Source of the DNA: Fidelibacterota bacterium
Lineage (GTDB): Bacteria; Pseudomonadota; Alphaproteobacteria; Rhodospirillales; Rhodospirillaceae
Assembly (NCBI GenBank): GCA_947476625.1
Contig: CANJRA010000007.1
Location: 1 to 64,000 of the forward strand
DNA length: 64,000 nucleotides
Reading direction: 5' to 3'
Shown: piece after piece, positions 1 through 64,000 of the stretch
Position numbering within the stretch: the stretch's first letter is position 1
How the letters are laid out: each line of letters begins with the position of its first letter
Notes under the pieces: generated by a model
Told to the model about the DNA's origin: nothing
The model's input: only the letters and a program-made list of their open reading frames with translations
The model's database searches: none
Made by a program: the position numbers and the translations under genes

Positions 1-2
1 GG

Positions 3-185
3 GCGACCCGGCGGCATTTTTCAGCCGAAGACAAGATACGCATCGTGCTGGACGGCCTGCGCGGCGAAGACAGCATTGCCGAGTTGTGCCGTCGCGAGGG
101 TATTGCCCAAAGCCTCTATTACGTCTGGTCGAAGGAGTTCCTTGAGGCCGGCAAGCGCCGGCTTGCAGGTGACACGGCCGAACGC
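3..185 (+). mobile_element. IS3-family transposase OrfA remnant (partial)
   Basis: The reading frame entering from the left edge encodes an OrfA-type helix-turn-helix protein: FSAEDKIRIVLDGLRGEDS, then IAELCRREGIAQSLYYVWSK and an EFLEAGKRRLAGDTA stretch. This is the HTH_Tnp_1 pattern of IS3/IS911-group OrfA, which would bind the element's terminal repeats. Similarity stops near 185, about 60 residues in, where a normal OrfA is about 90-100 residues and is followed by an OrfB integrase. No OrfB follows, so this is an inactive 5' fragment. It abuts the truncated 3' end of the hydrolase-like gene on the other strand, which suggests the insertion or a later deletion destroyed both. Confidence 0.75.
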
Positions 186-235
186 CGGATGTACGCGTTC
201 GGCCCTCCCCGTGAGGGGGTGAACGAAAAGGCCAG

Positions 236-1072
236 TCAGGCCCGCGTTTTAGGGTCTTTTCCTAGAGAATCGCGGAATGTGCCCAAAGTCGCCAAGCTGT
301 CGAGCGCCACTTTGCTGCCAAGGCTGTGGGTCGAAATCATTATGTCGTCGTCATGGATGACGTTACGCTTCGTGTCCTGCCATGCGCAGGCCTCATGCGC
401 AGCGGTTGGGTAGTCGGCCCACTCGCCCCGCCCCACCCAGCACAGGGCTTGCAGCATGCTGCCGCGGATCGCATCGCCTTTGGTGCCGCCATAAGCCAGG
501 GGATCCGTGAAGCTGTTGATTAAACCCTTCAGCGAAATATTCAGATCCGCACGCGCCTTAGCTGAAATGCCGTATTCATCAAAGGCGATGGCCTTGCGCT
601 CATCGTCCAACAGGCTCGCGTAGGTAAGCTCGAAAGTCAGAAGTTCTGCGCCTTGAGCGTTGGCGTAACGTGAAATACGCAACGACCCTAAGTCTACATC
701 GGGTGCCGTGGTCTTCGCGTCGCGCGGCGCTTTCTGCGCGATGGTCTTGACCGTCGGGTCGATGCTGTCCAATCCCAGAGACCGTATGAGATTGCGTTGC
801 AGGCGTTCCGAATGGCCCGGCAGCTGCGGGCCGATGCCGTGAACGATCACTAAACGGGTGGTTTTGTGCGATGTCGGCGTAGCGGTTTTCAAGGTCTTGT
901 CGAGGCCGGTGAACTCCGGACCGGTCACCTCACACATGCTGGTTTCCGGGGCAGGCTTTTCCTCGGCCTTTTCCATAATGGCCTGGGTCACGCCTTTGCC
1001 GATGCTGCTTCATCCTCCCAGCAGAACGGCTATGGCGGTCAGGGCAGCAAGATTTGGAAGCTTGTTGTGCAC
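236..1072 (-). pseudogene. Alpha/beta-hydrolase-like lipoprotein, nonsense-mutated and 3'-truncated
   Basis: Read from GTG at 1072, the frame starts VHNKLPNLAALTAIAVLLGG, a lipoprotein signal peptide, then TGA at 1012-1010 exactly where the lipobox Cys (TGC) is expected, then in the same frame SSIGKGVTQAIMEKAEE and about 250 further residues. These include LVIVHGIG, an oxyanion-loop-like segment, and ISTHSLGSKVALDSL, a nucleophile-elbow-like Ser. The protein stops shortly after the elbow, so the acid and His part of a hydrolase fold is missing, and an IS3 remnant lies next to it. Seen: the stop codon and truncation. Inferred: a former outer-membrane or periplasmic lipoprotein hydrolase. A GTG at 991 could start a cytoplasmic remnant of 251 residues. 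A sequencing error at the TGA is possible. Confidence 0.6.
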
Positions 1073-1312
1073 GGTGGGGTCTCGTTGGGGGGGGGCTAAG
1101 TCATATTACTCTGCCGGGATTAGACCCGGTTTCACCATTATAACGCTTTACGTGCAAAAAGGGTCAGGCGTGTAGCCACAGAAAAATACAGCCCCTGCAA
1201 AATGTTACTTTTATTGCGTCTGGTTATCGTCTCAGGCATCCTCGCATCATCGTTGCTGTGGGGGACGGTGCTATGAAAAAATGCTTTGCGTGGGCCGGCA
1301 GCTTAAAAGACA

Positions 1313-3193
1313 TCAAACGTCTTCAGCGCCTTGTTTGCGCGCCATGATTTCGTCGAATCTGGGCATGGTGACGTGATCGTCGGCGCTGATGCCTTTGCCG
1401 GTCAGCACGCTCCAGAACGTTTTGACGATAATTTTGATGTCCAGCCAGAAGCCTACGTTGTCGGCGTACCAGACGTCGTGCGCGAACTTCTCTTCCCATG
1501 TGAGTGCGTTACGACCGTTAATTTGCAGCCAGCCTGTCACACCCGGCTTCACATCGTGACGGCGGCGCTGTTCAGCCGAATAGTACGGCAGATATTCCGG
1601 CAGCAGCGGCCGCGGCCCGACAAGACTCATATCGCCCAGCAGTATATTTAAAAGCTGGGGTAGCTCATCCAGCGAAAACCGCCGCAGAAAAATTCCCAGC
1701 GGTGTCAGGCGCGCGTCATCGGGCAGCAAAGCGCCGACGGCGTCACGCGCATTCGTCATGGTGCGAAATTTGTAAATCCGGAACAGCTTGCCTTTTAGGC
1801 CTGTGCGCATTTGCGTAAACGCAGCCGGTCCGCCCATTTTTATCCGTATGATGATCGCCAACAGCAGCATCACGGGCGACAACACAATTAATCCGATGGC
1901 GGAAACGATGACATCCAGAATGCGTTTTGCGCGCAAGCTGCGCCGACGCATCACGGCGTGGCGCGGATCGGCGGAAACACTTTCTTCGATAAGGCTGCGG
2001 ATTTCCCGCGCAATGCGGTGGAGGTTGAAACGCCCCGCCGCCAGCGCGGCTGCCTGCTGATTGGCGCGTCTCAGTCCGTCACCATCTTTCAAATAGTCTA
2101 CCAACTCGCGCGCGGCAGTAGTTATATCGCCTTCCGGCAAGCCAAGGCCCGCGCCACGGCCTTCGATCAACTCTTTTTGCCATCCCGTCGTCGCAAGAAT
2201 GACAGGCCGCGACGCTGCTAATGCATCAAAGAACAGATGCAACGAACCGCGCGCTGCGGGACGGCCTTCGCCCATGATAACCGCGCTGGCCGCACTTAGC
2301 AGAAACGGCAATTCTCGCCGCGGCAACGGATCGAGAAACCATAAGCTCTTACCGAGAATACCCAGCTCCAACGCGCGCGCTTCTAGTTTGCCGCGCATCG
2401 GACCATCGCCGCACAGCGCAAATTTTGCGGTGCTGCCGTCGCGTGATTGTGCCGCCGCCGCCAGCTCAAGAATAGCATCGAGCGGCCGCGATGCTTCCAT
2501 GGCGCCGGCATAAACGACCAAAGCGCCTTGGGCGAGGTGAGGGTAAGCAGACAAGGCTGGAGAATTCGCGCCGGGCTGCGCGGTAAACAGCGTCGTGTCG
2601 CAACCCGGTGCGCTGACTAATATTTTTGCTTCGCGAATTCTTTGCGCCGTCAGCGCGTCTTTCACGTCGCGCGACAGCACAATGATCTGCCGCGCACTGC
2701 GCGCCGCCACGCGAAAGATGGCGCGCTCGATCCATGTATCTATGCGCATGCGCAACGATGCTGTCGCGGCTGGCTTTTCGGGCATGCCCTCGCGTGCGTC
2801 CAGCACCCAGGGAATCCCACGCACCGCGCAGAACAGCATCACCATTGGCAGCAGACTTAGCGGCTGGTCGGTGGCTAATACGGCGTCGACATCGCCCGCC
2901 GCGCGCCACATCCGCCACGTCGCCCTGCGGCTGAATGTGTCGATGACATATTTCGCCACGGGATACCCGAAGCGCGCGCGCGTATGAACGCGCACAGTCG
3001 TCACCGTCATGCCGTCGATCTCGGGCGCTTCGTTTTTTAACGCGGCGGATGTGGTCAGTACGCTGACGCGGTGTCCGGCCTGCGTAAGCCTGCATCCGAT
3101 GTCATAGCTGCGGGTCGCGCCGGGCTGGTCGGCGAGCCGAAAAAACGGATCGAGAAGAAGAATGTGGAGGCGAGGTGGCGCTACGGCGGTCAT
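1313..3193 (-). CDS. Fused GT4 glycosyltransferase / polyprenyl-phosphate sugar-1-phosphate transferase
   Basis: A 626-residue two-domain protein. Residues about 10-390 form a GT-B retaining glycosyltransferase (group 1/GT4 type) with VVYAGAMEASRPLDAILEL and FALCGDGPMRGKLEARALEL in the nucleotide-sugar half. Residues about 425-615 form a monotopic phosphoglycosyl transferase (WcaJ/PglC type): a membrane re-entrant segment after RAKRILDVIVSAIGL, the FRIYKFRTM motif, the catalytic Asp-Glu pair in SLDELPQLLNI, and MSLVGPRPLLPEY. The C-terminal half should move a sugar phosphate to undecaprenyl phosphate at the inner membrane; the N-terminal half should add another sugar. It lies 24 bases after the aminotransferase gene, so one glycan operon is likely. 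The sugar substrate is unknown. Confidence 0.88.
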   Translation of the reverse strand: MTAVAPPRLHILLLDPFFRLADQPGATRSYDIGCRLTQAGHRVSVLTTSAALKNEAPEIDGMTVTTVRVHTRARFGYPVAKYVIDTFSRRATWRMWRAAGDVDAVLATDQPLSLLPMVMLFCAVRGIPWVLDAREGMPEKPAATASLRMRIDTWIERAIFRVAARSARQIIVLSRDVKDALTAQRIREAKILVSAPGCDTTLFTAQPGANSPALSAYPHLAQGALVVYAGAMEASRPLDAILELAAAAQSRDGSTAKFALCGDGPMRGKLEARALELGILGKSLWFLDPLPRRELPFLLSAASAVIMGEGRPAARGSLHLFFDALAASRPVILATTGWQKELIEGRGAGLGLPEGDITTAARELVDYLKDGDGLRRANQQAAALAAGRFNLHRIAREIRSLIEESVSADPRHAVMRRRSLRAKRILDVIVSAIGLIVLSPVMLLLAIIIRIKMGGPAAFTQMRTGLKGKLFRIYKFRTMTNARDAVGALLPDDARLTPLGIFLRRFSLDELPQLLNILLGDMSLVGPRPLLPEYLPYYSAEQRRRHDVKPGVTGWLQINGRNALTWEEKFAHDVWYADNVGFWLDIKIIVKTFWSVLTGKGISADDHVTMPRFDEIMARKQGAEDV

Positions 3194-3217
3194 GACGGAC
3201 TTTATAACGCGTCGCGC

Positions 3218-4399
3218 TCAGCGTGTCGCGGACGCAATCACCGCGCGCGTGGTTTCGGCAATGAAGCCGACATTTTCTGGTGTCAGATTGGGATGCACGG
3301 GCAGCATCAAAGTTGTATCGGCTATGGCGTCGGCCTTAGGGTGTGCGGGTTGCGCGCGATAACCTGCGGCGGCAAAAGCATCTTCGTGCGAAATGTCCGG
3401 GCAGGCTCCGGCAATAGCGGGAATGCCTTTTTGATTCAGTTCGGCGCAAATCCGGTCGCGTGACCATCCGTCCTTCAGTGCGTTCGGCGTCACGAAGGCG
3501 TAATATTTATAGTAGGCATGCACGACATCAGCCGGCGGGCGCGGGACTGTCACAGCATTCAGGCCGCTTAACGCTTCGGTGATGCGGGCGGCATGGGCGT
3601 TACGCTGCGCTGTCCAATGCGGCAATTTTTTTAACTGCAGACGACCAATAGCGGACTGAAACTCTGTCAGGCGTGCATTGGTGCCGAACGTACTTACCAG
3701 CCATTTAAAGCCCGGTGGCGTGTCGACGGCATTCACGCGGTCGAAACTCTTGCCGTGATCGCGCAGCGCCCACATGCGTTTGTATAGTACGCTGTCGTTA
3801 GTGACGATCATGCCGCCTTCGCCGCCGGTCGAGATGATCTTGTCCTGGCAAAAGGAAAAACACCCGATGTGTCCAATGCTTCCTACAGGGCGTCCCCGAT
3901 CCATGGCGCCGTGCGCCTGCGCGCAATCTTCCACGACCTTGAAGCCGTGATGCTCCGCCAATGCCATCAGTGGCGCCATATCAACGGGCCAGCCCGCCAA
4001 ATGCACCGGGATGACGGCTTTGGTGCGCGCGCTCAAGACCACGGCAACGCTCGCCGCTGTCAAATTTTGCGAGACCGGATCGATGTCCGCGACCACCGGT
4101 TTTGCGCCGCGCCGCGCCACCGCCGACGCCGTGGCAATAAACGTCCGCGCCGGCACGACGACCTCATCTCCGGCGCCAAGACCCAGGGCCTCTAACGCGA
4201 TTTCCAATGCGAGCGTACCGTTGGCGATGGCGATGCCGTGCGCAACGCCGCAATGTGCCGCGTATTCGGTTTCAAACAGCTTACCTTCGCCGCCGGTCCA
4301 GTAATTGACGCGGCCGGTATGTAAGACCACGCTCGCCGCCGCGATCTCATCGTCGCTGTAGAACGGCCATGGCGCTAAGGTTGATGCGGGTGAAGCCAT
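3218..4399 (-). CDS. DegT/DnrJ/EryC1/StrS-family sugar aminotransferase
   Basis: A 393-residue PLP enzyme of the DegT/DnrJ/EryC1/StrS family, which aminates nucleotide-bound keto-sugars. Visible features are IANGTLALEIALEALGLGAG in the PLP phosphate region, EDCAQAHGA, the Schiff-base Lys in CFSFCQDKIISTGGEGG, and a C-terminal MLPVHPNLT segment. Length is normal for the family. It is transcribed with the glycosyltransferase fusion downstream and the membrane protein upstream, so it probably makes the amino sugar carried by a surface glycan. It resembles enzymes making UDP- or GDP-linked 4-amino sugars; the exact substrate cannot be read from sequence. Confidence 0.9.
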   Translation of the reverse strand: MASPASTLAPWPFYSDDEIAAASVVLHTGRVNYWTGGEGKLFETEYAAHCGVAHGIAIANGTLALEIALEALGLGAGDEVVVPARTFIATASAVARRGAKPVVADIDPVSQNLTAASVAVVLSARTKAVIPVHLAGWPVDMAPLMALAEHHGFKVVEDCAQAHGAMDRGRPVGSIGHIGCFSFCQDKIISTGGEGGMIVTNDSVLYKRMWALRDHGKSFDRVNAVDTPPGFKWLVSTFGTNARLTEFQSAIGRLQLKKLPHWTAQRNAHAARITEALSGLNAVTVPRPPADVVHAYYKYYAFVTPNALKDGWSRDRICAELNQKGIPAIAGACPDISHEDAFAAAGYRAQPAHPKADAIADTTLMLPVHPNLTPENVGFIAETTRAVIASATR

Positions 4400-4435
4400 T
4401 GATGACGTTACTGTACTGTCTTCACTGCGCCGGCT

Positions 4436-6109
4436 TCACTGTGCTGTCTTCCGCTTATAAAGCTGAACGGTTTCGCCGCGGAATATGATGGTCGCCGCCA
4501 GATTGAAGCGCGGCGTGATCTGCGCCAGCAGCGGACGTTGATCGTATGTTGTGTCCTGCTGAAGAATGATCGCGTCGTAGTCGCGTTCGATCCAGCGCGC
4601 CAGCGTCTCGTCGCTCCACAATGTCTCTTCCTCGATGGCCGCTTGCACGGCCTCGCGGGCTTGCCCGCCGAGCTTCGCATTAATAACGCGCTTGCTGAGT
4701 GCCGGTTCGATACTTTGCGCCGGAATCATGTGGCCCGACAGAAACACGGCGTAGGGAAGTGCGGCCAGGTTTTTGGTTCCCAGGCTGTGCAGCACGAGAA
4801 TAGGTTCGCGTCCCTGTGCCTGGCTCGAAATCCATCGTGCCATGGTTTCGATTTCGGCCAGTTCCGTCGCAGCACCTGGGTTGATCATCATCGGCACCGG
4901 GAACGCGCGGGCATCGGCCTGTGTCGCGAAGTTCGGCGCGAATGTGTTGAGTCCCACCGCCAGAACTGCACCGATCAGCACCAACGGCGCTTGCGGCACC
5001 CCTTTGCGCCGCGCCCGCAGCGAAATCATCGCCAGTGTCAGCGCGGCTGCCAGCGCGCCTATCGCGCTGAAATAAGGCGCATAGGAGAGAATGCAGCGTG
5101 GGCAGGTGCCTTGCGAGGCCAGATAGTGTCCCAGCACAAGCCACACGAAATACAGCGGCGCAATCCACAGAACACGCAGACCGGGTCCGGCGAATGCCAG
5201 CAGCAGCACCGCCAGAAACAACGTGCCGCTATAAGGCAACACGAACGCATTCAAAAGATCGCTGAGATTTAAGCGCGCGAAAGCCGGCCCCATGGTCGTG
5301 TCGGCGGTCGTGCCTTTATCGATTAAGGTGAAGTTCGGTGCGAGCAATCCGGCATCGCTCAGCCAGGGCGAGATCACGGGCAGACGTAACGCGTATTCAC
5401 CCAACCTCGGTGGAAAGGCCGAGAGTACACCGCCCATCACGGCCGCAATCGCTGCAATCAGCAGCAGTGCATGGACCATGCGCTGGCGACCAATGGCGGC
5501 AATATATAATGGCGCTAGCACGACGATGCTGAGCAGCATGTTCTGACGATAGAAGAACATTGCCGCACACAGCACGCCCATGAGCAACGTTATCCAAGGG
5601 CGCGGGCGGCCAAGGCTGGTAACGATCAACCAGATCGCTGCAAGGTGCAGCATCGATACTGTTGCCGTCGGCGTCGCGGTAGCGAAGTAAAAGCTCGTCG
5701 CCGGTGTCGCGAGGAAAATGAACACTGCTGCGGCGGCAACGAGCGTGTTGGCCGTTAAGCGGCGGCAGATCGCAAACAGCAACGCCGCGTTGATGACGCC
5801 GATGCCGATCGACAGCATGCGGGCAGGGATACGTCCCATGCCCTGAAGTTCCTGCCAGAAACCCAGCTGATAGAAGTAGAACGGCATCCGCGCTGTGGCG
5901 TCGGTGGCGGTGTAGGGCGACACAAGGCCGCTGGCGTACCACAGCGATTTGATGAGGTACGCGACCTCCTCGCCCGAGGTGTGGCCGTTCAAAAGCGCCT
6001 GGAAGGCGACAACGCCGTAAGTCCCGGCCGCGCCCAGAAACAGGACCGCCGTCGGCAATAGATTGGGCCGGTTGGCCGGAGGTTTCGCCTGTGCGTCTCT
6101 GTCCGTCAT
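4436..6109 (-). CDS. Polytopic membrane protein, probable GT-C-type glycosyltransferase
   Basis: A 557-residue protein with about ten or more hydrophobic helices from residue 17 (LPTAVLFLGAAGTYGVVAFQ) to about 370, then a soluble C-terminal domain of about 170 residues ending LAATIIFRGETVQLYKR. A first large loop containing SGEEVAYLIKSLWYASGLVS followed by many helices and a soluble C-terminal domain is the layout of GT-C enzymes (ArnT/PMT-like) that use polyprenyl-linked sugars, but I see no decisive motif. It is the first gene of the minus-strand glycan cluster. Alternative: a membrane protein of unknown function in surface polysaccharide assembly. Confidence 0.7.
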   Translation of the reverse strand: MTDRDAQAKPPANRPNLLPTAVLFLGAAGTYGVVAFQALLNGHTSGEEVAYLIKSLWYASGLVSPYTATDATARMPFYFYQLGFWQELQGMGRIPARMLSIGIGVINAALLFAICRRLTANTLVAAAAVFIFLATPATSFYFATATPTATVSMLHLAAIWLIVTSLGRPRPWITLLMGVLCAAMFFYRQNMLLSIVVLAPLYIAAIGRQRMVHALLLIAAIAAVMGGVLSAFPPRLGEYALRLPVISPWLSDAGLLAPNFTLIDKGTTADTTMGPAFARLNLSDLLNAFVLPYSGTLFLAVLLLAFAGPGLRVLWIAPLYFVWLVLGHYLASQGTCPRCILSYAPYFSAIGALAAALTLAMISLRARRKGVPQAPLVLIGAVLAVGLNTFAPNFATQADARAFPVPMMINPGAATELAEIETMARWISSQAQGREPILVLHSLGTKNLAALPYAVFLSGHMIPAQSIEPALSKRVINAKLGGQAREAVQAAIEEETLWSDETLARWIERDYDAIILQQDTTYDQRPLLAQITPRFNLAATIIFRGETVQLYKRKTAQ

Positions 6110-6440
6110 GTCCGGCTCCCCAGGCCCGCCAACAAAGGACGGGCGACCGTCGGGCGGGTATTTCCTTGGTATCGTTAGGGAAATACTTTGAAAGCTCTGC
6201 CCAGGGCCGGCGGTATTCTACCTACTTCTGATAACTGCGCAGCAAGTTTCTCGCTTAGGCCATTGACTGGAAAGGGTTTATTAAGCCCGGAATGAAACGC
6301 TGGCTGGGCAATTGCGGCAATGGACAGCACGCGGGCGAAACGCCATAATGCGGCTCGATCACACGGTTTCACGGCTTATTGGGTTTGGGCGCAACGCGGC
6401 TTCTGCTGCGCGCGTTTGTGTTTCTAAGTCCGTGCACATC
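6110..6440. other. Divergent intergenic region
   Basis: About 330 bases separate the minus-strand glycan operon from the plus-strand subtilase gene. The region should hold both promoters. I see no strong sigma-70 pair, repeat or RNA gene. Frames that cross it lack a recognisable protein. Confidence 0.4.
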
Positions 6441-8615
6441 ATGACCGCAGCCATTCCCCCCATTTCCCGCTCCTTTTCCAGCCTGCTGTCCCGCCGCCTC
6501 CTTTGGGTTATGGGAGCGTTTCTCGCCGTCGCCGCCGCGGTGCCGGTGCATGCCGACAGCAGCGACGTATTGAAACGCGTTCAGCGCGACGGCCAGGCAC
6601 GTGTGATCGTGCGCATGAAGGCCGAGGCTGCCGGCGTACCTTGGTCGGCGATTCAATCGACCGTGCGTCAACGCGCGGCTGTGGCCGCCGCACTTGAGAA
6701 TACCGAGGCGTCTTTCCGCAATGCGCGCGTCCGGCCGACTAAGACTTTCCGCACGTTGCCCTTCATGGGCGCAACGGTGAACCAGGAACAACTTCTCGAA
6801 CTTATGGCGTCGCCCGATGTGGAATCGGTGTCGCTCGTGCGCCGCGAACGTCGCATGGAAAATGCCACGCGGTCTTTGGAAAGCATCCAGGTCAGCACAG
6901 GGATTGCGTCGATAGATGTCGCTAGCGCGTGGTCGCGCGGTTTCGACGGTTCCGGATACGCGATTGCCGTGATCGACGACGGTTTCAACTTCAATCACCC
7001 AATGCTGAAAGGCAAGAACACCGGCGATGCGTGTTTCTCCTCCGATTTCGGCACCACCACTAAAAACAACTGCCCCTCCGGCACGACGCCGCAGATCGGC
7101 CCTGGTGCTGCATCCAATTGCCCCGCCGGCGGGACACGCTGTGGCCACGGCACGCATGTAGCGTCCGTCGCGGCGGGTAATGATGGTGTGAATTTCGGCG
7201 TCGCGCGCGGTGCGAAAATCGTGCCGATAGACGTGTTCTCGACCGAAACCGATGCTACTGCTTGCTTCCCGGATGCGGCACCTTGCGAACTGACGGACAC
7301 GCTCGTGGTTCTCGATGCGCTCGATTACATCAACGAACACGCGGCGGAGCTGAAGATCGCGGCGGTCAACTATAGCGTCGGCGGTACAACCCGTGACGGC
7401 TATTGCGATGAAGATCCGCGCAAAAGCGTCATCGACATGCTGCGGCAAAAGGGCATTGCCGTGGTCGCTGCGGCTGGTAACAACGGGCTGACAGGAAAGA
7501 CCATCACACCTGCCTGCATTTCGTCGGCGGTCGCCGTGGGCGCCACTAACGACGATACGACGATTGCCAGCTTCTCGAATTTCGCTTCTATCCTCGACTT
7601 CATGGCGCCGGGCGTCAGCGTCGCGGGCGCATCGAACACTGGTACGGGTCTTGTTGTTAAAAGCGGCACGTCCATGTCGACCCCGCATGTTGCGGGCGCG
7701 TGGGCGGTGATGCGCTCGGCCTTTCCGAGCGCCACTTTCGAGCAGATTGAAAATATATTGAAGGAAACCGGTCTTGCCGTAACCCGCATAAACTCGGGCA
7801 TAACCGTTCCGAAAATTCAAATCAGCAAAGCAATTGACCGGCTGCAAGGTAAGGATCGCCAGTTTCTCAGCAATATAATCAGTCCCAATGCGCAGTATTT
7901 GGGTCGGTCGTATCTGCGCTTCTTCAACAACTCCGCTGCTAAGGGCACGGTCACGATTACGTTGCGCGACGTCGGCACCGGCGAAGCGGTTGGAACCTGG
8001 ACAAGCACGGCTATTTCCGCCAACGCGGCGCCGCAAATCGATCTGCAGACGATCGAAAAAAATGCCACACCTGTCAATGCTACCCGGCCCATCACCGATA
8101 CCACGCGCACGTACTACAATTTCGAAATCAGCAGCAGCTTTGCAGGCTATATGCAGCATGTGCTGTGGTCACCCGAACCGGGCGTGTTGGGCAATCTCAC
8201 AAGTTGCGCGACGGGCTTTTCGTCTGATGCTTCAACAGCCGGCAATGTCTATGCATCTGCCAGCGGTGGTTATCTATCGCGTGTGCGTATCGTAAACGCC
8301 GGCGGCACCCCCGACAGCGCGGTGCTGATTTATTATAATACCGAGACGGGCGCCGAGATCGGTCGATGGACCAGTGGTGCGATTGCGGCCGGTGCTGCTG
8401 TCGAGATGACGCCAGCATACCTTGAATCGCAGCTTCCCGCACTCAAGGCCGCTGTCGATACAGGGCTCGCGCAGTACAGCATCAAACTTTCCAAGCTGGC
8501 GGGCTATGTTCAGCACGTTGTTTTAAACGGCTCCATCGGCGTTTTGATGGATATGTCGCCCAAATGTGATCTGCGCGCGACGTCGACCGCCGCGATTACG
8601 ACGAGCGTACCCTAG
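6441..8615 (+). CDS. Secreted S8 (subtilisin-like) serine protease with duplicated C-terminal domain
   Basis: The ATG at 6441 is preferred over upstream in-frame starts because it places a signal peptide (RLLWVMGAFLAVAAAVPVHA) near the N-terminus of a 724-residue protein. An I9-like propeptide follows (ARVIVRMKAEAAGVP). The subtilase domain has the full triad: Asp about 179 in AVIDDGFNFNHP, His about 236 in CGHGTHVAS and Ser about 411 in SGTSMSTPHVAGA. Paired cysteines between Asp and His (CFSS, NNCPSG, NCPAG, RCGHG) suggest disulfides and an extracytoplasmic location. Residues about 485-715 hold two related beta-rich repeats of about 115-125 residues. It is expected to degrade extracellular or periplasmic protein. 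It stands alone. Confidence 0.92.
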   Translation: MTAAIPPISRSFSSLLSRRLLWVMGAFLAVAAAVPVHADSSDVLKRVQRDGQARVIVRMKAEAAGVPWSAIQSTVRQRAAVAAALENTEASFRNARVRPTKTFRTLPFMGATVNQEQLLELMASPDVESVSLVRRERRMENATRSLESIQVSTGIASIDVASAWSRGFDGSGYAIAVIDDGFNFNHPMLKGKNTGDACFSSDFGTTTKNNCPSGTTPQIGPGAASNCPAGGTRCGHGTHVASVAAGNDGVNFGVARGAKIVPIDVFSTETDATACFPDAAPCELTDTLVVLDALDYINEHAAELKIAAVNYSVGGTTRDGYCDEDPRKSVIDMLRQKGIAVVAAAGNNGLTGKTITPACISSAVAVGATNDDTTIASFSNFASILDFMAPGVSVAGASNTGTGLVVKSGTSMSTPHVAGAWAVMRSAFPSATFEQIENILKETGLAVTRINSGITVPKIQISKAIDRLQGKDRQFLSNIISPNAQYLGRSYLRFFNNSAAKGTVTITLRDVGTGEAVGTWTSTAISANAAPQIDLQTIEKNATPVNATRPITDTTRTYYNFEISSSFAGYMQHVLWSPEPGVLGNLTSCATGFSSDASTAGNVYASASGGYLSRVRIVNAGGTPDSAVLIYYNTETGAEIGRWTSGAIAAGAAVEMTPAYLESQLPALKAAVDTGLAQYSIKLSKLAGYVQHVVLNGSIGVLMDMSPKCDLRATSTAAITTSVP

Positions 8616-8625
8616 CGCGGCAGGG

Positions 8626-9093
8626 CTAATCCCGACGCCGGAATTTGCGGCGGCGTGGCTCCAGTATCAATGCCACCACCGGCAATTTGACGATCTCGTA
8701 GATCACAAAGCCTACCAACATGCCGAGGATGATATAGACGATGCTGTCGGCGCTGGTCGGCAGGCCCGGCGCAAAGTCGCGCCATGTGCCGGCGATCATT
8801 GTCGTATCCGCGTGACGTAGGAAAGCGAACGGCTTGGTGAAAATATTGGCTTCGGTAATGGCCTGATAGGCGTTTTGTAAAGCCGCCACCCGGCGCTGGG
8901 CTTCGGCTTCCAATTCCCGCCGTACGGTCTCGCTCATCACCTGATAGAGCAGCCCATGCTGCACACTGTTTAAATGCGCTTTGGCTTCGTCGAAATGCCC
9001 GCCCAATCTTTGAACATACTGGATCATGAAGGTTTGGGCTTGGCTGGCGGCAACACCGCCTGCGGCGATGGCCACGCCCCCCCAAAAACCCAT
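8626..9093 (-). CDS. DUF2937 family membrane protein
   Basis: A 155-residue protein with an N-terminal hydrophobic segment, a central helical stretch (IQYVQRLGGHFDEAKAHL, then ETVRRELEAEAQRRVAAL) and a C-terminal membrane helix in IVYIILGMLVGFVIYEIVKL. This layout and the Q-R-hydrophobic-HxxEA pattern match the DUF2937 family of inner-membrane proteins of unknown function. The start is uncertain. A different frame upstream encodes VSWVFRKLDGFLGG and meets this frame at a run of seven C (9077-9083); removing one base would give a continuous N-terminus closer to what the family shows. The gene is convergent with the subtilase gene. Confidence 0.7.
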   Translation of the reverse strand: MGFWGGVAIAAGGVAASQAQTFMIQYVQRLGGHFDEAKAHLNSVQHGLLYQVMSETVRRELEAEAQRRVAALQNAYQAITEANIFTKPFAFLRHADTTMIAGTWRDFAPGLPTSADSIVYIILGMLVGFVIYEIVKLPVVALILEPRRRKFRRRD

Positions 9094-9205
9094 CCAGCTT
9101 ACGAAATACCCAAGACACGCCAGCTACCCTTATCTTTCCATTCCGCCGCTGCTTGACTATAAGGCCCTGACTCTCCTCCCGCGATCCTAAATTTCATACA
9201 ACCGC

Positions 9206-10258
9206 ATGCGCGTTGATTTATTCGATTTCGATTTGCCGCCTGATCACATCGCCGACCGCCCTGCGGTCCCGCGCGATGCCGCGCGGCTGTTGCATGTCGC
9301 AGGCAGCAACCTCACAGATCACACCGTCGCAGCGTTGCCGCGCCTTTTAATGCGTGGCGATATCATGGTCTTCAACAATACGCGGGTTTTCCCGGCGCGC
9401 GTGCTGGGCCGGCGCGGTGATGTGCCGGTCGAACTCCTCCTGCATAAGCAATCCATGGCCGCACAAGATGTGAACTCTAAAGGTGCGACGTGGCAGGGTT
9501 TCGCGCGTCCGGCGAAGCGGCTGAAGCCCGGCCATGTCATCGTATTCCCCGGCGGCCTTACGGCTGATGTGGTGTCGCGCGGCGGTCCGCTCGTCACCGT
9601 GACCTTCAATCTTGCCGGCCCCGCGTTGATGGCAAAACTGGCGGAGGTCGGGCATGTGCCGCTACCGCCATATATTCGCCGCGCCGACGATGCCCGTGAT
9701 CGCGACGACTATCAGACGGCCTACGCCGCCCGTGATGGCGCCGTCGCTGCGCCGACGGCAGGTCTGCACTTCACACCGGCGCTTTTGGCCGCGCTCGATG
9801 CCGCAGGCATTATGCACGCGTATGTGACGTTGCATGTCGGCGCCGGCACGTTTCTGCCAGTCAGCGCCGACGATACCGCCGATCACAAAATGCACGCGGA
9901 ATGGGGCGAGATCACAGCCGAAGCCGCGGACGCTATCAACACCGCCCGCATCCGGGGCGGCCGCATTGTGGCCGTCGGCACAACCAGCCTCCGGCTTCTC
10001 GAAAGTGCGGCCCGCGATGACGGCACAGTCCAGCCCTTCAGCGACGAAACGGCCATCTTCATTACGCCGGGCACGCGCATTAAGACCGCCGACCTTCTGA
10101 TGACCAATTTCCATTTGCCGCGCTCGACACTTTTTATGCTGGTTTCGGCATTTGCCGGCATGGATACGATGCGCACTGCTTACGCACATGCTATTGCAAC
10201 AGGCTATCGCTTCTATTCTTACGGCGATGCCAGTCTGCTGGAACGGGCCCCGCAATGA
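9206..10258 (+). CDS. queA: S-adenosylmethionine:tRNA ribosyltransferase-isomerase QueA
   Basis: A 350-residue protein of normal length that moves the ribosyl group of SAM onto preQ1 in tRNA to make epoxyqueuosine. It opens with [20 protein letters not shown] and contains [36 protein letters not shown] and [19 protein letters not shown], all hallmark QueA segments. The stop codon overlaps the tgt start by four bases, so translation is probably coupled. Cytoplasmic. Together with tgt and queG it covers the tRNA-bound steps of queuosine synthesis. Confidence 0.97.
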
Positions 10259-11397
10259 CCGCGTTTTCTTTTCAGGTTCAAGCCACCGACGGCGCGGCGC
10301 GGCGCGGGCGTCTTGTCACCGCTCACGGCGAGATCGATACACCTGCCTTCATGCCTGTCGGCACTGCGGCGACCGTGAAGGCCATGTTCCCCGAAACCGT
10401 CGCCGCCACCGGCGCGCAGATTATTCTGGCCAATACCTATCACCTCATGCTGCGCCCAGGTGCCGAGCGTATCGCCCAGTTCGGCGGCGTGCGAAAACTT
10501 ATGAACTGGCCCGGCCCGCTGCTGACAGACTCGGGCGGCTACCAAGTCATGTCGCTGTCCAAACTTCGCAAGATGAGCGAAGACGGAGTCACCTTTCAGT
10601 CGCATATCGACGGCTCCAAACACCACCTCACGCCGGAGCGTTCCATTCAGATCCAGCATCAGCTGGATGCAACCATCACCATGGCCTTCGACGAATGCAC
10701 GCCGTTTCCGGCTGAAGAAAAAGAAGTCGCGGAAAGCATGCGCATGTCGATGCGGTGGGCAAAACGGTCCAAGCAGGCTTACGTGCAGCGCGAAGGCTAC
10801 GGCCTTTTCGGCATCGTTCAAGGCGGTATTCACGAAAACCTACGCGCTGAATCAGCCGCAGCCCTGCAAGGCATCGGCTTCAGTGGTTATGCCATAGGCG
10901 GCCTTGCGGTGGGCGAGGGGCAGGATCTGATGTTCGCCACGCTCGATCACACCATGCCGCATATGCCTACCGCCGCGCCGCGTTATCTTATGGGCGTCGG
11001 CAAGCCGCTCGATATCGTCGGTGCAGTGGTGCGCGGCGTCGACATGTTCGATTGTGTTTTGCCGACGCGCTCAGGCCGCACCGCCCAGGCTTTTACGCGC
11101 TTCGGCACGCTCAATCTGCGTAATGCCAAGCACGCCGACGATCCGCGTCCGCTCGATGAAAGCGTCGATTGTCCGGCCAGCCGCAACTACAGCCGCGCCT
11201 ACTACCATCATTTGATTCGCAGCGACGAGATTCTCGGCATCATGTTGCTGTCCTGGCACAACGTCGCTTTCTATCAACATATGATGAAGGGCTTGCGCGC
11301 GGCCATTGTTGCCCAGAACCTCACCCAATTCGCCGCCGCTTTTGCGGCGGATCAAGCCCGCGGTCACGAAGATGAGCGCGACGACACCGCCGCCTAA
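10255..11397 (+). CDS. tgt: tRNA-guanine transglycosylase (queuine/preQ1)
   Basis: A 380-residue enzyme that exchanges the wobble guanine of GUN-anticodon tRNAs for preQ1. It shows [47 protein letters not shown] (catalytic Asp in LTDSGG), [20 protein letters not shown], and the second Asp in [13 protein letters not shown]. The usual zinc ligand pattern CxCxxC is altered here: the region reads [19 protein letters not shown], which keeps only the first Cys and the later His. ATGA overlap with queA upstream; 26-base overlap with queG downstream. Confidence 0.95.
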
Positions 11398-12487
11398 CCG
11401 CGAAGCCATTCGCGCGTTCGCGCGCGCGTGCGGTTTCGACGTCGTGCGCTTTACACCCGCCGTCACGCGCGATGATACCAAGGCTTGGTTCACGGATTTC
11501 CTGGCCCAGGGCCAGCACGGCGACATGGGCTGGTTAGAGGCCAATGCCGACCGCCGCATCGACCCCAACGTACTCTGGCCCGAAGCGCGTACCGCCATCA
11601 TGGTCGGCCTCAATTACGGGCCATCGAGTGATCCGCGCGCCACGCTTGCGCAAAAAGACGGTGCAACAGTCAGCGTCTATGCGCGTAACCGCGATTATCA
11701 CGATGTCTTAAAGAAACGCCTCAGACGCTTGGCCATATGGCTCGCGGCATGGAGCGACGTGAAACTCTTTGTCGATACCGCGCCGGTCATGGAAAAGCCG
11801 CTGGCGCAGCAAGCCGGCATCGGCTGGCAAGGCAAACATACCAACGTGGTCTCGCGCGATTTCGGGTCGTGGTTGTTTCTGGGTGAAGTCTTCACAACGC
11901 TCGAGATCGAACCCGACACGCACGAAACCGACCACTGCGGCGCATGTCGAAATTGCCTCGATGTTTGCCCGACTGCGGCTTTCACAGGGCCTTATAAACT
12001 CGACGCTCGCCGCTGCATCTCCTATCTCACCATCGAGCACAAAGGCCCCATCCCGCGCGAGCTGCGCCCGCTCATGGGCAATCGCATTTATGGATGCGAC
12101 GATTGCTTGGCGGTTTGTCCGTGGAATAAATTCGCGCACGTGACTGAAGAGGCCGATTTCCTGACGCGCCCGCATCTCATCGCGCCGAAGCTCGCGACGT
12201 TTATCGGCCTCGACGATGCCGCATTTCGCGCCATGTTCTCCGGCTCGCCGGTTAAACGTATTGGCCGCGCGCGTTTCATCCGCAACGTATTGATCGCGGT
12301 TGGTAACAGCAGCGATGCCGCTTTTATTCCTGCGATAGAAAATCTTCTGGACGACGAGTCAGCCCTCGTGCGCGGTGCGGCGGTCTGGGCGCTGCAGCGA
12401 TTGTCGCCCGAAACCGCGCAAAAAAAACACGCCGTGTATGCGGCGCGCGAAACGGACGAAAGCGTCAAAGCAGAGTGGACACCTTAA
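11372..12487 (+). CDS. queG: Epoxyqueuosine reductase QueG
   Basis: ATG at 11372, inside the end of tgt, gives 371 residues starting [20 protein letters not shown]. This cobalamin and iron-sulfur enzyme reduces epoxyqueuosine to queuosine in tRNA. Two [4Fe-4S] binding motifs are seen: [17 protein letters not shown] and [14 protein letters not shown]. The N-terminal half has MVGLNYGP and the [19 protein letters not shown] signature of the family. Residues about 300-371 form a HEAT-like helical tail ([20 protein letters not shown]). It is the third gene of the queuosine operon. Confidence 0.96.
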
Positions 12488-12494
12488 AAATATT

Positions 12495-12521
12495 GCGGCC
12501 GAGGCTTGCTGCCTCGGCCGC
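12495..12521 (-). terminator. Intrinsic terminator of the XRE regulator gene
   Basis: A perfect 11-bp stem (GCGGCCGAGGC and its complement) with loop TTGCT. On the minus strand the stem is followed by AATATTTTTAAGG, a T-rich tail, which fits termination of the regulator gene ending at 12551. On the plus strand no T tract follows, so it is weaker for queG. Confidence 0.7.
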
Positions 12522-12550
12522 GCCCATCCCCCGATGAGCTTAGTCTTAGA

Positions 12551-12940
12551 TTATTGCTGAACGGCCAGCGCGCGGGCCAACTGGCTTAGCGCTTCTTGGT
12601 GCTTCTGGTTGCCGATGCTGGCGAAGTTGCGCGCGAGTTCCAGGCACATGCGTTGGCGTGGGTTCATCGCGTCTTCGTCGGCGGCTTCCAAGCCTTCAAA
12701 GAAATACGTGACCGGCACGTTGAGTACGCGGGTGATTTCGTACAAGCGGCCTGCCGAGATGCGGTTGATGCCGCGTTCGTACTTATGGGCCTGCTGATAG
12801 GTAACGCCGATCATGTCGGCCATCTGCTGTTGGCTAAGTCCCAACATGATACGGCGCTCACGGATGCGCGCACCCACATGCCGGTCGATTGAACTGGCGC
12901 GATTCGCGGGCGCCGCCTTAATTGGTATTCCACCGTCCAT
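12551..12940 (-). CDS. XRE-family transcriptional regulator
   Basis: A 129-residue cytoplasmic DNA-binding protein. Residues about 23-85 form a Cro/C1-type helix-turn-helix: HVGARIRERRIMLGLSQQQM, MIGVTYQQAHKYERGINRIS, then GRLYEITRVLNVPVTYFFEG. This is the short SinR/ClgR-like regulator type common in alphaproteobacteria, with a helical C-terminal tail (ARNFASIGNQKHQEALSQLA) likely used for dimerisation. It is convergent with queG and preceded by an AT-rich region of about 250 bases that probably carries its promoter. The target genes are unknown. Confidence 0.9.
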   Translation of the reverse strand: MDGGIPIKAAPANRASSIDRHVGARIRERRIMLGLSQQQMADMIGVTYQQAHKYERGINRISAGRLYEITRVLNVPVTYFFEGLEAADEDAMNPRQRMCLELARNFASIGNQKHQEALSQLARALAVQQ

Positions 12941-13194
12941 GACTTAATTCCCCAACCTGAAGTGATTATTCCTCGGATGTACTCCATCCTGCGTATGAGC
13001 TAACACCCATGGATTGTAAGAAACCAAAGCAATGAATACTCAAAGTTTATTGTAAAATATTGTTATTTCACGTTATGCGATTGTTAAAATCCGTCACACA
13101 CGCGCAGCGCCAACAACCGGCCATTAACGCCGGTTGGGTTGGTTCTACTGTGAGTTTATTTAAGGGTTTAACAGTCCCGGAGCAGTAAGCCGCC

Positions 13195-13806
13195 TTAACG
13201 CCCTTTAGCCAGCTTATCTAACTGCGACTGCATGGCATTGAGCTGGGATTTCAACACGTCGATATCCTCAGCCTTTTCCTGCGGTGCTGTTCCGTTGGCG
13301 GCAGGGGTAGCGGCGCGGGTCAGCTGCGCCGCGAACGGGTTCCACATCTTCATGGCATTCTCGAAAAGCGCCATGTTCTGTTTGCCCATTTTCTCTAACT
13401 GCTGCACGGGCAGTAGGCCTTTGAACGCTTCCTGCATGGCGCCGCGCATGGAGGATTCGTTTTGATGGAACGCTTCCATGCTGTGTTCCAGGTATCGCGG
13501 CACCAGGCCGCCCAGCGAGTCGCCGTAAAAACCTATGACTTGGCGTAGGAACTTGATCGGCAGCAGGTTCTGGCCTTTGCCTTCCTGCTCAACAATGATC
13601 TGCGTCAGAACCGAGCGGGTAATGTCCTCGCTGGTCTTCGCGTCGGTCACCACAAAATCCGCACCTTCCTTAACCATTTCAGCAAGATGGCCGAGGGTCA
13701 CGTAACTCGATGTTGCGGTGTTGTAGAGCCGCCGATTGGCGTACTTCTTGATGGTGATAACGGCTGACTTTGCGCCTGTATTTCCGCCCGTGTCTTGTTC
13801 AGCCAT
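13195..13806 (-). CDS. phaR: Polyhydroxyalkanoate synthesis repressor PhaR
   Basis: Start at 13806 gives 203 residues beginning MAEQDTGGNTGAKSAV. The N-terminal PHB/PHA-accumulation DNA-binding domain is clear: ITIKKYANRRLYNTATSSYV, LAEMVKEGADFVVTDAKT, then DITRSVLTQIIVEQE. Residues about 85-150 hold the second conserved region (LLPIKFLRQVIGFYGDSLGG) and the C-terminus is a coiled coil. PhaR binds PHA polymer and represses phasin and PHA genes when no granule is present. It is divergent from the PHA-related genes at 13952, so it may regulate the shared intergenic region. Confidence 0.95.
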   Translation of the reverse strand: MAEQDTGGNTGAKSAVITIKKYANRRLYNTATSSYVTLGHLAEMVKEGADFVVTDAKTSEDITRSVLTQIIVEQEGKGQNLLPIKFLRQVIGFYGDSLGGLVPRYLEHSMEAFHQNESSMRGAMQEAFKGLLPVQQLEKMGKQNMALFENAMKMWNPFAAQLTRAATPAANGTAPQEKAEDIDVLKSQLNAMQSQLDKLAKGR

Positions 13807-13951
13807 GTTTTTCGCACCCTGCTCCCAGTTGCCTGTTATTGAGCTATGCACAATGGTAGCCTGTCAAAGCGCCAATGCAATATTATTCAAGGAATCTGCT
13901 TTGCGGTGACCGTCATCGGCACACGTCGTCCCTGTAACTATAGTTCCGGTC

Positions 13952-14353
13952 ATGACCGAAAAGCCCCCGCCTGCCTCCGATTACGACGCGCTCGCCAAGC
14001 GCTACCTCGATTTATGGCAGCAGCAGGTGGCCAAACTGGCCCAAGACCCTGCTCAGCTTTCCGGCTCCGCCGCTGCCTGGTCACAAATGGCGGCGGCCAT
14101 GATGAAAAACGTATCTCCCGCAGCCCCCACGGCCTCCGCTCATGACGGCAGCAGCAAATCCCCCAATGCCTCTCCGGTCGGGACCCCGGCCCCTCAGTCT
14201 CCACATGGCAATGGAGGGGTGGATCTTGCAGATGTCGTTGGCCGGCTTGACGCCCTCGAGCGACGTCTCGCTGTCCTTGAAGGCGCTGCAAAGCCTGCTC
14301 GACCCGCACGAAGCGCCGCGCCGCGCCGCCGCGCAAAACCCGGTGAACCTTAG
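13952..14353 (+). CDS. Small coiled-coil protein beside PHA genes
   Basis: A 133-residue hydrophilic protein. The first 45 residues (SDYDALAKRYLDLWQQQVAK) form an amphipathic helix resembling phasin or PhaE-type granule proteins; the middle is a Ser/Pro/Ala linker; residues about 88-112 (LADVVGRLDALERRLAVLEG) form a short coiled coil; the tail is basic. It is the first gene downstream of the phaR divergent promoter, and its second half overlaps the following hydrolase gene out of frame by 190-210 bases. A PHA-granule or synthase-partner role is inferred from position only. Confidence 0.6.
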   Translation: MTEKPPPASDYDALAKRYLDLWQQQVAKLAQDPAQLSGSAAAWSQMAAAMMKNVSPAAPTASAHDGSSKSPNASPVGTPAPQSPHGNGGVDLADVVGRLDALERRLAVLEGAAKPARPARSAAPRRRAKPGEP

Positions 14354-15395
14354 CCCCGCGCTTATCAATGCCATCACGCGTGAAGCCGGCGCGCGCATGG
14401 AAAGCTTCGTGCGTGGTATCAAAACTTACCAGGCGCATCCGTATCGCCGCACGTTGAGCGCGCCGCCGCCGGTATGGCGCTGTGGTGCCGCGACCTTACA
14501 TTCTTATGGCGGCCCAGAAGACGGCGTGCCGGTTCTCGCCGTGCCTTCGCTCGTCAACCGCGCCTACATTCTCGACCTGGCCGAAGACCGCAGTTTCATG
14601 CGCGCCGCTGCGGCGGCCGGTTTTCGCCCATTTTTATTGGACTGGGGCGATCCCACGGCCGCCGAAAGAGCCTTCACGGTCGAGGACTATATCGAAGGCG
14701 TTTTGGTTCCGGCCTTGGAGGAAATCAAATCCCGCACCGGCCAAATCCCGCGTCTGGTGGGGTATTGCCTTGGCGGCGTATTGTCGGCGGCGCCCGCCGT
14801 ACTGCGCCCTGACCTCGTCTCAGCGCTTGTGCTGCTCGCGGTGCCTTGGGATTTTCAGGAAGGCACCGAAGCGTCGCGCGCGCTGATAAATTTTTCGCGC
14901 ACGCCCATTGAAATCGCGATGCAAGCCGAGGGCGTCATCTCGGTCGATTTGCTGCAAGCGATGTTCGCTTCGCTCGATCCGACATTGGTGGGCCGCAAGT
15001 TTCGCAAGTTCGCCGCACTCGATCCGCGCTCGGACCACGCGCGGCATTTTGTCGAACTCGAGGATTGGCTTAACGATGGCGTACCGCTGGCCGCGCCGGT
15101 GGCGCAGGAGATACTTTTCAAATGGTACGGCACCAACGACCCGATTCAGGGCCGTTGGAAAGTCGGTGAAGCGGTGGTTGATCCGCGCCGCATATCTTGC
15201 CCCACGCTGGCGCTCATTCCATTGCGCGACCGTATCGTGCCGCCGGAGTCCGCGCGCCGTCTTGCACGGCTCATCCCCGGCGCCGCCGCGCGCGAGATGG
15301 AGTACGGGCATATCAGCATGGTGGCCGCCGGCAGCGCCCCGAAAAACGTCTATGAACCGGTCTTGGCGTGGCTGAAAGACCCGCCAAAGCCTTGA
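14142..15395 (+). CDS. PhaC-like alpha/beta hydrolase (PHA synthase/depolymerase relative)
   Basis: A 417-residue protein (ATG 14166 is an equally possible start). It has the synthase-type nucleophile elbow GYCLGGVLSAAP with Cys in place of Ser, the acid residue in LRDRIVPPESARR and the His in EYGHISMVAAG, so the PhaC Cys-Asp-His triad is complete. The segment before the hydrolase core, GPRPLSLHMAMEGW, is recalled from alphaproteobacterial relatives, which argues that translation begins upstream and the long overlap with the preceding gene is real; a GTG at 14342 would remove the overlap. It probably polymerises or handles hydroxyacyl-CoA, given phaR and phaA alongside. Confidence 0.82.
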   Translation: MTAAANPPMPLRSGPRPLSLHMAMEGWILQMSLAGLTPSSDVSLSLKALQSLLDPHEAPRRAAAQNPVNLSPALINAITREAGARMESFVRGIKTYQAHPYRRTLSAPPPVWRCGAATLHSYGGPEDGVPVLAVPSLVNRAYILDLAEDRSFMRAAAAAGFRPFLLDWGDPTAAERAFTVEDYIEGVLVPALEEIKSRTGQIPRLVGYCLGGVLSAAPAVLRPDLVSALVLLAVPWDFQEGTEASRALINFSRTPIEIAMQAEGVISVDLLQAMFASLDPTLVGRKFRKFAALDPRSDHARHFVELEDWLNDGVPLAAPVAQEILFKWYGTNDPIQGRWKVGEAVVDPRRISCPTLALIPLRDRIVPPESARRLARLIPGAAAREMEYGHISMVAAGSAPKNVYEPVLAWLKDPPKP

Positions 15396-15497
15396 AGTTC
15401 CACATTTAATGCTGCATCGCAATAACGGCCTTGCCCGAGGGCTGGCAGGCGGCATAAAAGGTCACCACATTATCCCCACACATTTGGAGCGTTTTTC

Positions 15498-16673
15498 ATG
15501 GCCGATATCGTCATCACCTCCGCGACGCGCACCGCGATCGGTGCGTTCAATGGCTCCCTCAGTGGTCTTAGCGCCGCCGAATTAGGTCAGGTGGTGATCG
15601 CCGAAGCTTTGAAGCGCGCGAAGATCGATCCCGCCGATGTATCTGACGTTATCATGGGACAAATTTTGACGGCCGCCGCCGGTCAGAACCCCGCACGCCA
15701 GGCTTCGATGAAAGCCGGCATCCCGAAGGAAGTTCCGGCCATGACCATCAATCAGGTCTGCGGTTCGGGTTTAAAATCCGTGGCGCTCGCCGCCATGAGC
15801 ATCAAGGCGGGCGATTCCTCTATCGTCGTTGCCGGTGGGCAAGAAAGCATGAGCCTCGCGCCCCACGCCATCCACTTGCGCAACGGCGTCAAGATGGGCG
15901 ATGCGTCGATGATCGACACGATGATCAGAGACGGCCTCTGGGACGCCTTCAATAACTACCACATGGGCACCACCACCGAAAATCTTGCCCAGCTCTTGCA
16001 AATCACGCGCGGCGCTCAGGACGATTTTGCTGCCGGCTCGCAAGCCAAAGCCGAAGCCGCCATCAAAGCCGGCAAGTTCAAGGACGAAATCGTGCCCGTG
16101 ATGATTACGGTCAAGCGCGAACAAAAGGCCTTCGACACCGACGAATATCCGCGCGCTGGAACAACGGCCGATTCGCTCGGCAAGTTGAAGGCAGCGTTTG
16201 TGAAAGATGGCTCCGTCACGGCAGGCAATGCCTCGGGCATCAACGACGGCGCCGCTGCCGTAACGGTCATGTCCGCCGCGGAAGCTCAGAAGCGTGGGCT
16301 GAAGCCGCTCGCGCGCATCGTGTCGTGGGCACAAGCCGGTGTCGACCCGGCCCTCATGGGTACCGGTCCCATCCCGGCAACGCAACTGGCGCTCAAGAAA
16401 GCCGGCTGGACGGTTGCCGATCTCGATCTGATCGAAGCCAACGAAGCTTTCGCTGCGCAGTCGCTGGCTGTGTGCCAAGGCCTCAGCCTTGACCCGACGA
16501 AGGTCAACGTCAACGGCGGCGCGATTGCACTCGGACACCCGATCGGTGCGTCGGGCTGCCGCGTACTTGTTACCTTGCTGCATGAGCTGCAGAAAAGCGG
16601 CCGCAAAAAAGGCCTAGCCACGCTCTGCATCGGCGGTGGCATGGGCATCGCCATGTGCGTCGAAGCCGCTTAG
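15498..16673 (+). CDS. phaA: Acetyl-CoA C-acetyltransferase (thiolase)
   Basis: A 391-residue thiolase II of normal length that condenses two acetyl-CoA into acetoacetyl-CoA, the first step to 3-hydroxybutyrate monomers. The acylated Cys lies in [27 protein letters not shown], the His in [16 protein letters not shown], and the second Cys in [12 protein letters not shown] complete the active site. A GGAGC ribosome site sits a few bases before the ATG. There is no reductase (phaB) in the window. The gene may equally serve general ketone-body or fatty-acid metabolism. Confidence 0.95.
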
Positions 16674-16696
16674 CGCCCGCTATATTTTAACGGATT

Positions 16697-18055
16697 TTAA
16701 GCGGCCGCTTTAACCAAGCGGCCGCTTAATCTTAAGAACCGGATATTCAGCACCACCGCCGCAGCGGCAAGGCCGAACGCAAGGCCCCACCAAATTCCAA
16801 CCGGGCCTAAGCCCAGCGGAAATCCCAACGTCCAGGCCACCGGAAAACCGATGGCCCAATAGCTGAGGCCGGCCAGCAACGCCGGCACGCGCGTATCTTT
16901 CATGCCGCGTAATGCTCCTGCGGCAATCGTCTGCGCACCATCGAAAACCTGAAAGAGCGCGCAGATCGCTAACAGTTGCACAATCAGTGCAATCACCGCG
17001 GCATCTTCCGGTTTGTCCGGCTTTAAATTGAACAGCAGCGCGATCTCGTAGGGTGCGGCGAGCAGCAGTAACGCCATCGCCGCCATGAAACTCACACCGA
17101 GCGTAATGGCCGCGAAACCAGCGCGCCGAGCGGCGAACGGCATCTGCGCACCCATATAAAATCCAACACGCGCATTGGCCGCTTGATTCACAGCCAGCGG
17201 CACCATGAATGTCAGCGATGCCACCTGGATCGCGACGTGATGCGCCGCCAGCGCTGTTGTGCCCAGCACGCCCATCATCAACGCGCCGACCAGGAACAAC
17301 ATGATCTCGACACCCAGCGTCAGTGCGATCGGCCAACCGAGCGTCAGCAATTCGCGCACGACCGGCCAATCTACCGCGATGAATTTGGCAGGCGTGGGCC
17401 GCACGCGCCGCATCCCCGCGGCAGTGGCGCCGAACATGATCCACACCGCGATCAACGTGGCGGTGGCCGAGCCCAAATATCCCATCTCGGGCAAACCGAA
17501 TTTGCCGTGGATCAGGCTGTAGTTCAGCACGCCGTTGATGATCAATGCGGCGAAAGACACCATCATGACCAACCGCGTTCTATCCATGGCGGTCAGATAC
17601 GAGCGCTGAACCCCCAGCCACATCGAGGCCGGTGCGGCGAACAGCAAGATCCGCACGTAGCGCTCCACGTCGTGGGCCAATCTCGGTGGTTCGCCCAAGG
17701 CCAGCAGTAAGGATTCGGCGTTCCATAGGATCAGCATGAGGGGAATCGCCGTCAGCGCGGTCAGCACGTATCCCGCCCGCAGGAGCGGCGCGACTTTCTC
17801 TGGCAGCGCGGCGCCGCGCGCGTGCGCCACCAGAATCCCCACGCTCATGGTCAGACCCTGCACCACCATGGCGGTCGTGAAGAACAGTCCGGCCCCAAGA
17901 CCACCGGCGGCCAAGGCATCGCGACCCAAAGCGCCGAGCAGCACGGTATCGGTCAGGCCCATGCCCATCTGGGCCAGCTGCGCCAGCGCAAGCGGCGCGG
18001 CCAGCGTCAGGGTCGTGCGTATTTCTTGGCTAAAGTGGGGAACAGGGGTGGTCAT
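16697..18055 (-). CDS. MATE-family multidrug/Na+ antiporter
   Basis: Start at 18055 gives 452 residues beginning MTTPVPHFSQEIRTTLTLAA. About twelve membrane helices are seen in two similar halves, with LALAQLAQMGMGLTDTVLLG in the first helix pair and QAANARVGFYMGAQ in the second half, as in NorM/MATE exporters. Substrates are typically cationic drugs exchanged for Na+ or H+ across the inner membrane. Monocistronic; convergent with phaA. An 8-bp palindrome lies about 93 bases upstream of the start. Confidence 0.93.
   Translation of the reverse strand: MTTPVPHFSQEIRTTLTLAAPLALAQLAQMGMGLTDTVLLGALGRDALAAGGLGAGLFFTTAMVVQGLTMSVGILVAHARGAALPEKVAPLLRAGYVLTALTAIPLMLILWNAESLLLALGEPPRLAHDVERYVRILLFAAPASMWLGVQRSYLTAMDRTRLVMMVSFAALIINGVLNYSLIHGKFGLPEMGYLGSATATLIAVWIMFGATAAGMRRVRPTPAKFIAVDWPVVRELLTLGWPIALTLGVEIMLFLVGALMMGVLGTTALAAHHVAIQVASLTFMVPLAVNQAANARVGFYMGAQMPFAARRAGFAAITLGVSFMAAMALLLLAAPYEIALLFNLKPDKPEDAAVIALIVQLLAICALFQVFDGAQTIAAGALRGMKDTRVPALLAGLSYWAIGFPVAWTLGFPLGLGPVGIWWGLAFGLAAAAVVLNIRFLRLSGRLVKAAA
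16699..16727. terminator. Palindromic hairpin between phaA and the MATE gene
   Basis: A 12-bp perfect stem built from the palindrome AAGCGGCCGCTT, loop TAACC. It begins at the MATE stop codon and encodes that protein's last residues on the minus strand. Poor T tracts on either side; probably a shared convergent terminator. Confidence 0.45.
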
Positions 18056-18373
18056 AGCAGGTCTTTCTTTTCGGGTCCGCCGATCTCGGCGGCGTCTCGG
18101 AAAGACCGCGGGATCAGGCAATAAGTGTATGAATTCTCAGGGAAGAAACCGGAATGCGCGATTCCGGTCGCGGGGCGCTAAAGCAGGTTAGCTTGCCGCC
18201 CGAGGAGGCACTGCGCGCAATAATCATCGTCATGGAAACGGCCTCCCTTTATTTGTATTGCCCGAAGCGCCGGTTGGTACGCTTGGCGCGTGCAGCTGTC
18301 AATCGTTTGCACAGTAACAAAATCTTGTGCAGCGCTTGTTAGCAGATGAGGCAGAAACGCCGTCGCCAGTTTC
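18056..18373. other. Intergenic region with an 8-bp palindrome (18148-18168)
   Basis: About 318 bases between the MATE start and the end of the 131-residue membrane-protein gene. It contains ACCGGAAT-GCGCG-ATTCCGGT, a perfect 8-bp inverted repeat upstream of the MATE gene on its strand, which could be an operator or a leader hairpin. No convincing open frame is present. Confidence 0.4.
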
Positions 18374-18769
18374 CTAATTGTCATGCCTATGTGACTTACC
18401 GCCGCGCGGTGGGTGATGCTCGACAGGCCTGCGGGACAGAAATATTCCAACGCTTACCGCAGCCAGGATCACTGCGGGGATCGTGAAGCCCGGTCGCGAG
18501 CCAAAATAGGCTAACAGTCCGAAAGCGATTGCGAGACAGCCTGTGAGAATCCATCGGCGTTGCCCCTGGCCATGGTGATGGTGGCCATGACGCAATATCT
18601 CCAGCAGATCGGCGGGCGGCTCTTTGCCTGCCGCCGCGTATATGCCGATCACGTCCAGAATTTTCTTATGCCGATGGTGCCGCAATCCCATACGGATAAG
18701 GCCATATGCAAACCATATCAGTGGAAAGATCAGCCACCACATAGCCCAATAATGAAGATGGGGTTCCAT
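18374..18769 (-). CDS. Small His-rich inner-membrane protein
   Basis: A 131-residue protein with three predicted membrane helices: WWLIFPLIWFAYGLI near residue 10, WILTGCLAIAFGLLAYF near 75, and IPAVILAAVSVGIFL near 98. Between helices 1 and 2 lies a cytoplasmic segment LDVIGIYAAAGKEPPADLLE followed by HGHHHHGQGQ. The layout resembles DUF6249-type proteins, whose function is unknown. The His cluster and the His-rich C-terminus (HHPPRGGKSHRHDN) could bind metal, which is speculation. It sits alone between the MATE gene and gloB. Confidence 0.7.
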   Translation of the reverse strand: MEPHLHYWAMWWLIFPLIWFAYGLIRMGLRHHRHKKILDVIGIYAAAGKEPPADLLEILRHGHHHHGQGQRRWILTGCLAIAFGLLAYFGSRPGFTIPAVILAAVSVGIFLSRRPVEHHPPRGGKSHRHDN

Positions 18770-18852
18770 AACGACACTCCGTTGTGGAGCGGTCAGTCCA
18801 CCCCTTCAACAATGATATGCCGCCAGAAGGCCGTTTGGATGCAGCGGGAGAG

Positions 18853-19617
18853 TTAAAAACTATCCTTCCGCTTCCGCACTTCCGCAAAGACATCCACCGG
18901 ATCGCGTCCAGTCATGCCGATGGCTGCGGCTAGTTCTGGAGCATCGGCGCGCAGGAATGGATTGGCGGCGCACTCTTCGCCCAGCGTTGAGGGCACCGAG
19001 AATTTTCCCACCGACCGTAGCGCGCGTACTTCTGCTTCACGCTTTCTTAGCGCGGCATTGTTCGGGTCCACTGAGACCGCGAAACGCAGGTTGCTCTCGG
19101 TATATTCGTGCGCGCAGTAAACCTGGGTTTGCGGCGGCAAGGCGCGGAGCCGCGACAGGCTCGTCCACATCTGTTGCGGCGTGCCTTCAAACAGTCTTCC
19201 GCAGCCGATTGAAAATAATGTGTCGCCCGAGAACAGCGCCGCCGAGCCTTTGAACCAGTAAGCGATGTGGCCTCTGGTATGGCCGGGCACGAAGAACACC
19301 GTCGCTTGCGCCTTGCCGAAGTCGTACGTGTCGCCGTCCTTCACCTGCACGTCTATGCCCGGAATGCGCTCGAAGTCGTGGGCGGGCCCGACGATGGTGC
19401 AGCCGGTGGCATTCTTGATGTCGATGTTGCCGCCGACATGGTCGTCGTGATGGTGGGTGTTGAGGATGTGGGTGATTTTCCAGTCCAGGCGCAGCGCCAA
19501 ATCCAAAACCGGCGCGGCCATGGGGGGGTCGACCACCGCAACGCAACCGCTGACCGGTTCGCGCATCAGGTAGATGAAGTTATCCTTTAGAACCGGGATT
19601 TGATGAATCTGTAACAT
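18853..19617 (-). CDS. gloB: Hydroxyacylglutathione hydrolase (glyoxalase II)
   Basis: Start at 19617 gives 254 residues beginning MLQIHQIPVLKDNFIYLMRE, the standard GloB opening. The binuclear metal site motif THHHDDHVGG is intact, followed by GHTRGHIAYW, FSGDTLFSIGCGRLFEG and CAHEYTESNLRFA. The C-terminal helices carry the glutathione-binding region (LRKREAEV, ANPFLR). It hydrolyses S-lactoylglutathione to lactate and glutathione in the cytoplasm, completing methylglyoxal detoxification. Length is typical. Confidence 0.96.
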   Translation of the reverse strand: MLQIHQIPVLKDNFIYLMREPVSGCVAVVDPPMAAPVLDLALRLDWKITHILNTHHHDDHVGGNIDIKNATGCTIVGPAHDFERIPGIDVQVKDGDTYDFGKAQATVFFVPGHTRGHIAYWFKGSAALFSGDTLFSIGCGRLFEGTPQQMWTSLSRLRALPPQTQVYCAHEYTESNLRFAVSVDPNNAALRKREAEVRALRSVGKFSVPSTLGEECAANPFLRADAPELAAAIGMTGRDPVDVFAEVRKRKDSF

Positions 19618-19852
19618 GCTTTTTTGCCCTGCCTCGTGTTGCCCCACTTCGCTGCCGCATGGGGGCCATATTCCAGCCTTAAGAATAGACCTGTGGAAGC
19701 CCTGCCACAACAAAACGGAATCAACCCAGTAGGGGCAACCAAAGGCAGCGCCTACACGTAGTATGTGGTATGTGACACCTCAAGGTGGAGGTCTCATAGG
19801 GGCCGGGGAAAAGTAGTGGGAGCTACATGACGTGCGGTGTTTCGTTTCAGCG

Positions 19853-20950
19853 ATGAAATGGGTTTCTAGCGCCGCCACCCGTCTGAATCTGACGCTTCTG
19901 ATCGCGATACTGGTGTGTTCGGTCGCATACGCTCAAGAAACCCGCGTCATCCGCATCGGCGCAGGGCCCACCGGCATCACCGACTTCCCCTTCGGAGGCC
20001 TGATTGCGAATGCCATTTCCAACCCGCCGGGCTCGCGCGACTGCGATCGCGGCGGTAACTGCGGCGTGCCCGGCCTCATCGCCGTGGCGCAAACCACCGC
20101 CGACGTCACCGACAACCTGCGGGCCATCGCGCGCGGCGATGTCGAGATGGGTCTGGCGCAGGCCGACATTGTTGCCTGGGCCTCTCAGGGCACCGCGGCC
20201 TTCGCCGATCAGGAGCCGCTCTCCAACTTGCGCATTCTGGCGCGCCTTTACCCCGAGAACGTGCACCTCATCGTTCGCAAGGACTCTCCAATCAAGTCTG
20301 TTGCGGATTTGAAAGGCAAAAAAATTGCCACAGGCCCTGAAGGTTCGGGCACCGATGCCACCGCCAAAGTGATTCTGTCGGCCTACGGCATGAAGCGCAC
20401 GGCCGTGCAGTTCAAGTATATGGCGTTCTCCGCTCTCGCCGACGCTTTTGCCAAAGGCACCATCGATGCAGCTTTTATCGTCAGTGGCGCGCCGACCTTG
20501 GCTGTCGAGGATGTCGCCGCACGCACGCCGATCAAACTCGTGCCGATCTCCGGTCCCGCCGCCGAGAAATTGACGCAGGCCTTTCCGTTCTACAGCCTCG
20601 GCGTGATTCCCGCGGGCACTTACACCGGTCAGGTGCCGGTTGAGACACTGGATGTCAGCGCCGTATTAGTCAGCCGCGACACGATGGACCCGGAGCTGGC
20701 TTACGGCATTGTGCGCGCCATCTGGCACGAGCGGAATATTCCACTGTTCCAGGCGGGCCATCCGCGGGGCAAGCTCATGGATAAGAGTCAGGCTGCACGC
20801 GCGCTCGGCATCCCTATTCAAACCGGCGCCGACCGTTATTATGTGCAGAACGGCTTGATGGATCCCGCCGCCATCGTTCCGCCGCCGGCAAAACCTGTCA
20901 AACCACCGGCCAAGGCAGAGCGCCCTACGCTTCGTCCCAACCGGTCTTAA
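19853..20950 (+). CDS. TAXI-family TRAP transporter solute-binding protein
   Basis: ATG at 19853 gives 365 residues with a signal peptide (TLLIAILVCSVAYAQ). The mature protein starts TRVIRIGAGPTGITDFPFGG, the periplasmic TAXI receptor pattern, with DLKGKKIATGPEGSGTDATA in the ligand-binding region and a basic Pro-rich tail. TAXI receptors deliver organic acids or amino acids to a fused TRAP permease. No permease gene is adjacent, so it is an orphan receptor here. A Cys pair in SRDCDRGGNCGVPG is notable and may form a disulfide. Confidence 0.88.
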   Translation: MKWVSSAATRLNLTLLIAILVCSVAYAQETRVIRIGAGPTGITDFPFGGLIANAISNPPGSRDCDRGGNCGVPGLIAVAQTTADVTDNLRAIARGDVEMGLAQADIVAWASQGTAAFADQEPLSNLRILARLYPENVHLIVRKDSPIKSVADLKGKKIATGPEGSGTDATAKVILSAYGMKRTAVQFKYMAFSALADAFAKGTIDAAFIVSGAPTLAVEDVAARTPIKLVPISGPAAEKLTQAFPFYSLGVIPAGTYTGQVPVETLDVSAVLVSRDTMDPELAYGIVRAIWHERNIPLFQAGHPRGKLMDKSQAARALGIPIQTGADRYYVQNGLMDPAAIVPPPAKPVKPPAKAERPTLRPNRS

Positions 20951-20966
20951 TCGAGAGCACCTGCGC

Positions 20967-22364
20967 TTGACCGTACCGCCGCTCAACTTGCTCGTAGAGT
21001 CCGCTTCTGCGGCTATTCCCATCAGCGCCGTCACGGCCGAGCAATTTGATTCTTGGCTAGCCGGGCAATCGCCGCGCGTGCAAACGTGGCTCGCCAGCGT
21101 CAACTTCAAAGCCGACGCTGGCAGCTTCGCCACGATCGCCGGTGATGACGGCGCATTGTCCGCCGTGATTTTGGGGTTGGGACGCGGCGATGATCCGTGG
21201 GCCACAGGTGGTTTGGCCAAGGCGCTCCCGAAAGGCCTCTATCGTTTTGCGTCCACACACGGCGCATCTGCGGATTTTTCCACCACCGCGGCATTGGCCT
21301 GGGCTTTGGGTGGCTACAGCTTCAACCGCTATAAAAGCGAACCGGCCTCGCAGCGTGCCACGCTGGTATGGCCCGAGGGCTGCGACCGCGCCTATGTCGA
21401 ATACGCGGTCACCGCCGCCACGCTCAGCCGCGATCTCATTAATACGCCTGCTGCCGACATGTTGCCCGATGCGTTGGAACAGACCGCGCGCGACCTCGCA
21501 GCGGGTCACGGGGCGGCCATTAGCGTCATCACCGGCGATGATTTGCTCGCGAAAAACTATCCGATGATTCATGCCGTCGGCCGCGCCAGCACGGTTGCGC
21601 CGCGTTTGATTGACTTTACCTGGGGCGAAGCGTCCGCGCCGAAACTCACGCTCGTCGGCAAGGGTGTGTGCTTCGATACCGGCGGGCTCGATCTCAAATC
21701 CGCCAGCGGCATGGCGCTGATGAAAAAGGACATGGGCGGCGCGGCCACGCTGCTTGGTCTTGCGCACATGATCATGGCGGCCAAGCTGCCGGTGCGCCTG
21801 CGCGTGCTCGTGCCCGCTGTCGAGAATGCGGTGGCGGGCAACGCCTTCCGTCCCGGCGATGTGCTTCAAACCCGCAAGGGCATCACCGTTGAAATCGGCA
21901 ATACCGACGCCGAAGGCCGCCTGGTGCTGGGCGACGCGCTGACCGAAGCCATGGCGGAGAAGCCCGCATTGGTGATCGATTGCGCCACGCTGACCGGTGC
22001 TTGCCGCGTCGCGCTCGGCCCCGATCTGCCGGGCCTCTTTGTCGAGGACGACGCTCTGGCCGCCGATCTGCTGGCAGCGGCGAAAGCGGTCCACGATCCG
22101 CTCTGGCGTCTCCCGCTCTATGCACCGTATCGCAAGATGATCGATAGCAAAGTCGCCGACATCAATAATGCAGGCGAGGGCGGTTTCGCAGGCGCCATCA
22201 CCGCGGCGCTGTTCTTGAAAGAATTCACCGTGCCGGGCGTGCCTTGGGTGCATATCGACAGTTACGCGTGGAACGCCTCCGACCGTCCGGGCCGCCCCGC
22301 TGGCGGCGAGGCGTTGTCGCAACGTGCGCTGTTTGCGCTGATTAAGACCCGGTTCGCGCGCTGA
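20967..22364 (+). CDS. Leucyl aminopeptidase (M17)
   Basis: A 465-residue cytosolic metallo-aminopeptidase starting at TTG 20967, just after the TAXI receptor. The two-metal site is clear: GKGVCFDTGGLDLKSASGM, MKKDMGGAATLLGLAHM and NTDAEGRLVLGDALTEAM, the strictly conserved M17 signature. The N-terminal domain is shorter and divergent compared with PepA, as in PepB-like alphaproteobacterial enzymes. It removes N-terminal residues from peptides. The rare TTG start is supported by the lack of another start near the conserved region. Confidence 0.93.
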   Translation: MTVPPLNLLVESASAAIPISAVTAEQFDSWLAGQSPRVQTWLASVNFKADAGSFATIAGDDGALSAVILGLGRGDDPWATGGLAKALPKGLYRFASTHGASADFSTTAALAWALGGYSFNRYKSEPASQRATLVWPEGCDRAYVEYAVTAATLSRDLINTPAADMLPDALEQTARDLAAGHGAAISVITGDDLLAKNYPMIHAVGRASTVAPRLIDFTWGEASAPKLTLVGKGVCFDTGGLDLKSASGMALMKKDMGGAATLLGLAHMIMAAKLPVRLRVLVPAVENAVAGNAFRPGDVLQTRKGITVEIGNTDAEGRLVLGDALTEAMAEKPALVIDCATLTGACRVALGPDLPGLFVEDDALAADLLAAAKAVHDPLWRLPLYAPYRKMIDSKVADINNAGEGGFAGAITAALFLKEFTVPGVPWVHIDSYAWNASDRPGRPAGGEALSQRALFALIKTRFAR

Positions 22365-22368
22365 TTGG

Positions 22369-24300
22369 CTATCTCTTAGCCTTCAAAATCTGCTCCAGCC
22401 GGTCAGGCGTACCCTCAATGCGTTCAAGGTGCGGATATCGCAGGCCCTCATAGTACTCGAAGCGCACAGTGCGATACCGGGCGCCGTCCTTGACGATCAA
22501 TTCGATTGGTCTGCGGTTCTTTTGCGCGTCCTTAATGGCGTCTTTGATGCGATCGCCGTCGTAAGCCATGCCGTCGACCGCGACGATTTGCGTGCCGGGC
22601 GTCAGCTGCTGCTTGAAGGCAGGGCCCTCCCACAGAACTTCGTCCAACTTTCCTTCTTTGCCGATGTTCATGCCCAGCGCGTAGGTCAGATCGACGCCGC
22701 GCGCGCCGTCTCCGGCCTTCGCGGATTCGGTGGGCGTGTCCTTGTAGACCAGCTTGTATCCAGCGCGCGTCAGGCCGTCGAGTGGTCCGCCCGGACCGTG
22801 GGTATCTAAATGCTTACGCAGGAAACTGGCCCAGTCATAGGGCTGCACGGCATTCAGCGCCGTAACGACGTCGTCAAACGTATAGGTCGCCGGCACATGG
22901 CTGCCGTCGTTGATGCTGAAGAAACTGCCGGCAAAATCGTCCAGAGATTTTTTGCCCTTGGACAGCTCGCGGATCAATGTGTCGGCGTCGAGCCACAAAA
23001 GTGCGCCTTCGCTGTAGTAGTCCTCGCCGCGCTGCCAGCTGCGCCATGTGGTGCCGCGGCGCATAATCGTCAGCGGATCGTTAGTGGCGTCTTGCAGGTT
23101 TTTCCAGGCGCGGCCCGGCCGAACGTCGAAATAAGCGGCGGTGCTTGCCAGTTCGTCGCGTGCCTGCTGCGGTGTCAGCAGACCTGAACGCGCCGCAAGC
23201 ACATTGCCCCAATATTGCGTCTGGCCTTCATAAACCCACAGTAGACTGTCGCGCATGGGCACATTGTAATTCGGCGTCCACAAATCCGCGGGGCGTCGGA
23301 ACTTGCCGTTCCACGAGTGGGTATATTCGTGCGGCAGCAAGTCGCGCTGCCCGGTATTTTTCTCCCAGTCGGTGAAGTAGCCGCTGGAAACACCATTCTC
23401 GCTCGATTGATGATGTTCCAGGCCATTGCCGCTCATGCGATCACTCAACGAGAAAAGGAATTCGTAGTGGTCGTAATGCGCCGACTTGAACAGCTTGACG
23501 GCCTCGCGCACCATATTTTTATGCGCTTCCAATTGCTCCGGTTTGATCTCCAGATACTTCGGTGCGTCGGCGATAATGTTGAGGAACACGCTTCGGCCGC
23601 CCGGCGGAGTCAGATCGATGCGTTTGAAATGAAGTCCTGCAAACAGCGGGGAGTCCAATAACTCTTCCACCGTCGTTGGCTTAAAGGTCAAGACGTTGGC
23701 ATTGCTCGACGCAACCTGCAGGGCAGTGGCCGCCTGCCAGCCTTCGGGCAGTTTGATGCTCGCCTCGATAGGAATTTGGCGCGCATAGTATCCCGCTGGG
23801 TACAATGTCACGGTATTCCACGCCAAGCTCAGCATCTCTTGCGTCATGGCGACACGGCCGCCGCCGCCTTCGACGCCGGTCACAAATTGATATTCTGCTT
23901 CTAACGCGGTCACGCCCGCCGGTACGTCGACATGAAATCCAAAAGGTTCAATAGGATCGCGGGTCCACTCCACGCGCTGTCCATTACCGGTAATGATCAA
24001 GCCCGCCATAGAATCGACCCGGCCGACCGGCGAGTGATGGCCGGGAATCCATTTTGGGTACAGCAATGTCGCGCGCTCGCCGCCGCGCACGGGAATGATG
24101 GCCCGTATGCGGTAGATATGGCGCTGGGTATCCGTGGCGTCGACGTCCAGACGCAGGGTGCCGATGTAGGGCACATCGCGCGGCGCGGGGATTTCGGCGG
24201 GCAGGGGGGCCGGCTGCGGCAGAGGCTGCGCATACGACGGAGTGCTGAGCAGTAAAAGACAAACGGCAACAAACAGGCGCGGCACGCGAACGCTGGTCAT
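22369..24300 (-). CDS. M61-family metallopeptidase with PDZ domain
   Basis: Start at 24300 gives 643 residues with a signal peptide (LFVAVCLLLLSTPSYAQ). The N-terminal beta domain (residues about 40-230) leads to the catalytic domain with the zinc motif LLPHEYTHSWNGKFRRP and downstream EGQTQYWGNVLAAR, the glycyl aminopeptidase pattern. A C-terminal PDZ-like domain is seen near residues 520-610 (TPGTQIVAVDGMAYDGDRI). Exported, so it acts in the periplasm on peptides. It is divergent from the UppP-like gene. Confidence 0.93.
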   Translation of the reverse strand: MTSVRVPRLFVAVCLLLLSTPSYAQPLPQPAPLPAEIPAPRDVPYIGTLRLDVDATDTQRHIYRIRAIIPVRGGERATLLYPKWIPGHHSPVGRVDSMAGLIITGNGQRVEWTRDPIEPFGFHVDVPAGVTALEAEYQFVTGVEGGGGRVAMTQEMLSLAWNTVTLYPAGYYARQIPIEASIKLPEGWQAATALQVASSNANVLTFKPTTVEELLDSPLFAGLHFKRIDLTPPGGRSVFLNIIADAPKYLEIKPEQLEAHKNMVREAVKLFKSAHYDHYEFLFSLSDRMSGNGLEHHQSSENGVSSGYFTDWEKNTGQRDLLPHEYTHSWNGKFRRPADLWTPNYNVPMRDSLLWVYEGQTQYWGNVLAARSGLLTPQQARDELASTAAYFDVRPGRAWKNLQDATNDPLTIMRRGTTWRSWQRGEDYYSEGALLWLDADTLIRELSKGKKSLDDFAGSFFSINDGSHVPATYTFDDVVTALNAVQPYDWASFLRKHLDTHGPGGPLDGLTRAGYKLVYKDTPTESAKAGDGARGVDLTYALGMNIGKEGKLDEVLWEGPAFKQQLTPGTQIVAVDGMAYDGDRIKDAIKDAQKNRRPIELIVKDGARYRTVRFEYYEGLRYPHLERIEGTPDRLEQILKAKR

Positions 24301-24425
24301 GGCAAATCCCCCCCCCTCAATGCGACGACAGTATATTCGGCCAGGATACGCCTCTTGGGAAAGCGCTTTAGCCGGATTGTCGCTAGTGTTATAACACCAC
24401 CCGGTACAAGGGGTAGGCGAGCCCG

Positions 24426-25229
24426 GTGGAGCTAACACAATTAATCGTACTCGCGGTGGTGCAGACCGTGAGCGAAATATTTCCGCTCGGTGCGGCGGGG
24501 CACACCGCTCTCATGTCTTTTTTTCTCGACTGGCCGGTTACCGGCGCCGGTCTCGCAGTTCCGCTGCGCCTCGGATTGCTGCTCGCGATTCTGATTTATT
24601 TCTGGCGCGACGTTGTCGACATGATCTCCGGCCTCATGCGCGCCGCCAAGGGTAAACGCAACCCCGATGCGCGCCTCGCCATTCAAATTGCCGTCGCGAC
24701 GATCCCGACGTTGGGTCTCGGCTTTGCTTTCGAACACTATGTCGCGGGCGATTGGCAGACCGATCACGTGATGGGCCGGTGCATTGTCGTAGGTGCGGTG
24801 CTGCTGTTTTTCTTCGATCGCATGAGCATGACCGTCAAGCGCCTCGAGCACGCCACCTTCGCCGACACCATCGTCATCAGTTTGTGTCAGGTCATTGCGT
24901 TGATCCCTGGGGTCGGCGCTGCCGCGATTTCCGTCATCATGGCGCGCATGCTGGGCTACGAGCGCCAAGCCGCTGCACGGCTTTCATTCTTTCTGATGGC
25001 GCCGGTTCTGGCCGCCGTCGCCGTGCGTGATGCCTATCTGCGTTACATCGCCGATGGCACCACTTTTACCCGCAGCGACACCATAACGACGGCCACATGC
25101 TTGGCCGCCGGGCTCATCGCACTCGCCATCCTGATGGGATGGCTGCGGCGCTCGACCTTCCTCCCCTTCGTTATCTACCGCGCGCTTTTGGGCATCGCGG
25201 TTTTGGCGTGGGCCTACAACGCGCTTTAA
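24426..25229 (+). CDS. UppP/BacA-like membrane protein lacking catalytic residues
   Basis: A 267-residue polytopic protein, GTG start, with the size and helix pattern of undecaprenyl-diphosphatase UppP. The two signature regions are recognisable but altered. The first reads VVQTVSEIFPLGAAGHTALM where active enzymes have E-G-x-T-E-F-L-P-x-S-S-x-G-H; one Glu and the Ser pair are lost. The second reads IPGVGAAAISVIMARMLG where active enzymes have PG-x-SRSG; the catalytic Arg and Ser are lost. It therefore probably does not hydrolyse undecaprenyl diphosphate and may be a lipid-binding or transport relative. The gene appears intact, so the change looks selected rather than decayed. Confidence 0.8.
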   Translation: MELTQLIVLAVVQTVSEIFPLGAAGHTALMSFFLDWPVTGAGLAVPLRLGLLLAILIYFWRDVVDMISGLMRAAKGKRNPDARLAIQIAVATIPTLGLGFAFEHYVAGDWQTDHVMGRCIVVGAVLLFFFDRMSMTVKRLEHATFADTIVISLCQVIALIPGVGAAAISVIMARMLGYERQAAARLSFFLMAPVLAAVAVRDAYLRYIADGTTFTRSDTITTATCLAAGLIALAILMGWLRRSTFLPFVIYRALLGIAVLAWAYNAL

Positions 25230-25314
25230 GCGCAGCGTCATCAAGAGGTCATTGCCTCGCGCCCCGAAATGCCTGTATTGCCTTAGCCCCACCGTTACGG
25301 CGTGAAAAATCCCT

Positions 25315-25893
25315 ATGCTCAGAAAACTCTACGACTGGACGTTAAATCTAGCCGCGCGTCCAAATGCGTTGCGCGCGCTCGGCCTTGTCTCATTCACCGA
25401 AAGCTCTTTCTTTCCGATACCGCCCGATGTGGTTCTTATTCCCATGGTGCTGGCTCGCCGTGACCGCGCGTGGCTCATTGCCGGTGTGTGTACGACTGCC
25501 TCTGTTCTCGGAGGCATGCTGGGCTACGCCATAGGTCTTTATCTTTTCGACACCATTGGTGCTTGGGTCATCAACCTCTACGGCTTGCAAGACAAAGTCG
25601 CGCAGTTCCAAAGCTTTTATGACGAATACGGTCTTGTGGTCATTCTGGTGAAGGGTCTCCTGCCGATCCCATTCAAGCTCGTGACCATTGTTAGCGGTGC
25701 TATGCATTTCGACGTGCCAACCTTCATCGGTGCATGCCTTGTCACGCGAGGCTTCCGCTTTTTTGCAGTGGCTGCATTGTTGAAGACTTACGGCGCGCCT
25801 ATACAAGCTTTTATTGAAAAGCGTTTAACTTTGGTGTTTCTGCTGTTTCTCGCGCTGCTCATCGGCGGGTTTGCCGCGCTCAAGTTTCTCTAA
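25315..25893 (+). CDS. YqaA-family (DedA/VTT-like) membrane protein
   Basis: A 192-residue inner-membrane protein of the SNARE-associated/DedA superfamily. It shows [20 protein letters not shown] near the N-terminus (the conserved E and F/P-rich re-entrant loop) and [19 protein letters not shown] in the second re-entrant loop, matching the short YqaA branch. DedA relatives act in polyprenyl-phosphate or phospholipid recycling and membrane homeostasis. The gene ends in a four-base convergent overlap with the ybdD-like gene. Its position just after the UppP-like gene may reflect a shared lipid-carrier theme. Confidence 0.9.
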
Positions 25894-26108
25894 CAGCAGC
25901 GCGACATGCCGCGCCCGTAGCGCGCTTCCTGACGTTCGCGGAAAAACCGCTCATAGCTTGGCACGGCCTGGTCCGGATGCTTCATCTTTACGTGCGCGAC
26001 ATAGGCATCGTAGTCCGGCAGCCCGCACATCAACTGCGCGGTTTGTTTCGCGCGATTGAACAGCATTGCCAGAACACTGTGCGACGTTTCGTTTTTCAGA
26101 TCGTTCAT
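25890..26108 (-). CDS. YbdD/YjiX-family protein (CstA partner)
   Basis: A 72-residue protein with the family pattern [38 protein letters not shown] and a basic Cys-containing tail. YbdD-like proteins are always near cstA and are needed for pyruvate or peptide uptake by CstA-type transporters in enterobacteria. Its ATG overlaps the cstA stop by four bases, so the two are translationally coupled. Confidence 0.92.
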
Positions 26109-28138
26109 GCGCGCGCGACCTCAGCCGTCGCAAGGCCGCTGTGGGCGCGCAGCGCCGTGCGCAAACCGAAACCCGCCACCGCAATCACAACAACGGCAAA
26201 CAGCGCGCACAATGCCGCGTCGATCTGGTCATTAAAAATCAGCCGTTGCATCTGTTCGAGGGATTTGGCCGGCGCCATCACGCGCTCTTCCGCTACGGCT
26301 TTCGCCAGCATCTGGGCGTGTGCCAGGAAACCAATGGCGGGGTCCGCGTGCCAAATCTTTTGCGCGGCGGCAGTCAGCGTGCAAATCAGCAGCCACACCA
26401 GCGGTGCCAGAGTGACCAAGACGTAGCGCGCCTTGCCGGTCTTGACCAACAGAACGGTGGCGAGCGTCAACGCAATCGCCGCCAGCATCTGATTGGAAAT
26501 CCCAAACAGCGGCCACAATGTGTTGATCCCGCCGAACGGATCGACCACGCCCTGATAGAGAAACCATCCCCAGCCCGCGACACATAAGCCGGTCGCCAGA
26601 ATGTTTCCGACCAGCGATGTCGTGCGGCCGAGCGGTGCCGAGATGCTGCCCAGCACATCCTGAATCATGAACCGCGCCACACGCGTGCCCGCATCCAGCG
26701 TCGTTAGAATGAATAGTGCTTCAAATAGAATCGCGAAGTGATACCAAAACGCCATCAGCGCGTTGCCGCCGATGAAGTCGGCCAGGATTTGCGCTATGCC
26801 GACCGCCAAGGTCGGTGCGCCGCCGGTGCGCGACAAAATCGAAGTCTCGCCAACGTCGCGCGCTACCTGCGCCAAAGTATCCGGCGTCACGACAAACCCC
26901 CAGCTTGAGATCGCCGTCGCAGCACTTTCCACATCGACACCAATCGCCGCCGCCGGGCTGTTGAGCGCGAAATAGACGCTCGGGTCCAGCGCGCAAGCCG
27001 CCGTCAACGCCATCACCGCCACGAACGATTCCACAACCATGGCGCCGTACCCCAGCACGCGCGCGTCGGTTTCCTTCTCTATCATCTTCGGCGTTGTACC
27101 CGAGGCGATCAGCGCATGGAAACCCGACACCGCACCGCAAGCAATTGTGATGAACAGGAACGGAAACAGATTGCCCGACCATACCGGCCCGCTGCCGTCG
27201 ATAAACTTTGTTACTGCCGGCATATGAAGCTCCGGCAGCGTAAACACGATGCCGATCGCCAGCAGCGCAATCGTTCCGACTTTCAGAAACGTACTCAAGT
27301 AATCACGCGGCGCCAGCACCAGCCATACCGGTAGCACAGCGGCGACAAAGCCATACACAATCAGCGCCCATGCTAATTGCGGCCCCGTCAGCGTAAACCA
27401 CATCGACCACACCGGATCGGCCGCCACACTTGCCCCGCCGGAGAGCGCTGCGAACAGCAGCACCAATCCGATGACCGAGGCTTCGCCGATCTTTCCCGGC
27501 CTGATGAAACGCATATACACGCCCATCAGCACGGCGATGGGGATCGTCATGGCGACGGTGAATGTGCCCCACGGACTGTTTGCCAGCGCCTTGACCACCA
27601 CCAGCCCCAGCACCGCCAGCAGAATGATCATGATCGCGAGCAAGCCCACCAGCGCGAACGCACCCGCTTCCCGGCCCAGTTCGTCTTTGATCATTTTGCC
27701 CAAGCTGTCGCCGCCCCGGCGCGTCGATAAAACCAGCACGACAAAATCCTGCACGCATCCGGCAAATACCGCGCCCGCGAGAATCCAGATGATGCCGGGC
27801 AAATAGCCCATCTGCGCTGCCAGCACGGGGCCGATCAGCGGGCCTGCGCCGGCGATGGCGGCAAAGTGATGTCCGAACAAAACGAATGTATTGGTGGGAA
27901 CGTAGTCGAGGCCGTCGTTGATGCGTACAGCGGGCGTGGGCCGCGTCGCGTCCAGTTCCAGCACTTTGTCGGCGATGAAACGGCTATAGAAGCGATACCC
28001 CAGGGCAAACACGCAACTGGCGGCAATCACCATCCAGGCTGCGTTCACCGTCTCCCCGCGGCTCAAGGCCAGCACCGCCATGGCGCTTGCGCCCAGCACG
28101 CTCACGCCAGCCCATAGCCCTTTTTGCGCAACGGTCAT
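26105..28138 (-). CDS. cstA: Carbon starvation protein A (CstA) transporter
   Basis: Start at 28138 gives 677 residues. CstA signatures include [60 protein letters not shown], the middle [20 protein letters not shown], and [20 protein letters not shown], with 16-18 membrane helices. CstA is an inner-membrane importer of pyruvate or peptides induced when carbon is scarce. The gene forms an operon with ybdD. No LytS/LytT-type pyruvate sensor lies next to it. Confidence 0.95.
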
Positions 28139-28205
28139 GCCGCAATCCTCCCCAATAGTCTCGCGGGCGCAGTCTGCCACGCGCCGCAGGGCGGGAAAAC
28201 CGCCT

Positions 28206-29186
28206 TTAGCGCGCCTGAAGGCGAAGCTTTTTGGTCTGCTGCAGGGGTTTGAAGCGCTTGAGGTAGGTCGGCACAACAACCTCGGCGGTTGTTGGCGAGA
28301 TGCCGAACACCGCGAGGCCGGGTTTGCGGCCCGTGCCGACACTGCCGAGTTTCAGCAGGCGCACCTGGTCGGGCGTCAACAACGGCTTCGGCAGGAACTG
28401 CAGAAACACCGCGGCTACCTGCGCGAACAGATACGGCACCCCGACGATCATGCGGTTGCGCATGGTTTCGCGGTTCACGATGTTGACGATGTCGCGCATG
28501 CTGTACACGCGCGGGCCTACCAGTTCGTAGGTCTTGCCCGCATGGCCTTCGCCGTCCAGCGTTTGCGCCAGGGCTTCGACCACATCGCCGACATAAACCG
28601 GCTGAAACTTTGCGCCGCCGCCCTCGGGCGCATGCGGATTGCTGTTGGTGAAAAACACGATTGCCGGCAGCAGCTGCGCCATGCGGCCGAACATATTGAA
28701 AAAGCCGTCCTCGGTGCCGAACACAACACTCGGGCGCAAAATGGTCGCGCTCGGGAAAGCACTCTGCACTGCCACTTCTCCGGCAGCTTTGCTTTGGGCG
28801 TAGATGGAAGGCGACTCTGCATCAGCGCCCAGCGCCGACATGTGCACTAGGCGTTTCACACCTGCCGCCGCAGCGGCTTTGGCGACGTTGGCCGCGCCGT
28901 CCACATGCATCGCTTGGAACGTCCGGCGGCCGCGCCCATACAGCACGCCCACCAGGTTCACCACCGCGTCCGCGCCGTGAACGGCCGCTGCGACGCACAC
29001 GGGGTCGGTGATCGAGGTCGGCACAATCGATATCTGACCGACGTTGCCCGAAGGCTTCAGGAACGTGGCCATTTCGCCGTCCCGCACCGCCACGCGCACC
29101 CGCCAGCCGCGTGCCGCCAGATGGCGCACAAGGTAGCGTCCGATGAATCCCGATCCGCCGAAAATCGTTACCAGCTTCTCAGTCAT
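28206..29186 (-). CDS. NDUFA9-like NAD(P)-binding epimerase-fold protein
   Basis: A 326-residue extended short-chain dehydrogenase-like protein. The Rossmann motif VTIFGGSGFIGRYLVRHLA is at the N-terminus; VHMSALGADAESPSIYAQSK carries the Ser and YxxxK positions; ILRPSVVFGTEDGFFNMFGR follows. This matches the alphaproteobacterial relatives of mitochondrial complex I subunit NDUFA9, which bind NADPH and associate with or stabilise complex I. The C-terminal region (LPKPLLTPDQVRLLKLG) is also typical. It precedes the tRNA-Leu gene in divergent orientation. Confidence 0.9.
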   Translation of the reverse strand: MTEKLVTIFGGSGFIGRYLVRHLAARGWRVRVAVRDGEMATFLKPSGNVGQISIVPTSITDPVCVAAAVHGADAVVNLVGVLYGRGRRTFQAMHVDGAANVAKAAAAAGVKRLVHMSALGADAESPSIYAQSKAAGEVAVQSAFPSATILRPSVVFGTEDGFFNMFGRMAQLLPAIVFFTNSNPHAPEGGGAKFQPVYVGDVVEALAQTLDGEGHAGKTYELVGPRVYSMRDIVNIVNRETMRNRMIVGVPYLFAQVAAVFLQFLPKPLLTPDQVRLLKLGSVGTGRKPGLAVFGISPTTAEVVVPTYLKRFKPLQQTKKLRLQAR

Positions 29187-29433
29187 TGGCTCAGGCCCCG
29201 TTCAGGATGCAGGCGGTCTTAAAATCCCCTTAAAAGACCGTCCCTTTATGCCCCCATCACTCGCACAAAAACCCCCATACTGGCAACATGTTGGCCGAAC
29301 CGGCTGCGAAGCCGAAATTGCCCCCCTTTTACCGCCAAGGCATTGATGGGCCTTGCATTGACATCCCCCGGCGGGCGCTGTATCCGTCACGCCCTGTTCA
29401 TGGGGGCGTGTTTACCGCACGCCCTCCTTGAGC

Positions 29434-29520
<87 letters not shown>

Positions 29521-29524
29521 TCTT

Positions 29525-29564
29525 TAGTTTTTCTTAGTGAGTGTTGGCGAACTTAGAAAAACTA
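29525..29564 (+). repeat. Inverted repeat just 3' of tRNA-Leu
   Basis: TAGTTTTTCTTAG at 29525-29537 and CTTAGAAAAACTA at 29552-29564 are complementary in 12 of 13 positions with a 14-base loop. It may be the tRNA transcript terminator, since the left arm contains T5, or part of an integration-site structure. Confidence 0.45.
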
Positions 29565-29692
29565 GGACCCGTCGAGGCCCGCAGGGCCGAGATGGGCTCG
29601 TTTAGCAAAACTCCCCACATTTTCCGTCGAATGACTCCGGTGCGACTATCGCGCCGGATTTTTCATTGTCGCAGCGTGAGCCAGATTCGAAC

Positions 29693-30241
29693 AGTATGGG
29701 CTACAAAGCCATGCAAACACGGATCAGCGCGATTGCAGAACTATACGACTTGATTTCTCATTCCGCGCGCAACGGCACCGTTACGGCTGACGGCTATCTG
29801 CGCGGCATTGCAAAAACAATGTCGGCAACATTGCTGGGAAATGCTTCCGATATAAAAATTGAAGTGGACGCCGAAGCTTTGGATATCGATCCCGATAAAG
29901 CCGTGCCCTTTGGCCTGCTGGTAAACGAGTTGGCGACCAATGCCGTTAAGCATGCTTTTCCGAATGGAATTGGACGCGTTGTGCTGAGTGCGAAACGAGT
30001 CGGCGGCGACGTCGCTCTTACCGTCAGCGACAACGGCATCGGCATCGGCATTGACACGAAAGACCCGGACGCGGCTAAGGCCCCCCAGAGACGTGGGTTT
30101 AATTACGTCACAATCTTTGTTCGCCAGCTCGGCGGCACGATCGCCGTTTCGCCGCCGAACGGAGCCGGGACGACCGTCACCATTGTATTGCCACAGCTCG
30201 GCGCGCCTCCGCCCCGCACGTCGGAGCGTTTCGCCGCATAA
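29693..30241 (+). pseudogene. 5'-truncated HWE/HisKA_2 histidine kinase fragment
   Basis: About 182 residues beginning MGYKAMQTRISAIAELYDLI. Only the end of the dimerisation domain and the ATPase domain remain: PFGLLVNELATNAVKHAF (N box) and SDNGIGIGID (G1), then a long loop to FVRQLGGTIAVSPPNGAG. The phosphoacceptor segment SHRIKNNLQ and any sensor domain are missing. The fragment is closely similar, over its whole length, to the end of the kinase at 31094-32530, so it is a paralogous remnant. It could still be translated from an in-frame start upstream (29666), giving an ATPase domain without a histidine. Confidence 0.75.
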
Positions 30242-30414
30242 AAGTAAAACGCGAACTTCACAAGCAGCTATGGCTTCCGCAGCAAAGAAGGGCTATTGGT
30301 TGTTACGCGCTCCACTCGTGAGCGATCAGCACAATCCTACGCAGACCCACCCTGGCGCCGAGATGGAAAACCATCTCGCGACCGTGCGTGGTCACCCCAA
30401 AAGGAGTTTATGCA

Positions 30415-30585
30415 GTGGCCAAGAATCAGGAAGCCCACAAGACGGGCGGCGGTATCGGCGGCAAGACGAAGCGCGATGCAAGTGAAGCCAAGCGCGTGCG
30501 TCGCTCAAGCAATCTCGCCCAACGCGCCGACGACAACCGGAGCCGCCAGAAAGGCAGTCACGCCGCGCCAAAAGTAAAAAAATAA
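30415..30585 (+). CDS. Small basic hydrophilic protein (56 aa)
   Basis: A GTG at 30415 preceded by AAGGAG eight bases upstream opens MAKNQEAHKTGGGIGGKTKR and ends KGSHAAPKVKK. The protein is very Lys/Arg-rich, lacks hydrophobic segments and would be a nucleic-acid-binding or unstructured small protein. An ATG at 30410 in another frame has poorer ribosome-site spacing and gives an unlikely Ala/Arg/Pro product. Function unknown; confidence rests on the ribosome site and composition only. Confidence 0.45.
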   Translation: MAKNQEAHKTGGGIGGKTKRDASEAKRVRRSSNLAQRADDNRSRQKGSHAAPKVKK

Positions 30586-30733
30586 GCCACAAATCGAACT
30601 CTTTAACGCGCGGGAGCGTTATCGTTTGCTTGCGATCTTTGTAAGCCGCACACGCCAGATCAAATCAAGCATTCCCTTGAAGATCTGCTCGCAGCTTCCT
30701 TCAAGTTGCGTACGTCATTAAGGACCAACGCCC

Positions 30734-31094
30734 ATGCCCAACATTGCCGTCAGGGGATGCTGCGCGCCCTCGCCCGGGAGATGGGCCGCATGCCCCCCCC
30801 AACAGCGCCGAAGGGGCATTACTCAAGGCGGGCGCGCTACAGCGCGCGATTCTCAATAGCGCCAACTTCTCAAGCATCGCCACGGACGCGAGTGGCGTCA
30901 TCCAGATCTTTAATGTCGGGGCCGCGCCCGTTGTCGTGCTGACGACAACCGACGACCGGATGGAAATCCAGCGCTGCTATGACCTCGGCTGCAATGTCTA
31001 TGTCACCAAGCCGGTAGACTACGAGAAATTCGCAAATGCGATTCGGCAGTTGGGGATGTTTGTCTCCGTTATAAAAGTTCCAGAGGCAACCTAG
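30734..31094 (+). pseudogene. PAS kinase / response regulator deletion chimera
   Basis: The start MPNIAV is out of frame with the rest by one base at a GGGG run (30753-30756). The main frame then reads EGALLKAGALQRAILNSANF and SSIATDASGVIQIFNVGA, the beginning of a PAS sensor kinase, and changes abruptly near 30920 to APVVVLTTTDDRMEIQRCYD, LGCNVYVTKPVDYEKFANAI, the last third of a CheY/Rcp1-like receiver. The rest of the kinase and the receiver's phosphoacceptor Asp are missing. A deletion joined two neighbouring genes. It ends one base into the next gene's GTG, which preserves the normal gene order kinase, receiver, REC-kinase. Confidence 0.75.
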
Positions 31095-32530
31095 TGTCTT
31101 CGTCCGGCCCCCGCATTCTATACATCGACGACGATCCGGGCTTGTGCCGGCTTGCGCAAAAAGACCTGGAGCGCGCCGGCTACGCCGTAGAGGTCGCAAC
31201 CGACGGCGCGGCAGGTGCCGCGCGGGTCGCGCAAGGCGGCATTGAGGTTGTAGCTCTCGACCATTTCATGCCCAATCAAAATGGGCTTGAGACATTAGCA
31301 ATGATTCGCGCCTTGGCCGATCCGCCGCCGGTCATCTATGTGACCGCGTTGCAGGAAATCAGTGTAGCAGTCGCGGCGCTGAAGGCAGGCGCCACGGATT
31401 ATGTCGTCAAGGACGCGCAAGGTGAGTTCCTGCCGCTCCTGAAGCGGGCCGTTGATGGGGCCTTTGAGGCCGTGGCGTTGCGCCGCGGCAAGGAGAGCGC
31501 CGAAGCCGAGAGCCAGCGCACATGGCTTCTCACTAAAAATATCGTCGACACCATCCGCGACCCCCTGGTGATGCTTGAAAGCGACATGACAATCGTGATC
31601 GCAAGCAAAGCCTTCCTAAAAATGTTTAAGGTGACGCAAGCGGAGGCTGTTGGACGGCAGGTGTTCGCGATTGGTCAGCATCAGTGAGATGTGCATGCGT
31701 TCCGTGGCCTGATGGCGCGGGTCATCCCGGAAAACAAACCTATCGAGAGCTTCGAGATCGAGGATGACTTTCCGGGTGTTGGCCGGCGTGTCTTCAACTT
31801 GAATGCACGGAAAATTTCGCAGGATGGAAATCAAGCCCATCGCCTGCTGCTCGTCTTCGAAGACATCACCGACCGCAAGCAGCGAGAACGTGATGCCGAG
31901 ATGCTGAAGAACGAGGTGTCTCACCGGATCAAGAATAATCTGCAAATCGTGGTGGGCATGCTGGCGTGCGAAGCCCGGGCCACGCCCGCGCCCTACGGTG
32001 AAGGGTATCGATCCATGCAGGTGCGTGTGGGCGCTATTGCCCAGCTATACGACCTGATATCCCAATCCAGCCGGGACGGCACAATTTCCGTTGACGTTTA
32101 TCTGCGGGACATCGCGAGGGTCCTTTCCGCGAGCTTGCTGGATGAGAGTTCGAACATCACGATAGAGGTCAAAGCCGAAGCATTGGATATAGATCCCGAG
32201 CGTGCCGTTCCGTTTGGACTCCTGGTCAATGAACTGACGACCAACGCGATAAAGCACGCCTTTCCCGGCGGCGCGGGACACGTCGTGCTGAGCGTGAAAC
32301 AGCATGCCGACGACATTGAACTGACCATCTCTGACAATGGCATTGGCATACAAATCGCCGAACCACAGAAGGCGCGCGAGCGGCGCGGGGCCGATTATGT
32401 GGCGATCTTCGTTCGTCAACTTGGCGGCGCGATCGCGCCATCAACCTCGGAGGGCGTTGGCACGCCCGTGACAATACGGCTGCCATTCCTGCACGCTCCG
32501 CCGATGGATCTTCAGCCCGCTGCCGTATAA
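31094..32530 (+). pseudogene. REC-PAS-HWE/HisKA_2 hybrid kinase split by TGA
   Basis: The frame encodes an N-terminal receiver (ILYIDDDPGLCRLAQKDLE; phosphoacceptor Asp in VVALDHFMPNQNG; Lys in DYVVKD), a PAS domain, then the kinase end with phosphoacceptor His in NEVSHRIKNNLQIVVGML, N box NELTTNAIKHAF and G box SDNGIGI. A TGA at 31685-31687 interrupts the PAS domain. The frame continues at once with DVHAFRGLMARVIPENKPIE; related PAS domains have Q-W-D here, so a Trp TGG has become TGA. The downstream half has its own GTG at 31691 and could be made as a separate kinase. The receiver half would be an orphan protein of 197 residues. Confidence 0.8.
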
Positions 32531-32674
32531 GCGAGGCTTAATCAGCCTCCGCGACGTTCGCATCCCCCACTTTTGTCCCACCTTAATGGGTTACAAAACA
32601 TACGAACCACACATCCTTGACCAACAATTCAGAGCTGGTCATGCTTAGCCCGCCACCAAACAGGGAGGATGCAA

Positions 32675-33271
32675 ATGTTCACGAAGGATCTGAGTTTAGA
32701 GGCCGGTGACGTCATGGACCGGAGAACCGCGCTGCAACATTCGCTGCTCGGCGGATTAGCGCTCGCAGGCGCCGGGCTGGTATCGTCGCTGCCCACCGCC
32801 GCTGCTGCAGCTGAGTCAGACAAGGTGCGGCTTATCGTAACGGGCAATAACGCGGACGGAAAATCTTACATCGTTAAAGATGAACTCGTGCCGCGCGGCG
32901 TAATCTGGTCGCATACGGCCGAGATGACAATGGGTCCCGGTGCGCCGACCGACCCCAAGACGATCCTGCCGACGTCGATGCCGGCCCTGGATCCGACGCC
33001 GGGCGGCGCACGCTGCCTGTACACCTCATTCCCTCAGTCGAAGAAACAAAAAGGCGAGCCGATCGACAGGACGCTGGGTAAGGACGGTTTTCACCGTACC
33101 TTTACCATCGACTATACTTTTATCTTAGGTGGCGAGGTGACGATGTTTCTGGACATCGGGCAGACCGATGTGAAAGCCGGCGACGTCGTGATCCAGCGGA
33201 ACACGGCCCATGCCTGGCATAATTATTCGGCCACACCGACATCATTGGTCGCGCTGCTGGTGCGCGTCTAG
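32675..33271 (+). CDS. Exported cupin-domain protein
   Basis: ATG at 32675 is chosen because GGGAGG lies six bases upstream; the protein has about 198 residues. The N-terminus carries DRRTALQHSLLGGLALAGAG and an Ala-rich cleavage region, a Tat-like signal (RR-x-x-L with a mild hydrophobic core). The C-terminal third is a cupin barrel half: FILGGEVTMFLDIGQTDVKA, then GDVVIQRNTAHAWHNYSATP. It is probably a periplasmic small-molecule-binding or dioxygenase-like protein. It is the first gene of a group of exported enzymes. Confidence 0.85.
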   Translation: MFTKDLSLEAGDVMDRRTALQHSLLGGLALAGAGLVSSLPTAAAAAESDKVRLIVTGNNADGKSYIVKDELVPRGVIWSHTAEMTMGPGAPTDPKTILPTSMPALDPTPGGARCLYTSFPQSKKQKGEPIDRTLGKDGFHRTFTIDYTFILGGEVTMFLDIGQTDVKAGDVVIQRNTAHAWHNYSATPTSLVALLVRV

Positions 33272-33306
33272 TCGCGCGCTGGCGCTTACAACAGTCTAAA
33301 CGATTT

Positions 33307-33330
33307 GGGCCGACCCTCGGGGGTCGGCCC
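33307..33330. terminator. GC-rich hairpin between convergent genes
   Basis: GGGCCGACCC and GGGTCGGCCC form a perfect 10-bp stem with loop TCGG, midway between the cupin gene end (33271) and the end of the convergent SnoaL-like gene (33362). A TTCTTTTT run follows 22 bases later on the plus strand. Likely bidirectional terminator. Confidence 0.55.
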
Positions 33331-33361
33331 ATTCGCGATCTCGCAAATTCTTTTTCCGGCG

Positions 33362-33967
33362 TTACTTTTCCCCCCGGCTTTCCGGCTGCGCAATAAAAGT
33401 GACCGGCGCTATCTTCGTGAAAAGCGTCTGCAGCTTGCGCTTGAGAAAACGCCATTTATTTCCTTCGCGCACAAGCTCGTCGTCGTAACGGATATAATGG
33501 TCTTGGCCTATGTATGATCCGCCATCCTTTTTGACGTGACTCGCGATAGAGTAACTCCAACCTGAGGCGGTGTCTTTGGTGACCGTATAGACGTGGCTTT
33601 GTACGTTATGCATGGTGCATGCGTACTTCGAGTGAACATTCTCAAACATTTTCTCGGCGAATTTTCCCTCGAGTTTGCTGGTCGGCCCCATCATCAGAAC
33701 GCCGTTCGAAGCAAAACAGTCGTCCATGGCCTTCGCATCGAGATTGTCGGCGGCCTCGCCGTAACGATAGATGAGCTGCGCGATTGCCAGTTGATCATGC
33801 AGCTCCTGCACGGATTTGGGCGGCGATGATTCTTTAGCCGCCGCGCTGCCGATAGCGCCGAGCGACCCTCCCAGCAAGATCCCACTAAGGGCCCGACGCG
33901 AGGTCCATCCGTTCTTTGAGTCTTCGTTGTTGTCTTCCACGTGAAAGCCTTCCTTGAGATTGATCAT
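33362..33967 (-). CDS. Exported SnoaL-like (NTF2-fold) protein
   Basis: A 201-residue protein with a Tat-type signal TSRRALSGILLGGSLGAIGS. The mature part has the SnoaL_4 pattern: DQLAIAQLIYRYGEAADNLD, DDCFASNGVLMMGP, HNVQSHVYTVTKD and a long antiparallel sheet. NTF2-fold enzymes of this group include scytalone-dehydratase-like and polyketide-cyclase-like proteins acting on small ring compounds. The catalytic residues cannot be fixed. It is divergent from the MDR dehydrogenase gene and probably serves the same pathway. Confidence 0.85.
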   Translation of the reverse strand: MINLKEGFHVEDNNEDSKNGWTSRRALSGILLGGSLGAIGSAAAKESSPPKSVQELHDQLAIAQLIYRYGEAADNLDAKAMDDCFASNGVLMMGPTSKLEGKFAEKMFENVHSKYACTMHNVQSHVYTVTKDTASGWSYSIASHVKKDGGSYIGQDHYIRYDDELVREGNKWRFLKRKLQTLFTKIAPVTFIAQPESRGEK

Positions 33968-34287
33968 TATTAAGGCCCCGCGCGGCGCAGCCGCTAATGG
34001 CTCGGAAAAATATAAAAGGGGATGAACAGAGAATAAAGTGGCTTGCCGCGCGCGGCGGGCCGCCGCCGGATAGTTGGTGAAACCGGCTTGAGTGCGATCC
34101 TAGGAAAGCTTCTGCGACTCGTTAAACGACGTTTGTGCACTGCGGTCTTCGTGAAAGCGGTTCCTGCGCTTTCCCAAGCTCTATAGGATGGGCGTGATTT
34201 CTTGCGGATAACTCGTGGAGGCGAGGCCTTGAGAAGGCGCTGCCGTGATCTAAGCGCCGTCGACGTACACACCAAGCGGAGGGGTCG
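33968..34287. other. Divergent promoter region
   Basis: 320 bases between the SnoaL-like gene (minus) and the MDR dehydrogenase gene (plus). It should carry both promoters; a GGAGGGG ribosome site precedes the plus-strand ATG. No RNA gene, repeat or credible open frame is seen. Confidence 0.45.
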
Positions 34288-35421
34288 ATGTCTATACCTA
34301 ATGACGAAGATAACAATTCGGTGAGCCGACGTGCAGTGATCGGCGGGGCCATGGCCGCCGCTGTGCCTGCGATGGGTTTAGCGCGCACCGTCGCGGCGGC
34401 TTCGGGAAGCAGAATGGTGAAGTCCATGACGGTCTATGCCCCCGGAGGCATGGACAACCTACGTGTGTCTCAAGTCGAGGTGCGTCCGCCGAGCGCGGGT
34501 GAAATTACCGTGCGCCTGCGCGCCAGCTCGATCAATTACCACGACTACCTTATGGTGCGTTCCCGGGCCAAACCACAGCCCCTCATTCCACTCTCCGACG
34601 GCGCTGGTGAAGTTGTGGAAGTGGGCGCTGGCGTCGCCAATTTCAAACGCGGCGATAACGTCATCTCGATGTTCTATCCGACGTGGGAAGACGACCGCGA
34701 TATTCCCGAGGGCTTCAAAACCGTTCCGGGCGACGGCATCGATGGATTTGCCCGGGAAATGGTGACCATGCCGGCCAACGCGTTCACTTTAGCGCCGAAG
34801 AACCTCTCGCACCGCGAAGCCGCGACATTGAGCTGCGCAGGTGTTACCGCGTGGCGCGCGCTGATGACCGATGGCGGTTTAAAATCGGGCGACACTGTCC
34901 TTACCCTCGGCACAGGTGGCGTGTCCGTATTCGCTGTGCAGTTTGCCAAGATGATGGGTGCAAAGGTCATTTCTACCACATCTTCCGACGAGAAAGCCGT
35001 GCGCCTAAAAGCGCTGGGTGCCAGCGAAGTCATCAACTACCGCGCCACGCCCGACTGGGGACAGGCCGTGCGCGATCTGACCAACGGCGTCGGGGTCGAT
35101 CACATCATTGAAACAGGCGGCAAAGACACGTGGCCGCAATCGATCATCGCCGCGCGCAATTACGGCCACATTGCATACATCGGCGTCGTGGCCGGCGGTC
35201 ACGCAGAAGTGCCCGGCGGCCCCATTCTGGTGAAGCGCTTGCGCATCATCGGTGTGGCCGTGGCAAACCGCCAGGATCAAATAGCCATGGTCAAAACGAT
35301 CGAGCAGAAGGGGAACTTAAAGCCCGTGCTCGACAAAGATTTTGCTTTGGAGCAGTTGGGCGACGCTTTCCGCTACGAAGAGTCCGGCGCGCACTTCGGT
35401 AAGATCACGATTTCGATCTAG
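34288..35421 (+). CDS. Exported MDR-family NAD(P)-dependent dehydrogenase/reductase
   Basis: A 377-residue medium-chain dehydrogenase. A Tat-type leader is present (SRRAVIGGAMAAAVPAMGLA). The GroES-like N-terminal domain lacks catalytic zinc Cys residues; the Rossmann motif is LTLGTGGVSVFAVQFAKMMG, followed by STTSSDEKAVRLKALGASEV. It is thus a zinc-independent quinone-oxidoreductase-like or alcohol dehydrogenase-like enzyme needing NADP(H). A nucleotide-dependent enzyme exported by Tat is unusual; it would have to carry its cofactor across already bound, as Zymomonas glucose-fructose oxidoreductase does. Confidence 0.88.
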   Translation: MSIPNDEDNNSVSRRAVIGGAMAAAVPAMGLARTVAAASGSRMVKSMTVYAPGGMDNLRVSQVEVRPPSAGEITVRLRASSINYHDYLMVRSRAKPQPLIPLSDGAGEVVEVGAGVANFKRGDNVISMFYPTWEDDRDIPEGFKTVPGDGIDGFAREMVTMPANAFTLAPKNLSHREAATLSCAGVTAWRALMTDGGLKSGDTVLTLGTGGVSVFAVQFAKMMGAKVISTTSSDEKAVRLKALGASEVINYRATPDWGQAVRDLTNGVGVDHIIETGGKDTWPQSIIAARNYGHIAYIGVVAGGHAEVPGGPILVKRLRIIGVAVANRQDQIAMVKTIEQKGNLKPVLDKDFALEQLGDAFRYEESGAHFGKITISI

Positions 35422-35450
35422 CCAATAGCGGCGGGAAGCGGCCGCGCTAA

Positions 35451-35488
35451 CGCCGCATCGTGTAACCTGAGTTAAGCCCGATGCGGCG
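35451..35488. terminator. Hairpin between convergent MDR and VOC genes
   Basis: CGCCGCATCG and CGATGCGGCG form a 10-bp perfect stem around an 18-base loop that can pair again internally (TAAC/GTTA). It lies between the two convergent stop codons. No T tract, so the terminator role is tentative. Confidence 0.4.
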
Positions 35489-35496
35489 GCGTGCCG

Positions 35497-36030
35497 TTAG
35501 CGGTTGATCTGCACCAGTTCGATTTCGAACCCATCCGGGTCTTTAACAAAAGCGAGATCCAAGGACTTGCCGTAGCGCAGCGGCGAAGGGTCCAATTTAG
35601 CGGTTCTGAATTGGTAGCCGGCGTCGGTGATGCGTTTTTTCATCGCGTCGAGATCAGGTACGACCATCATGAAATTGTTGTACGCGTTGCCTTGCACCCG
35701 AGGTTCGGGTTTCTTTTTCAGATCGACGAGGACCAACGAAAACTCGAAATCCGTTCCACCGCGCGTCATGTACATCATTCTGACGCTGGGCAACTCAATC
35801 GGCGCCTGCTTTTTGAAACCCAGCACATCGGTATAGAACTGCATGGACTTTTCGAAGTCAGTCACATTCAACTTCACCATCGAAAACGGCGGAATGTCCG
35901 AGGGCGGCTTTGCTGCATCCGCAGCAGAGACCTGCATTGGGCTGAACAGCGCCAGAATGCCTACGATGCGTGCGGTGGTAAAAACACCACGCCCGATATT
36001 GCCGTAACGACGTTTTTTCAGTTTAGTCAT
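35497..36030 (-). CDS. Exported VOC-family (glyoxalase-like) protein
   Basis: A 177-residue protein with a Sec-like signal (VFTTARIVGILALFSPMQVS then AADA). The mature part is one vicinal-oxygen-chelate module pair: FSMVKLNVTDFEKSMQFYTD, LGFKKQAP, NNFMMVVPDLDAMKKRITDA, AFVKDPDGFEIELVQI. VOC proteins bind a divalent metal and include glyoxalase I, dioxygenases and epimerases. Metal ligands are plausible (Glu in FEIELVQ) but one expected His is not evident. It belongs to the exported-enzyme group. Confidence 0.87.
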   Translation of the reverse strand: MTKLKKRRYGNIGRGVFTTARIVGILALFSPMQVSAADAAKPPSDIPPFSMVKLNVTDFEKSMQFYTDVLGFKKQAPIELPSVRMMYMTRGGTDFEFSLVLVDLKKKPEPRVQGNAYNNFMMVVPDLDAMKKRITDAGYQFRTAKLDPSPLRYGKSLDLAFVKDPDGFEIELVQINR

Positions 36031-36134
36031 CTTGTTCTCCCCTTTGGCATATTCTTGGCCAGGATACGCGGAGCGTCCAGGCGCGAATAGTGTTTTGACT
36101 GTTAGATTATGGGTTCAGTTCTATGCGTTCATCT

Positions 36135-37406
36135 CTATGCGTTCACTTGGCGACAGAACGCGCGGACTTCCGCGATAAACAGGTCGGGAACTTCAGCTGC
36201 GGCGAAATGACCCCCCGTGGCCATCTCCGTATAGCGCACGACATTAAAATATCGCTCGGCGTAGCTGCGCGGCATAAACGCAACATCGTCCGGAAAGTGC
36301 GCGAAGCCCGAAGGCTTGGTGATCTTCTCCGTGCGCGGAGCGGGTCGCGGCTCTTCACGTCCGCCGGTGTAATACCATGACGCCGTGCTAAAGGTGTTGG
36401 TGACAATAAAGACCATAATATTGTCGAGCACTTCGTCACGTGTGTAGACCGACCACGGATCACCGTTCTTCAGGCCCGACCAGGCATGGACCTTTTCGAA
36501 GATCCAGGCCGCCGTGCCCAAGGGGCTGTCATTCATGGCATAGGCCAGTGACAAAGGTTTCGTGCGCTGGACGGCCATATACGCGCCTTCAAGATTGTTG
36601 AATCTTGTCCACTTCGCCGCGGCCGCTTTTTCCTCTTCGCCCTGGATGTCGCCGCCGGGGAGGAGGAGGTTCAAGTGAATGGCTTTGCAGTTGGTGCCCA
36701 CATAGCCGATCTCGCGTGTCACCGCGTAGCCCACGTCGCCGCCTTGGGCGATGTAGTTGGTGTAGCCCAAGACGTCGTGCATCAGCTTTTCCCAAAGCAC
36801 CGCGACCGTAGCAGAGCTGATGGGTTTCACGGGCTTTGACGAAAAACCGAAACCGGGCATCGACGGGACGATGACGGTAAAGGCATCTTCGACCTTGCCG
36901 CCAAAACGCTCCGGGTGCGCCAGCGGTTCGATGACTTTCGCGAACTCGACGACGTTGCTGGGCCAGCCGTGCGTAATGATAAGCGGCTGCGGGTTCGGGC
37001 CCGATCCCTTCTCATGGATGAAGTGAATGTAGTAACCGTCGACCTTCGCCTTGAATTGCGGAAACTTGTTCATCTCCGCTTCACGGCGGCGCCAGTTGTA
37101 CTTGGTCGTCCAATAATTCACGAGGTCTTTCAGCGCCGGCAAGCTGGTGCCGTAGGCCCACGGGTCCTCGACCTGCGGCGCGTCGGGCCATTCGACTTCT
37201 TTCAGGCGACGCATGACCCAATCGATCTTGGCTTGCGGCACATCGACCTTAAAGGGCGTCACGCCGGGACGAAGTTTCTCGTCTGCCGCCAAAGCAGCTT
37301 TACTGAGTGCCGGCATCATGGCTGCAGCCGATGCAAGTTTGGCGCCTTCGGCAAGCGCACTACGACGCGTAAAGACTTCGGATTTATCTGATGTTTTATC
37401 TGACAT
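36135..37406 (-). CDS. Exported epoxide hydrolase (EHN-domain alpha/beta hydrolase)
   Basis: Start at 37406 gives 423 residues with a Tat-type signal (TRRSALAEGAKLASAAAMMP). The EHN domain follows (PFKVDVPQAKIDWVMRRLKE, then DLVNYWTTKYNWRRREAEMN). The hydrolase core has LIITHGWPSNVVEFAKVIEP, the oxyanion HGWP motif; AQGGDVGYAVTREIGY with the nucleophile Asp in QGGDVG; and a C-terminal TEMATGGHFAAAEVPDLF with the catalytic His. It should open epoxides to diols outside the cytoplasm. A 12-base direct duplication containing the stop lies just after the gene. Confidence 0.93.
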   Translation of the reverse strand: MSDKTSDKSEVFTRRSALAEGAKLASAAAMMPALSKAALAADEKLRPGVTPFKVDVPQAKIDWVMRRLKEVEWPDAPQVEDPWAYGTSLPALKDLVNYWTTKYNWRRREAEMNKFPQFKAKVDGYYIHFIHEKGSGPNPQPLIITHGWPSNVVEFAKVIEPLAHPERFGGKVEDAFTVIVPSMPGFGFSSKPVKPISSATVAVLWEKLMHDVLGYTNYIAQGGDVGYAVTREIGYVGTNCKAIHLNLLLPGGDIQGEEEKAAAAKWTRFNNLEGAYMAVQRTKPLSLAYAMNDSPLGTAAWIFEKVHAWSGLKNGDPWSVYTRDEVLDNIMVFIVTNTFSTASWYYTGGREEPRPAPRTEKITKPSGFAHFPDDVAFMPRSYAERYFNVVRYTEMATGGHFAAAEVPDLFIAEVRAFCRQVNA

Positions 37407-37542
37407 GGACCGCCCTCTCCCTCGGTTGACATCGCCACACACTAGCAGCCGCCGGAAGGGAGATAAACGTCGGAGATCATTGGCAGGACGGGCGGTGCCG
37501 AACCGCTTCCGCACACTGCATATCTTCCGTCCCGGTAGATCC

Positions 37543-38061
37543 ATGCCGCCGCATCCGTGCAACGTCCACTATTTGCGTAACGTGCTTGCGGGCAGCGTGC
37601 TCGCAGGCGGCACGCCGCCTGTATCCCGCAAGACAAAACCCAAACGGATATTTCTGTCTCGCGCAAAAATCGGCACGCGCCTGGCGATCAACGCCGACGA
37701 GTTTGAACAGTTTCTACGAGAACATGATTTCAGCACAGTCGATATGGCCGAGCTGACGGTCGTGCAGCAGCGCGCAATGTTTGCCGACGTCGATGTGGTA
37801 TTAGGTGCTTTAGGCAGCGACCTGCTTGCAGTGTATTTTGCACCGCCGCAATGTACGGTCATTAGTATGCAGTGCGACATGGACAGTGATCGCTGCGCGC
37901 CGCCGACCGCGGTGATTCTCGGCATGAAACATCAGTTTTTGGTGTGCACCAACAGTCGCCCCTCGAAACATGCGCGCAATACGCTCGACCGGGATTTCGT
38001 CGTCGATTGTGGCGAGCTGAGCCGGAGATTGCGCGAGATAGATGCCGCCCCATCAGAATAG
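37543..38061 (+). pseudogene. GT61 (DUF563) glycosyltransferase C-terminal fragment
   Basis: About 172 residues that match only the end of GT61-type capsule/xylosyl-transferase-like proteins: PKRIFLSRAKIGTRLAINAD, EFEQFLREHDFSTVDMAELT, QQRAMFADVDVVLGALGSDL, LAVYFAPPQCTVI. Intact relatives are about twice as long and usually have HGA where this reads LGS. There is no sound N-terminus: the sequence upstream runs into the start of the divergent epoxide hydrolase gene. Probably a decayed gene; low chance of a functional short protein. Confidence 0.65.
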
Positions 38062-38148
38062 CCGCGGCCCGAAAAAGATAGCTGTTTACAGCTTACGCAT
38101 AACGCGCCAAGAATTCTTTGTAACTCTAAACACCCGGGGGAGGGTCTC

Positions 38149-38640
38149 ATGAAAATACGCTCATTTGCCGCTGCAATTTTGGTCGCGTCGTTGACCGGAA
38201 GTGCTGCGATGGCTGCCGACTATGCGACGATCGTGATCGAACGTCCGGTGAAGGCGTCGGTGGACGCCACCTGGAAAAGAATCGGCGCGTATTGCGCATT
38301 GACCGAATGGCTCGGACCGCCGTGCGAAGTCAGCGCCGGCAACGGCGTCGACGTCGGTTCCATCCGCAGCATCGCGGGCGGGCGGGTCTTTGAAGTCATT
38401 GTCGCCAAGACCGATCATTCCTACACGTATGCCTTCCCGAACCCGAACCCGACCTATTATCACGGCACGCTGGCTGCCGTGGCCACGGGGCTGAACACGT
38501 CGAAGATCGTCTACACGCTGTTCTACGATGCGGAATCGCTCGGCACGCCCGAGAAGAAGGCCGAAGATCGCGAAAAGCGTACCAAGACCTTCACCGGCGG
38601 TGTCGAGAAGATGGTCACCTTGGTAGAAGCCGCGAAGTAA
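38149..38640 (+). CDS. Exported SRPBCC-family protein
   Basis: A 163-residue protein with a Sec signal (SFAAAILVASLTGSAAMA). The mature region is a START/SRPBCC helix-grip fold: YATIVIERPVKASVDATWKR, IGAYCALTEWLGPPCEVSAG, then GSIRSIAGGRVFEVIVAKT. Such proteins bind hydrophobic ligands or act as polyketide cyclases. A GGGGGAGGG ribosome site precedes the ATG. It completes the cluster of exported proteins. Confidence 0.9.
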   Translation: MKIRSFAAAILVASLTGSAAMAADYATIVIERPVKASVDATWKRIGAYCALTEWLGPPCEVSAGNGVDVGSIRSIAGGRVFEVIVAKTDHSYTYAFPNPNPTYYHGTLAAVATGLNTSKIVYTLFYDAESLGTPEKKAEDREKRTKTFTGGVEKMVTLVEAAK

Positions 38641-38781
38641 CGCTCAACGCGGGCCCGCTTTACGCCCGATCCGACGATGGGAGCGACGCTTCTAGGCGAA
38701 CAAAACCGGGCTAACGCCTTGTTCCCCCATGCGGGGTCGTATAGATAGCTTGTTCCACGGATATAAAGCGGGCCCCGTTAC

Positions 38782-39390
38782 GTGACCAATACCCTTCATC
38801 GCGGCGATCTCCCCAAGGACGTAAGCTTCCCCGGCAGCGTTGCCGTGGACACCGAAACCATGGGGCTTCGGATTCACCGTGATCGCTTGTGTCTCGTCCA
38901 GCTTTCGGGCGGTGATGGAAATGCCCATCTCGTCCAGATTTTGCCGGCAACGCCGGCCCCAAACCTGGCCGCTCTGTTGGCCAATCCCAAAATTGAAAAA
39001 ATCTTCCATTTTGCGCGCTTCGACCTGGCCATGATTCAGCAGTATTTGGGCGTACGCTGCGCGCCGGTTTACTGCACGCGCACGGCGTCTAAGCTGGTGC
39101 GCACAAACACCGATAAACACGGCCTTAAGGATCTCTGCCGCGAAATGCTCGGCGTCGAGATCTCCAAGCAACAACAGTCCTCCGACTGGGCTGCCGCCAC
39201 GTTGACCCCGGAACAGATCGAATACGCGGCCTCCGATGTCCTCTATCTGCATCGCTTGAAGGCCGAAATGGAGAAGCTGGTCGCGCGCGAGGGCCGGACC
39301 GCGCTTTTAGACGCCTGCCTGCGTTTTCTCCCCGACCGCGCCGCGCTCGATATCGCCGGCTGGGCGGACGAAGATATCTTCGCCCATTAA
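38782..39390 (+). CDS. rnd: RNase D-like 3'-5' exonuclease
   Basis: A 202-residue single-domain DEDDy exonuclease, GTG start. The DEDD residues are in VAVDTETMGLRIHRDRLCLV, FHFARFDLAMIQQYLGV and AASDVLYLHRLKAEM; the usual HRDC domains are absent, which is normal for the short alphaproteobacterial form. It trims the 3' ends of tRNA precursors and other RNA in the cytoplasm. It begins the core genome block after the accessory region. Confidence 0.92.
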   Translation: MTNTLHRGDLPKDVSFPGSVAVDTETMGLRIHRDRLCLVQLSGGDGNAHLVQILPATPAPNLAALLANPKIEKIFHFARFDLAMIQQYLGVRCAPVYCTRTASKLVRTNTDKHGLKDLCREMLGVEISKQQQSSDWAAATLTPEQIEYAASDVLYLHRLKAEMEKLVAREGRTALLDACLRFLPDRAALDIAGWADEDIFAH

Positions 39391-39652
39391 TTCCCCTCTC
39401 CAGGCGGGACTATTCCCTTGGTCTGTCACAGGAATTCTACCAAATTGTAATGCGCGCCCGGTCGGCGCGGGTTGACCCCTATGCCTCGAGGGCGATACTT
39501 TTCCCTGGCTACAAGCGTTGAGCGGGGACGCGGCGCTCGCATATCGATGGCGCGGCGGCATATCGTCGCCACAATCATCGCCGACAACAGCGGCCCAATA
39601 TTAGGCCCAGATATTAGGAATAACGGACATCGCCTCCACCGGCCCCAAGACA

Positions 39653-40624
39653 TTGCCGCCCGTTTCTGCTGCCTCGGCCGACTTGGCTTCGGCGCGGCGC
39701 GTGCTTGATCATGCCAAGGCCGGCCTCGACGCCCTGGCGGGCAGCCTGGGCGATAATTTCGTCGCGGCTCTGGACATTTTTGGGAATGTCGCCGGACGCG
39801 TCGTTGTCTCCGGCATGGGAAAAAGCGGCCATGTGGGGCGCAAGATCGCTGCGACGCTCGCCTCGACCGGTATGCCGGCATTCTTTGTCCATGCCGCTGA
39901 AGCCAGTCACGGCGACTTAGGTATGATCGCGGCGGGCGATGCCGTGCTCGCGATCTCCAATTCCGGCGAAACACCGGAACTGGCCGATCTGATTTCCTAT
40001 ACCCGCCGTTATGGAATTCCCCTGGTAGCCATTACCAGCCGCGCGCGTTCGACTCTGGCCGAAGCCGCCGATGTGCAATTGCTGTTGCCGGACGTCGGCG
40101 AAGCCGGGGTGCTCGGTCTTCCGCCGACAACCTCGACGACGCTGATGATTGCGCTCGGCGACGCTATTGCTGTCGCGCTGTTGGAACGCAAAGGCTTTAC
40201 CGCCGATAACTTCAAGGTCTTCCATCCCGGCGGGCAGTTGGGCCGCAAGCTTTATAAAGTCGCCGATCTCATGCACCGCGGTGACGAACTCCCGCTCGTA
40301 CAGCCCACCACCAACATGTCCGATGTCGTCTTGATGATGACCAAGAAAATCTTCGGTGTTGCCGGGGTTGTCGATAGTGCGGGTCATCTCGTCGGCATCG
40401 TCACCGACGGCGATTTGCGCCGCCATATTGGCGATGCGCTCTTCAAGATGACCGCCGGCGACATCATGACCAAGACCCCGCGCACCACCACCGCGAATAT
40501 CCTCGCGGTCGAAGCCGTGCGGCGCATGAACGAGTGGAAGGTGACGAGCGCTTTTGTCGTCGAAGACGGCAAGCCCATCGGCATTCTCAGACTGCACGAT
40601 ATCTTGCGCTCGGGTGCGGTATGA
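39653..40624 (+). CDS. kdsD: D-arabinose-5-phosphate isomerase
   Basis: A 323-residue KpsF/GutQ/KdsD protein starting at TTG 39653. The SIS domain shows GRVVVSGMGKSGHVGRKIAA, STGMPAFFVHAAEASHGDLG and ISNSGETPELADLI; two CBS domains follow (MTKTPRTTTANILAVEAVRR). It converts ribulose-5-phosphate to arabinose-5-phosphate, the first step to Kdo for lipopolysaccharide. The stop overlaps the lptC start by four bases, tying Kdo supply to LPS transport. Confidence 0.95.
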   Translation: MPPVSAASADLASARRVLDHAKAGLDALAGSLGDNFVAALDIFGNVAGRVVVSGMGKSGHVGRKIAATLASTGMPAFFVHAAEASHGDLGMIAAGDAVLAISNSGETPELADLISYTRRYGIPLVAITSRARSTLAEAADVQLLLPDVGEAGVLGLPPTTSTTLMIALGDAIAVALLERKGFTADNFKVFHPGGQLGRKLYKVADLMHRGDELPLVQPTTNMSDVVLMMTKKIFGVAGVVDSAGHLVGIVTDGDLRRHIGDALFKMTAGDIMTKTPRTTTANILAVEAVRRMNEWKVTSAFVVEDGKPIGILRLHDILRSGAV

Positions 40625-41349
40625 ACGCAGAGCCCAAAAACGAACCGTCAAACCACGACGCGGTCTGGCAACCCCGCAACACTTCGGCGACGGAATCCGT
40701 CGCGCAATACAGCCGCTTTGTCTCCGCGATGAAAATCGCGCTGCCGGTAGCTGCCGCGGTGCTTTTGCTGCTCGTGATTGTTTTGCCGCAACTGCGCGAT
40801 GACGATGCACGCTTCCGTCTTGGGAAGGAGATGATCAAGGGCGCACACACCGACAGTCTCAGTATGACCAATGCGCGCTATTTCGGCACCGACGACAAAG
40901 GCCAGCCTTACTCCGTGTCGGCTCAAGGCGTCAGCCAGCGCAGCAATGACGACAAGGCCGTCGACCTCGTGACGCCGACGGCGCAGATTGGTCTCAATGA
41001 CGGCAAGGCCATGTCGGCGGCGGCCTCAGCGGGCGTGTACGACCGCGACAACCAAAAACTGGACCTGTCGGGCGACGTGACGGTCAACCAGGACGCCGAC
41101 AACCAGCTTCGTACCACCGCCGCCACGGTTATGCTGAAGGACGGCACCGCCAGCGGGCGTGCCCCGGTGAAGGGCGAAGGCTCTTTCGGCAAGCTCGAGG
41201 CGTCGGGCGGTTTTAACCTTTCCGAACGCGGAAAAATCGTGCATTTCCACGGCCCGGCCAAGCTGACCCTGAATTCAAAAGACAAGACAGTCGCAACCCC
41301 GCCCGCGCCGCCGGCCGCGCCCGCTCATCAAGCGAAACCGAACCCATGA
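40621..41349 (+). CDS. lptC: LPS export ABC transporter periplasmic protein LptC
   Basis: ATG at 40621 gives 242 residues. One membrane anchor near residues 37-58 (MKIALPVAAAVLLLLVIVLP) is followed by an OstA/LptC beta-jellyroll domain with NDGKAMSAAASAGVYDRDNQ and LDLSGDVTVNQD. It passes LPS from LptB2FG to LptA in the periplasm. Four-base overlaps on both sides (kdsD, lptA). The C-terminal Pro/Ala tail is slightly long. Confidence 0.92.
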   Translation: MNAEPKNEPSNHDAVWQPRNTSATESVAQYSRFVSAMKIALPVAAAVLLLLVIVLPQLRDDDARFRLGKEMIKGAHTDSLSMTNARYFGTDDKGQPYSVSAQGVSQRSNDDKAVDLVTPTAQIGLNDGKAMSAAASAGVYDRDNQKLDLSGDVTVNQDADNQLRTTAATVMLKDGTASGRAPVKGEGSFGKLEASGGFNLSERGKIVHFHGPAKLTLNSKDKTVATPPAPPAAPAHQAKPNP

Positions 41350-42311
41350 TATTTTCCAGACGGCAACATGCGGCGCCCGCCGCCGTTTTTGTGATCGCGC
41401 TCCTCGCGATCTCACTCATGGCGACGAATGCTCACGCCCAGTCACTGCGTCTGGACGGCACCGACAAGCCCATCGATGTCACCGCCGAGCAGGGCATCGA
41501 GCTTCAGCAAGATGCAAAGCGCGCCATCGCGCGCGGTAATGCCAAGGCTGTGCAGGGCGAAGTCACCATCACCGGTGACGAGCTGATCGCCGACTATCGC
41601 ACCAAGGCCGATGGCGCCAGCGAAGTCTACCGCGTGTTCGCGCGCGGCAACGTCACCATGAAATCCGCCTCCGAGACTGCAACCGGCGAAACTGCGGTCT
41701 ACGACATCGACAAAGGCGTGCTGGTCTTGGAAGGCGCGCTTGTCACTCTGGTCAATGACACCGGGTCTGTGACGGCGCATCGTGCGCTCCAGTATTGGTC
41801 GAATGAACGCGTTGCCGTGGCCGAAGGTACGGCCATGGCCGAAGACAAGGACAAGCGCCGCATTTACGGCGACAAGCTGGTCGCATTTTTTAAAGAACAA
41901 AGCGCACAGAAGCCTAAGACCACAAAAGGCACGGGCGTGTTGTCAGGTGATCGCGGCGACATCTCGTTCATTCAGGGCTTTGGCAACGTACGCATGGAAA
42001 CCGCCCGCGACATCGTGCGCGGCGAGCGCGGGGTCTACAATATCGAGACCGGCATCGCCACACTCGACGGCCGCGTGAAGATCACGCGCGACAAAAATCA
42101 AATGGGCGGCGGCTTCGCTATTGTGAATGTCAAAGGCGGCACCAGCCGCCTCTTCAAGAGTGCCGCGGAAGCCGGCATGCAAGGCGTATCGCAGAACGCA
42201 CGCGTCGCGGCGCTGCTGGCGCCCAAGACCAAGGACGACGCAGCTGCGCCTCAAGCCGCGCCTGCCGTTATGCCCGCGAATATGCCCGCGAATATGAAAG
42301 ATAAAAAATGA
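41346..42311 (+). CDS. lptA: LPS transport periplasmic protein LptA
   Basis: A 321-residue exported protein with signal peptide AVFVIALLAISLMATNAHAQ. The OstA-like repeats are seen: IDVTAEQGIELQQDAKRAIA, RGNAKAVQGEVTITGDELIA, FARGNVTMKSASETATGETA, and VLEGALVTLVNDTGSV. It is longer than enteric LptA, with an additional repeat and a low-complexity tail (PANMPANM). It forms the periplasmic bridge for LPS. ATGA overlap with lptB. Confidence 0.92.
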   Translation: MIFSRRQHAAPAAVFVIALLAISLMATNAHAQSLRLDGTDKPIDVTAEQGIELQQDAKRAIARGNAKAVQGEVTITGDELIADYRTKADGASEVYRVFARGNVTMKSASETATGETAVYDIDKGVLVLEGALVTLVNDTGSVTAHRALQYWSNERVAVAEGTAMAEDKDKRRIYGDKLVAFFKEQSAQKPKTTKGTGVLSGDRGDISFIQGFGNVRMETARDIVRGERGVYNIETGIATLDGRVKITRDKNQMGGGFAIVNVKGGTSRLFKSAAEAGMQGVSQNARVAALLAPKTKDDAAAPQAAPAVMPANMPANMKDKK

Positions 42312-43081
42312 TGCCCGATACCGTCCGCGAGACGCGCCCGGCGGCAGCTAACCAGACCGACAAAGGTCTTGTGGTGCGCAACCTCGGCAAAACCTTCAAA
42401 GGCCGTCCGGTCTTGCGCGATGTCAGTCTTGCCGTCAAACGCGGTGAGGCGGTCGGATTGCTTGGGCCTAACGGCGCCGGCAAAACCACCTCGTTCTATT
42501 GTGTCACCGGATTGATCAGTCCTGATCAGGGCAAGATTTTCCTCGACGACCAAGATATCACCGCGCTGCCGATGTACCGCCGCGCACGTCTCGGCATCGG
42601 TTATCTCCCGCAGGAAGCCTCGATCTTTCGCGGCATGACCGTCGAAGGCAACATCCGCGCCGTCGCCGAAGTGGTCGAAACCGACAAGCATGCGCAGGCC
42701 GCTTTGGTCGACGCGCTTTTGCGCGAATTCTCCATTGAACATCTCCGCCGCTCGCCCGCGCTCGCGCTATCCGGCGGCGAACGCCGCCGCTGCGAAATCG
42801 CCCGTGCGCTGGCGTCGCGTCCAAGCTTCATTCTGCTCGACGAACCCCTGGCCGGCATCGATCCCATCGCCGTCGGCGAAATTCGCGAGATGGTCTCGCA
42901 CCTGAAGGACCGCGGCCTCGGCGTGCTTATTACCGACCATAACGTCCGCGAAACCCTCGACATCATCGACCGCGCCTACATCCTTCACGAAGGCAGCGTC
43001 CTGATGGAGGGGGGCCCCTCGGAAATCGTCGCCCATGAGGGTGTCCGCAGGGTCTATCTCGGCGAGCGGTTTAGCCTTTAA
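42308..43081 (+). CDS. lptB: LPS export ABC transporter ATPase LptB
   Basis: A 257-residue ATPase. Walker A is LLGPNGAGKTTSFYCVTG, signature LALSGGERRRCEIARALAS, Walker B SFILLDEPLAGIDPI, H-loop ITDHNVRETLDIIDRAYILH. It powers extraction of LPS by LptFG from the inner membrane. The matching LptF/LptG genes in this window are 13 kb away in the sphingolipid cluster. Confidence 0.97.
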   Translation: MMPDTVRETRPAAANQTDKGLVVRNLGKTFKGRPVLRDVSLAVKRGEAVGLLGPNGAGKTTSFYCVTGLISPDQGKIFLDDQDITALPMYRRARLGIGYLPQEASIFRGMTVEGNIRAVAEVVETDKHAQAALVDALLREFSIEHLRRSPALALSGGERRRCEIARALASRPSFILLDEPLAGIDPIAVGEIREMVSHLKDRGLGVLITDHNVRETLDIIDRAYILHEGSVLMEGGPSEIVAHEGVRRVYLGERFSL

Positions 43082-43154
43082 TCGGTTGATTTAAGGTCGA
43101 TTTTGGCGGATTCCACCGATCTGCTTGTAACTTGTTAAACATTTTCAGGAACAT

Positions 43155-43170
43155 TGGCACGGTTTTTGCT
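43155..43170 (+). promoter_or_regulatory. Sigma-54 (-24/-12) promoter upstream of rpoN
   Basis: TGGCACG, four bases GTTT, then TTGCT matches the sigma-54 consensus TGGCACG-N4-TTGCW at every fixed position. The predicted transcript would start about 11 bases downstream, near 43181, and reach the rpoN start (43221) after a 40-base leader. This implies autogenous control of rpoN; the enhancer-binding activator is not in the window. Confidence 0.8.
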
Positions 43171-43220
43171 CTATAAGGCCGCCTCGGCTTTTGCGCGTGA
43201 ACCCACTTAAATTTTAGCCG

Positions 43221-44774
43221 GTGATTTCCGACGCCATGGCGCTCTCGCCCAGACTAGATCTCAGGCAAAGCCAAAGCCTCGTCATCACGCCGCAACTGCA
43301 GCAGGCCATCAAGCTGTTGCAGTTGTCGTCGGTGGAGCTGGCTGAATACGTCGAACAAGAGCTGGTCGAAAACCCGCTTTTAGAAATCGACGAAAGCGGT
43401 GACGGCGGAGCCTTGCTCGAAAGCGCCGGCAACGCCGACGATCGTAACGAGGACGGCGCCGCCGTGGTGGATTCCGTCGACGGCCAGGCGGAATCTCCGC
43501 TCGATGTCGAAGCCGGTGTCGATAATGAACCGGGCCTGAGTGAAGAGGATGGCGGCGGTATCGATACCAGCAACGCCGAGGACTGGGGCAGCAGCGGCAA
43601 TGGCGGCGGCGATATGCCCGACTTTGCCCGCAACGTCGCCGAGGCGCCCGATCTGCGCAGCCATCTCATTCAACAGCTCAATCTCGCGGGCTTTTCGCCG
43701 GCCGACCGCATGATTGGCGTCTTCCTGATCGAACAATTGGATGAAAGTGGATACTTGCGCGCGGTCCTCGCTGATGTCGCGGCCTTGCTCGGCACCGACG
43801 AAGCGCGTGTCGCGCGCGTGCTGGGTGTTTTGCAGAAATTCGATCCAGCGGGCATCTTTGCGCGCGACCTCAAGGAATGCCTGAAGCTGCAGCTCGAAGA
43901 TAAAAACCGCTTCGATCCCGCCATGGCCGCATTCGTCGCGAATATCGAGTTGCTGGCGGCGCGTGATCTCAAAAAGCTGCGCGAAGTCTGCGGCGTCTCC
44001 ATGGAAGACATACAGGATATGATCGCTGAAGTGCGCGCGCTCAATCCGAAACCGGCCTTGCAGTTCGAACACGGCGTCAGCGAAGCCGTCATTCCCGACG
44101 TCATCATGAGCGTACGCCCCGACGGTACGTGGCGCGTCGAGCTAAATCCCGACACGTTGCCGCGTGTGCTGGTCAACAGCAGCTATGTTTCCGAAATCAG
44201 CCGTGGGGGTATCGCTAAAGTCGATAAGCAATTCCTGGCCGACCGGCTGCAATCCGCTAACTGGCTGGTAAAGGCGCTACACCAGCGCGCGGAAACCATT
44301 CTCAAGGTCGCCACTGAACTTCTCAAACAACAGGAAGCATTTTTCCGCCACGGCGTATCTCATCTGCGCCCGCTGATTTTGCGCGATGTCGCCGATGCCA
44401 TCGAAATGCACGAAAGCACCGTCAGCCGCGTTACCACCAATAAATACATGTCCACGCCGCGCGGGATTTTTGAGCTCAAGTATTTCTTCACGCAAGGGTT
44501 GCCCTCGAACACCGGCGCGGAAAGCCATTCGGCCGAAGCGGTGCGTCACCGCATCAAAATCCTGATTGATGCCGAAGCTGTATCCGATGTTCTCTCGGAC
44601 GATAAAATCGTCGAAATCTTGCGCGGCGAGGGCATAGATGTGGCCCGGCGGACCGTGGCCAAGTATCGGGATTCTCTCAATATTCCGTCGTCGGTCCAAC
44701 GCCGCCGCGACAAAGCTGCGGGCTACGGCACTTCGTTAACGGCCGGCCGGTCCCTGGGTCTCGTCAATTCTTGA
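43221..44774 (+). CDS. rpoN: RNA polymerase sigma-54 factor RpoN
   Basis: A 517-residue protein with all three regions: the Gln-rich activator-interaction region (RLDLRQSQSLVITPQLQQAI, KLLQLSSVELAEYVEQELVE), an acidic linker, the core-binding region, the helix-turn-helix RDVADAIEMHESTVSRVTTN, and the RpoN box ARRTVAKYRDSL. Length is normal. It directs transcription of nitrogen, flagellar and other genes with bacterial enhancer-binding proteins. GTG start. A consensus sigma-54 promoter lies 50-66 bases upstream. Confidence 0.97.
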   Translation: MISDAMALSPRLDLRQSQSLVITPQLQQAIKLLQLSSVELAEYVEQELVENPLLEIDESGDGGALLESAGNADDRNEDGAAVVDSVDGQAESPLDVEAGVDNEPGLSEEDGGGIDTSNAEDWGSSGNGGGDMPDFARNVAEAPDLRSHLIQQLNLAGFSPADRMIGVFLIEQLDESGYLRAVLADVAALLGTDEARVARVLGVLQKFDPAGIFARDLKECLKLQLEDKNRFDPAMAAFVANIELLAARDLKKLREVCGVSMEDIQDMIAEVRALNPKPALQFEHGVSEAVIPDVIMSVRPDGTWRVELNPDTLPRVLVNSSYVSEISRGGIAKVDKQFLADRLQSANWLVKALHQRAETILKVATELLKQQEAFFRHGVSHLRPLILRDVADAIEMHESTVSRVTTNKYMSTPRGIFELKYFFTQGLPSNTGAESHSAEAVRHRIKILIDAEAVSDVLSDDKIVEILRGEGIDVARRTVAKYRDSLNIPSSVQRRRDKAAGYGTSLTAGRSLGLVNS

Positions 44775-44980
44775 CTTCATGGGGGGGGCGCGCCTATGGT
44801 CCGCCACCTTTTAAAAAGCCCTTTGAAAGCGCAGTTGCGCGGGGCACGCACACCCGACAGTGAGACAAAATAACAGTCGAGTTGCCTCCACCGAATGACA
44901 ACAGTGTTCTTGTCTTTACATCCAATTCATTGATTGGCTGGCGGACGGGTACGCTTGTAGAAGCGATCTAAAGGCGCGGC

Positions 44981-45442
44981 ATGGAAATCAGCGATTTACT
45001 TCAGCCTGAAGCGGTCATGTCGGGCCTTAAGGCGAGCAGCAAGAAGCATGCACTGCAGTTGCTTGCCAAACACGCTGCGCAAATCACCGGTGGCAACGAG
45101 CGTACGATTTTCGAAACGCTGATGGAGCGCGAGCGCCTCGGCACGACGGGCGTCGGCAATGGCATCGCCATCCCGCACGGCAAGATCGCCGAATTCAATC
45201 GCCTTTACGGCGTCTTTGCCCGTCTCGACAAACCGATTGATTTCGACGCCATCGACGAACAGCCCGTCGATCTGATTTTCCTGCTGCTAGCGCCCGAAGG
45301 CGCCGGCGCCGATCATTTGAAAGCGCTTGCCCGTGTCTCGCGTTTGCTGCGTGACGCCTCCGTCTGCGAAAAACTCCGCGGCGCGGAAACCGCCGATGGT
45401 CTTTACATGCTCCTGACGCAGTCGGAAGCCCAAGCCGCTTAG
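44981..45442 (+). CDS. ptsN: Nitrogen PTS regulatory protein EIIA-Ntr
   Basis: A 153-residue EIIA of the fructose/mannitol family. The phosphorylated His lies in TGVGNGIAIPHGKI; FARLDKPIDFDAIDEQPVDL and IFLLLAPEGAGADHLKALAR follow. It relays phosphate from EI-Ntr/NPr and regulates K+ transport and nitrogen or stress responses. In many alphaproteobacteria hpf lies between rpoN and ptsN; here the 206-base gap has no such gene. Confidence 0.96.
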   Translation: MEISDLLQPEAVMSGLKASSKKHALQLLAKHAAQITGGNERTIFETLMERERLGTTGVGNGIAIPHGKIAEFNRLYGVFARLDKPIDFDAIDEQPVDLIFLLLAPEGAGADHLKALARVSRLLRDASVCEKLRGAETADGLYMLLTQSEAQAA

Positions 45443-45520
45443 CTTCCAACCCGCTTAACTTCCAGTCTCGCTGGTACACCCGCCAGCCGCTATACTTCTC
45501 TCATAAGTCTGGGGGTTCCA

Positions 45521-45823
45521 ATGCGCTTCGTTCTCATAGTTACCGCGTTGTTCACGGCTTTACCGGCTGTTGCCCAAACACTTCCGAAGGCATCGAGTGA
45601 TCCGCTGAAGGAGATCTGCACCGGCTTTCTTGAGCAGGGCGGCCAGGGCGTCTCTGGCAATCGCGACAATCTGTGCACGTGTCTCGTGCGCGAAACCAAG
45701 GCGCGCCTCACCGAGCGCGAAATGATCATCTACAACAAAGCCGGCGAAACCGGCCAGCAACCGCCGCCGGAAGTCATGAACAAAGTGATCGGTATCGCGA
45801 CGGATTGTTTAGGCGCGCAGTAG
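45521..45823 (+). CDS. Small exported Cys-containing protein
   Basis: A 100-residue protein with a signal peptide (RFVLIVTALFTALPAVAQ). The mature part has four Cys (EICTGF, NLCTCLV, ATDCLGA), likely two disulfides, in an otherwise helical hydrophilic chain. GGGGG ribosome site upstream. Not recognised; the Cys pattern suggests a periplasmic protein of the small Cys-rich type seen in alphaproteobacteria. Confidence 0.65.
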   Translation: MRFVLIVTALFTALPAVAQTLPKASSDPLKEICTGFLEQGGQGVSGNRDNLCTCLVRETKARLTEREMIIYNKAGETGQQPPPEVMNKVIGIATDCLGAQ

Positions 45824-45828
45824 CGCGG

Positions 45829-46116
45829 TTATTTTCCCAGCCGGAAAGCCAGGGTAAATTGAAAGCCCCGGCCGGACACAGGCTGGCCGGTCTTATCAAG
45901 CATCGGCGTAAACCGCCATTTGCGGAAACTCTCTAACGCCGCCTGATCGAATACGCTCGACGGCGTTGATTTTGATACGCGCGCACCGGCAACGGCGCCC
46001 GCGGCATCAAGATCGAACGTAATCTCAACGTCGCCTTCGATCCGCTGTTGATATTGATCCGGCGGATACATGGTCTGCGTGCGGTAGACCGGCTGCGGGT
46101 CTTTACCGGGTGCCAC
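45829..46116 (-). pseudogene. TonB C-terminal domain fragment
   Basis: 95 residues after a GTG: DPQPVYRTQTMYPPDQYQQR, IEGDVEITFDLDAAGAVAGA, SVFDQAALESFRKWRFTPML. This is the C-terminal TonB_C domain that contacts TonB-dependent receptors. The membrane anchor and Pro-rich spacer that a TonB needs are missing, and an in-frame TAG lies just upstream. The gene has lost its 5' part at a junction near 46110-46120, next to another gene truncated from the other side. Confidence 0.7.
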
Positions 46117-46414
46117 AAAGTTCGACGAACTTGTCTCGGACTATATCATTTCCCAAGGCGTCATCGAACGCCTCGACGACAAAAACTTGATCTTCCGCGA
46201 GCGCGCTTTGCGGCTCGTGACATTTTGCGCATCGGGTGTGCTCACCGTCGGTCGCGCCAGCACCATCGCCCGCGACACCATCGTTGCGTACCTGCGTCGC
46301 AAGGACTTCATCACCGAATTTACCGATGGTATCGACGAGCCCGTAGGCAAAGAGCAGGCCATCAAGGAATTCTATGGCCTGCTCTCCAAAACCGGCTTCG
46401 ATGTGAAGGGCTAA
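46088..46414 (+). pseudogene. 5'-truncated gene of unknown function
   Basis: The frame opens after a TAG at 46085 and reads KFDELVSDYIISQGVIERLD, DKNLIFRERALRLVTFCASG, then IVAYLRRKDFITEFTDGIDE to a stop at 46414. No start codon is available upstream of a TTG at 46187. The composition and helical, amphipathic character are those of a real protein's C-terminus, but I do not recognise the family. It faces the TonB fragment; both have lost their 5' ends at the same place. Confidence 0.45.
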
Positions 46415-46459
46415 TCCGTACCTGGTACGGATTGGTTCTGGCCGACTAATTCTGACGAA

Positions 46460-47209
46460 CTAATTCCGAAATGTCTGGTTGACGAAGTGCGCCGTCAGTA
46501 CGGCTAGCAAGTCGAACGCAGGGTCTTCCGCCAGAGCGACATCGGCCGCGGCGCCCAGTGTTTTGCCGGCATCCAAAGCCGCAACCAACGCCGCATCCGC
46601 GCCCGTAATCTCGCGCGTTACCACATGCTGTCCGCGCCGCGACACCAGCACATATGAACCGACCGTCAGATCCAACGCAGGGATTGCGGCGTCGTCTGCC
46701 TGATGTACGTTCCAAATTTGGTAAAGCGGAAAGGGCGATGTCAGCAGGCGCGTTGCCGGATGCAGCTTCACGGTCGTGCGCTCCATATCTTCGGGCGGCA
46801 GCGTGGCGAACGGTTGCAAATCAAGCGGCGCGGCGTCGGCGGCGAAGTAAGCCGCATGGCGCGCCCACTCTAATCTGGCAACGTCGGCGAGGTATGGAAC
46901 GTGGCGAATCACATCATCCCGCGTGATGAAATCAGCCAGCGCTTCGCCGTAGCTGGAAAGATGCGGCGCTTGCGGCGGCATCGCCGCGGTAAACCGCTCG
47001 GTGAGGCCGGTAAAAAGTCTGTCGCCCACCAGGCGCCGCGTCACGGGATAAGCGCCCGCCAGCACATTGTATAAGCCGCCGTGAATCGTCTGACGATACA
47101 CCGCAAGGCGCGCGGCGGTATCTTGCGCCAGCAGAGCCAGCGAAGCCTCGTCTTCGCCGAGTACAGCGGCCACGAAACGGCGCTGCATCTCGCGCAGTTC
47201 AAGCGACAT
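46460..47209 (-). CDS. bufC: DUF2063 protein, partner of the MNIO enzyme (BufC/HvfC type)
   Basis: Start at 47209 gives 249 residues. The N-terminal DUF2063 domain is clear: [63 protein letters not shown]. The C-terminal half is the winged domain seen in HvfC/MbnC-like partners that bind the precursor peptide and help the DUF692 enzyme modify it. It overlaps the bufB gene by 11 bases and is the third gene of the operon. Confidence 0.88.
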
Positions 47210-48059
47210 AAGCACGATCCTTAATATGTTGGCCCGCGCGATCAAGAATGCGTTGCGCGATGGCCGCTTCGTTCATCAGTACTGGTAGCGTCGGCAAGGC
47301 ATGATCCCATTCGATCAGCGTCGGCACCGCGCCGGAGCGGGCAATAACCTCGGCGTACAAGTCCCATACCGCGTCGCAGACCTGCGCGCTATGCGTATCG
47401 ATCAGCAGCCGTGTGTCGCCGTCGCCCGTCACGGTGTGTCCGGCCAGATGAATCTCTCCTACCGCCGCCAGGGGAAAGTCGCGCAGATAAGCCCCTGCAT
47501 CGAAACCGTTGTTGGCGGCGCTGACGTATACATTGTTGATATCCAGCAGCAGGCCGCAGCCGGTGCGCTCCACCAGCAGCGCCAGGAAATCGACCTCGCT
47601 CATGTCCGCGTCCGTAAAGCGCACGTAGGTTGATGGATTTTCGATCAAAAGGCGCCGCCCAAAAAATTCCTGCGCTTGCGCCACATTGCGGCACACCGTT
47701 TCCAGCGCGCTTTCAGTCATGGGCAGGGGCAGTAGATCGTTGAGATAAACGCCCTCACTGACGCTCCACGCCAGGTGCTCCGAGATCAGCCCCGGTCGCA
47801 CGCGCGCGAATAGCAGTTTCAGGCGCGCGAGATGTTCTCTGTCTAAACCGTCCGCCGAGCCCAACGACAGGCCCACCCCGTGACAACTCACCGCCATACG
47901 CGCGGCCACAGCATTCAGCATCGAAAGACGCGGTCCGCCGTCGCACAGAAAATTCTCACTGTGAATTTCGACCCACGCAGGTGCGGACACATCGCCCGCC
48001 GCTAGCGCGGTCATGTGCTGTGTGCGAAGACCGATACCTGCTGCGGTCGGAACGCCCAA
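47199..48059 (-). CDS. bufB: DUF692 multinuclear non-heme iron oxidase (MNIO; BufB/HvfB type)
   Basis: A 286-residue TIM-barrel enzyme. Metal ligands are seen in order: Glu/His in [10 protein letters not shown], His in [20 protein letters not shown], His in [10 protein letters not shown], Glu in [11 protein letters not shown], Asp in [12 protein letters not shown], Glu/His in [11 protein letters not shown], His in LIDTHSAQV and Glu in [10 protein letters not shown]. This family (including MbnB and HvfB) oxidises Cys in ribosomal peptides to oxazolone- or thiooxazole-type groups. Partner genes on both sides identify the substrate and accessory protein. Confidence 0.93.
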
Positions 48060-48073
48060 GCGCGCCTTTTCCT

Positions 48074-48454
48074 TTATTTCTGGCCTTGCGATCCGTGATC
48101 GTGCGGCGCGCTTTCTTCAGCGGGTGCCGCCGGTTCTGCGGCAATCGTTCCGGCGTCGGCGAATGCCTCAAGCTTTCCGCCGATCTTTTCACAGGTGCCG
48201 CTCTCGACGGTTTTCCATTCCTGGCCGCTATTATCTCTCTTGGCCAGGTTGCTGCAGTGATGCGCACCATCCGCCGCGGCGCATTCGTTTTCGCCCGCTT
48301 TGGCAACGCCGAAACAGCGTTCCTTGCTCGCGACCGCGGTCGCCAGAGCCGCGTCCTGGTTGCTCGCCGTCGTGCGCGTATTCATGCTAATAGCTGTTGC
48401 ACCGACCACCGCCGCCGCGCCGACAACCGCTGCCGCCAGAATTTTCTTGTCCAT
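48074..48454 (-). CDS. bufA: DUF2282 RiPP precursor (bufferin/HvfA type)
   Basis: Start at 48454 gives 126 residues with an N-terminal signal peptide ([20 protein letters not shown]). The core has four Cys at 47, 58, 67 and 88 in [25 protein letters not shown] and [11 protein letters not shown], the DUF2282 pattern. The MNIO enzyme encoded just downstream would modify some of these Cys, after which the exported product binds copper. A Pro/Ala/acidic tail of about 35 residues ending HDHGSQGQK follows the core and is longer than usual. Confidence 0.88.
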
Positions 48455-48601
48455 GAAGGCTCTCTCTATGACTGTCAGCTCATACCAAGCGTTGCATATA
48501 TCATAAGATAATCGGGGCCTTAGCCCGTATTCGCAAGCGCTGAAATATTTGTAACACTCGGTGAGTTGACCTGGGATGCCTTTAAAGTGACAACGCCCCC
48601 A

Positions 48602-50398
48602 ATGCAGTCCTCCGCTACAGCCAATGCTGCCGACGCCGCTCCGGCGTTGCATCGCACGCCGACCGAAAATCCGGGCCTCAAGAAGGTTCTTGCGGATTTC
48701 GCCACCCTGACCGAGGCGCTCGATTACGCAGCCAAGGGCGAGACGGGGTTCAACTTCTATTCCGCGCGCGGCGCGCTCGAAGACGTCATCACTTACAAGA
48801 GTTTGCGCGAGCAGGCCGTCAGCCACGCCTTGCGGCTATCGGCCGCCGGAATCAAACCCGGCGACCGCATCGCGCTTCTTGCCGGAACCGAAACGGATTT
48901 CCTCAAGCTCTTTTTTGCCTGCCAGTACGCGGGCGCCATTCCAGTGCCGATGCCGCTGCCCACGGCCTTTGGCCGCCGCGAAGCCTACATCGATCAAATC
49001 AGAGGCCAGATGGTGTCCTCCGGCGCACGCATGGCGCTGGGTCCGGCGGAATTTCTGCCGTTGGTCAAAGAATCCGCCGCAGGCCACGCGCTAGACCTCA
49101 TCGGTTCGCTGACCGACATCACCGCATTACCGGAAGGCCAAGGCACACTTTCGCCCGGCAAGACCGACGATCTTTCTTATATCCAGTACAGCTCCGGCTC
49201 CACGCGCTTTCCCATGGGCGTCATGGTCACCCATGCCAGCCTCATGGCCAATTGTCAGGGCATGAACAAACACGGCGTTTCCACGCGCCTCACCGACCGT
49301 ACGATGTCTTGGCTGCCGTTTTTCCACGACATGGGCTTGGTCGGTTTCATGTTCGGTCCGCTCTCAAGCCAGACATCGGCGGACTATCTCCCCACGGAAG
49401 ATTTCGCGCGCCGTCCGCTCACCTGGCTGAAGCTTATCAGCGACAACGGCAACAGCATGTCGTATGCGCCGTCCTTCGGATACGAACTCTGCGCCCGCCG
49501 CGTCGCCAATAAGAATGACGCATCGCTCGAACTTGATCTGTCCAAGTGGCGCATCGCCGGCATCGGCGGCGAGATGATCAAGCCGCACGTCATGCACGCG
49601 TTCGCGGCCGCTTTCAAACCCTACGGTTTTTCCGATCAGGCGTTCTGCGCCAGCTATGGTCTTGCCGAGTGCGTCTTGGCTGTCAGCTTCTCCAAGCCCG
49701 GCAGCGGCATGTTGCTCGATCATGTTGATAAGACAGCGCTCGAAGACCACCGCGCCGAACCTGTTGCCGCGCCTATCGCCGAGGACGGCACGCTGAACGG
49801 CCGCACGTTCGTTGCATGTGGCCGCGTCCTGCCTGACCACAAAGCCGAAATCCGCGACGGCGATACCGTGCTCGGCGCGCGCGCAATTGGGCGTCTCTTT
49901 ATCTCCGGCCCCAGCATCATGAAGGGTTATTACAATAATCCCGAAGGCACCGCCGAGGCGTTGCATAACGGCTGGCTCGATACCGGCGATCTTGCTTACT
50001 GGATCGGCGAAGATCTCGTCATCGTCGGCCGCGCCAAGGACATGATGATCGTCAACGGGCGCAACGTCTGGCCGCAAGATATCGAGTGGACGGTCGAGCA
50101 TATCGACGGACTAAAGTCCGGCGACAGCGCCGCCATTTTGCTGGTCGACGGAACCGGCGTCGAAAAGCCCACCATCCTCGTGCAATGCCGCGCCTCCGAT
50201 CCGGCAGAACGTGCGCGCCTCGTCGGCGAAGTTCGCACGCGCGTACAAGAAGCAGTCGGCATCGTCTGTGATGTCGTTCTTGTCCCGGCACGCAGCCTCC
50301 CTAAAACGACGTCCGGCAAACTCGCCCGTAATCGCGCCAAGACCATGTTCCTTGCCGGAGAGATTGCTCCGATCGAAAACAACAACACTTCTACGTAA
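48602..50398 (+). CDS. Fatty acyl-AMP ligase (acyl-ACP synthetase) of the sphingolipid cluster
   Basis: ATG at 48602 gives 598 residues. The adenylate-forming motifs are [60 protein letters not shown], and [20 protein letters not shown], with the FAAL-type insertion rather than a CoA-ligase hinge. It activates a fatty acid as acyl-AMP and loads it onto an ACP. Two genes on lies the ACP, and then serine palmitoyltransferase, so it likely supplies the acyl-ACP used by Spt. Equivalent ligases are in the Caulobacter ceramide cluster. Confidence 0.9.
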
Positions 50399-50403
50399 GC
50401 GCC

Positions 50404-51345
50404 ATGGCCCTTCCCATTGTCGCAGTCACCGGCGCGACGGGCTTCATCGGCCAACGTCTTGTGCGGATGCTGGCTGATGCTGGTTATCAAGTGCGGGCAC
50501 TCGCGCGCCGTGTTCCCGCCCGCGAAGACGTTGCCGATGATGTGACCTGGGTCTTCGGCTCGCTCGCGGATCAGGACGCGCTTGCGTCCCTCGTGAAAGG
50601 CGCCGATGCCGTTGTCCATTGCGCCGCTGCCATCAAAGCCGCCAACCGCGACGCCTTTCTCGCGGTCAACAGCGGCGGCACGCGGCTTTTAGCGTCGATC
50701 GCCGCCGCGCAACCCGTACCGCCGCGTTTTATCCTGCTGTCGTCCATCGCCGCGCGCGAACCGCGCCTGTCTCACTACGCCGCCAGCAAGCGGGCAGGGG
50801 AGCTGGCCTTGCGCGCGTTTCCCCAACTGCCTGCCGTCATTCTCCGTCCGCCCGCTGTGTATGGGCCCGGCGACATGGAAACCTTGCAGATCTTCCGTAT
50901 GGCCGCACGGGGCTTTGTCCCGGCGCCCATGGTGGACAACGCCCGGATGTCGCTCGTCCATGTCGACGATGTTGCCGGCGCGGTGCTGGCCGCCCTAAAA
51001 CTTGCCGATCTGCCCGAACACCCCATCGAATTCGACGACGGCAAGCCGGGCGGCTATTCCTGGGTCGAGATTGCCGCCGCCGCCGGGGCGGCCCTGCGCG
51101 TGCGCCCCAAAGTTATCCCCATCCCGGCTGCAGTGTTCTACCTGATCGGGGGACTGGCCAGCATTGCCGCCGCGCTCACCCGCCGTCCGACGGTCCTTTC
51201 CTGGGGCAAGGTGCCCGAGCTGCTCCACCCCGACTGGGCCGCCGCCGCCGGCGCTTTCCCCGGCTATAAGCCATTGTGGGATATAGGGAACGGCTTCAAG
51301 GACGCGGTCACCTGGTACACCTCACGGGGCTTGTTAACATCGTAA
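50404..51345 (+). CDS. cerR: NAD(P)-dependent epimerase/SDR, probable ceramide reductase (CerR-like)
   Basis: A 313-residue extended SDR. VTGATGFIGQRLVRMLADAG is the nucleotide motif; ILLSSIAAREPRLSHYAASK the Ser/YxxxK site; ILRPPAVYGPGDMETLQIFR follows. It lies between the acyl-AMP ligase and ACP/Spt, where Caulobacter-type clusters carry the reductase that converts the keto group of the long-chain base. The C-terminus (VFYLIGGLASIAAALTR) contains a hydrophobic segment that could tether it to the membrane. The role is inferred mainly from position. Confidence 0.82.
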   Translation: MALPIVAVTGATGFIGQRLVRMLADAGYQVRALARRVPAREDVADDVTWVFGSLADQDALASLVKGADAVVHCAAAIKAANRDAFLAVNSGGTRLLASIAAAQPVPPRFILLSSIAAREPRLSHYAASKRAGELALRAFPQLPAVILRPPAVYGPGDMETLQIFRMAARGFVPAPMVDNARMSLVHVDDVAGAVLAALKLADLPEHPIEFDDGKPGGYSWVEIAAAAGAALRVRPKVIPIPAAVFYLIGGLASIAAALTRRPTVLSWGKVPELLHPDWAAAAGAFPGYKPLWDIGNGFKDAVTWYTSRGLLTS

Positions 51346-51453
51346 CGGGCGAGTTGATTTGTAACCTTTCCGTCATTCCAGCACTCTACCGCAGTGCACC
51401 CGCAAGTGTTGGTTAACGCGAACGCGGGGACGAATGAGGAACGGTTTTAGGAC

Positions 51454-51720
51454 ATGAACGATTCCGGCCCAGAGCCGTCAGCCGACACTCTGGCGGCGCT
51501 TTTCGAAATCCTAAAGTCGTTCAACAAGACCGGTGCCGAACTCAGCCCGGGAACGAGATTCACCGAAGACCTGAATTTCGATTCCCTGGTGGTGATGGAG
51601 TTCATCGCGGTTGTTGAGGACAGTTTCGATATCTCGGTGCCTCTCAACATCCTGCCGGACGTGGCGACGATCAAAGATTTGGCAATCGCGGTCGAAAAGA
51701 TTGTCGCGGCGGATAAGTAA
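51454..51720 (+). CDS. Dedicated acyl carrier protein of the sphingolipid cluster
   Basis: An 88-residue ACP with the phosphopantetheine Ser in EDLNFDSLVVMEFIAVVED and a helix IPPD-like region replaced by SVPLNILPDVATIKDLAIAV. It is acidic and four-helical, as usual, but clearly different from housekeeping AcpP. Sits immediately before spt, so it likely carries the acyl chain that Spt condenses with serine. Confidence 0.92.
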   Translation: MNDSGPEPSADTLAALFEILKSFNKTGAELSPGTRFTEDLNFDSLVVMEFIAVVEDSFDISVPLNILPDVATIKDLAIAVEKIVAADK

Positions 51721-51751
51721 CTGAAGTTTTTTTGGTAAATCCTTAGGGGAC

Positions 51752-52990
51752 ATGATCATGGCAGGTTTGTTCGATCGTTTCGCTCCACTCATGGGTCAAC
51801 GCGACGCTCTTTTCGGCGACAGCGGCGTCAACCCCTTCAGTGTGAAGATGGATCGGGTTCTCTCGCAGACCGAAGCGATGATCGAAGGTCGTCGCACCAT
51901 TCTCGTCGGCACCAACAATTATCTCGGCCTGACGTTCGCCCCCGAAGCATTGAAAGCCGCGCACGACGCGCTGGAAGCTTCCGGCACCGGCACCACCGGC
52001 AGCCGCATGGCGAACGGCACCTATTCCTGCCACAAGGGTCTCGAAGATACGCTGTGCGACTTCTTCGGCAAAGAGCATGCCATGGTGTTCTCCACCGGCT
52101 TCCTCGCCAACATCGGCATTCTTTCCACGTTGATGGGCCCGGACGATTACATCGTCATGGACGCCGACTGCCATGCCTCGATCTATGACGGCGTGCGCGG
52201 CGGCTCCGCTCAGATCATCCGCTTCAAGCACAACGACGCCGCCGACCTCGATAAGCGTTTGGCGCGCCTTGCCGATAAACCCGGCAACAAGCTGATCGTC
52301 ATCGAAGGCATCTACTCGATGCTCGGCGACAAAGCGCCGCTGGCCGAAATCGTCGCGGTGAAAAAGAAATACGAAAACGTCTACCTGCTCTCCGACGAAG
52401 CCCATTCGCTGGGCGTGCTCGGCAAGTACGGCCGCGGTCTGCCGGAAGAAGTCGGCTGCGAAGACGATGTTGATTTCATCGTCGGCACGTTCTCGAAGTC
52501 GGTCGGTACCGTCGGCGGCTTCTGCGTTTCCAATCACCCGGATTTCGAGACCCTGCGTCTCGTCTGCCGCGCTTACATCTTCACCGCATCGTTGCCGCCG
52601 TCGGTTGTCGCCTCGGCGACGGTCAATCTCGGCCTCGTTAAAAACGGCGGCGCGCTTCGCAAGCGCTTGATGCGCAACGCCCAGCAGCTCCACGCCGGTC
52701 TCACCGCGATCGGCCTCAAGGTCGCCAGCGAGAACAGCCCGGTCGTTGCCGTGGTTGCGCCGGACCCGCAGGTCGCCGTTGCTTTCTGGCGCGGTCTGAT
52801 CGAAGCCGGTGTTTACGTCAACCTGGCTTTGCCGCCAGCCACGCCGTACGGCTATTCGTTGTTGCGCGCCAGCCTTTGCGCCGCTCACACCGAAGAGCAA
52901 CTCAACAAAGTCATCGCGATCTTCGCCCAAGTCGCCGCCAAGGTCGGCCTGGCCGCGCCGGTCGAACACAAGCGCAGCGCCGTCGGCTAA
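51752..52990 (+). CDS. spt: Serine palmitoyltransferase
   Basis: A 412-residue alpha-oxoamine synthase. Glycine-rich entry segment TRKILVGTNNYLGL-like region (TILVGTNNYLGLTFAPEALK), TGTTGSRMANGTYSCHKGLE, DADCHASIYDGVRGGSAQII, LSDEAHSLGVLGKYGRGLPE and the PLP Lys in VGTFSKSVGTVGGFC are seen. It condenses serine with an acyl thioester to give 3-keto long-chain base, the committed step of sphingolipid synthesis. Upstream ACP, ligase and reductase genes distinguish it from KBL or BioF. A strong terminator follows. Confidence 0.94.
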   Translation: MIMAGLFDRFAPLMGQRDALFGDSGVNPFSVKMDRVLSQTEAMIEGRRTILVGTNNYLGLTFAPEALKAAHDALEASGTGTTGSRMANGTYSCHKGLEDTLCDFFGKEHAMVFSTGFLANIGILSTLMGPDDYIVMDADCHASIYDGVRGGSAQIIRFKHNDAADLDKRLARLADKPGNKLIVIEGIYSMLGDKAPLAEIVAVKKKYENVYLLSDEAHSLGVLGKYGRGLPEEVGCEDDVDFIVGTFSKSVGTVGGFCVSNHPDFETLRLVCRAYIFTASLPPSVVASATVNLGLVKNGGALRKRLMRNAQQLHAGLTAIGLKVASENSPVVAVVAPDPQVAVAFWRGLIEAGVYVNLALPPATPYGYSLLRASLCAAHTEEQLNKVIAIFAQVAAKVGLAAPVEHKRSAVG

Positions 52991-53011
52991 GCTTTCAAAT
53001 ATATTCCATCG

Positions 53012-53041
53012 AAAACGCCGGGCCTCACGCCCGGCGTTTTT
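53012..53041 (+). terminator. Intrinsic terminator after spt
   Basis: AAAACGCCGGGC pairs over 12 bp with GCCCGGCGTTTT around a 5-base loop, and the stem's T run extends the tail. It ends the acyl-AMP ligase to spt transcription unit. The upstream A run could also terminate minus-strand transcription. Confidence 0.88.
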
Positions 53042-53063
53042 GTTTTGGTGCTAATCTCGCTGC

Positions 53064-53981
53064 ATGATGACGCCCCATGAACTCCGCACGCTTGGGCTTG
53101 CCGTCCCGTCCGCGCCCGGTCGCCCTACGTACATCAGCGCCGCCAGTGGTTTAGTCCGCATCGCGTCATGGCTCTATGTCGTCGCCGACGACGAGCATCA
53201 TCTCGGCGTGTTCCGCGAAGGCAGCCTGTCGCCAGGTTCCCTCTTTCGCCTCATGGAAGGCGACCTGCCGCCCGATAAAGAGGACCGCAAGAAACACAAA
53301 CCGGATTTCGAGGCTTTGGTCAGGTTGCCGCCCTTCGGCGATTGCACCCACGGCGCACTGCTGGCTGTCGGCTCCGGCTCACGCGACAATCGCCGCCAAG
53401 GCGTGCTTGTTAGACTAACCGACGCAGGCGCATTGCGCGGAGCGCCCAACCCCGTCGATCTCTCGTTCATTTTGCGCCCGCATGAAGAGGTCTTCGCCGC
53501 GGTCAACATTGAAGGCACAGTGGTTACTAGTGCTGAGCTGCTGCTGTTCCAGCGCGGCAATAAGAAGCATAGCGCCAACGCGATTGTCAGATATTCACTG
53601 CCGGCATTTTTAGAGTCATTGCGCGCGGAAAAACCACCGCCGCTCGTGCCGCTTACACAGCAATTCTTCGATCTCGGCAAGGTGAATGATGTGCCGCTCA
53701 CCTTCACCGACGCCGCCGCTTTGCCGAATGGAGATCTTCTGTTCAGCGCAGTCGCCGAAGACACAGACGATTCCTACAATGATGGCCTCTGTGCGGGTTC
53801 CGCCATCGGTATTATTGCAGCCAACGGCACACTGCGCTGGATAAAGACTCTCGCGATCCCGTTGAAAATCGAAGGCGTGGATGCCCACCGCGTCGGCGAC
53901 GACCTCGCTATCCTTGCGGTAACCGATGCCGACGACATTGCTGTTCCGTCAAAGTTGCTATCGTTTACAGTGAGGGCTTAG
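53064..53981 (+). CDS. Beta-propeller-like protein of unknown function
   Basis: A 305-residue cytoplasmic-looking protein with no signal peptide. Repeated short beta segments such as LVRIASWLYVVADDEHHLGV, GALLAVGSGSRDNRRQGVLV and AALPNGDLLFSAVAEDTDDS suggest a beta-propeller of the DUF6929 kind, but I am not certain of the family. It lies between spt and the convergent ceramide-kinase genes and follows the spt terminator, so it has its own promoter. A link to sphingolipids is positional only. Confidence 0.6.
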   Translation: MMTPHELRTLGLAVPSAPGRPTYISAASGLVRIASWLYVVADDEHHLGVFREGSLSPGSLFRLMEGDLPPDKEDRKKHKPDFEALVRLPPFGDCTHGALLAVGSGSRDNRRQGVLVRLTDAGALRGAPNPVDLSFILRPHEEVFAAVNIEGTVVTSAELLLFQRGNKKHSANAIVRYSLPAFLESLRAEKPPPLVPLTQQFFDLGKVNDVPLTFTDAAALPNGDLLFSAVAEDTDDSYNDGLCAGSAIGIIAANGTLRWIKTLAIPLKIEGVDAHRVGDDLAILAVTDADDIAVPSKLLSFTVRA

Positions 53982-54017
53982 ACATAAAAGGCACGTGTAA
54001 GCGCTTAACGAGGGCAA

Positions 54018-54929
54018 TTACCGCAGCCCGCCCTTGCGCAGCGTTTTCAGCAACAGCCGCGCACCGGTGATCAGCGTACGCTTACGCTCTGCATCCGTCA
54101 GGTCGAGTTTTACGCCGGAATGACGTTCGATCTTCCAGACCGCATAATCAAGCCCGCCTTGAAATGTGAACGCCGCCTTGATCAGCCGCAACCCATTGAG
54201 CGTCTTGCCCTGCACGCGGCGTAGCCACCAGCTTCGCGCGGCCGTGTTCTGTTCGTGAAGCAAGGCGGCGCCGTAAATGCCGCCGCTCGGATCTCCCAGC
54301 ACCGCGCTCGTCACCGCGTTATAGCGCGCGAGTTCTCCATCCACGAGTTCAGCGCCTTTGCCGTCGCGTTCCGGACGCAGCTCGGCGCGGTAAGTCTCGG
54401 CGAAAGCGCGCACCCAAAGATCGCGCGTGGAGAAGGGCTGGTCCATCAATGGCCGTGTCCGCGCGATCATGGTCGTGACAGCGCTGCATAGGCCCGCAAC
54501 CAAACGCCGCCGCAGTTCGTCATTGCGTGCATATAAAATTATCGTCGGCTGGGCGAAGCGTGCCCACAAACTCGACGCAAACGTTTCCGGCGCCACGTTC
54601 TGTAAGAACTGATTGACCGCGATCACCGCTACTTTAGCGCGCACGATGCGGCCTTCGAAGATCATCTCGTGATAATAGACGTTAGGCGGCAGCAGCCGCG
54701 CGCCCAGTGTCGACGGCACACTTCGCAGCGCCGGTCCGTACTTGTCGACCAGCACATAGAAATCTAACAGCAAGCCGACGTCGGTATTTTGCCGCAAGCA
54801 CGATCCGTAAAAGATCACCGCCGCCGCAGCTTGACCGTAGTGTGCGCGTAGATGTTCGCTGAAGGCGTTGGCAGCGGGAAACGTATCGCGCGCAACTTCA
54901 GCGCCGATGATGTCGGCAAGCGCGGTCAT
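54018..54929 (-). CDS. Nucleotidyltransferase-like protein of the sphingolipid cluster
   Basis: A 303-residue protein whose N-terminal part contains AVIFYGSCLRQNTDVGLLLD then FYVLVDKYGPALR, a nucleotidyltransferase-like GS-x-D-x-D arrangement reminiscent of Tam41/CDP-diacylglycerol-synthase-like proteins. The C-terminal half is helical and basic (YAVWKIERHSGVKLDLTDAE). It overlaps the kinase-like gene upstream by four bases. Caulobacter-type sphingolipid clusters carry similar pairs that build the ceramide phosphoglycerate head group, so a cytidylyltransferase role is inferred. Confidence 0.6.
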   Translation of the reverse strand: MTALADIIGAEVARDTFPAANAFSEHLRAHYGQAAAAVIFYGSCLRQNTDVGLLLDFYVLVDKYGPALRSVPSTLGARLLPPNVYYHEMIFEGRIVRAKVAVIAVNQFLQNVAPETFASSLWARFAQPTIILYARNDELRRRLVAGLCSAVTTMIARTRPLMDQPFSTRDLWVRAFAETYRAELRPERDGKGAELVDGELARYNAVTSAVLGDPSGGIYGAALLHEQNTAARSWWLRRVQGKTLNGLRLIKAAFTFQGGLDYAVWKIERHSGVKLDLTDAERKRTLITGARLLLKTLRKGGLR

Positions 54930-55867
54930 GCCGGAACTCGAATGAATCGTAAGGAACTGCTGCCGTCGAGCACCAGCGGCTGCTCGGCGCGCGCCTCATA
55001 CAGCTCGCCGTCGAGTGTGTAGGAACCAGTGAAGGTCAGCGTCAGTCGCTCCATGCGTTGCACCGTGCGTCCCGCGCCGGTCATGATACGCCGTTGCATG
55101 ATATTAGGCAGCAACCGCAGTACGGCCATCACGCCGCTGCGCACACTCGCATAATACAGGCTGCCCGCGCTGGTCTTGGGCGCCAGCGTAATTCCGAGCA
55201 GCAATTCATCCAAGGCGGTGACGGCCACGACAAAAAATTGTCCGTGTTCGAAGGCGCGATCGTTCTCGTAAATCGCAACCGTATCGTGGTTGCCCAGGCC
55301 GCGCAGACTACGCCACAGCAGCACGGCCATAGCCGTTACGTGACTCAGCACGTTGGGCATTTTCAGCGGATAGATATAGCGGCGGCAGAAACGGATACCT
55401 TCCACGACATCCGCCGCGCCGAAAAAGGCGCCGTAGAGCGGCGGCGTGCTATCGCTTTGCCGCAGTGTCAGGACCGGGCGCGTCACGACGTAACGCGCCA
55501 GCTGCCCCGCGCGCCGCGCGCGCAACAGCGCCGTAAGCGCCGCCTCCGGCGTGCCGGTCAAACTCCATCCCGCCGTCGTCATATTGGTTTTGCCGGCCGG
55601 CAACAGCGCGACCGCCGGCAGGGTCTGATAGGCAGTCCCATTCAATAGCGCCGCGAAGATTAGTCCCGCCGTGCCGTCGCCGCCGTTGACCACAATGGTC
55701 TCGGCGCCGGCCGCGGCGCATTGCCTCACAGTGTCGGCGACCGCGTCGATATGATCGATTCTGAAATGCAGCAGGTCCGGCTCGCCCGCGAGGATTGGGT
55801 CGATCCAATTATCACCGCGGAGGTTGCGGGTACTGCCATTATTGGTAATGACGGCGATTAAGCTCAA
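54926..55867 (-). CDS. cpgB: Lipid kinase, probable ceramide kinase (CpgB-like)
   Basis: A 313-residue protein of the diacylglycerol/sphingosine kinase catalytic family. The nucleotide motif is ETIVVNGGDGTAGLIFAALL, with LLPAGKTNMTTAG following and a beta-sandwich C-terminal domain (LTLTFTGSYTLDGELYEARA). It probably phosphorylates ceramide. It is translationally coupled to the nucleotidyltransferase-like gene. The alternative, a diacylglycerol kinase, is less likely given the neighbours. Confidence 0.85.
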   Translation of the reverse strand: MSLIAVITNNGSTRNLRGDNWIDPILAGEPDLLHFRIDHIDAVADTVRQCAAAGAETIVVNGGDGTAGLIFAALLNGTAYQTLPAVALLPAGKTNMTTAGWSLTGTPEAALTALLRARRAGQLARYVVTRPVLTLRQSDSTPPLYGAFFGAADVVEGIRFCRRYIYPLKMPNVLSHVTAMAVLLWRSLRGLGNHDTVAIYENDRAFEHGQFFVVAVTALDELLLGITLAPKTSAGSLYYASVRSGVMAVLRLLPNIMQRRIMTGAGRTVQRMERLTLTFTGSYTLDGELYEARAEQPLVLDGSSSLRFIRVPA

Positions 55868-56051
55868 TAGTGTCTCACGCGCTTCTGGTTTTGGGACAAA
55901 TCCGCCTACCGGCTATTATACGCGACAGATATACACTGAACCCCTTGTAATTGTATGAAAAAGTGCCACTGGCCCCGGTCGGGCTGGTCGCCTAAACTCC
56001 GCCCGAACGCGGGCCTCTCCTTGTGTTAACTGCCTGCGCCTGGCCGGATGT

Positions 56052-57329
56052 ATGATGAAAGCTATCGATCGCTATATTTTACGTCAGATCATCCCGACCA
56101 TTGCGGTGATTCTGTTTATCGCTGCCGTGATTCTGATGATGGAGCGGCTGATGCGCCTGCTCGACATCGCCGTCGGCAACGGCGTCTCGACGCTGGTCGT
56201 CTTTCAGATGCTGTTTTATCTGTTTCCCTATTACATCGGCTTGGCGCTTCCTATGGCGCTGTTTCTCGGCGTGCTGTTGGCTTTCCGCAAACTCTCCGGT
56301 CAATCCGAACTCGATGCCATCCATTCCTGCGGCATCGGCATGAGCCGCCTGATCCGCTCGTCGCTGGTCCTTGCTCTCGTCATGATGGGCATCAATCTGT
56401 TTCTCACCGGCTATGCCCAGCCCTATACGCGCTACCTTTTCCGCGCCGTGATGTTCAACATCACTTCCGGCGTCATCGAGCAGGGCCTCGGCGAGGGCGT
56501 CTTCACCAGTTTGCCCAATGGCTATACCCTGCGTGTCGAGCAGTCGCGCGGTGCCGGCCGAGAACTCTACGGTGTTTTTGCGCACAAGCAGGAAGATGAC
56601 GGCCATGTCGTCACGCTGACCGCCAAGCGCGGCGAACTCATGACCGGCGCCATGAACGGCACGGTGTCGCTGCGTCTTTATGAAGGCAATCGCTCCGAAT
56701 GGAATCCCGAGACCAAAGCAGCGGCGACGCTGGCTTTCCAGGTGTTCGATTGGCCGCTGAACCTCGCCGACCTCGTGCGTTTCCGTGGTCGCGGCGGCGA
56801 CGAGCGTGAGCTTACGCTGTTCGAATTATTCCGCGGCTATCGCATCAACTTAATAAATGACCATTGGAGCAATGTCGCCGAGGCCAACCCCGCGCCGGAA
56901 AAACCGCCCGAGGAAGTCATCGCGCCGTCGGCAGTATCGGCCGAACTGCATGGCCGCTTGGTGTTCTCGCTCTCCATGCTGCTGCTACCGATCCTCGCCG
57001 CACCGCTCGGCATCATGACCACGCGCGCCAGCCGGTCCTTCGGCCTCATCCTCGGCCTGTTGATCCTCGTCAGCTATCATAAAATTCTGGAATTCGCCGG
57101 CGCTTATGCTGCCTCCACGGGTGCGCCTGCCGGTATAATTCTGTGGTCGGCCTTTGCGGTCTTTACGGCGTTTACGGGCTATCTTTTCTACATCACCGAG
57201 CGCCAGGCCGGCACGCCGCCGGTCCTGCGCATGGAAGCGCGTTGGGTTGCCTTCCTCGATCGCATCGTCGCGGTGTTTCGTCCGAAGCGTCTGCAGCAGC
57301 AAGCCAGCGCCCGCGCGGCAGCGAAATAA
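56052..57329 (+). CDS. lptF: LPS export permease LptF (YjgP/YjgQ family)
   Basis: A 425-residue protein with six membrane helices, three at each end: IDRYILRQIIPTIAVILFIA opening, FYLFPYYIGLALPMALFLGV, and after the periplasmic beta-jellyroll the C-terminal LSMLLLPILAAPLGIMTTRA and FGLILGLLILVSYHKILEFA. It pairs with LptG and LptB to extract a lipid from the inner membrane. It sits inside the sphingolipid cluster with no lptD or surA nearby, which is unusual; it may serve sphingolipid as well as, or instead of, LPS. Confidence 0.92.
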   Translation: MMKAIDRYILRQIIPTIAVILFIAAVILMMERLMRLLDIAVGNGVSTLVVFQMLFYLFPYYIGLALPMALFLGVLLAFRKLSGQSELDAIHSCGIGMSRLIRSSLVLALVMMGINLFLTGYAQPYTRYLFRAVMFNITSGVIEQGLGEGVFTSLPNGYTLRVEQSRGAGRELYGVFAHKQEDDGHVVTLTAKRGELMTGAMNGTVSLRLYEGNRSEWNPETKAAATLAFQVFDWPLNLADLVRFRGRGGDERELTLFELFRGYRINLINDHWSNVAEANPAPEKPPEEVIAPSAVSAELHGRLVFSLSMLLLPILAAPLGIMTTRASRSFGLILGLLILVSYHKILEFAGAYAASTGAPAGIILWSAFAVFTAFTGYLFYITERQAGTPPVLRMEARWVAFLDRIVAVFRPKRLQQQASARAAAK

Positions 57330-57347
57330 TAAGGGGCCGGTCGCCGT

Positions 57348-58427
57348 ATGATTCTCTCTCGTTATCTCATGAAGGCATTTATCGGCCGCTTCTTGATGCT
57401 GCTGATCGGCCTTGTCCTGTTCCTGCAAACCTTGGACCTGCTGGCCACCGCCAATGAAGTCCTTGCCGGCGGCGGCGATCCTGTCGCATCGCTGTCGCGC
57501 TATGTCAGTTTGCGGCTGCCCGGTCTCGTCGAAACTGTTGCGCCGCTGGCGGCGCTTCTTGGCGCTTTAACGGCCATGGTCGGCATGGCCACCAACAGCG
57601 AAATTCTTGCCATGCGCGCAGCCGGGCGCTCGGTGCTTAGCCTTGTCGGCGGCCTGATGGCGGTGGGCATGTTGCTCTCGGGCTTGTTGTTCGTGTTCTC
57701 GGAATTCATCGTCGTGCCGACTAGCGCCAAACTCGAAGATTGGCGCGACGCCGGCTTCAAGGCTGACGGCCATGTCGAGACCGGCGAGAACAGTTGGATC
57801 ATGGATGGCAGCTCCATCATCCGCGTCGGCCATGTCATGCGCGACGGCACCGTGCTCAACGACATTCGTGTCTTCAGGCAGGACAAAGACGGCAACGTCA
57901 CCGACATTATCGGCATTCGTCTGGCGTTGTGGGAAACCGATCACTGGTCCGTCTTCGAACCCAAACGCATCGGCGGTCTCGTCCCCGAAGACGAAAACGC
58001 GCCGCTGCCGACATGGGATACGCAGCTCCGCCCCGAGCATTTCATCCGCTTCGCCAATCACCCCAATCAGCTATCGTTGAGCACGCTGCGAGAGTATTCC
58101 GGCAACCAGGCCATCGGTTCACATCCGGGATATTTCTATGACACGTGGTTGCAGCAAAAAGCGGCTGGGCCCTTGGTCCTGGCGCTCATGCCGCTTCTGG
58201 CCGCGATTGCTGCTTTTGCCCATCACCGCCAGGGCAGCTCGGTCGTCACCGTCGTGTGGGGTATTACGATTGGATTTTCGTTTGTTGTCATCGACAACAT
58301 CGTTCTGGCTATGGGCCAATTCGGCTCGCTGCCGCCGGTTTTGGCGGCATGGTTACCGCTGGCGTTGTTTGGCACACTAGGTCTGTGGATCGTATTCAGA
58401 TTTGAGCATACTGGCGCCCACACCTGA
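57348..58427 (+). CDS. lptG: LPS export permease LptG (YjgP/YjgQ family)
   Basis: A 359-residue permease with the same architecture: LSRYLMKAFIGRFLMLLIGL, LRLPGLVETVAPLAALLGAL, a periplasmic beta domain, and QGSSVVTVVWGITIGFSFVV near the C-terminus. It starts 18 bases after lptF. The following gene encodes a lipid hydroxylase, then the ceramide synthase, so the pair is embedded in the sphingolipid operon. Confidence 0.92.
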   Translation: MILSRYLMKAFIGRFLMLLIGLVLFLQTLDLLATANEVLAGGGDPVASLSRYVSLRLPGLVETVAPLAALLGALTAMVGMATNSEILAMRAAGRSVLSLVGGLMAVGMLLSGLLFVFSEFIVVPTSAKLEDWRDAGFKADGHVETGENSWIMDGSSIIRVGHVMRDGTVLNDIRVFRQDKDGNVTDIIGIRLALWETDHWSVFEPKRIGGLVPEDENAPLPTWDTQLRPEHFIRFANHPNQLSLSTLREYSGNQAIGSHPGYFYDTWLQQKAAGPLVLALMPLLAAIAAFAHHRQGSSVVTVVWGITIGFSFVVIDNIVLAMGQFGSLPPVLAAWLPLALFGTLGLWIVFRFEHTGAHT

Positions 58428-58466
58428 GCGGGCTTATATACGCGCCAGAACAATAGGATACGCCGT

Positions 58467-59279
58467 TTGAGTCTCAAACTCGGTTTCTGGAGCGATAAGG
58501 AATACCACCTCGACCGCATGGATCTCAGCGGCCTGACGGAAGCGTATTTCCAGTACTACGCTATCGCCGCTTATATTCTGGTGGCTTTAGCCGCGGGCGC
58601 TGCTGCGTTCTATGGGCTGGCGACAGGCCAAGCCGCGCTACTGCCCACATTGTTTTCCATGCTGGCCACCTTCTTCATTTATCCCATCGTCTGGTATCTG
58701 CTGCACCGCTATATCCTGCATAGCCGCTGGATGTGGAAATCAAAGCTGACCGCCGGCACGTGGAAGCGCATTCACTACGATCACCACTCCGATCCCAACA
58801 ATCTCAAGGTTTTGTTCGGCGCGCTCTACACCACACTGCCGACGGTTGCGCTGGCAAGTATGCCTGTCGGGTATCTGCTGGCCGGTTGGGTCGGCGCGCT
58901 CGCAGCGTTAGCTACCGGCGTCGTGCAGACCTGCATCTATGAATACTTTCACTGCATTCAGCATCTCGGCTACCAGCCCAAATGGGCCTGGGTGCGTGAG
59001 ATCAAAAAATTTCACATGGCGCATCATTTCCACAACGAGAATGGCAATTACGGCATCACGAATCTGTGGTGGGATAAAGTGCTGGGCACGCTTTACGAAG
59101 GTGCGGGTGCGCGCCCGCGTTCGCCGACAGTTTTCAATCTCGGTTACGACGAAGAGGTCGCCAAAACTTATCCCTACGTCGCCAAGATGACGCCGAACTG
59201 GCCCTACAACACGAACCCCGTTTCCCGCAAACGCGAGGAAGCGGCCGCGCGCGAAGCTTCCGCCGCGCAGCCGAGCTAG
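58467..59279 (+). CDS. Fatty acid/sphingolipid hydroxylase (sterol desaturase family)
   Basis: A 270-residue membrane diiron enzyme, TTG start. The His boxes are seen: LLHRYILHSRWMW, HYDHHSDPNNLKV, CIQHLGYQPKWAW and HMAHHFHNENGNYG, within four or more membrane helices. Such enzymes hydroxylate fatty acyl or long-chain-base carbons. Position between lptG and the ceramide synthase points to a sphingolipid substrate. Confidence 0.92.
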   Translation: MSLKLGFWSDKEYHLDRMDLSGLTEAYFQYYAIAAYILVALAAGAAAFYGLATGQAALLPTLFSMLATFFIYPIVWYLLHRYILHSRWMWKSKLTAGTWKRIHYDHHSDPNNLKVLFGALYTTLPTVALASMPVGYLLAGWVGALAALATGVVQTCIYEYFHCIQHLGYQPKWAWVREIKKFHMAHHFHNENGNYGITNLWWDKVLGTLYEGAGARPRSPTVFNLGYDEEVAKTYPYVAKMTPNWPYNTNPVSRKREEAAAREASAAQPS

Positions 59280-59285
59280 TCACAC

Positions 59286-60428
59286 ATGGATATTGCCGTT
59301 CGTGAGATAGGCAAGGGCGCGTCCCTCTCGCAGTTCATGCACGTGCCGCATGTCACGCAAGGCCACGATCCGTATTGGGTTGCGCCGATCGCGCTGCTTG
59401 AATCGCCGCGCCTGAACCCGAAGAAAAATCCGTGGTTCCAGAACGGTGAAGCGGCGCTGTTTGTTGCCGAACGTGGGGGCAAACTTGTCGGGCGCATCTC
59501 CGCGCAGGTGGATCACAACCATCTTAAAACCTATAACGACGCCACCGGCTTCTTCGGTTTCTTTGAAACCATCGACGACCAAGCCGTCGTCGACGCGTTG
59601 TTCAAAGCCGCTGCCGATTGGTTGCGCGCCAAAGGCATGACGCGCTGCGTCGGGCCCTTCAGCTTCAACATCAACGACGAGTCCGGCCTGCTGATCGACG
59701 GCTTCAACTGCCCGCCGCGCATGGTAATGGGCCACGCCCAGCCCTACTACCAAACTCTGGTCGAGGCCGCCGGCTTTACCAAAGTCGTCGACATGCGCGC
59801 GTATCTTACGCCGATGGACACCGGGCTGCCCTTCAAGCAGCTCAAGTGGCTCAAGCGCGCGCTCGACCGCAATCCAAGCCTCAACGTGCGCCCCATCGAC
59901 ATGAGCCGTTATGACGAAGAAATGGCCGCCGTCGGTCACATCTTCCGCACCGCCTGGGCCGAGAATTGGGGATCGATCCCGCAAACCGACGCCGAGCTTC
60001 ACCACATGGCGGCCGAGATGAAACTCATCATGATCCCCGAACTGGTGTCCATCGCCACCGTCGACGGCAAACCCGCGGCCATGTGTCTCGCGCTGCCTGA
60101 TCTCAACGAGATGACCCGCGATCTCAAGGGCAAACTCTTTCCCTTCGGTTGGGCCAAGCTGGTGTGGCGTCTGCTCACCCGCCGGTCGTTCGTTTCGGGC
60201 ACGCGCGTCCTTCTGATGGGCGTCATGCCTGAATACAAAAACAAGCCCATGGGATCGGTGTTGGCGCTGCTGACGGTCGGCGCAGTGCGCGATGCGCAGC
60301 TAAAACTCCGCATGCCGGTCGCAGAAATGAGCTGGGTGCTGGAAACCAACACCCAAACCTGCCATTCGATTGAAGACATCGGCGGTCGTGTCTACAAAAC
60401 CTACCGTATGTACGAGAAGGCGCTGTAA
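59286..60428 (+). CDS. bcerS: Bacterial ceramide synthase (GNAT-related acyltransferase)
   Basis: A 380-residue GNAT-superfamily protein. KNPWFQNGEAALFVAERGGK, RISAQVDHNHLKTYNDATGF, GFFETIDDQAVVDALFKAAA and VGPFSFNINDESGLLIDGFN make up the first acetyltransferase-like domain, then the second (YKNKPMGSVLALLTVGAVRD, EMSWVLETNTQTCHSIEDIG). This is the layout of bacterial ceramide synthases, which acylate the long-chain base. It starts seven bases after the hydroxylase gene and its stop overlaps the next small gene, consistent with an operon. Confidence 0.9.
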   Translation: MDIAVREIGKGASLSQFMHVPHVTQGHDPYWVAPIALLESPRLNPKKNPWFQNGEAALFVAERGGKLVGRISAQVDHNHLKTYNDATGFFGFFETIDDQAVVDALFKAAADWLRAKGMTRCVGPFSFNINDESGLLIDGFNCPPRMVMGHAQPYYQTLVEAAGFTKVVDMRAYLTPMDTGLPFKQLKWLKRALDRNPSLNVRPIDMSRYDEEMAAVGHIFRTAWAENWGSIPQTDAELHHMAAEMKLIMIPELVSIATVDGKPAAMCLALPDLNEMTRDLKGKLFPFGWAKLVWRLLTRRSFVSGTRVLLMGVMPEYKNKPMGSVLALLTVGAVRDAQLKLRMPVAEMSWVLETNTQTCHSIEDIGGRVYKTYRMYEKAL

Positions 60429-60685
60429 TGCTCGGGCGGCTTTTGCGGCTCTTTCTGATCGTGATGGCGGCGGCGGCCATTATCGTGCTGTTTGCTTATG
60501 CGTTTCTCGCCGCGCTGATCATCACGCCGATCCTGTTCGCGATCTTCTACTTCTTCGGCCGCACAACGGCCCAGCAGTGGTGGGTGGTCCGCCAAGGCCA
60601 ATACCAGCCTTCCGAAACTCAGCGCCCGCCGCATACGGCGCCGGTCATCGACCACGACCCCAACGATCTCCCGCCTAAGGAATAG
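60428..60685 (+). CDS. Small membrane protein after the ceramide synthase
   Basis: An 85-residue protein with one or two membrane helices (FLIVMAAAAIIVLFAYAFLA, LIITPILFAIFYFFG) and a hydrophilic Pro-rich tail (PSETQRPPHTAPVIDHDPND). The ATG overlaps the stop of the ceramide synthase by one base. Family not recognised. Its position suggests a membrane partner of sphingolipid assembly. Confidence 0.7.
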   Translation: MLGRLLRLFLIVMAAAAIIVLFAYAFLAALIITPILFAIFYFFGRTTAQQWWVVRQGQYQPSETQRPPHTAPVIDHDPNDLPPKE

Positions 60686-60687
60686 AC

Positions 60688-61683
60688 CTAAGCCGCGCGC
60701 TGCTCTTCGCAGCAAAGCTCTACTTCAACCGTGACATGGCTGAGGCAGGGGATGTTTGCCAGCAGCGCTTTATAATGCGCCGGTGTGCGCGGCTCATGCG
60801 TGACCACCGTCAGCACCGCCGCCAAGTGTCCTGGCCCTATGCGCCAGATATGTAAGTCCGCAAGGCGATTGTCGCTCTCGGCTTCAATCGCGCGCCGTAC
60901 GGCCGTTGTGGTGTCTCCGCTGGGCGTTGCATCCAGTAGGATACGCCCCGTCGTCGCGATCAGTTTCCAGGCCCACTGCGCGATGATGACGGCGCCGATG
61001 ATTCCCATCGCCGCATCCATCCACGCCAAGCCCCACAAAAGTCCCGCCGCCAGCGCCGCAATGGCCAGCACCGATGTCAACGCATCCGTCAGCACATGCA
61101 CATAAGCCGCGCGCATGTTGTGATCCTGGTGGTGATGATCATGCCCGTGATCATGCCCATGATCATGTGCGTGGTGGTCGTCAGCGTTGGTCGCTTGATG
61201 GAGCTCATCTTCGTAAAGATGCGTGTGGTCGTCCTTTAGTATCCACGCGCTGACAAGATTAACCGCCAACCCAATCGCCGCCACCCACAACGCTTCGCTG
61301 TATGAGATTTCGACGGGGTTCAGCAATCGCACGCTCGACTCGAACGCCATGATGACAGCGATGATGATCAACAGCAGTGCGCTGGAAAAAGCCGCGAGAT
61401 CGCCGACCTTGCCGGTTCCGAAAGTGTAAGTGCTGTTTTCGGCATGACGCCGCGCGTAGGCATAGGCAAAGGTCGCGATGCCCAGTGCAGCTGCGTGGCT
61501 TCCCATATGCCAGCCGTCGGCCAGAAGCGCCATCGAGTTGAAGATATAGCCGGCGAAAATCTCCGCCGTCATGGTTACCAACGTCAACCACAGTACAATC
61601 ATGGTGCGCCGGGCATTTCTTTGATGTCCGGTGGCCAGGAAGCTATGTGGCTTTTGCCATTTATCCATTGAATCGCTGTGCAT
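60688..61683 (-). CDS. dmeF: DmeF-type cation diffusion facilitator (Co/Ni exporter)
   Basis: Start at 61683 gives 331 residues (ATG 61668 is also possible). CDF features: LADGWHMGSHAAALGIATFA with the D-H metal site, AYARRHAENSTYTFGTGKVG, then a His/Asp-rich cytoplasmic loop HHAHDHGHDHGHDHHHQDHN, and AAYVHVLTDALTSVLAIAAL with the second HxxxD. DmeF exports cobalt and nickel. It is convergent with the small membrane gene and divergent from the methyltransferase gene; no DmeR regulator is adjacent. Confidence 0.93.
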   Translation of the reverse strand: MHSDSMDKWQKPHSFLATGHQRNARRTMIVLWLTLVTMTAEIFAGYIFNSMALLADGWHMGSHAAALGIATFAYAYARRHAENSTYTFGTGKVGDLAAFSSALLLIIIAVIMAFESSVRLLNPVEISYSEALWVAAIGLAVNLVSAWILKDDHTHLYEDELHQATNADDHHAHDHGHDHGHDHHHQDHNMRAAYVHVLTDALTSVLAIAALAAGLLWGLAWMDAAMGIIGAVIIAQWAWKLIATTGRILLDATPSGDTTTAVRRAIEAESDNRLADLHIWRIGPGHLAAVLTVVTHEPRTPAHYKALLANIPCLSHVTVEVELCCEEQRAA

Positions 61684-61764
61684 GCGCCGAGTGTAACAAG
61701 TCTGGCATGCCTGTTCTATCCCCACTTTCTGCCCTATGCTGATGTTTCATTCGGGAGAGAACAC

Positions 61765-62478
61765 ATGCGCATCTTTCTGAAAACGCTCCTCGCGGCTATA
61801 TCCTTGAGTTTTGCTGTTCCGGCGTTTGCCGCCGACGATGGTTACAAAAACACCGGCTTAACGCTGGATGGCATCGGCAAGTCTTACATGGGCCGCGAAA
61901 TTGCGGCGGTCATGGGCTACCCGGGCGCCGCGTGGCTGGAACGCGCCGAGCGCGAAAAAGAAGAAGGCACGTCAAAGCTGCTGCCTTTACTCGGGCTGAA
62001 GCCCACAGATGTGGTCGCTGATATTGGTGCCGGGACCGGTTATTTCAGTTTCCGTCTCGCACCGCTTGTCCCGCAGGGCAAAGTCTATGCTGAAGATATT
62101 CAGCAAGAGATGCTCGATTTTATCACAGCACGGAAAGCGAAGGGCGAGGGGGCCAACGTCCTGCCGACACTGGGCGGCGTCAGCGATCCCCGGCTACCCG
62201 CGGGTTCCATCGATCTGATCTTGATGGTTGATGTCTATCACGAGTTTTCATATCCGCGCGAAATGGGATTGGCTATGGCCCGTGCCCTCAAGCCGGGCGG
62301 CCGCATTGCCCTTGTCGAGTACCGCGCCGAAGACCCCAACGTTCCTATCAGGGACGTCCACAAAATGACCGAGAGCCAGGCCAAAAAAGAAATGGCCGCC
62401 GCCGGGCTCACATGGGTCAGCACCGACAGCAAAACGCTGCCCTGGCAGCACCTGATGATTTTCGCAAAACCGAAATAG
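61765..62478 (+). CDS. Exported SAM-dependent methyltransferase-fold protein
   Basis: ATG at 61765 with a GGGAGAG ribosome site gives 237 residues. The signal peptide is clear (IFLKTLLAAISLSFAVPAFA then AADDGY). The mature domain is a class I methyltransferase: VVADIGAGTGYFSFRLAPLV (SAM motif), SIDLILMVDVYHEFSYPREM, ALKPGGRIALVEYRAEDPNV. SAM is not known to be supplied to the periplasm, so the activity in that compartment is open. It is divergent from dmeF. Confidence 0.88.
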   Translation: MRIFLKTLLAAISLSFAVPAFAADDGYKNTGLTLDGIGKSYMGREIAAVMGYPGAAWLERAEREKEEGTSKLLPLLGLKPTDVVADIGAGTGYFSFRLAPLVPQGKVYAEDIQQEMLDFITARKAKGEGANVLPTLGGVSDPRLPAGSIDLILMVDVYHEFSYPREMGLAMARALKPGGRIALVEYRAEDPNVPIRDVHKMTESQAKKEMAAAGLTWVSTDSKTLPWQHLMIFAKPK

Positions 62479-62490
62479 TAGGCCGAGCTA

Positions 62491-62745
62491 GTAGCTTCCA
62501 GCTTCGGGCGCGGGTAATCCGGGATCCGCAGGCGGCGGCGTATCGTACGGCGCTATATCCGGCCCGCTGGGTTGCGGTGCGGGGACTTCCTGCGGCAACG
62601 GCGGCGGAATATCGGCGGGCGGCTCATGTTTGGGGTCGTCCCCAGGCAGCTCTTGTTCTTGCGCGTTTTGCACGAACATCACCGGGCCATACCCTTGAAG
62701 CGCGCTAAGACCATTACACACATCTTCAACCCATTGCTGATTCAT
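62491..62745 (-). CDS. Pro-rich small protein
   Basis: Start at 62745 gives a protein of about 85 residues ending PADPGLPAPEAGSY. After a short N-terminal helical stretch (WVEDVCNGLSALQGYGPVMF) it is a Pro/Ala/acid-rich, probably disordered tail. No signal peptide is evident. Family not recognised. The stop lies near 62488 and is convergent with the methyltransferase gene. Confidence 0.45.
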
Positions 62746-63029
62746 AACAACCTCTCTGGCTTTCGTGCGCCGTTTACGCGCACCGATTGCGAAAGTCGGA
62801 CATGAAACAAGGCGCGCGGCGAATACGCTGCGCCTGCTTTCATATAACGCGCCCCGCACATCAAAGTTCTCCCGCCTGCTGAGGTTGGGGTCATTCGCGC
62901 CGGTTGAATCGCTTTGTGGCCGTGGAACTTAGCGCCATTCCCCGCATTTACTGTGTGTCCTGTGTGGCGGTGCTACCCGCGGTCACAGGTAACAAATGAA
63001 CGCGGAAAGGTCCGGCGACGGAGGTTCAT

Positions 63030-63203
63030 ATGAAACACGCACACAACGCGATTATCATCTCATCGATTATGATGTGCTCTGCGGTTGGTTTTGCCGCGTC
63101 CGCAGACGCTGCGCCTGTGTCCAATGATACGGTGCGTGCGCGTGCGCAACGCACGCTTGATGTCGCGCCCGCCGCTCCGCCGCTCGCCGCGCTGTTGAAG
63201 TGA
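63030..63203 (+). CDS. Small exported protein (57 aa)
   Basis: ATG at 63030 after CGGAGG opens MKHAHNAIIISSIMMCSAVG with a signal peptide cleaved near FAASADA. The mature peptide (VSNDTVRARAQRTLDVAPAA) is only about 30 residues. The stop overlaps the GTG start of the next gene by four bases (GTGA), so the two are translationally coupled, or the pair is one gene split by a frameshift. Confidence 0.6.
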   Translation: MKHAHNAIIISSIMMCSAVGFAASADAAPVSNDTVRARAQRTLDVAPAAPPLAALLK

Positions 63204-63706
63204 CGGTAGAAGATAAAGCTCACGCACCTGCGCCGCGTCAGGTTCAACGCACACCGCTTTCCGCGACTCAATCAAATGAACCCAAGCTGACCCCGATTTC
63301 TATTACAACCTCATCCTCGCCATCAGCGTCTGAAACATATGCGCCGGCGGCATATGCTCCAGCGGCGGGCGCGCCGATGTCGCTGCGCGCCGCGTGGGCG
63401 GATTCAGTGCATCCGCAAGTAAATCCGCGTGCAGTTTCCTTGCTGATTCCAATTAGGCTGATTCCAGTCGGCCTCACGCCAATCGCGCAAAGCGCCGTCT
63501 GTGACCCGTCCTTGACGGCCGAGCAATGCGCGCGTCAATCGGGTCCGCCGCGTGCCGCGCCCGAGCCCGGTCAGCCGGTTGTGCCGCCACCGCCTGTTGT
63601 TCCTGAAGCGCAGGCCCCCGGTGTGGCGAAGCCTCCGGGTCAGGAAGTAGAGCCGGTTCCTGTCACGCCGCCCGCCGGTCACAGGATCAACTATGCCGGT
63701 GATTAA
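63200..63706 (+). CDS. Pro/Ala-rich protein of unknown function
   Basis: A 168-residue protein from GTG 63200. It is Pro-, Ser- and Ala-rich, with PQVNPRAVSLLIPIRLIPVG as the only hydrophobic stretch and a Cys pair in SAVCDPSLTAEQCARQSG. There is no signal peptide of its own; the upstream 57-residue gene has one. A frameshift-split single exported protein is possible. Family not recognised. Confidence 0.5.
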   Translation: MTVEDKAHAPAPRQVQRTPLSATQSNEPKLTPISITTSSSPSASETYAPAAYAPAAGAPMSLRAAWADSVHPQVNPRAVSLLIPIRLIPVGLTPIAQSAVCDPSLTAEQCARQSGPPRAAPEPGQPVVPPPPVVPEAQAPGVAKPPGQEVEPVPVTPPAGHRINYAGD

Positions 63707-63764
63707 GCCGAAGCTTGCGCCGCCGCCGATCAGCGCAAACTGATCCGATTGACGATCAGTCTGA

Positions 63765-64000
63765 TTAAGCGACGGATCTCTCTGTCGCCGGCGTCTCTGG
63801 TGTAATCAGCAATTGTTGCGCAAACCGGATAATGGCAGTGGTTCCTGTTCCCAGCGTGCTGTCGATAATGAGTTCTCCGCCCAACAAGTCCATATAGCGC
63901 TTGCAGATCGATAGACCCAGGCCGGTTCCCTGTCCCGAATGAGAGACGGAAGGGTTGCCTTGCAGAAAGGGCTCCCCTAGGCGTTTCAACAGCGCCGGTT
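63765..64000 (-). CDS. Histidine kinase, C-terminal end (runs off the window)
   Basis: The visible 78 codons end a sensor kinase ATPase domain: RLGEPFLQGNPSVSHSGQ, the G2 box in GQGTGLGLSICKRYM, DLLGGELIIDSTLGTGT, then TAIIRFAQQLL. The F box (PFLQ) and G boxes are those of HATPase_c. The N-terminal sensor and His domains lie outside the window. It is convergent with the Pro-rich gene. Confidence 0.88.
   Translation of the reverse strand, partial: PALLKRLGEPFLQGNPSVSHSGQGTGLGLSICKRYMDLLGGELIIDSTLGTGTTAIIRFAQQLLITPETPATERSVA

Follow-up and report, generated by a model that had tools for sequence, protein, structure and literature searches.

The closest described counterpart of the locus reported here is found in Caulobacter crescentus, where the region CC_1168-CC_1152 contains LptF2 and LptG2 (CC_1156 and CC_1155) together with the CPG2 genes (CC_1159, CC_1158, CC_1153 and CC_1152), and is also said to hold an LptC2 and a potential flippase (PMC11324152). 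In the parts of that paper drawn on here, a role for LptF2 and LptG2 in phosphosphingolipid transport to the outer membrane is suggested, transport itself not having been studied, and how sphingolipids travel to the bacterial outer membrane is described as unknown (PMC11324152; PMC11087976). The matches listed from the open-licence PMC literature included no other paper on Lpt transport of sphingolipids. The idea pursued below is thus already in print for Caulobacter as an untested suggestion (PMC11324152, as excerpted); the lpxC pattern is the addition made here.

The window (the whole stretch of DNA analysed, 64,000 nucleotides) carries a sphingolipid cluster at 48566-60685. On the plus strand it begins with a fatty acyl-AMP ligase of the sphingolipid-synthesis kind (FAAL; 48566..50398, with an in-frame ATG at 48602; NF006624, 756.8 bits against a cut-off of 600), followed by an SDR-type reductase (50404..51345; PF01370, E 6.8e-30), which none of the models used names as CerR and which we take to be CerR from its position and from general knowledge of such clusters. 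An acyl carrier protein (ACP; 51454..51720; PF00550, E 7.9e-08), serine palmitoyltransferase Spt (51752..52990; NF047599, 608.5 bits, cut-off 500) and a DUF6929 protein that is perhaps unrelated (53064..53981; PF22000, E 6.5e-69) come next on the same strand. Two genes then lie on the minus strand: a weakly Tam41-like nucleotidyltransferase (54018..54929) and a lipid kinase that may be a ceramide kinase of the CpgB kind (54926..55867; PF00781, E 4.4e-11). Back on the plus strand are LptF (56052..57329, 425 aa; PF03739, 235.8 bits) and LptG (57348..58427, 359 aa; PF03739, 206.3 bits), both far over the PF03739 cut-off of 27.9 bits, a fatty acid hydroxylase family protein (58467..59279; PF04116, E 1.8e-19) and a GNAT-like putative ceramide synthase (59286..60428; alignment A1), whose match to PF00583 (Acetyltransf_1; E 0.0095) falls below the Pfam cut-off and which is presumably bCerS, a name given from position and general knowledge. 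The final gene of the run (60428..60685, plus strand) encodes a small membrane-like protein of 85 aa with no Pfam family at E 0.001; it has homologues in G080 (42.9%) and in loci L058-L062. The earlier note had read the ligase, ACP, Spt, reductase, kinase-like, LptF, LptG, hydroxylase and GNAT genes from the sequence, with the hydroxylase and ceramide synthase following lptG at short spacing, and these genes are confirmed at the coordinates given. The gaps in lptF-lptG-hydroxylase-bcerS are 18, 39 and 6 bases, and the four form a single gene run. The minus-strand gene at 54018-54929 and the lptC, lptA and lptB genes at 40534-43081 are additions to that gene list.

The protein encoded at 54018-54929 has by itself no Pfam match at E 1. 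A profile of 14 homologues has as its top PDB matches 6ig2 and 6ig4 (Tam41), weak at E 0.0034 and 0.0037, and Pfam's Tam41 family is found in one of the 14 (E 3e-05), so that the matches to a CDP-lipid synthase domain are weak ones by profile only. It is possible that this protein, as a counterpart of CpgC (CC_1161), would activate ceramide-1-phosphate.

We consider it fairly probable, from gene content and phylogeny, that the cluster LptF and LptG give the Lpt machine an alternative permease head, through which (phospho)sphingolipids would enter the common bridge. Ceramide would come from the ligase, ACP, Spt, CerR and bCerS; it would then be hydroxylated, and phosphorylated by the kinase, and the Tam41-like protein would perhaps activate the phosphorylated ceramide on the way to an anionic sphingolipid. 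LptF and LptG, powered by the cell's LptB, would extract the sphingolipid from the inner membrane and hand it on to LptC, LptA and LptD in turn, while the unlinked LptF and LptG would lift LPS in parallel. The cluster itself, the gene copy numbers, the two groups of LptF and LptG, the lpxC pattern, the kept LptB contacts and the one LptB found are observations; what we infer is the lipid carried, the sharing of one bridge, delivery to the outer membrane and every enzyme step.

The position of lptFG beside bcerS is not that of a chance neighbour. Among the best 80 of 581 relatives, 39 bCerS loci measure 19 kb or more, and in 30 of these the flank fetched (up to 10 kb) holds both LptF and LptG, a co-occurrence that the earlier note had proposed to look for; Spt is in the fetched flank in 45 of the 80. 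Of the 30 long loci with both permeases, 26 also carry a kinase or Tam41-like gene, compared with 0 of the 9 without both (p 3.4e-6), three of the nine (L079, L105 and L116) still carrying one permease gene. Of the 80 bCerS loci, 48 were submitted to the PF03739 searches, which took in 47 of them (all but L076). No kinase is seen in the cluster regions of G080 and L060. No bCerS was confirmed in viral contigs.

Such linkage could be a neutral relic of an ancestral arrangement, functionally meaningless, as close relatives such as L058-L062 do have a common gene order, but it persists under different orders and orientations (L041, L094, L118 and L129), and a separate group of LptF/G on the trees, from records whose titles name Nitrospirota, Desulfobulbaceae, Acidocella and Geothrix, is linked to bCerS as well; we regard this explanation as very improbable. 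Forcing both linked groups of LptG into one clade, in a test that left out 13 of 103 rows, weakly rejected a single origin of all bCerS-linked LptG (p-AU 0.035).

The earlier note had allowed that the only LptFG pair might have moved into the sphingolipid locus. Four LptF/LptG genes in this genome, the cluster pair plus an unlinked LptF and an unlinked LptG, refute that, and the two sets are deeply diverged. The statement that lptFG usually lie near lptD holds here for the unlinked LptF, which adjoins LptD on contig C1; the unlinked LptG is on C4. Four copies were found in 3 of 150 genomes of the order, with bCerS in all three. The bridge genes share the window with the sphingolipid cluster, all on the plus strand: LptC (40534..41349; PF06835), an LptA-like protein (41346..42311; PF03968) and the LptB ATPase (42308..43081; TIGR04406, 364.9 bits, cut-off 240). 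One LptC, one LptB, one LptD and one LpxC were found in the genome. A second LptC was not found, there being one PF06835 match genome-wide at E 0.001, a search that a very divergent LptC could escape. The LptB at 42308..43081 is the sole one at E 1e-65; at most 38 first-look candidates were scored per genome (38 of 47 in this one) and those with E no greater than 1e-65 shown, so that a second LptB, if divergent, might have gone unnoticed.

In both the LptF and the LptG tree, the cluster pair falls in a group that we call sphingolipid-type, apart from the alphaproteobacterial LPS type. The labels were assigned by hand from quick trees in which about a third of the forks are open, "sphingolipid-type" being the alphaproteobacterial remainder after the listed groups; 288 rows were reduced to 206 by dropping six short pieces and merging repeats, and odd rows, three of LptF and two of LptG, were excluded. 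The LPS-type clade, which follows lpxC, contains 30 LptG and 31 LptF rows, none of them bCerS-linked or from an lpxC-less genome, and neither trees nor typing place the window pair in it. Two LptF profiles, each built from few sequences and each with one of the two genes in its seed, give the window gene 607 versus 120 and the C1 gene 97 versus 606. As a control, 40 genomes of the order that lack bCerS were sampled for one LptF or LptG each, and all 40 genes were of the LPS type; the sample did not extend to the g40 genomes, whose difference was already known.

The NCBI models TIGR04407 and TIGR04408 accept the cluster pair (240.1 and 260.9 bits, with cut-offs of 230 and 240) and place the unlinked pair just under (228 and 236.2). 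We had considered that the cluster pair might be the more divergent by profile score, and rejected this, as it is the unlinked genes that score lower on the LPS models. Some caution with these models is warranted, since in this genome they accept the sphingolipid-type pair and narrowly miss the LPS-type genes. These scores, along with the kept LptB contacts described below, would also fit a redundant LPS exporter that sits in the sphingolipid locus by accident, with either pair lifting LPS. The 40 of 40 control argues against that, the g40 genomes being the exception, as does the occurrence of the sphingolipid type in all 19 typed alphaproteobacterial genomes with no LpxC match, and we hold a redundant exporter to be improbable.

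The lpxC pattern offers a direct test of the alternative-head reading, since sphingolipid-type LptFG, LptB and LptD are retained by organisms that lack LpxC. Of the 48 alphaproteobacterial genomes typed, 29 have lpxC, and the LPS type is found in 27 of these, against 0 of the 19 others (Fisher p 1.8e-11, uncorrected for kinship). The 19 lpxC-less genomes, every one with the sphingolipid type, retain LptD in 18 cases and LptB in 18. Where both types occur together (21 genomes), there is one LptB in 19, none in two and two in no genome, and one LptD in all 21. Along the gene tree of sphingolipid-type LptG, paralogues included, lpxC changes state at least six times. The pattern is imperfect: G180 and G195 have lpxC and no typed LPS-type gene, and G176, outside the alphaproteobacteria, has no LpxC match, yet it has linked and unlinked LptF/G pairs. 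The comparison excludes G018, G097, G113 and G129 (no LpxC search) and G031 and G048 (searched for LpxC, LptF/G not fetched). Alphaproteobacterial status was judged from record titles or membership of the window's order; the titles of G181, G186 and G192 are vague, and those of the nearest relatives ("Marinimicrobia") look misassigned. G150-G196 come with no completeness figure, which makes an absence in them less certain. It seems to us an even chance that there is one bridge (LptB, LptC, LptA and LptD) with two interchangeable heads, for LPS and for sphingolipid, and that when lipid A was lost several times in alphaproteobacteria the LPS head was lost too, leaving LptD as a sphingolipid translocon.

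One of the 19 lpxC-less genomes, G163, is that of Rhodothalassium salexigens, which has three LptF/G genes; another lpxC-less genome, G160, has a second, divergent pair. R. salexigens is reported to be without LPS and to have sphingolipids, with ceramides that are neither phosphorylated nor glycosylated (PMC11762602, in the text available). Because these ceramides carry neither group and the G080 and L060 clusters show no kinase, an anionic head group would not be strictly needed.

Strict coupling of the pair to spt and bcerS is contradicted by three typed genomes of genus g40 in family f31 (G074, G086 and G105), in which the sphingolipid-type pair is the only pair, and which gave no Spt over the cut-off, no bCerS match and no LpxC match. 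A lone pair kept in relatives lacking spt was one part of what the earlier note said would refute its proposal; that part is seen in the g40 genomes, and the window genome, with two deeply diverged sets, is not such a case. As g40 keeps the pair without spt or bcerS, the sphingolipid type can serve some other lipid or outlast sphingolipid synthesis. The pair might accordingly work in the Lpt machine on a wider lipid class, sphingolipid being one of several substrates; the third pairs outside the cluster in G150 and G152 and the phosphate-free ceramides of R. salexigens point the same way, but across many distant genomes the pair is linked to spt, bcerS and the kinase gene, and we think a wider class unlikely, if the least unlikely of the alternatives. 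The earlier proposal of a second pair for sphingolipid export has held up as to the second pair, and its phylogeny and the lpxC pattern suggest that this pair may indeed carry sphingolipids toward the cell surface, export being the part that we infer.

Compared with LptB2FGC, the LPS exporter of E. coli and its relatives, the cluster pair has the same family and fold and falls in a separate group on the trees. AlphaFold models (mean pLDDT 85.9 for LptF and 83.5 for LptG) have a helix bundle with an inserted periplasmic beta domain, as expected of the LptF/LptG family, with TM-scores by query length of 0.44-0.63 against solved LptF structures and 0.56-0.82 against solved LptG structures (E up to 0.001). 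The LptB contacts are kept: the coupling-helix glutamates and the loop arginines that meet LptB or nucleotide are present in the window proteins (E84 and R292 in LptF, E88 and R301 in LptG) and nearly throughout the 46 sphingolipid-type rows (in 45, 46, 44 and 44, respectively). The periplasmic domains, which the earlier note had proposed to compare by their jellyroll residues, were compared by length and charge only, and net charge was rejected as a difference, the medians being alike in both types. K34 of LptG matters in E. coli; it too was rejected as a separating residue, because both types have an acidic residue there (D in 27 of 30 LPS-type rows, and D or E in all 46 sphingolipid-type rows from alphaproteobacteria). 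At the positions of E. coli K40 and K41, 26 and 24 of the 30 alphaproteobacterial LPS-type LptG rows carry R, whereas acidic or neutral residues prevail in the sphingolipid type (among the residues listed, K at K40 in 2 of 46 rows and R at K41 in 7 of 46). Since K40E/K41E is reported to be tolerated in E. coli LptG (PMC5548808, as excerpted), this difference is a mark and not a mechanism.

The LPS-type LptF and LptG on C1 and C4 belong to one family with the cluster pair, both types being present in one cell and apart on the trees. Unlike a plain lptF-lptG-bcerS adjacency, the window has one hydroxylase gene between lptG and bcerS, and unlike the Caulobacter region as described in the text cited, the annotated genes of 48566-60685 include no LptC2, flippase or CPG2 gene. 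Likened by gene order and description to the cited account of Caulobacter LptF2 and LptG2, the locus has the same arrangement of a second LptF/LptG beside a ceramide synthase gene, an spt cluster and a ceramide kinase.

The sphingolipid cluster of the window (48566-60685, both strands; gene calls and family profile matches) begins with genes for a ligase, an SDR reductase, an ACP, Spt (serine palmitoyltransferase) and a DUF6929 protein, continues on the minus strand with a weakly Tam41-like gene and a lipid kinase gene, and ends on the plus strand with lptF, lptG, a hydroxylase gene, bcerS (GNAT-like ceramide synthase) and the gene for an 85-aa small membrane-like protein. The kinase gene and lptF are divergent, with 184 bases between them; by gene coordinates, the spacers along lptF-lptG-hydroxylase-bcerS are 18, 39 and 6 bases, and the gene for the 85-aa protein overlaps bcerS by one base. 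This gene order bears out the earlier note, which had placed lptF-lptG inside a sphingolipid cluster with the hydroxylase and bcerS genes close behind. The names CerR (for the SDR reductase) and bCerS, given by none of the family models used, are ones we presume from gene position. Adjoining the cluster are an MbnB/TglH/ChrH-type enzyme gene and DUF2063 and DUF2282 ORFs (46460-48826, minus strand), presumably a metal-binding RiPP cassette, bufferin-like in appearance.

The whole window genome, 2.62 Mb in size with a stated completeness of 100%, holds four genes of the LptF/LptG permease family PF03739: the cluster pair, an LptF-like gene adjoining LptD on contig C1, and an LptG-like gene on contig C4, whose neighbour ORF has a sub-cut-off match to the LpxF/PAP2 family. 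The latter two (G000:C1 426355 and G000:C4 78363), of the LPS type defined below, both score just under the NCBI cut-offs and are mutually unlinked, as are LPS-type LptF and LptG in G080, G149, G150 and G152. LpxC, LptD, LptC and LptB were each found once in the whole genome, as was an LptA-like gene, the second match of that search being the N-terminal part of LptD; lptC, lptA and lptB lie in the window at 40534-43081, about 13 kb from lptF.

Eight of the 150 genomes surveyed in the order have a bCerS match. Three of these eight (the window genome, one of the same genus and one of the same family) have four PF03739 matches, and in all three the extra pair adjoins bCerS. The remaining five have two copies each, of LPS type and distant from bCerS in G067 and G099, and of the cluster type in G062, G121 and G136. 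Three matches were found in five bCerS-less genomes (G018, G089, G092, G100 and G124), those of G018 being one gene in two pieces plus one other gene.

Trees made by a quick method (103 LptG and 105 LptF rows, from 47 bCerS-locus genomes, genomes of the order and eight further loci) define two types. The LPS-type clade (30 LptG, 31 LptF rows) contains the window genome's unlinked LptF and LptG, and no row in it is bCerS-linked or from a genome without an LpxC match. Apart from those of G180, G184, G187 and G192 and an odd LptG from G183, alphaproteobacterial bCerS-linked rows fall in the other part of the tree; when the LptG set was thinned to 90 rows, a branch with support 98.9 set all 41 remaining sphingolipid-type rows apart from the rest. 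A separate group of 15 rows is mostly bCerS-linked, with titles including Nitrospirota, Desulfobulbaceae, Acidocella and Geothrix. A tree that joins both linked groups in a single clade is weakly rejected (p-AU 0.035; LptG, 90 rows), and the LptF/LptG family has thus probably become associated with sphingolipid genes on more than one occasion. G150 (L243 4844-7205) and G152 (L232 6551-8871), both closely related to the window genome, have a third LptF/LptG pair away from the bCerS cluster, sphingolipid-type by profile and tree.

The LPS type follows LpxC in the alphaproteobacteria. LpxC, LptD and LptB were searched in 60 genomes, and in the 48 alphaproteobacterial genomes with typed LptF/LptG, 27 of the 29 that have LpxC carry the LPS type, versus none of the 19 that lack it; all 19 of the latter have the sphingolipid type. 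The two LpxC-containing exceptions are G180, whose genes are fragmented and divergent and whose LpxC match is the weakest (180.8 bits), and G195, with two copies, both within the 15-row group. LptD and LptB were each found in 18 of the 19 lpxC-less genomes, both being missed only in the 79%-complete G136. Of these lpxC-less genomes, G160 has an extra divergent second pair, and Rhodothalassium salexigens (G163), whose outer membrane is reported to be without LPS (PMC11762602), has three LptF/LptG genes. 

The sphingolipid-type LptG tree, with 42 rows, calls for no fewer than six switches between presence and absence of LpxC; because it is a gene tree that includes G150 and G152 paralogues, this count does not fix the number of species losses. 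LptF or LptG adjoins bCerS or other sphingolipid genes in 16 of the 19 lpxC-less genomes, the others being G074, G086 and G105. The rule was not seen outside the alphaproteobacteria, where G176, with no LpxC match, carries two pairs, one linked and the other unlinked.

G074, G086 and G105 (family f31, genus g40; loci L198, L199 and L200) carry a sphingolipid-type pair, LptD and LptB, but gave no match to LpxC or bCerS and no Spt score above the model cut-off. Gene counts in two more genomes of the genus, G031 and G048, agree, the typing covering only the former three. The sphingolipid type can thus outlive sphingolipid synthesis, or serve another lipid there. In a control of 40 bCerS-less genomes of the order, with one LptF or LptG per genome taken from the best-scoring listed matches and the g40 genomes, typed separately beforehand, absent, all 40 were LPS type. 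The bCerS-less G018, G097, G113 and G129 are also LPS type; in total, 47 bCerS-less genomes were typed, 44 as LPS type and three as sphingolipid type.

We also considered 80 bCerS loci, the best 80 of 581 obtained from public genomes with a bCerS alignment. Both LptF and LptG lie within the fetched flank in 44 of them; for the 39 loci of at least 19 kb, the figure is 30. Of those 30 long loci, 26 also carry a kinase or Tam41-like gene, versus none of the nine without both LptF and LptG (Fisher p 3.4e-6), so LptFG tends to accompany genes for the head group and not ceramide synthesis by itself. The exceptions comprise the other four of the 30 and R. salexigens, whose ceramides are reported to carry neither phosphate nor sugar (PMC11762602). 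In two close relatives (L042 and L060), the fetched part of the sphingolipid cluster shows neither a kinase nor a Tam41-like gene, and head groups may therefore differ within the group.

G170 (Desulfobulbaceae by title; L094, G170:C34) has a second LptB in its sphingolipid contig, and the alphaproteobacterium G183 (L286) has one directly beside its divergent LptFG; these LptB and LptFG sets are possibly complete dedicated transporters. G160 has a second LptB match at a contig end.

AlphaFold models of the cluster LptF and LptG have solved LptF and LptG chains as their best matches. In alignment, the sphingolipid type keeps the glutamates and arginines that contact LptB or nucleotide in solved complexes (roles in PMC6744409 and PMC5548808). 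Among the 21 genomes with both alphaproteobacterial types, LptD is single in all, and LptB is single in 19, missing in two and double in none, in a count that scored at most 38 first-look candidates per genome at E <=1e-65 and that a divergent second LptB could escape. The kept contacts and the single LptB and LptD fit an arrangement in which two permease heads, LPS-type and sphingolipid-type LptFG, would share one LptB motor and one bridge.

Among the matches listed from open-licence papers, we found none that reports the lpxC pattern, the division into two groups or the presence of one LptB. Compared with E. coli LptG, in which K34 is important, both alphaproteobacterial types are acidic at that position. 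At K40/K41, most LPS-type LptG sequences have R, and most of the sphingolipid type have an acidic or neutral residue; E. coli tolerates mutation there (PMC5548808), and so we claim no mechanism from this difference. In Caulobacter, CC_1156 and CC_1155 have already been named LptF2 and LptG2 and suggested to help carry phosphosphingolipids, in a study that says it did not look at transport (PMC11324152); the idea of sphingolipid transport by a second LptFG is thus not new.
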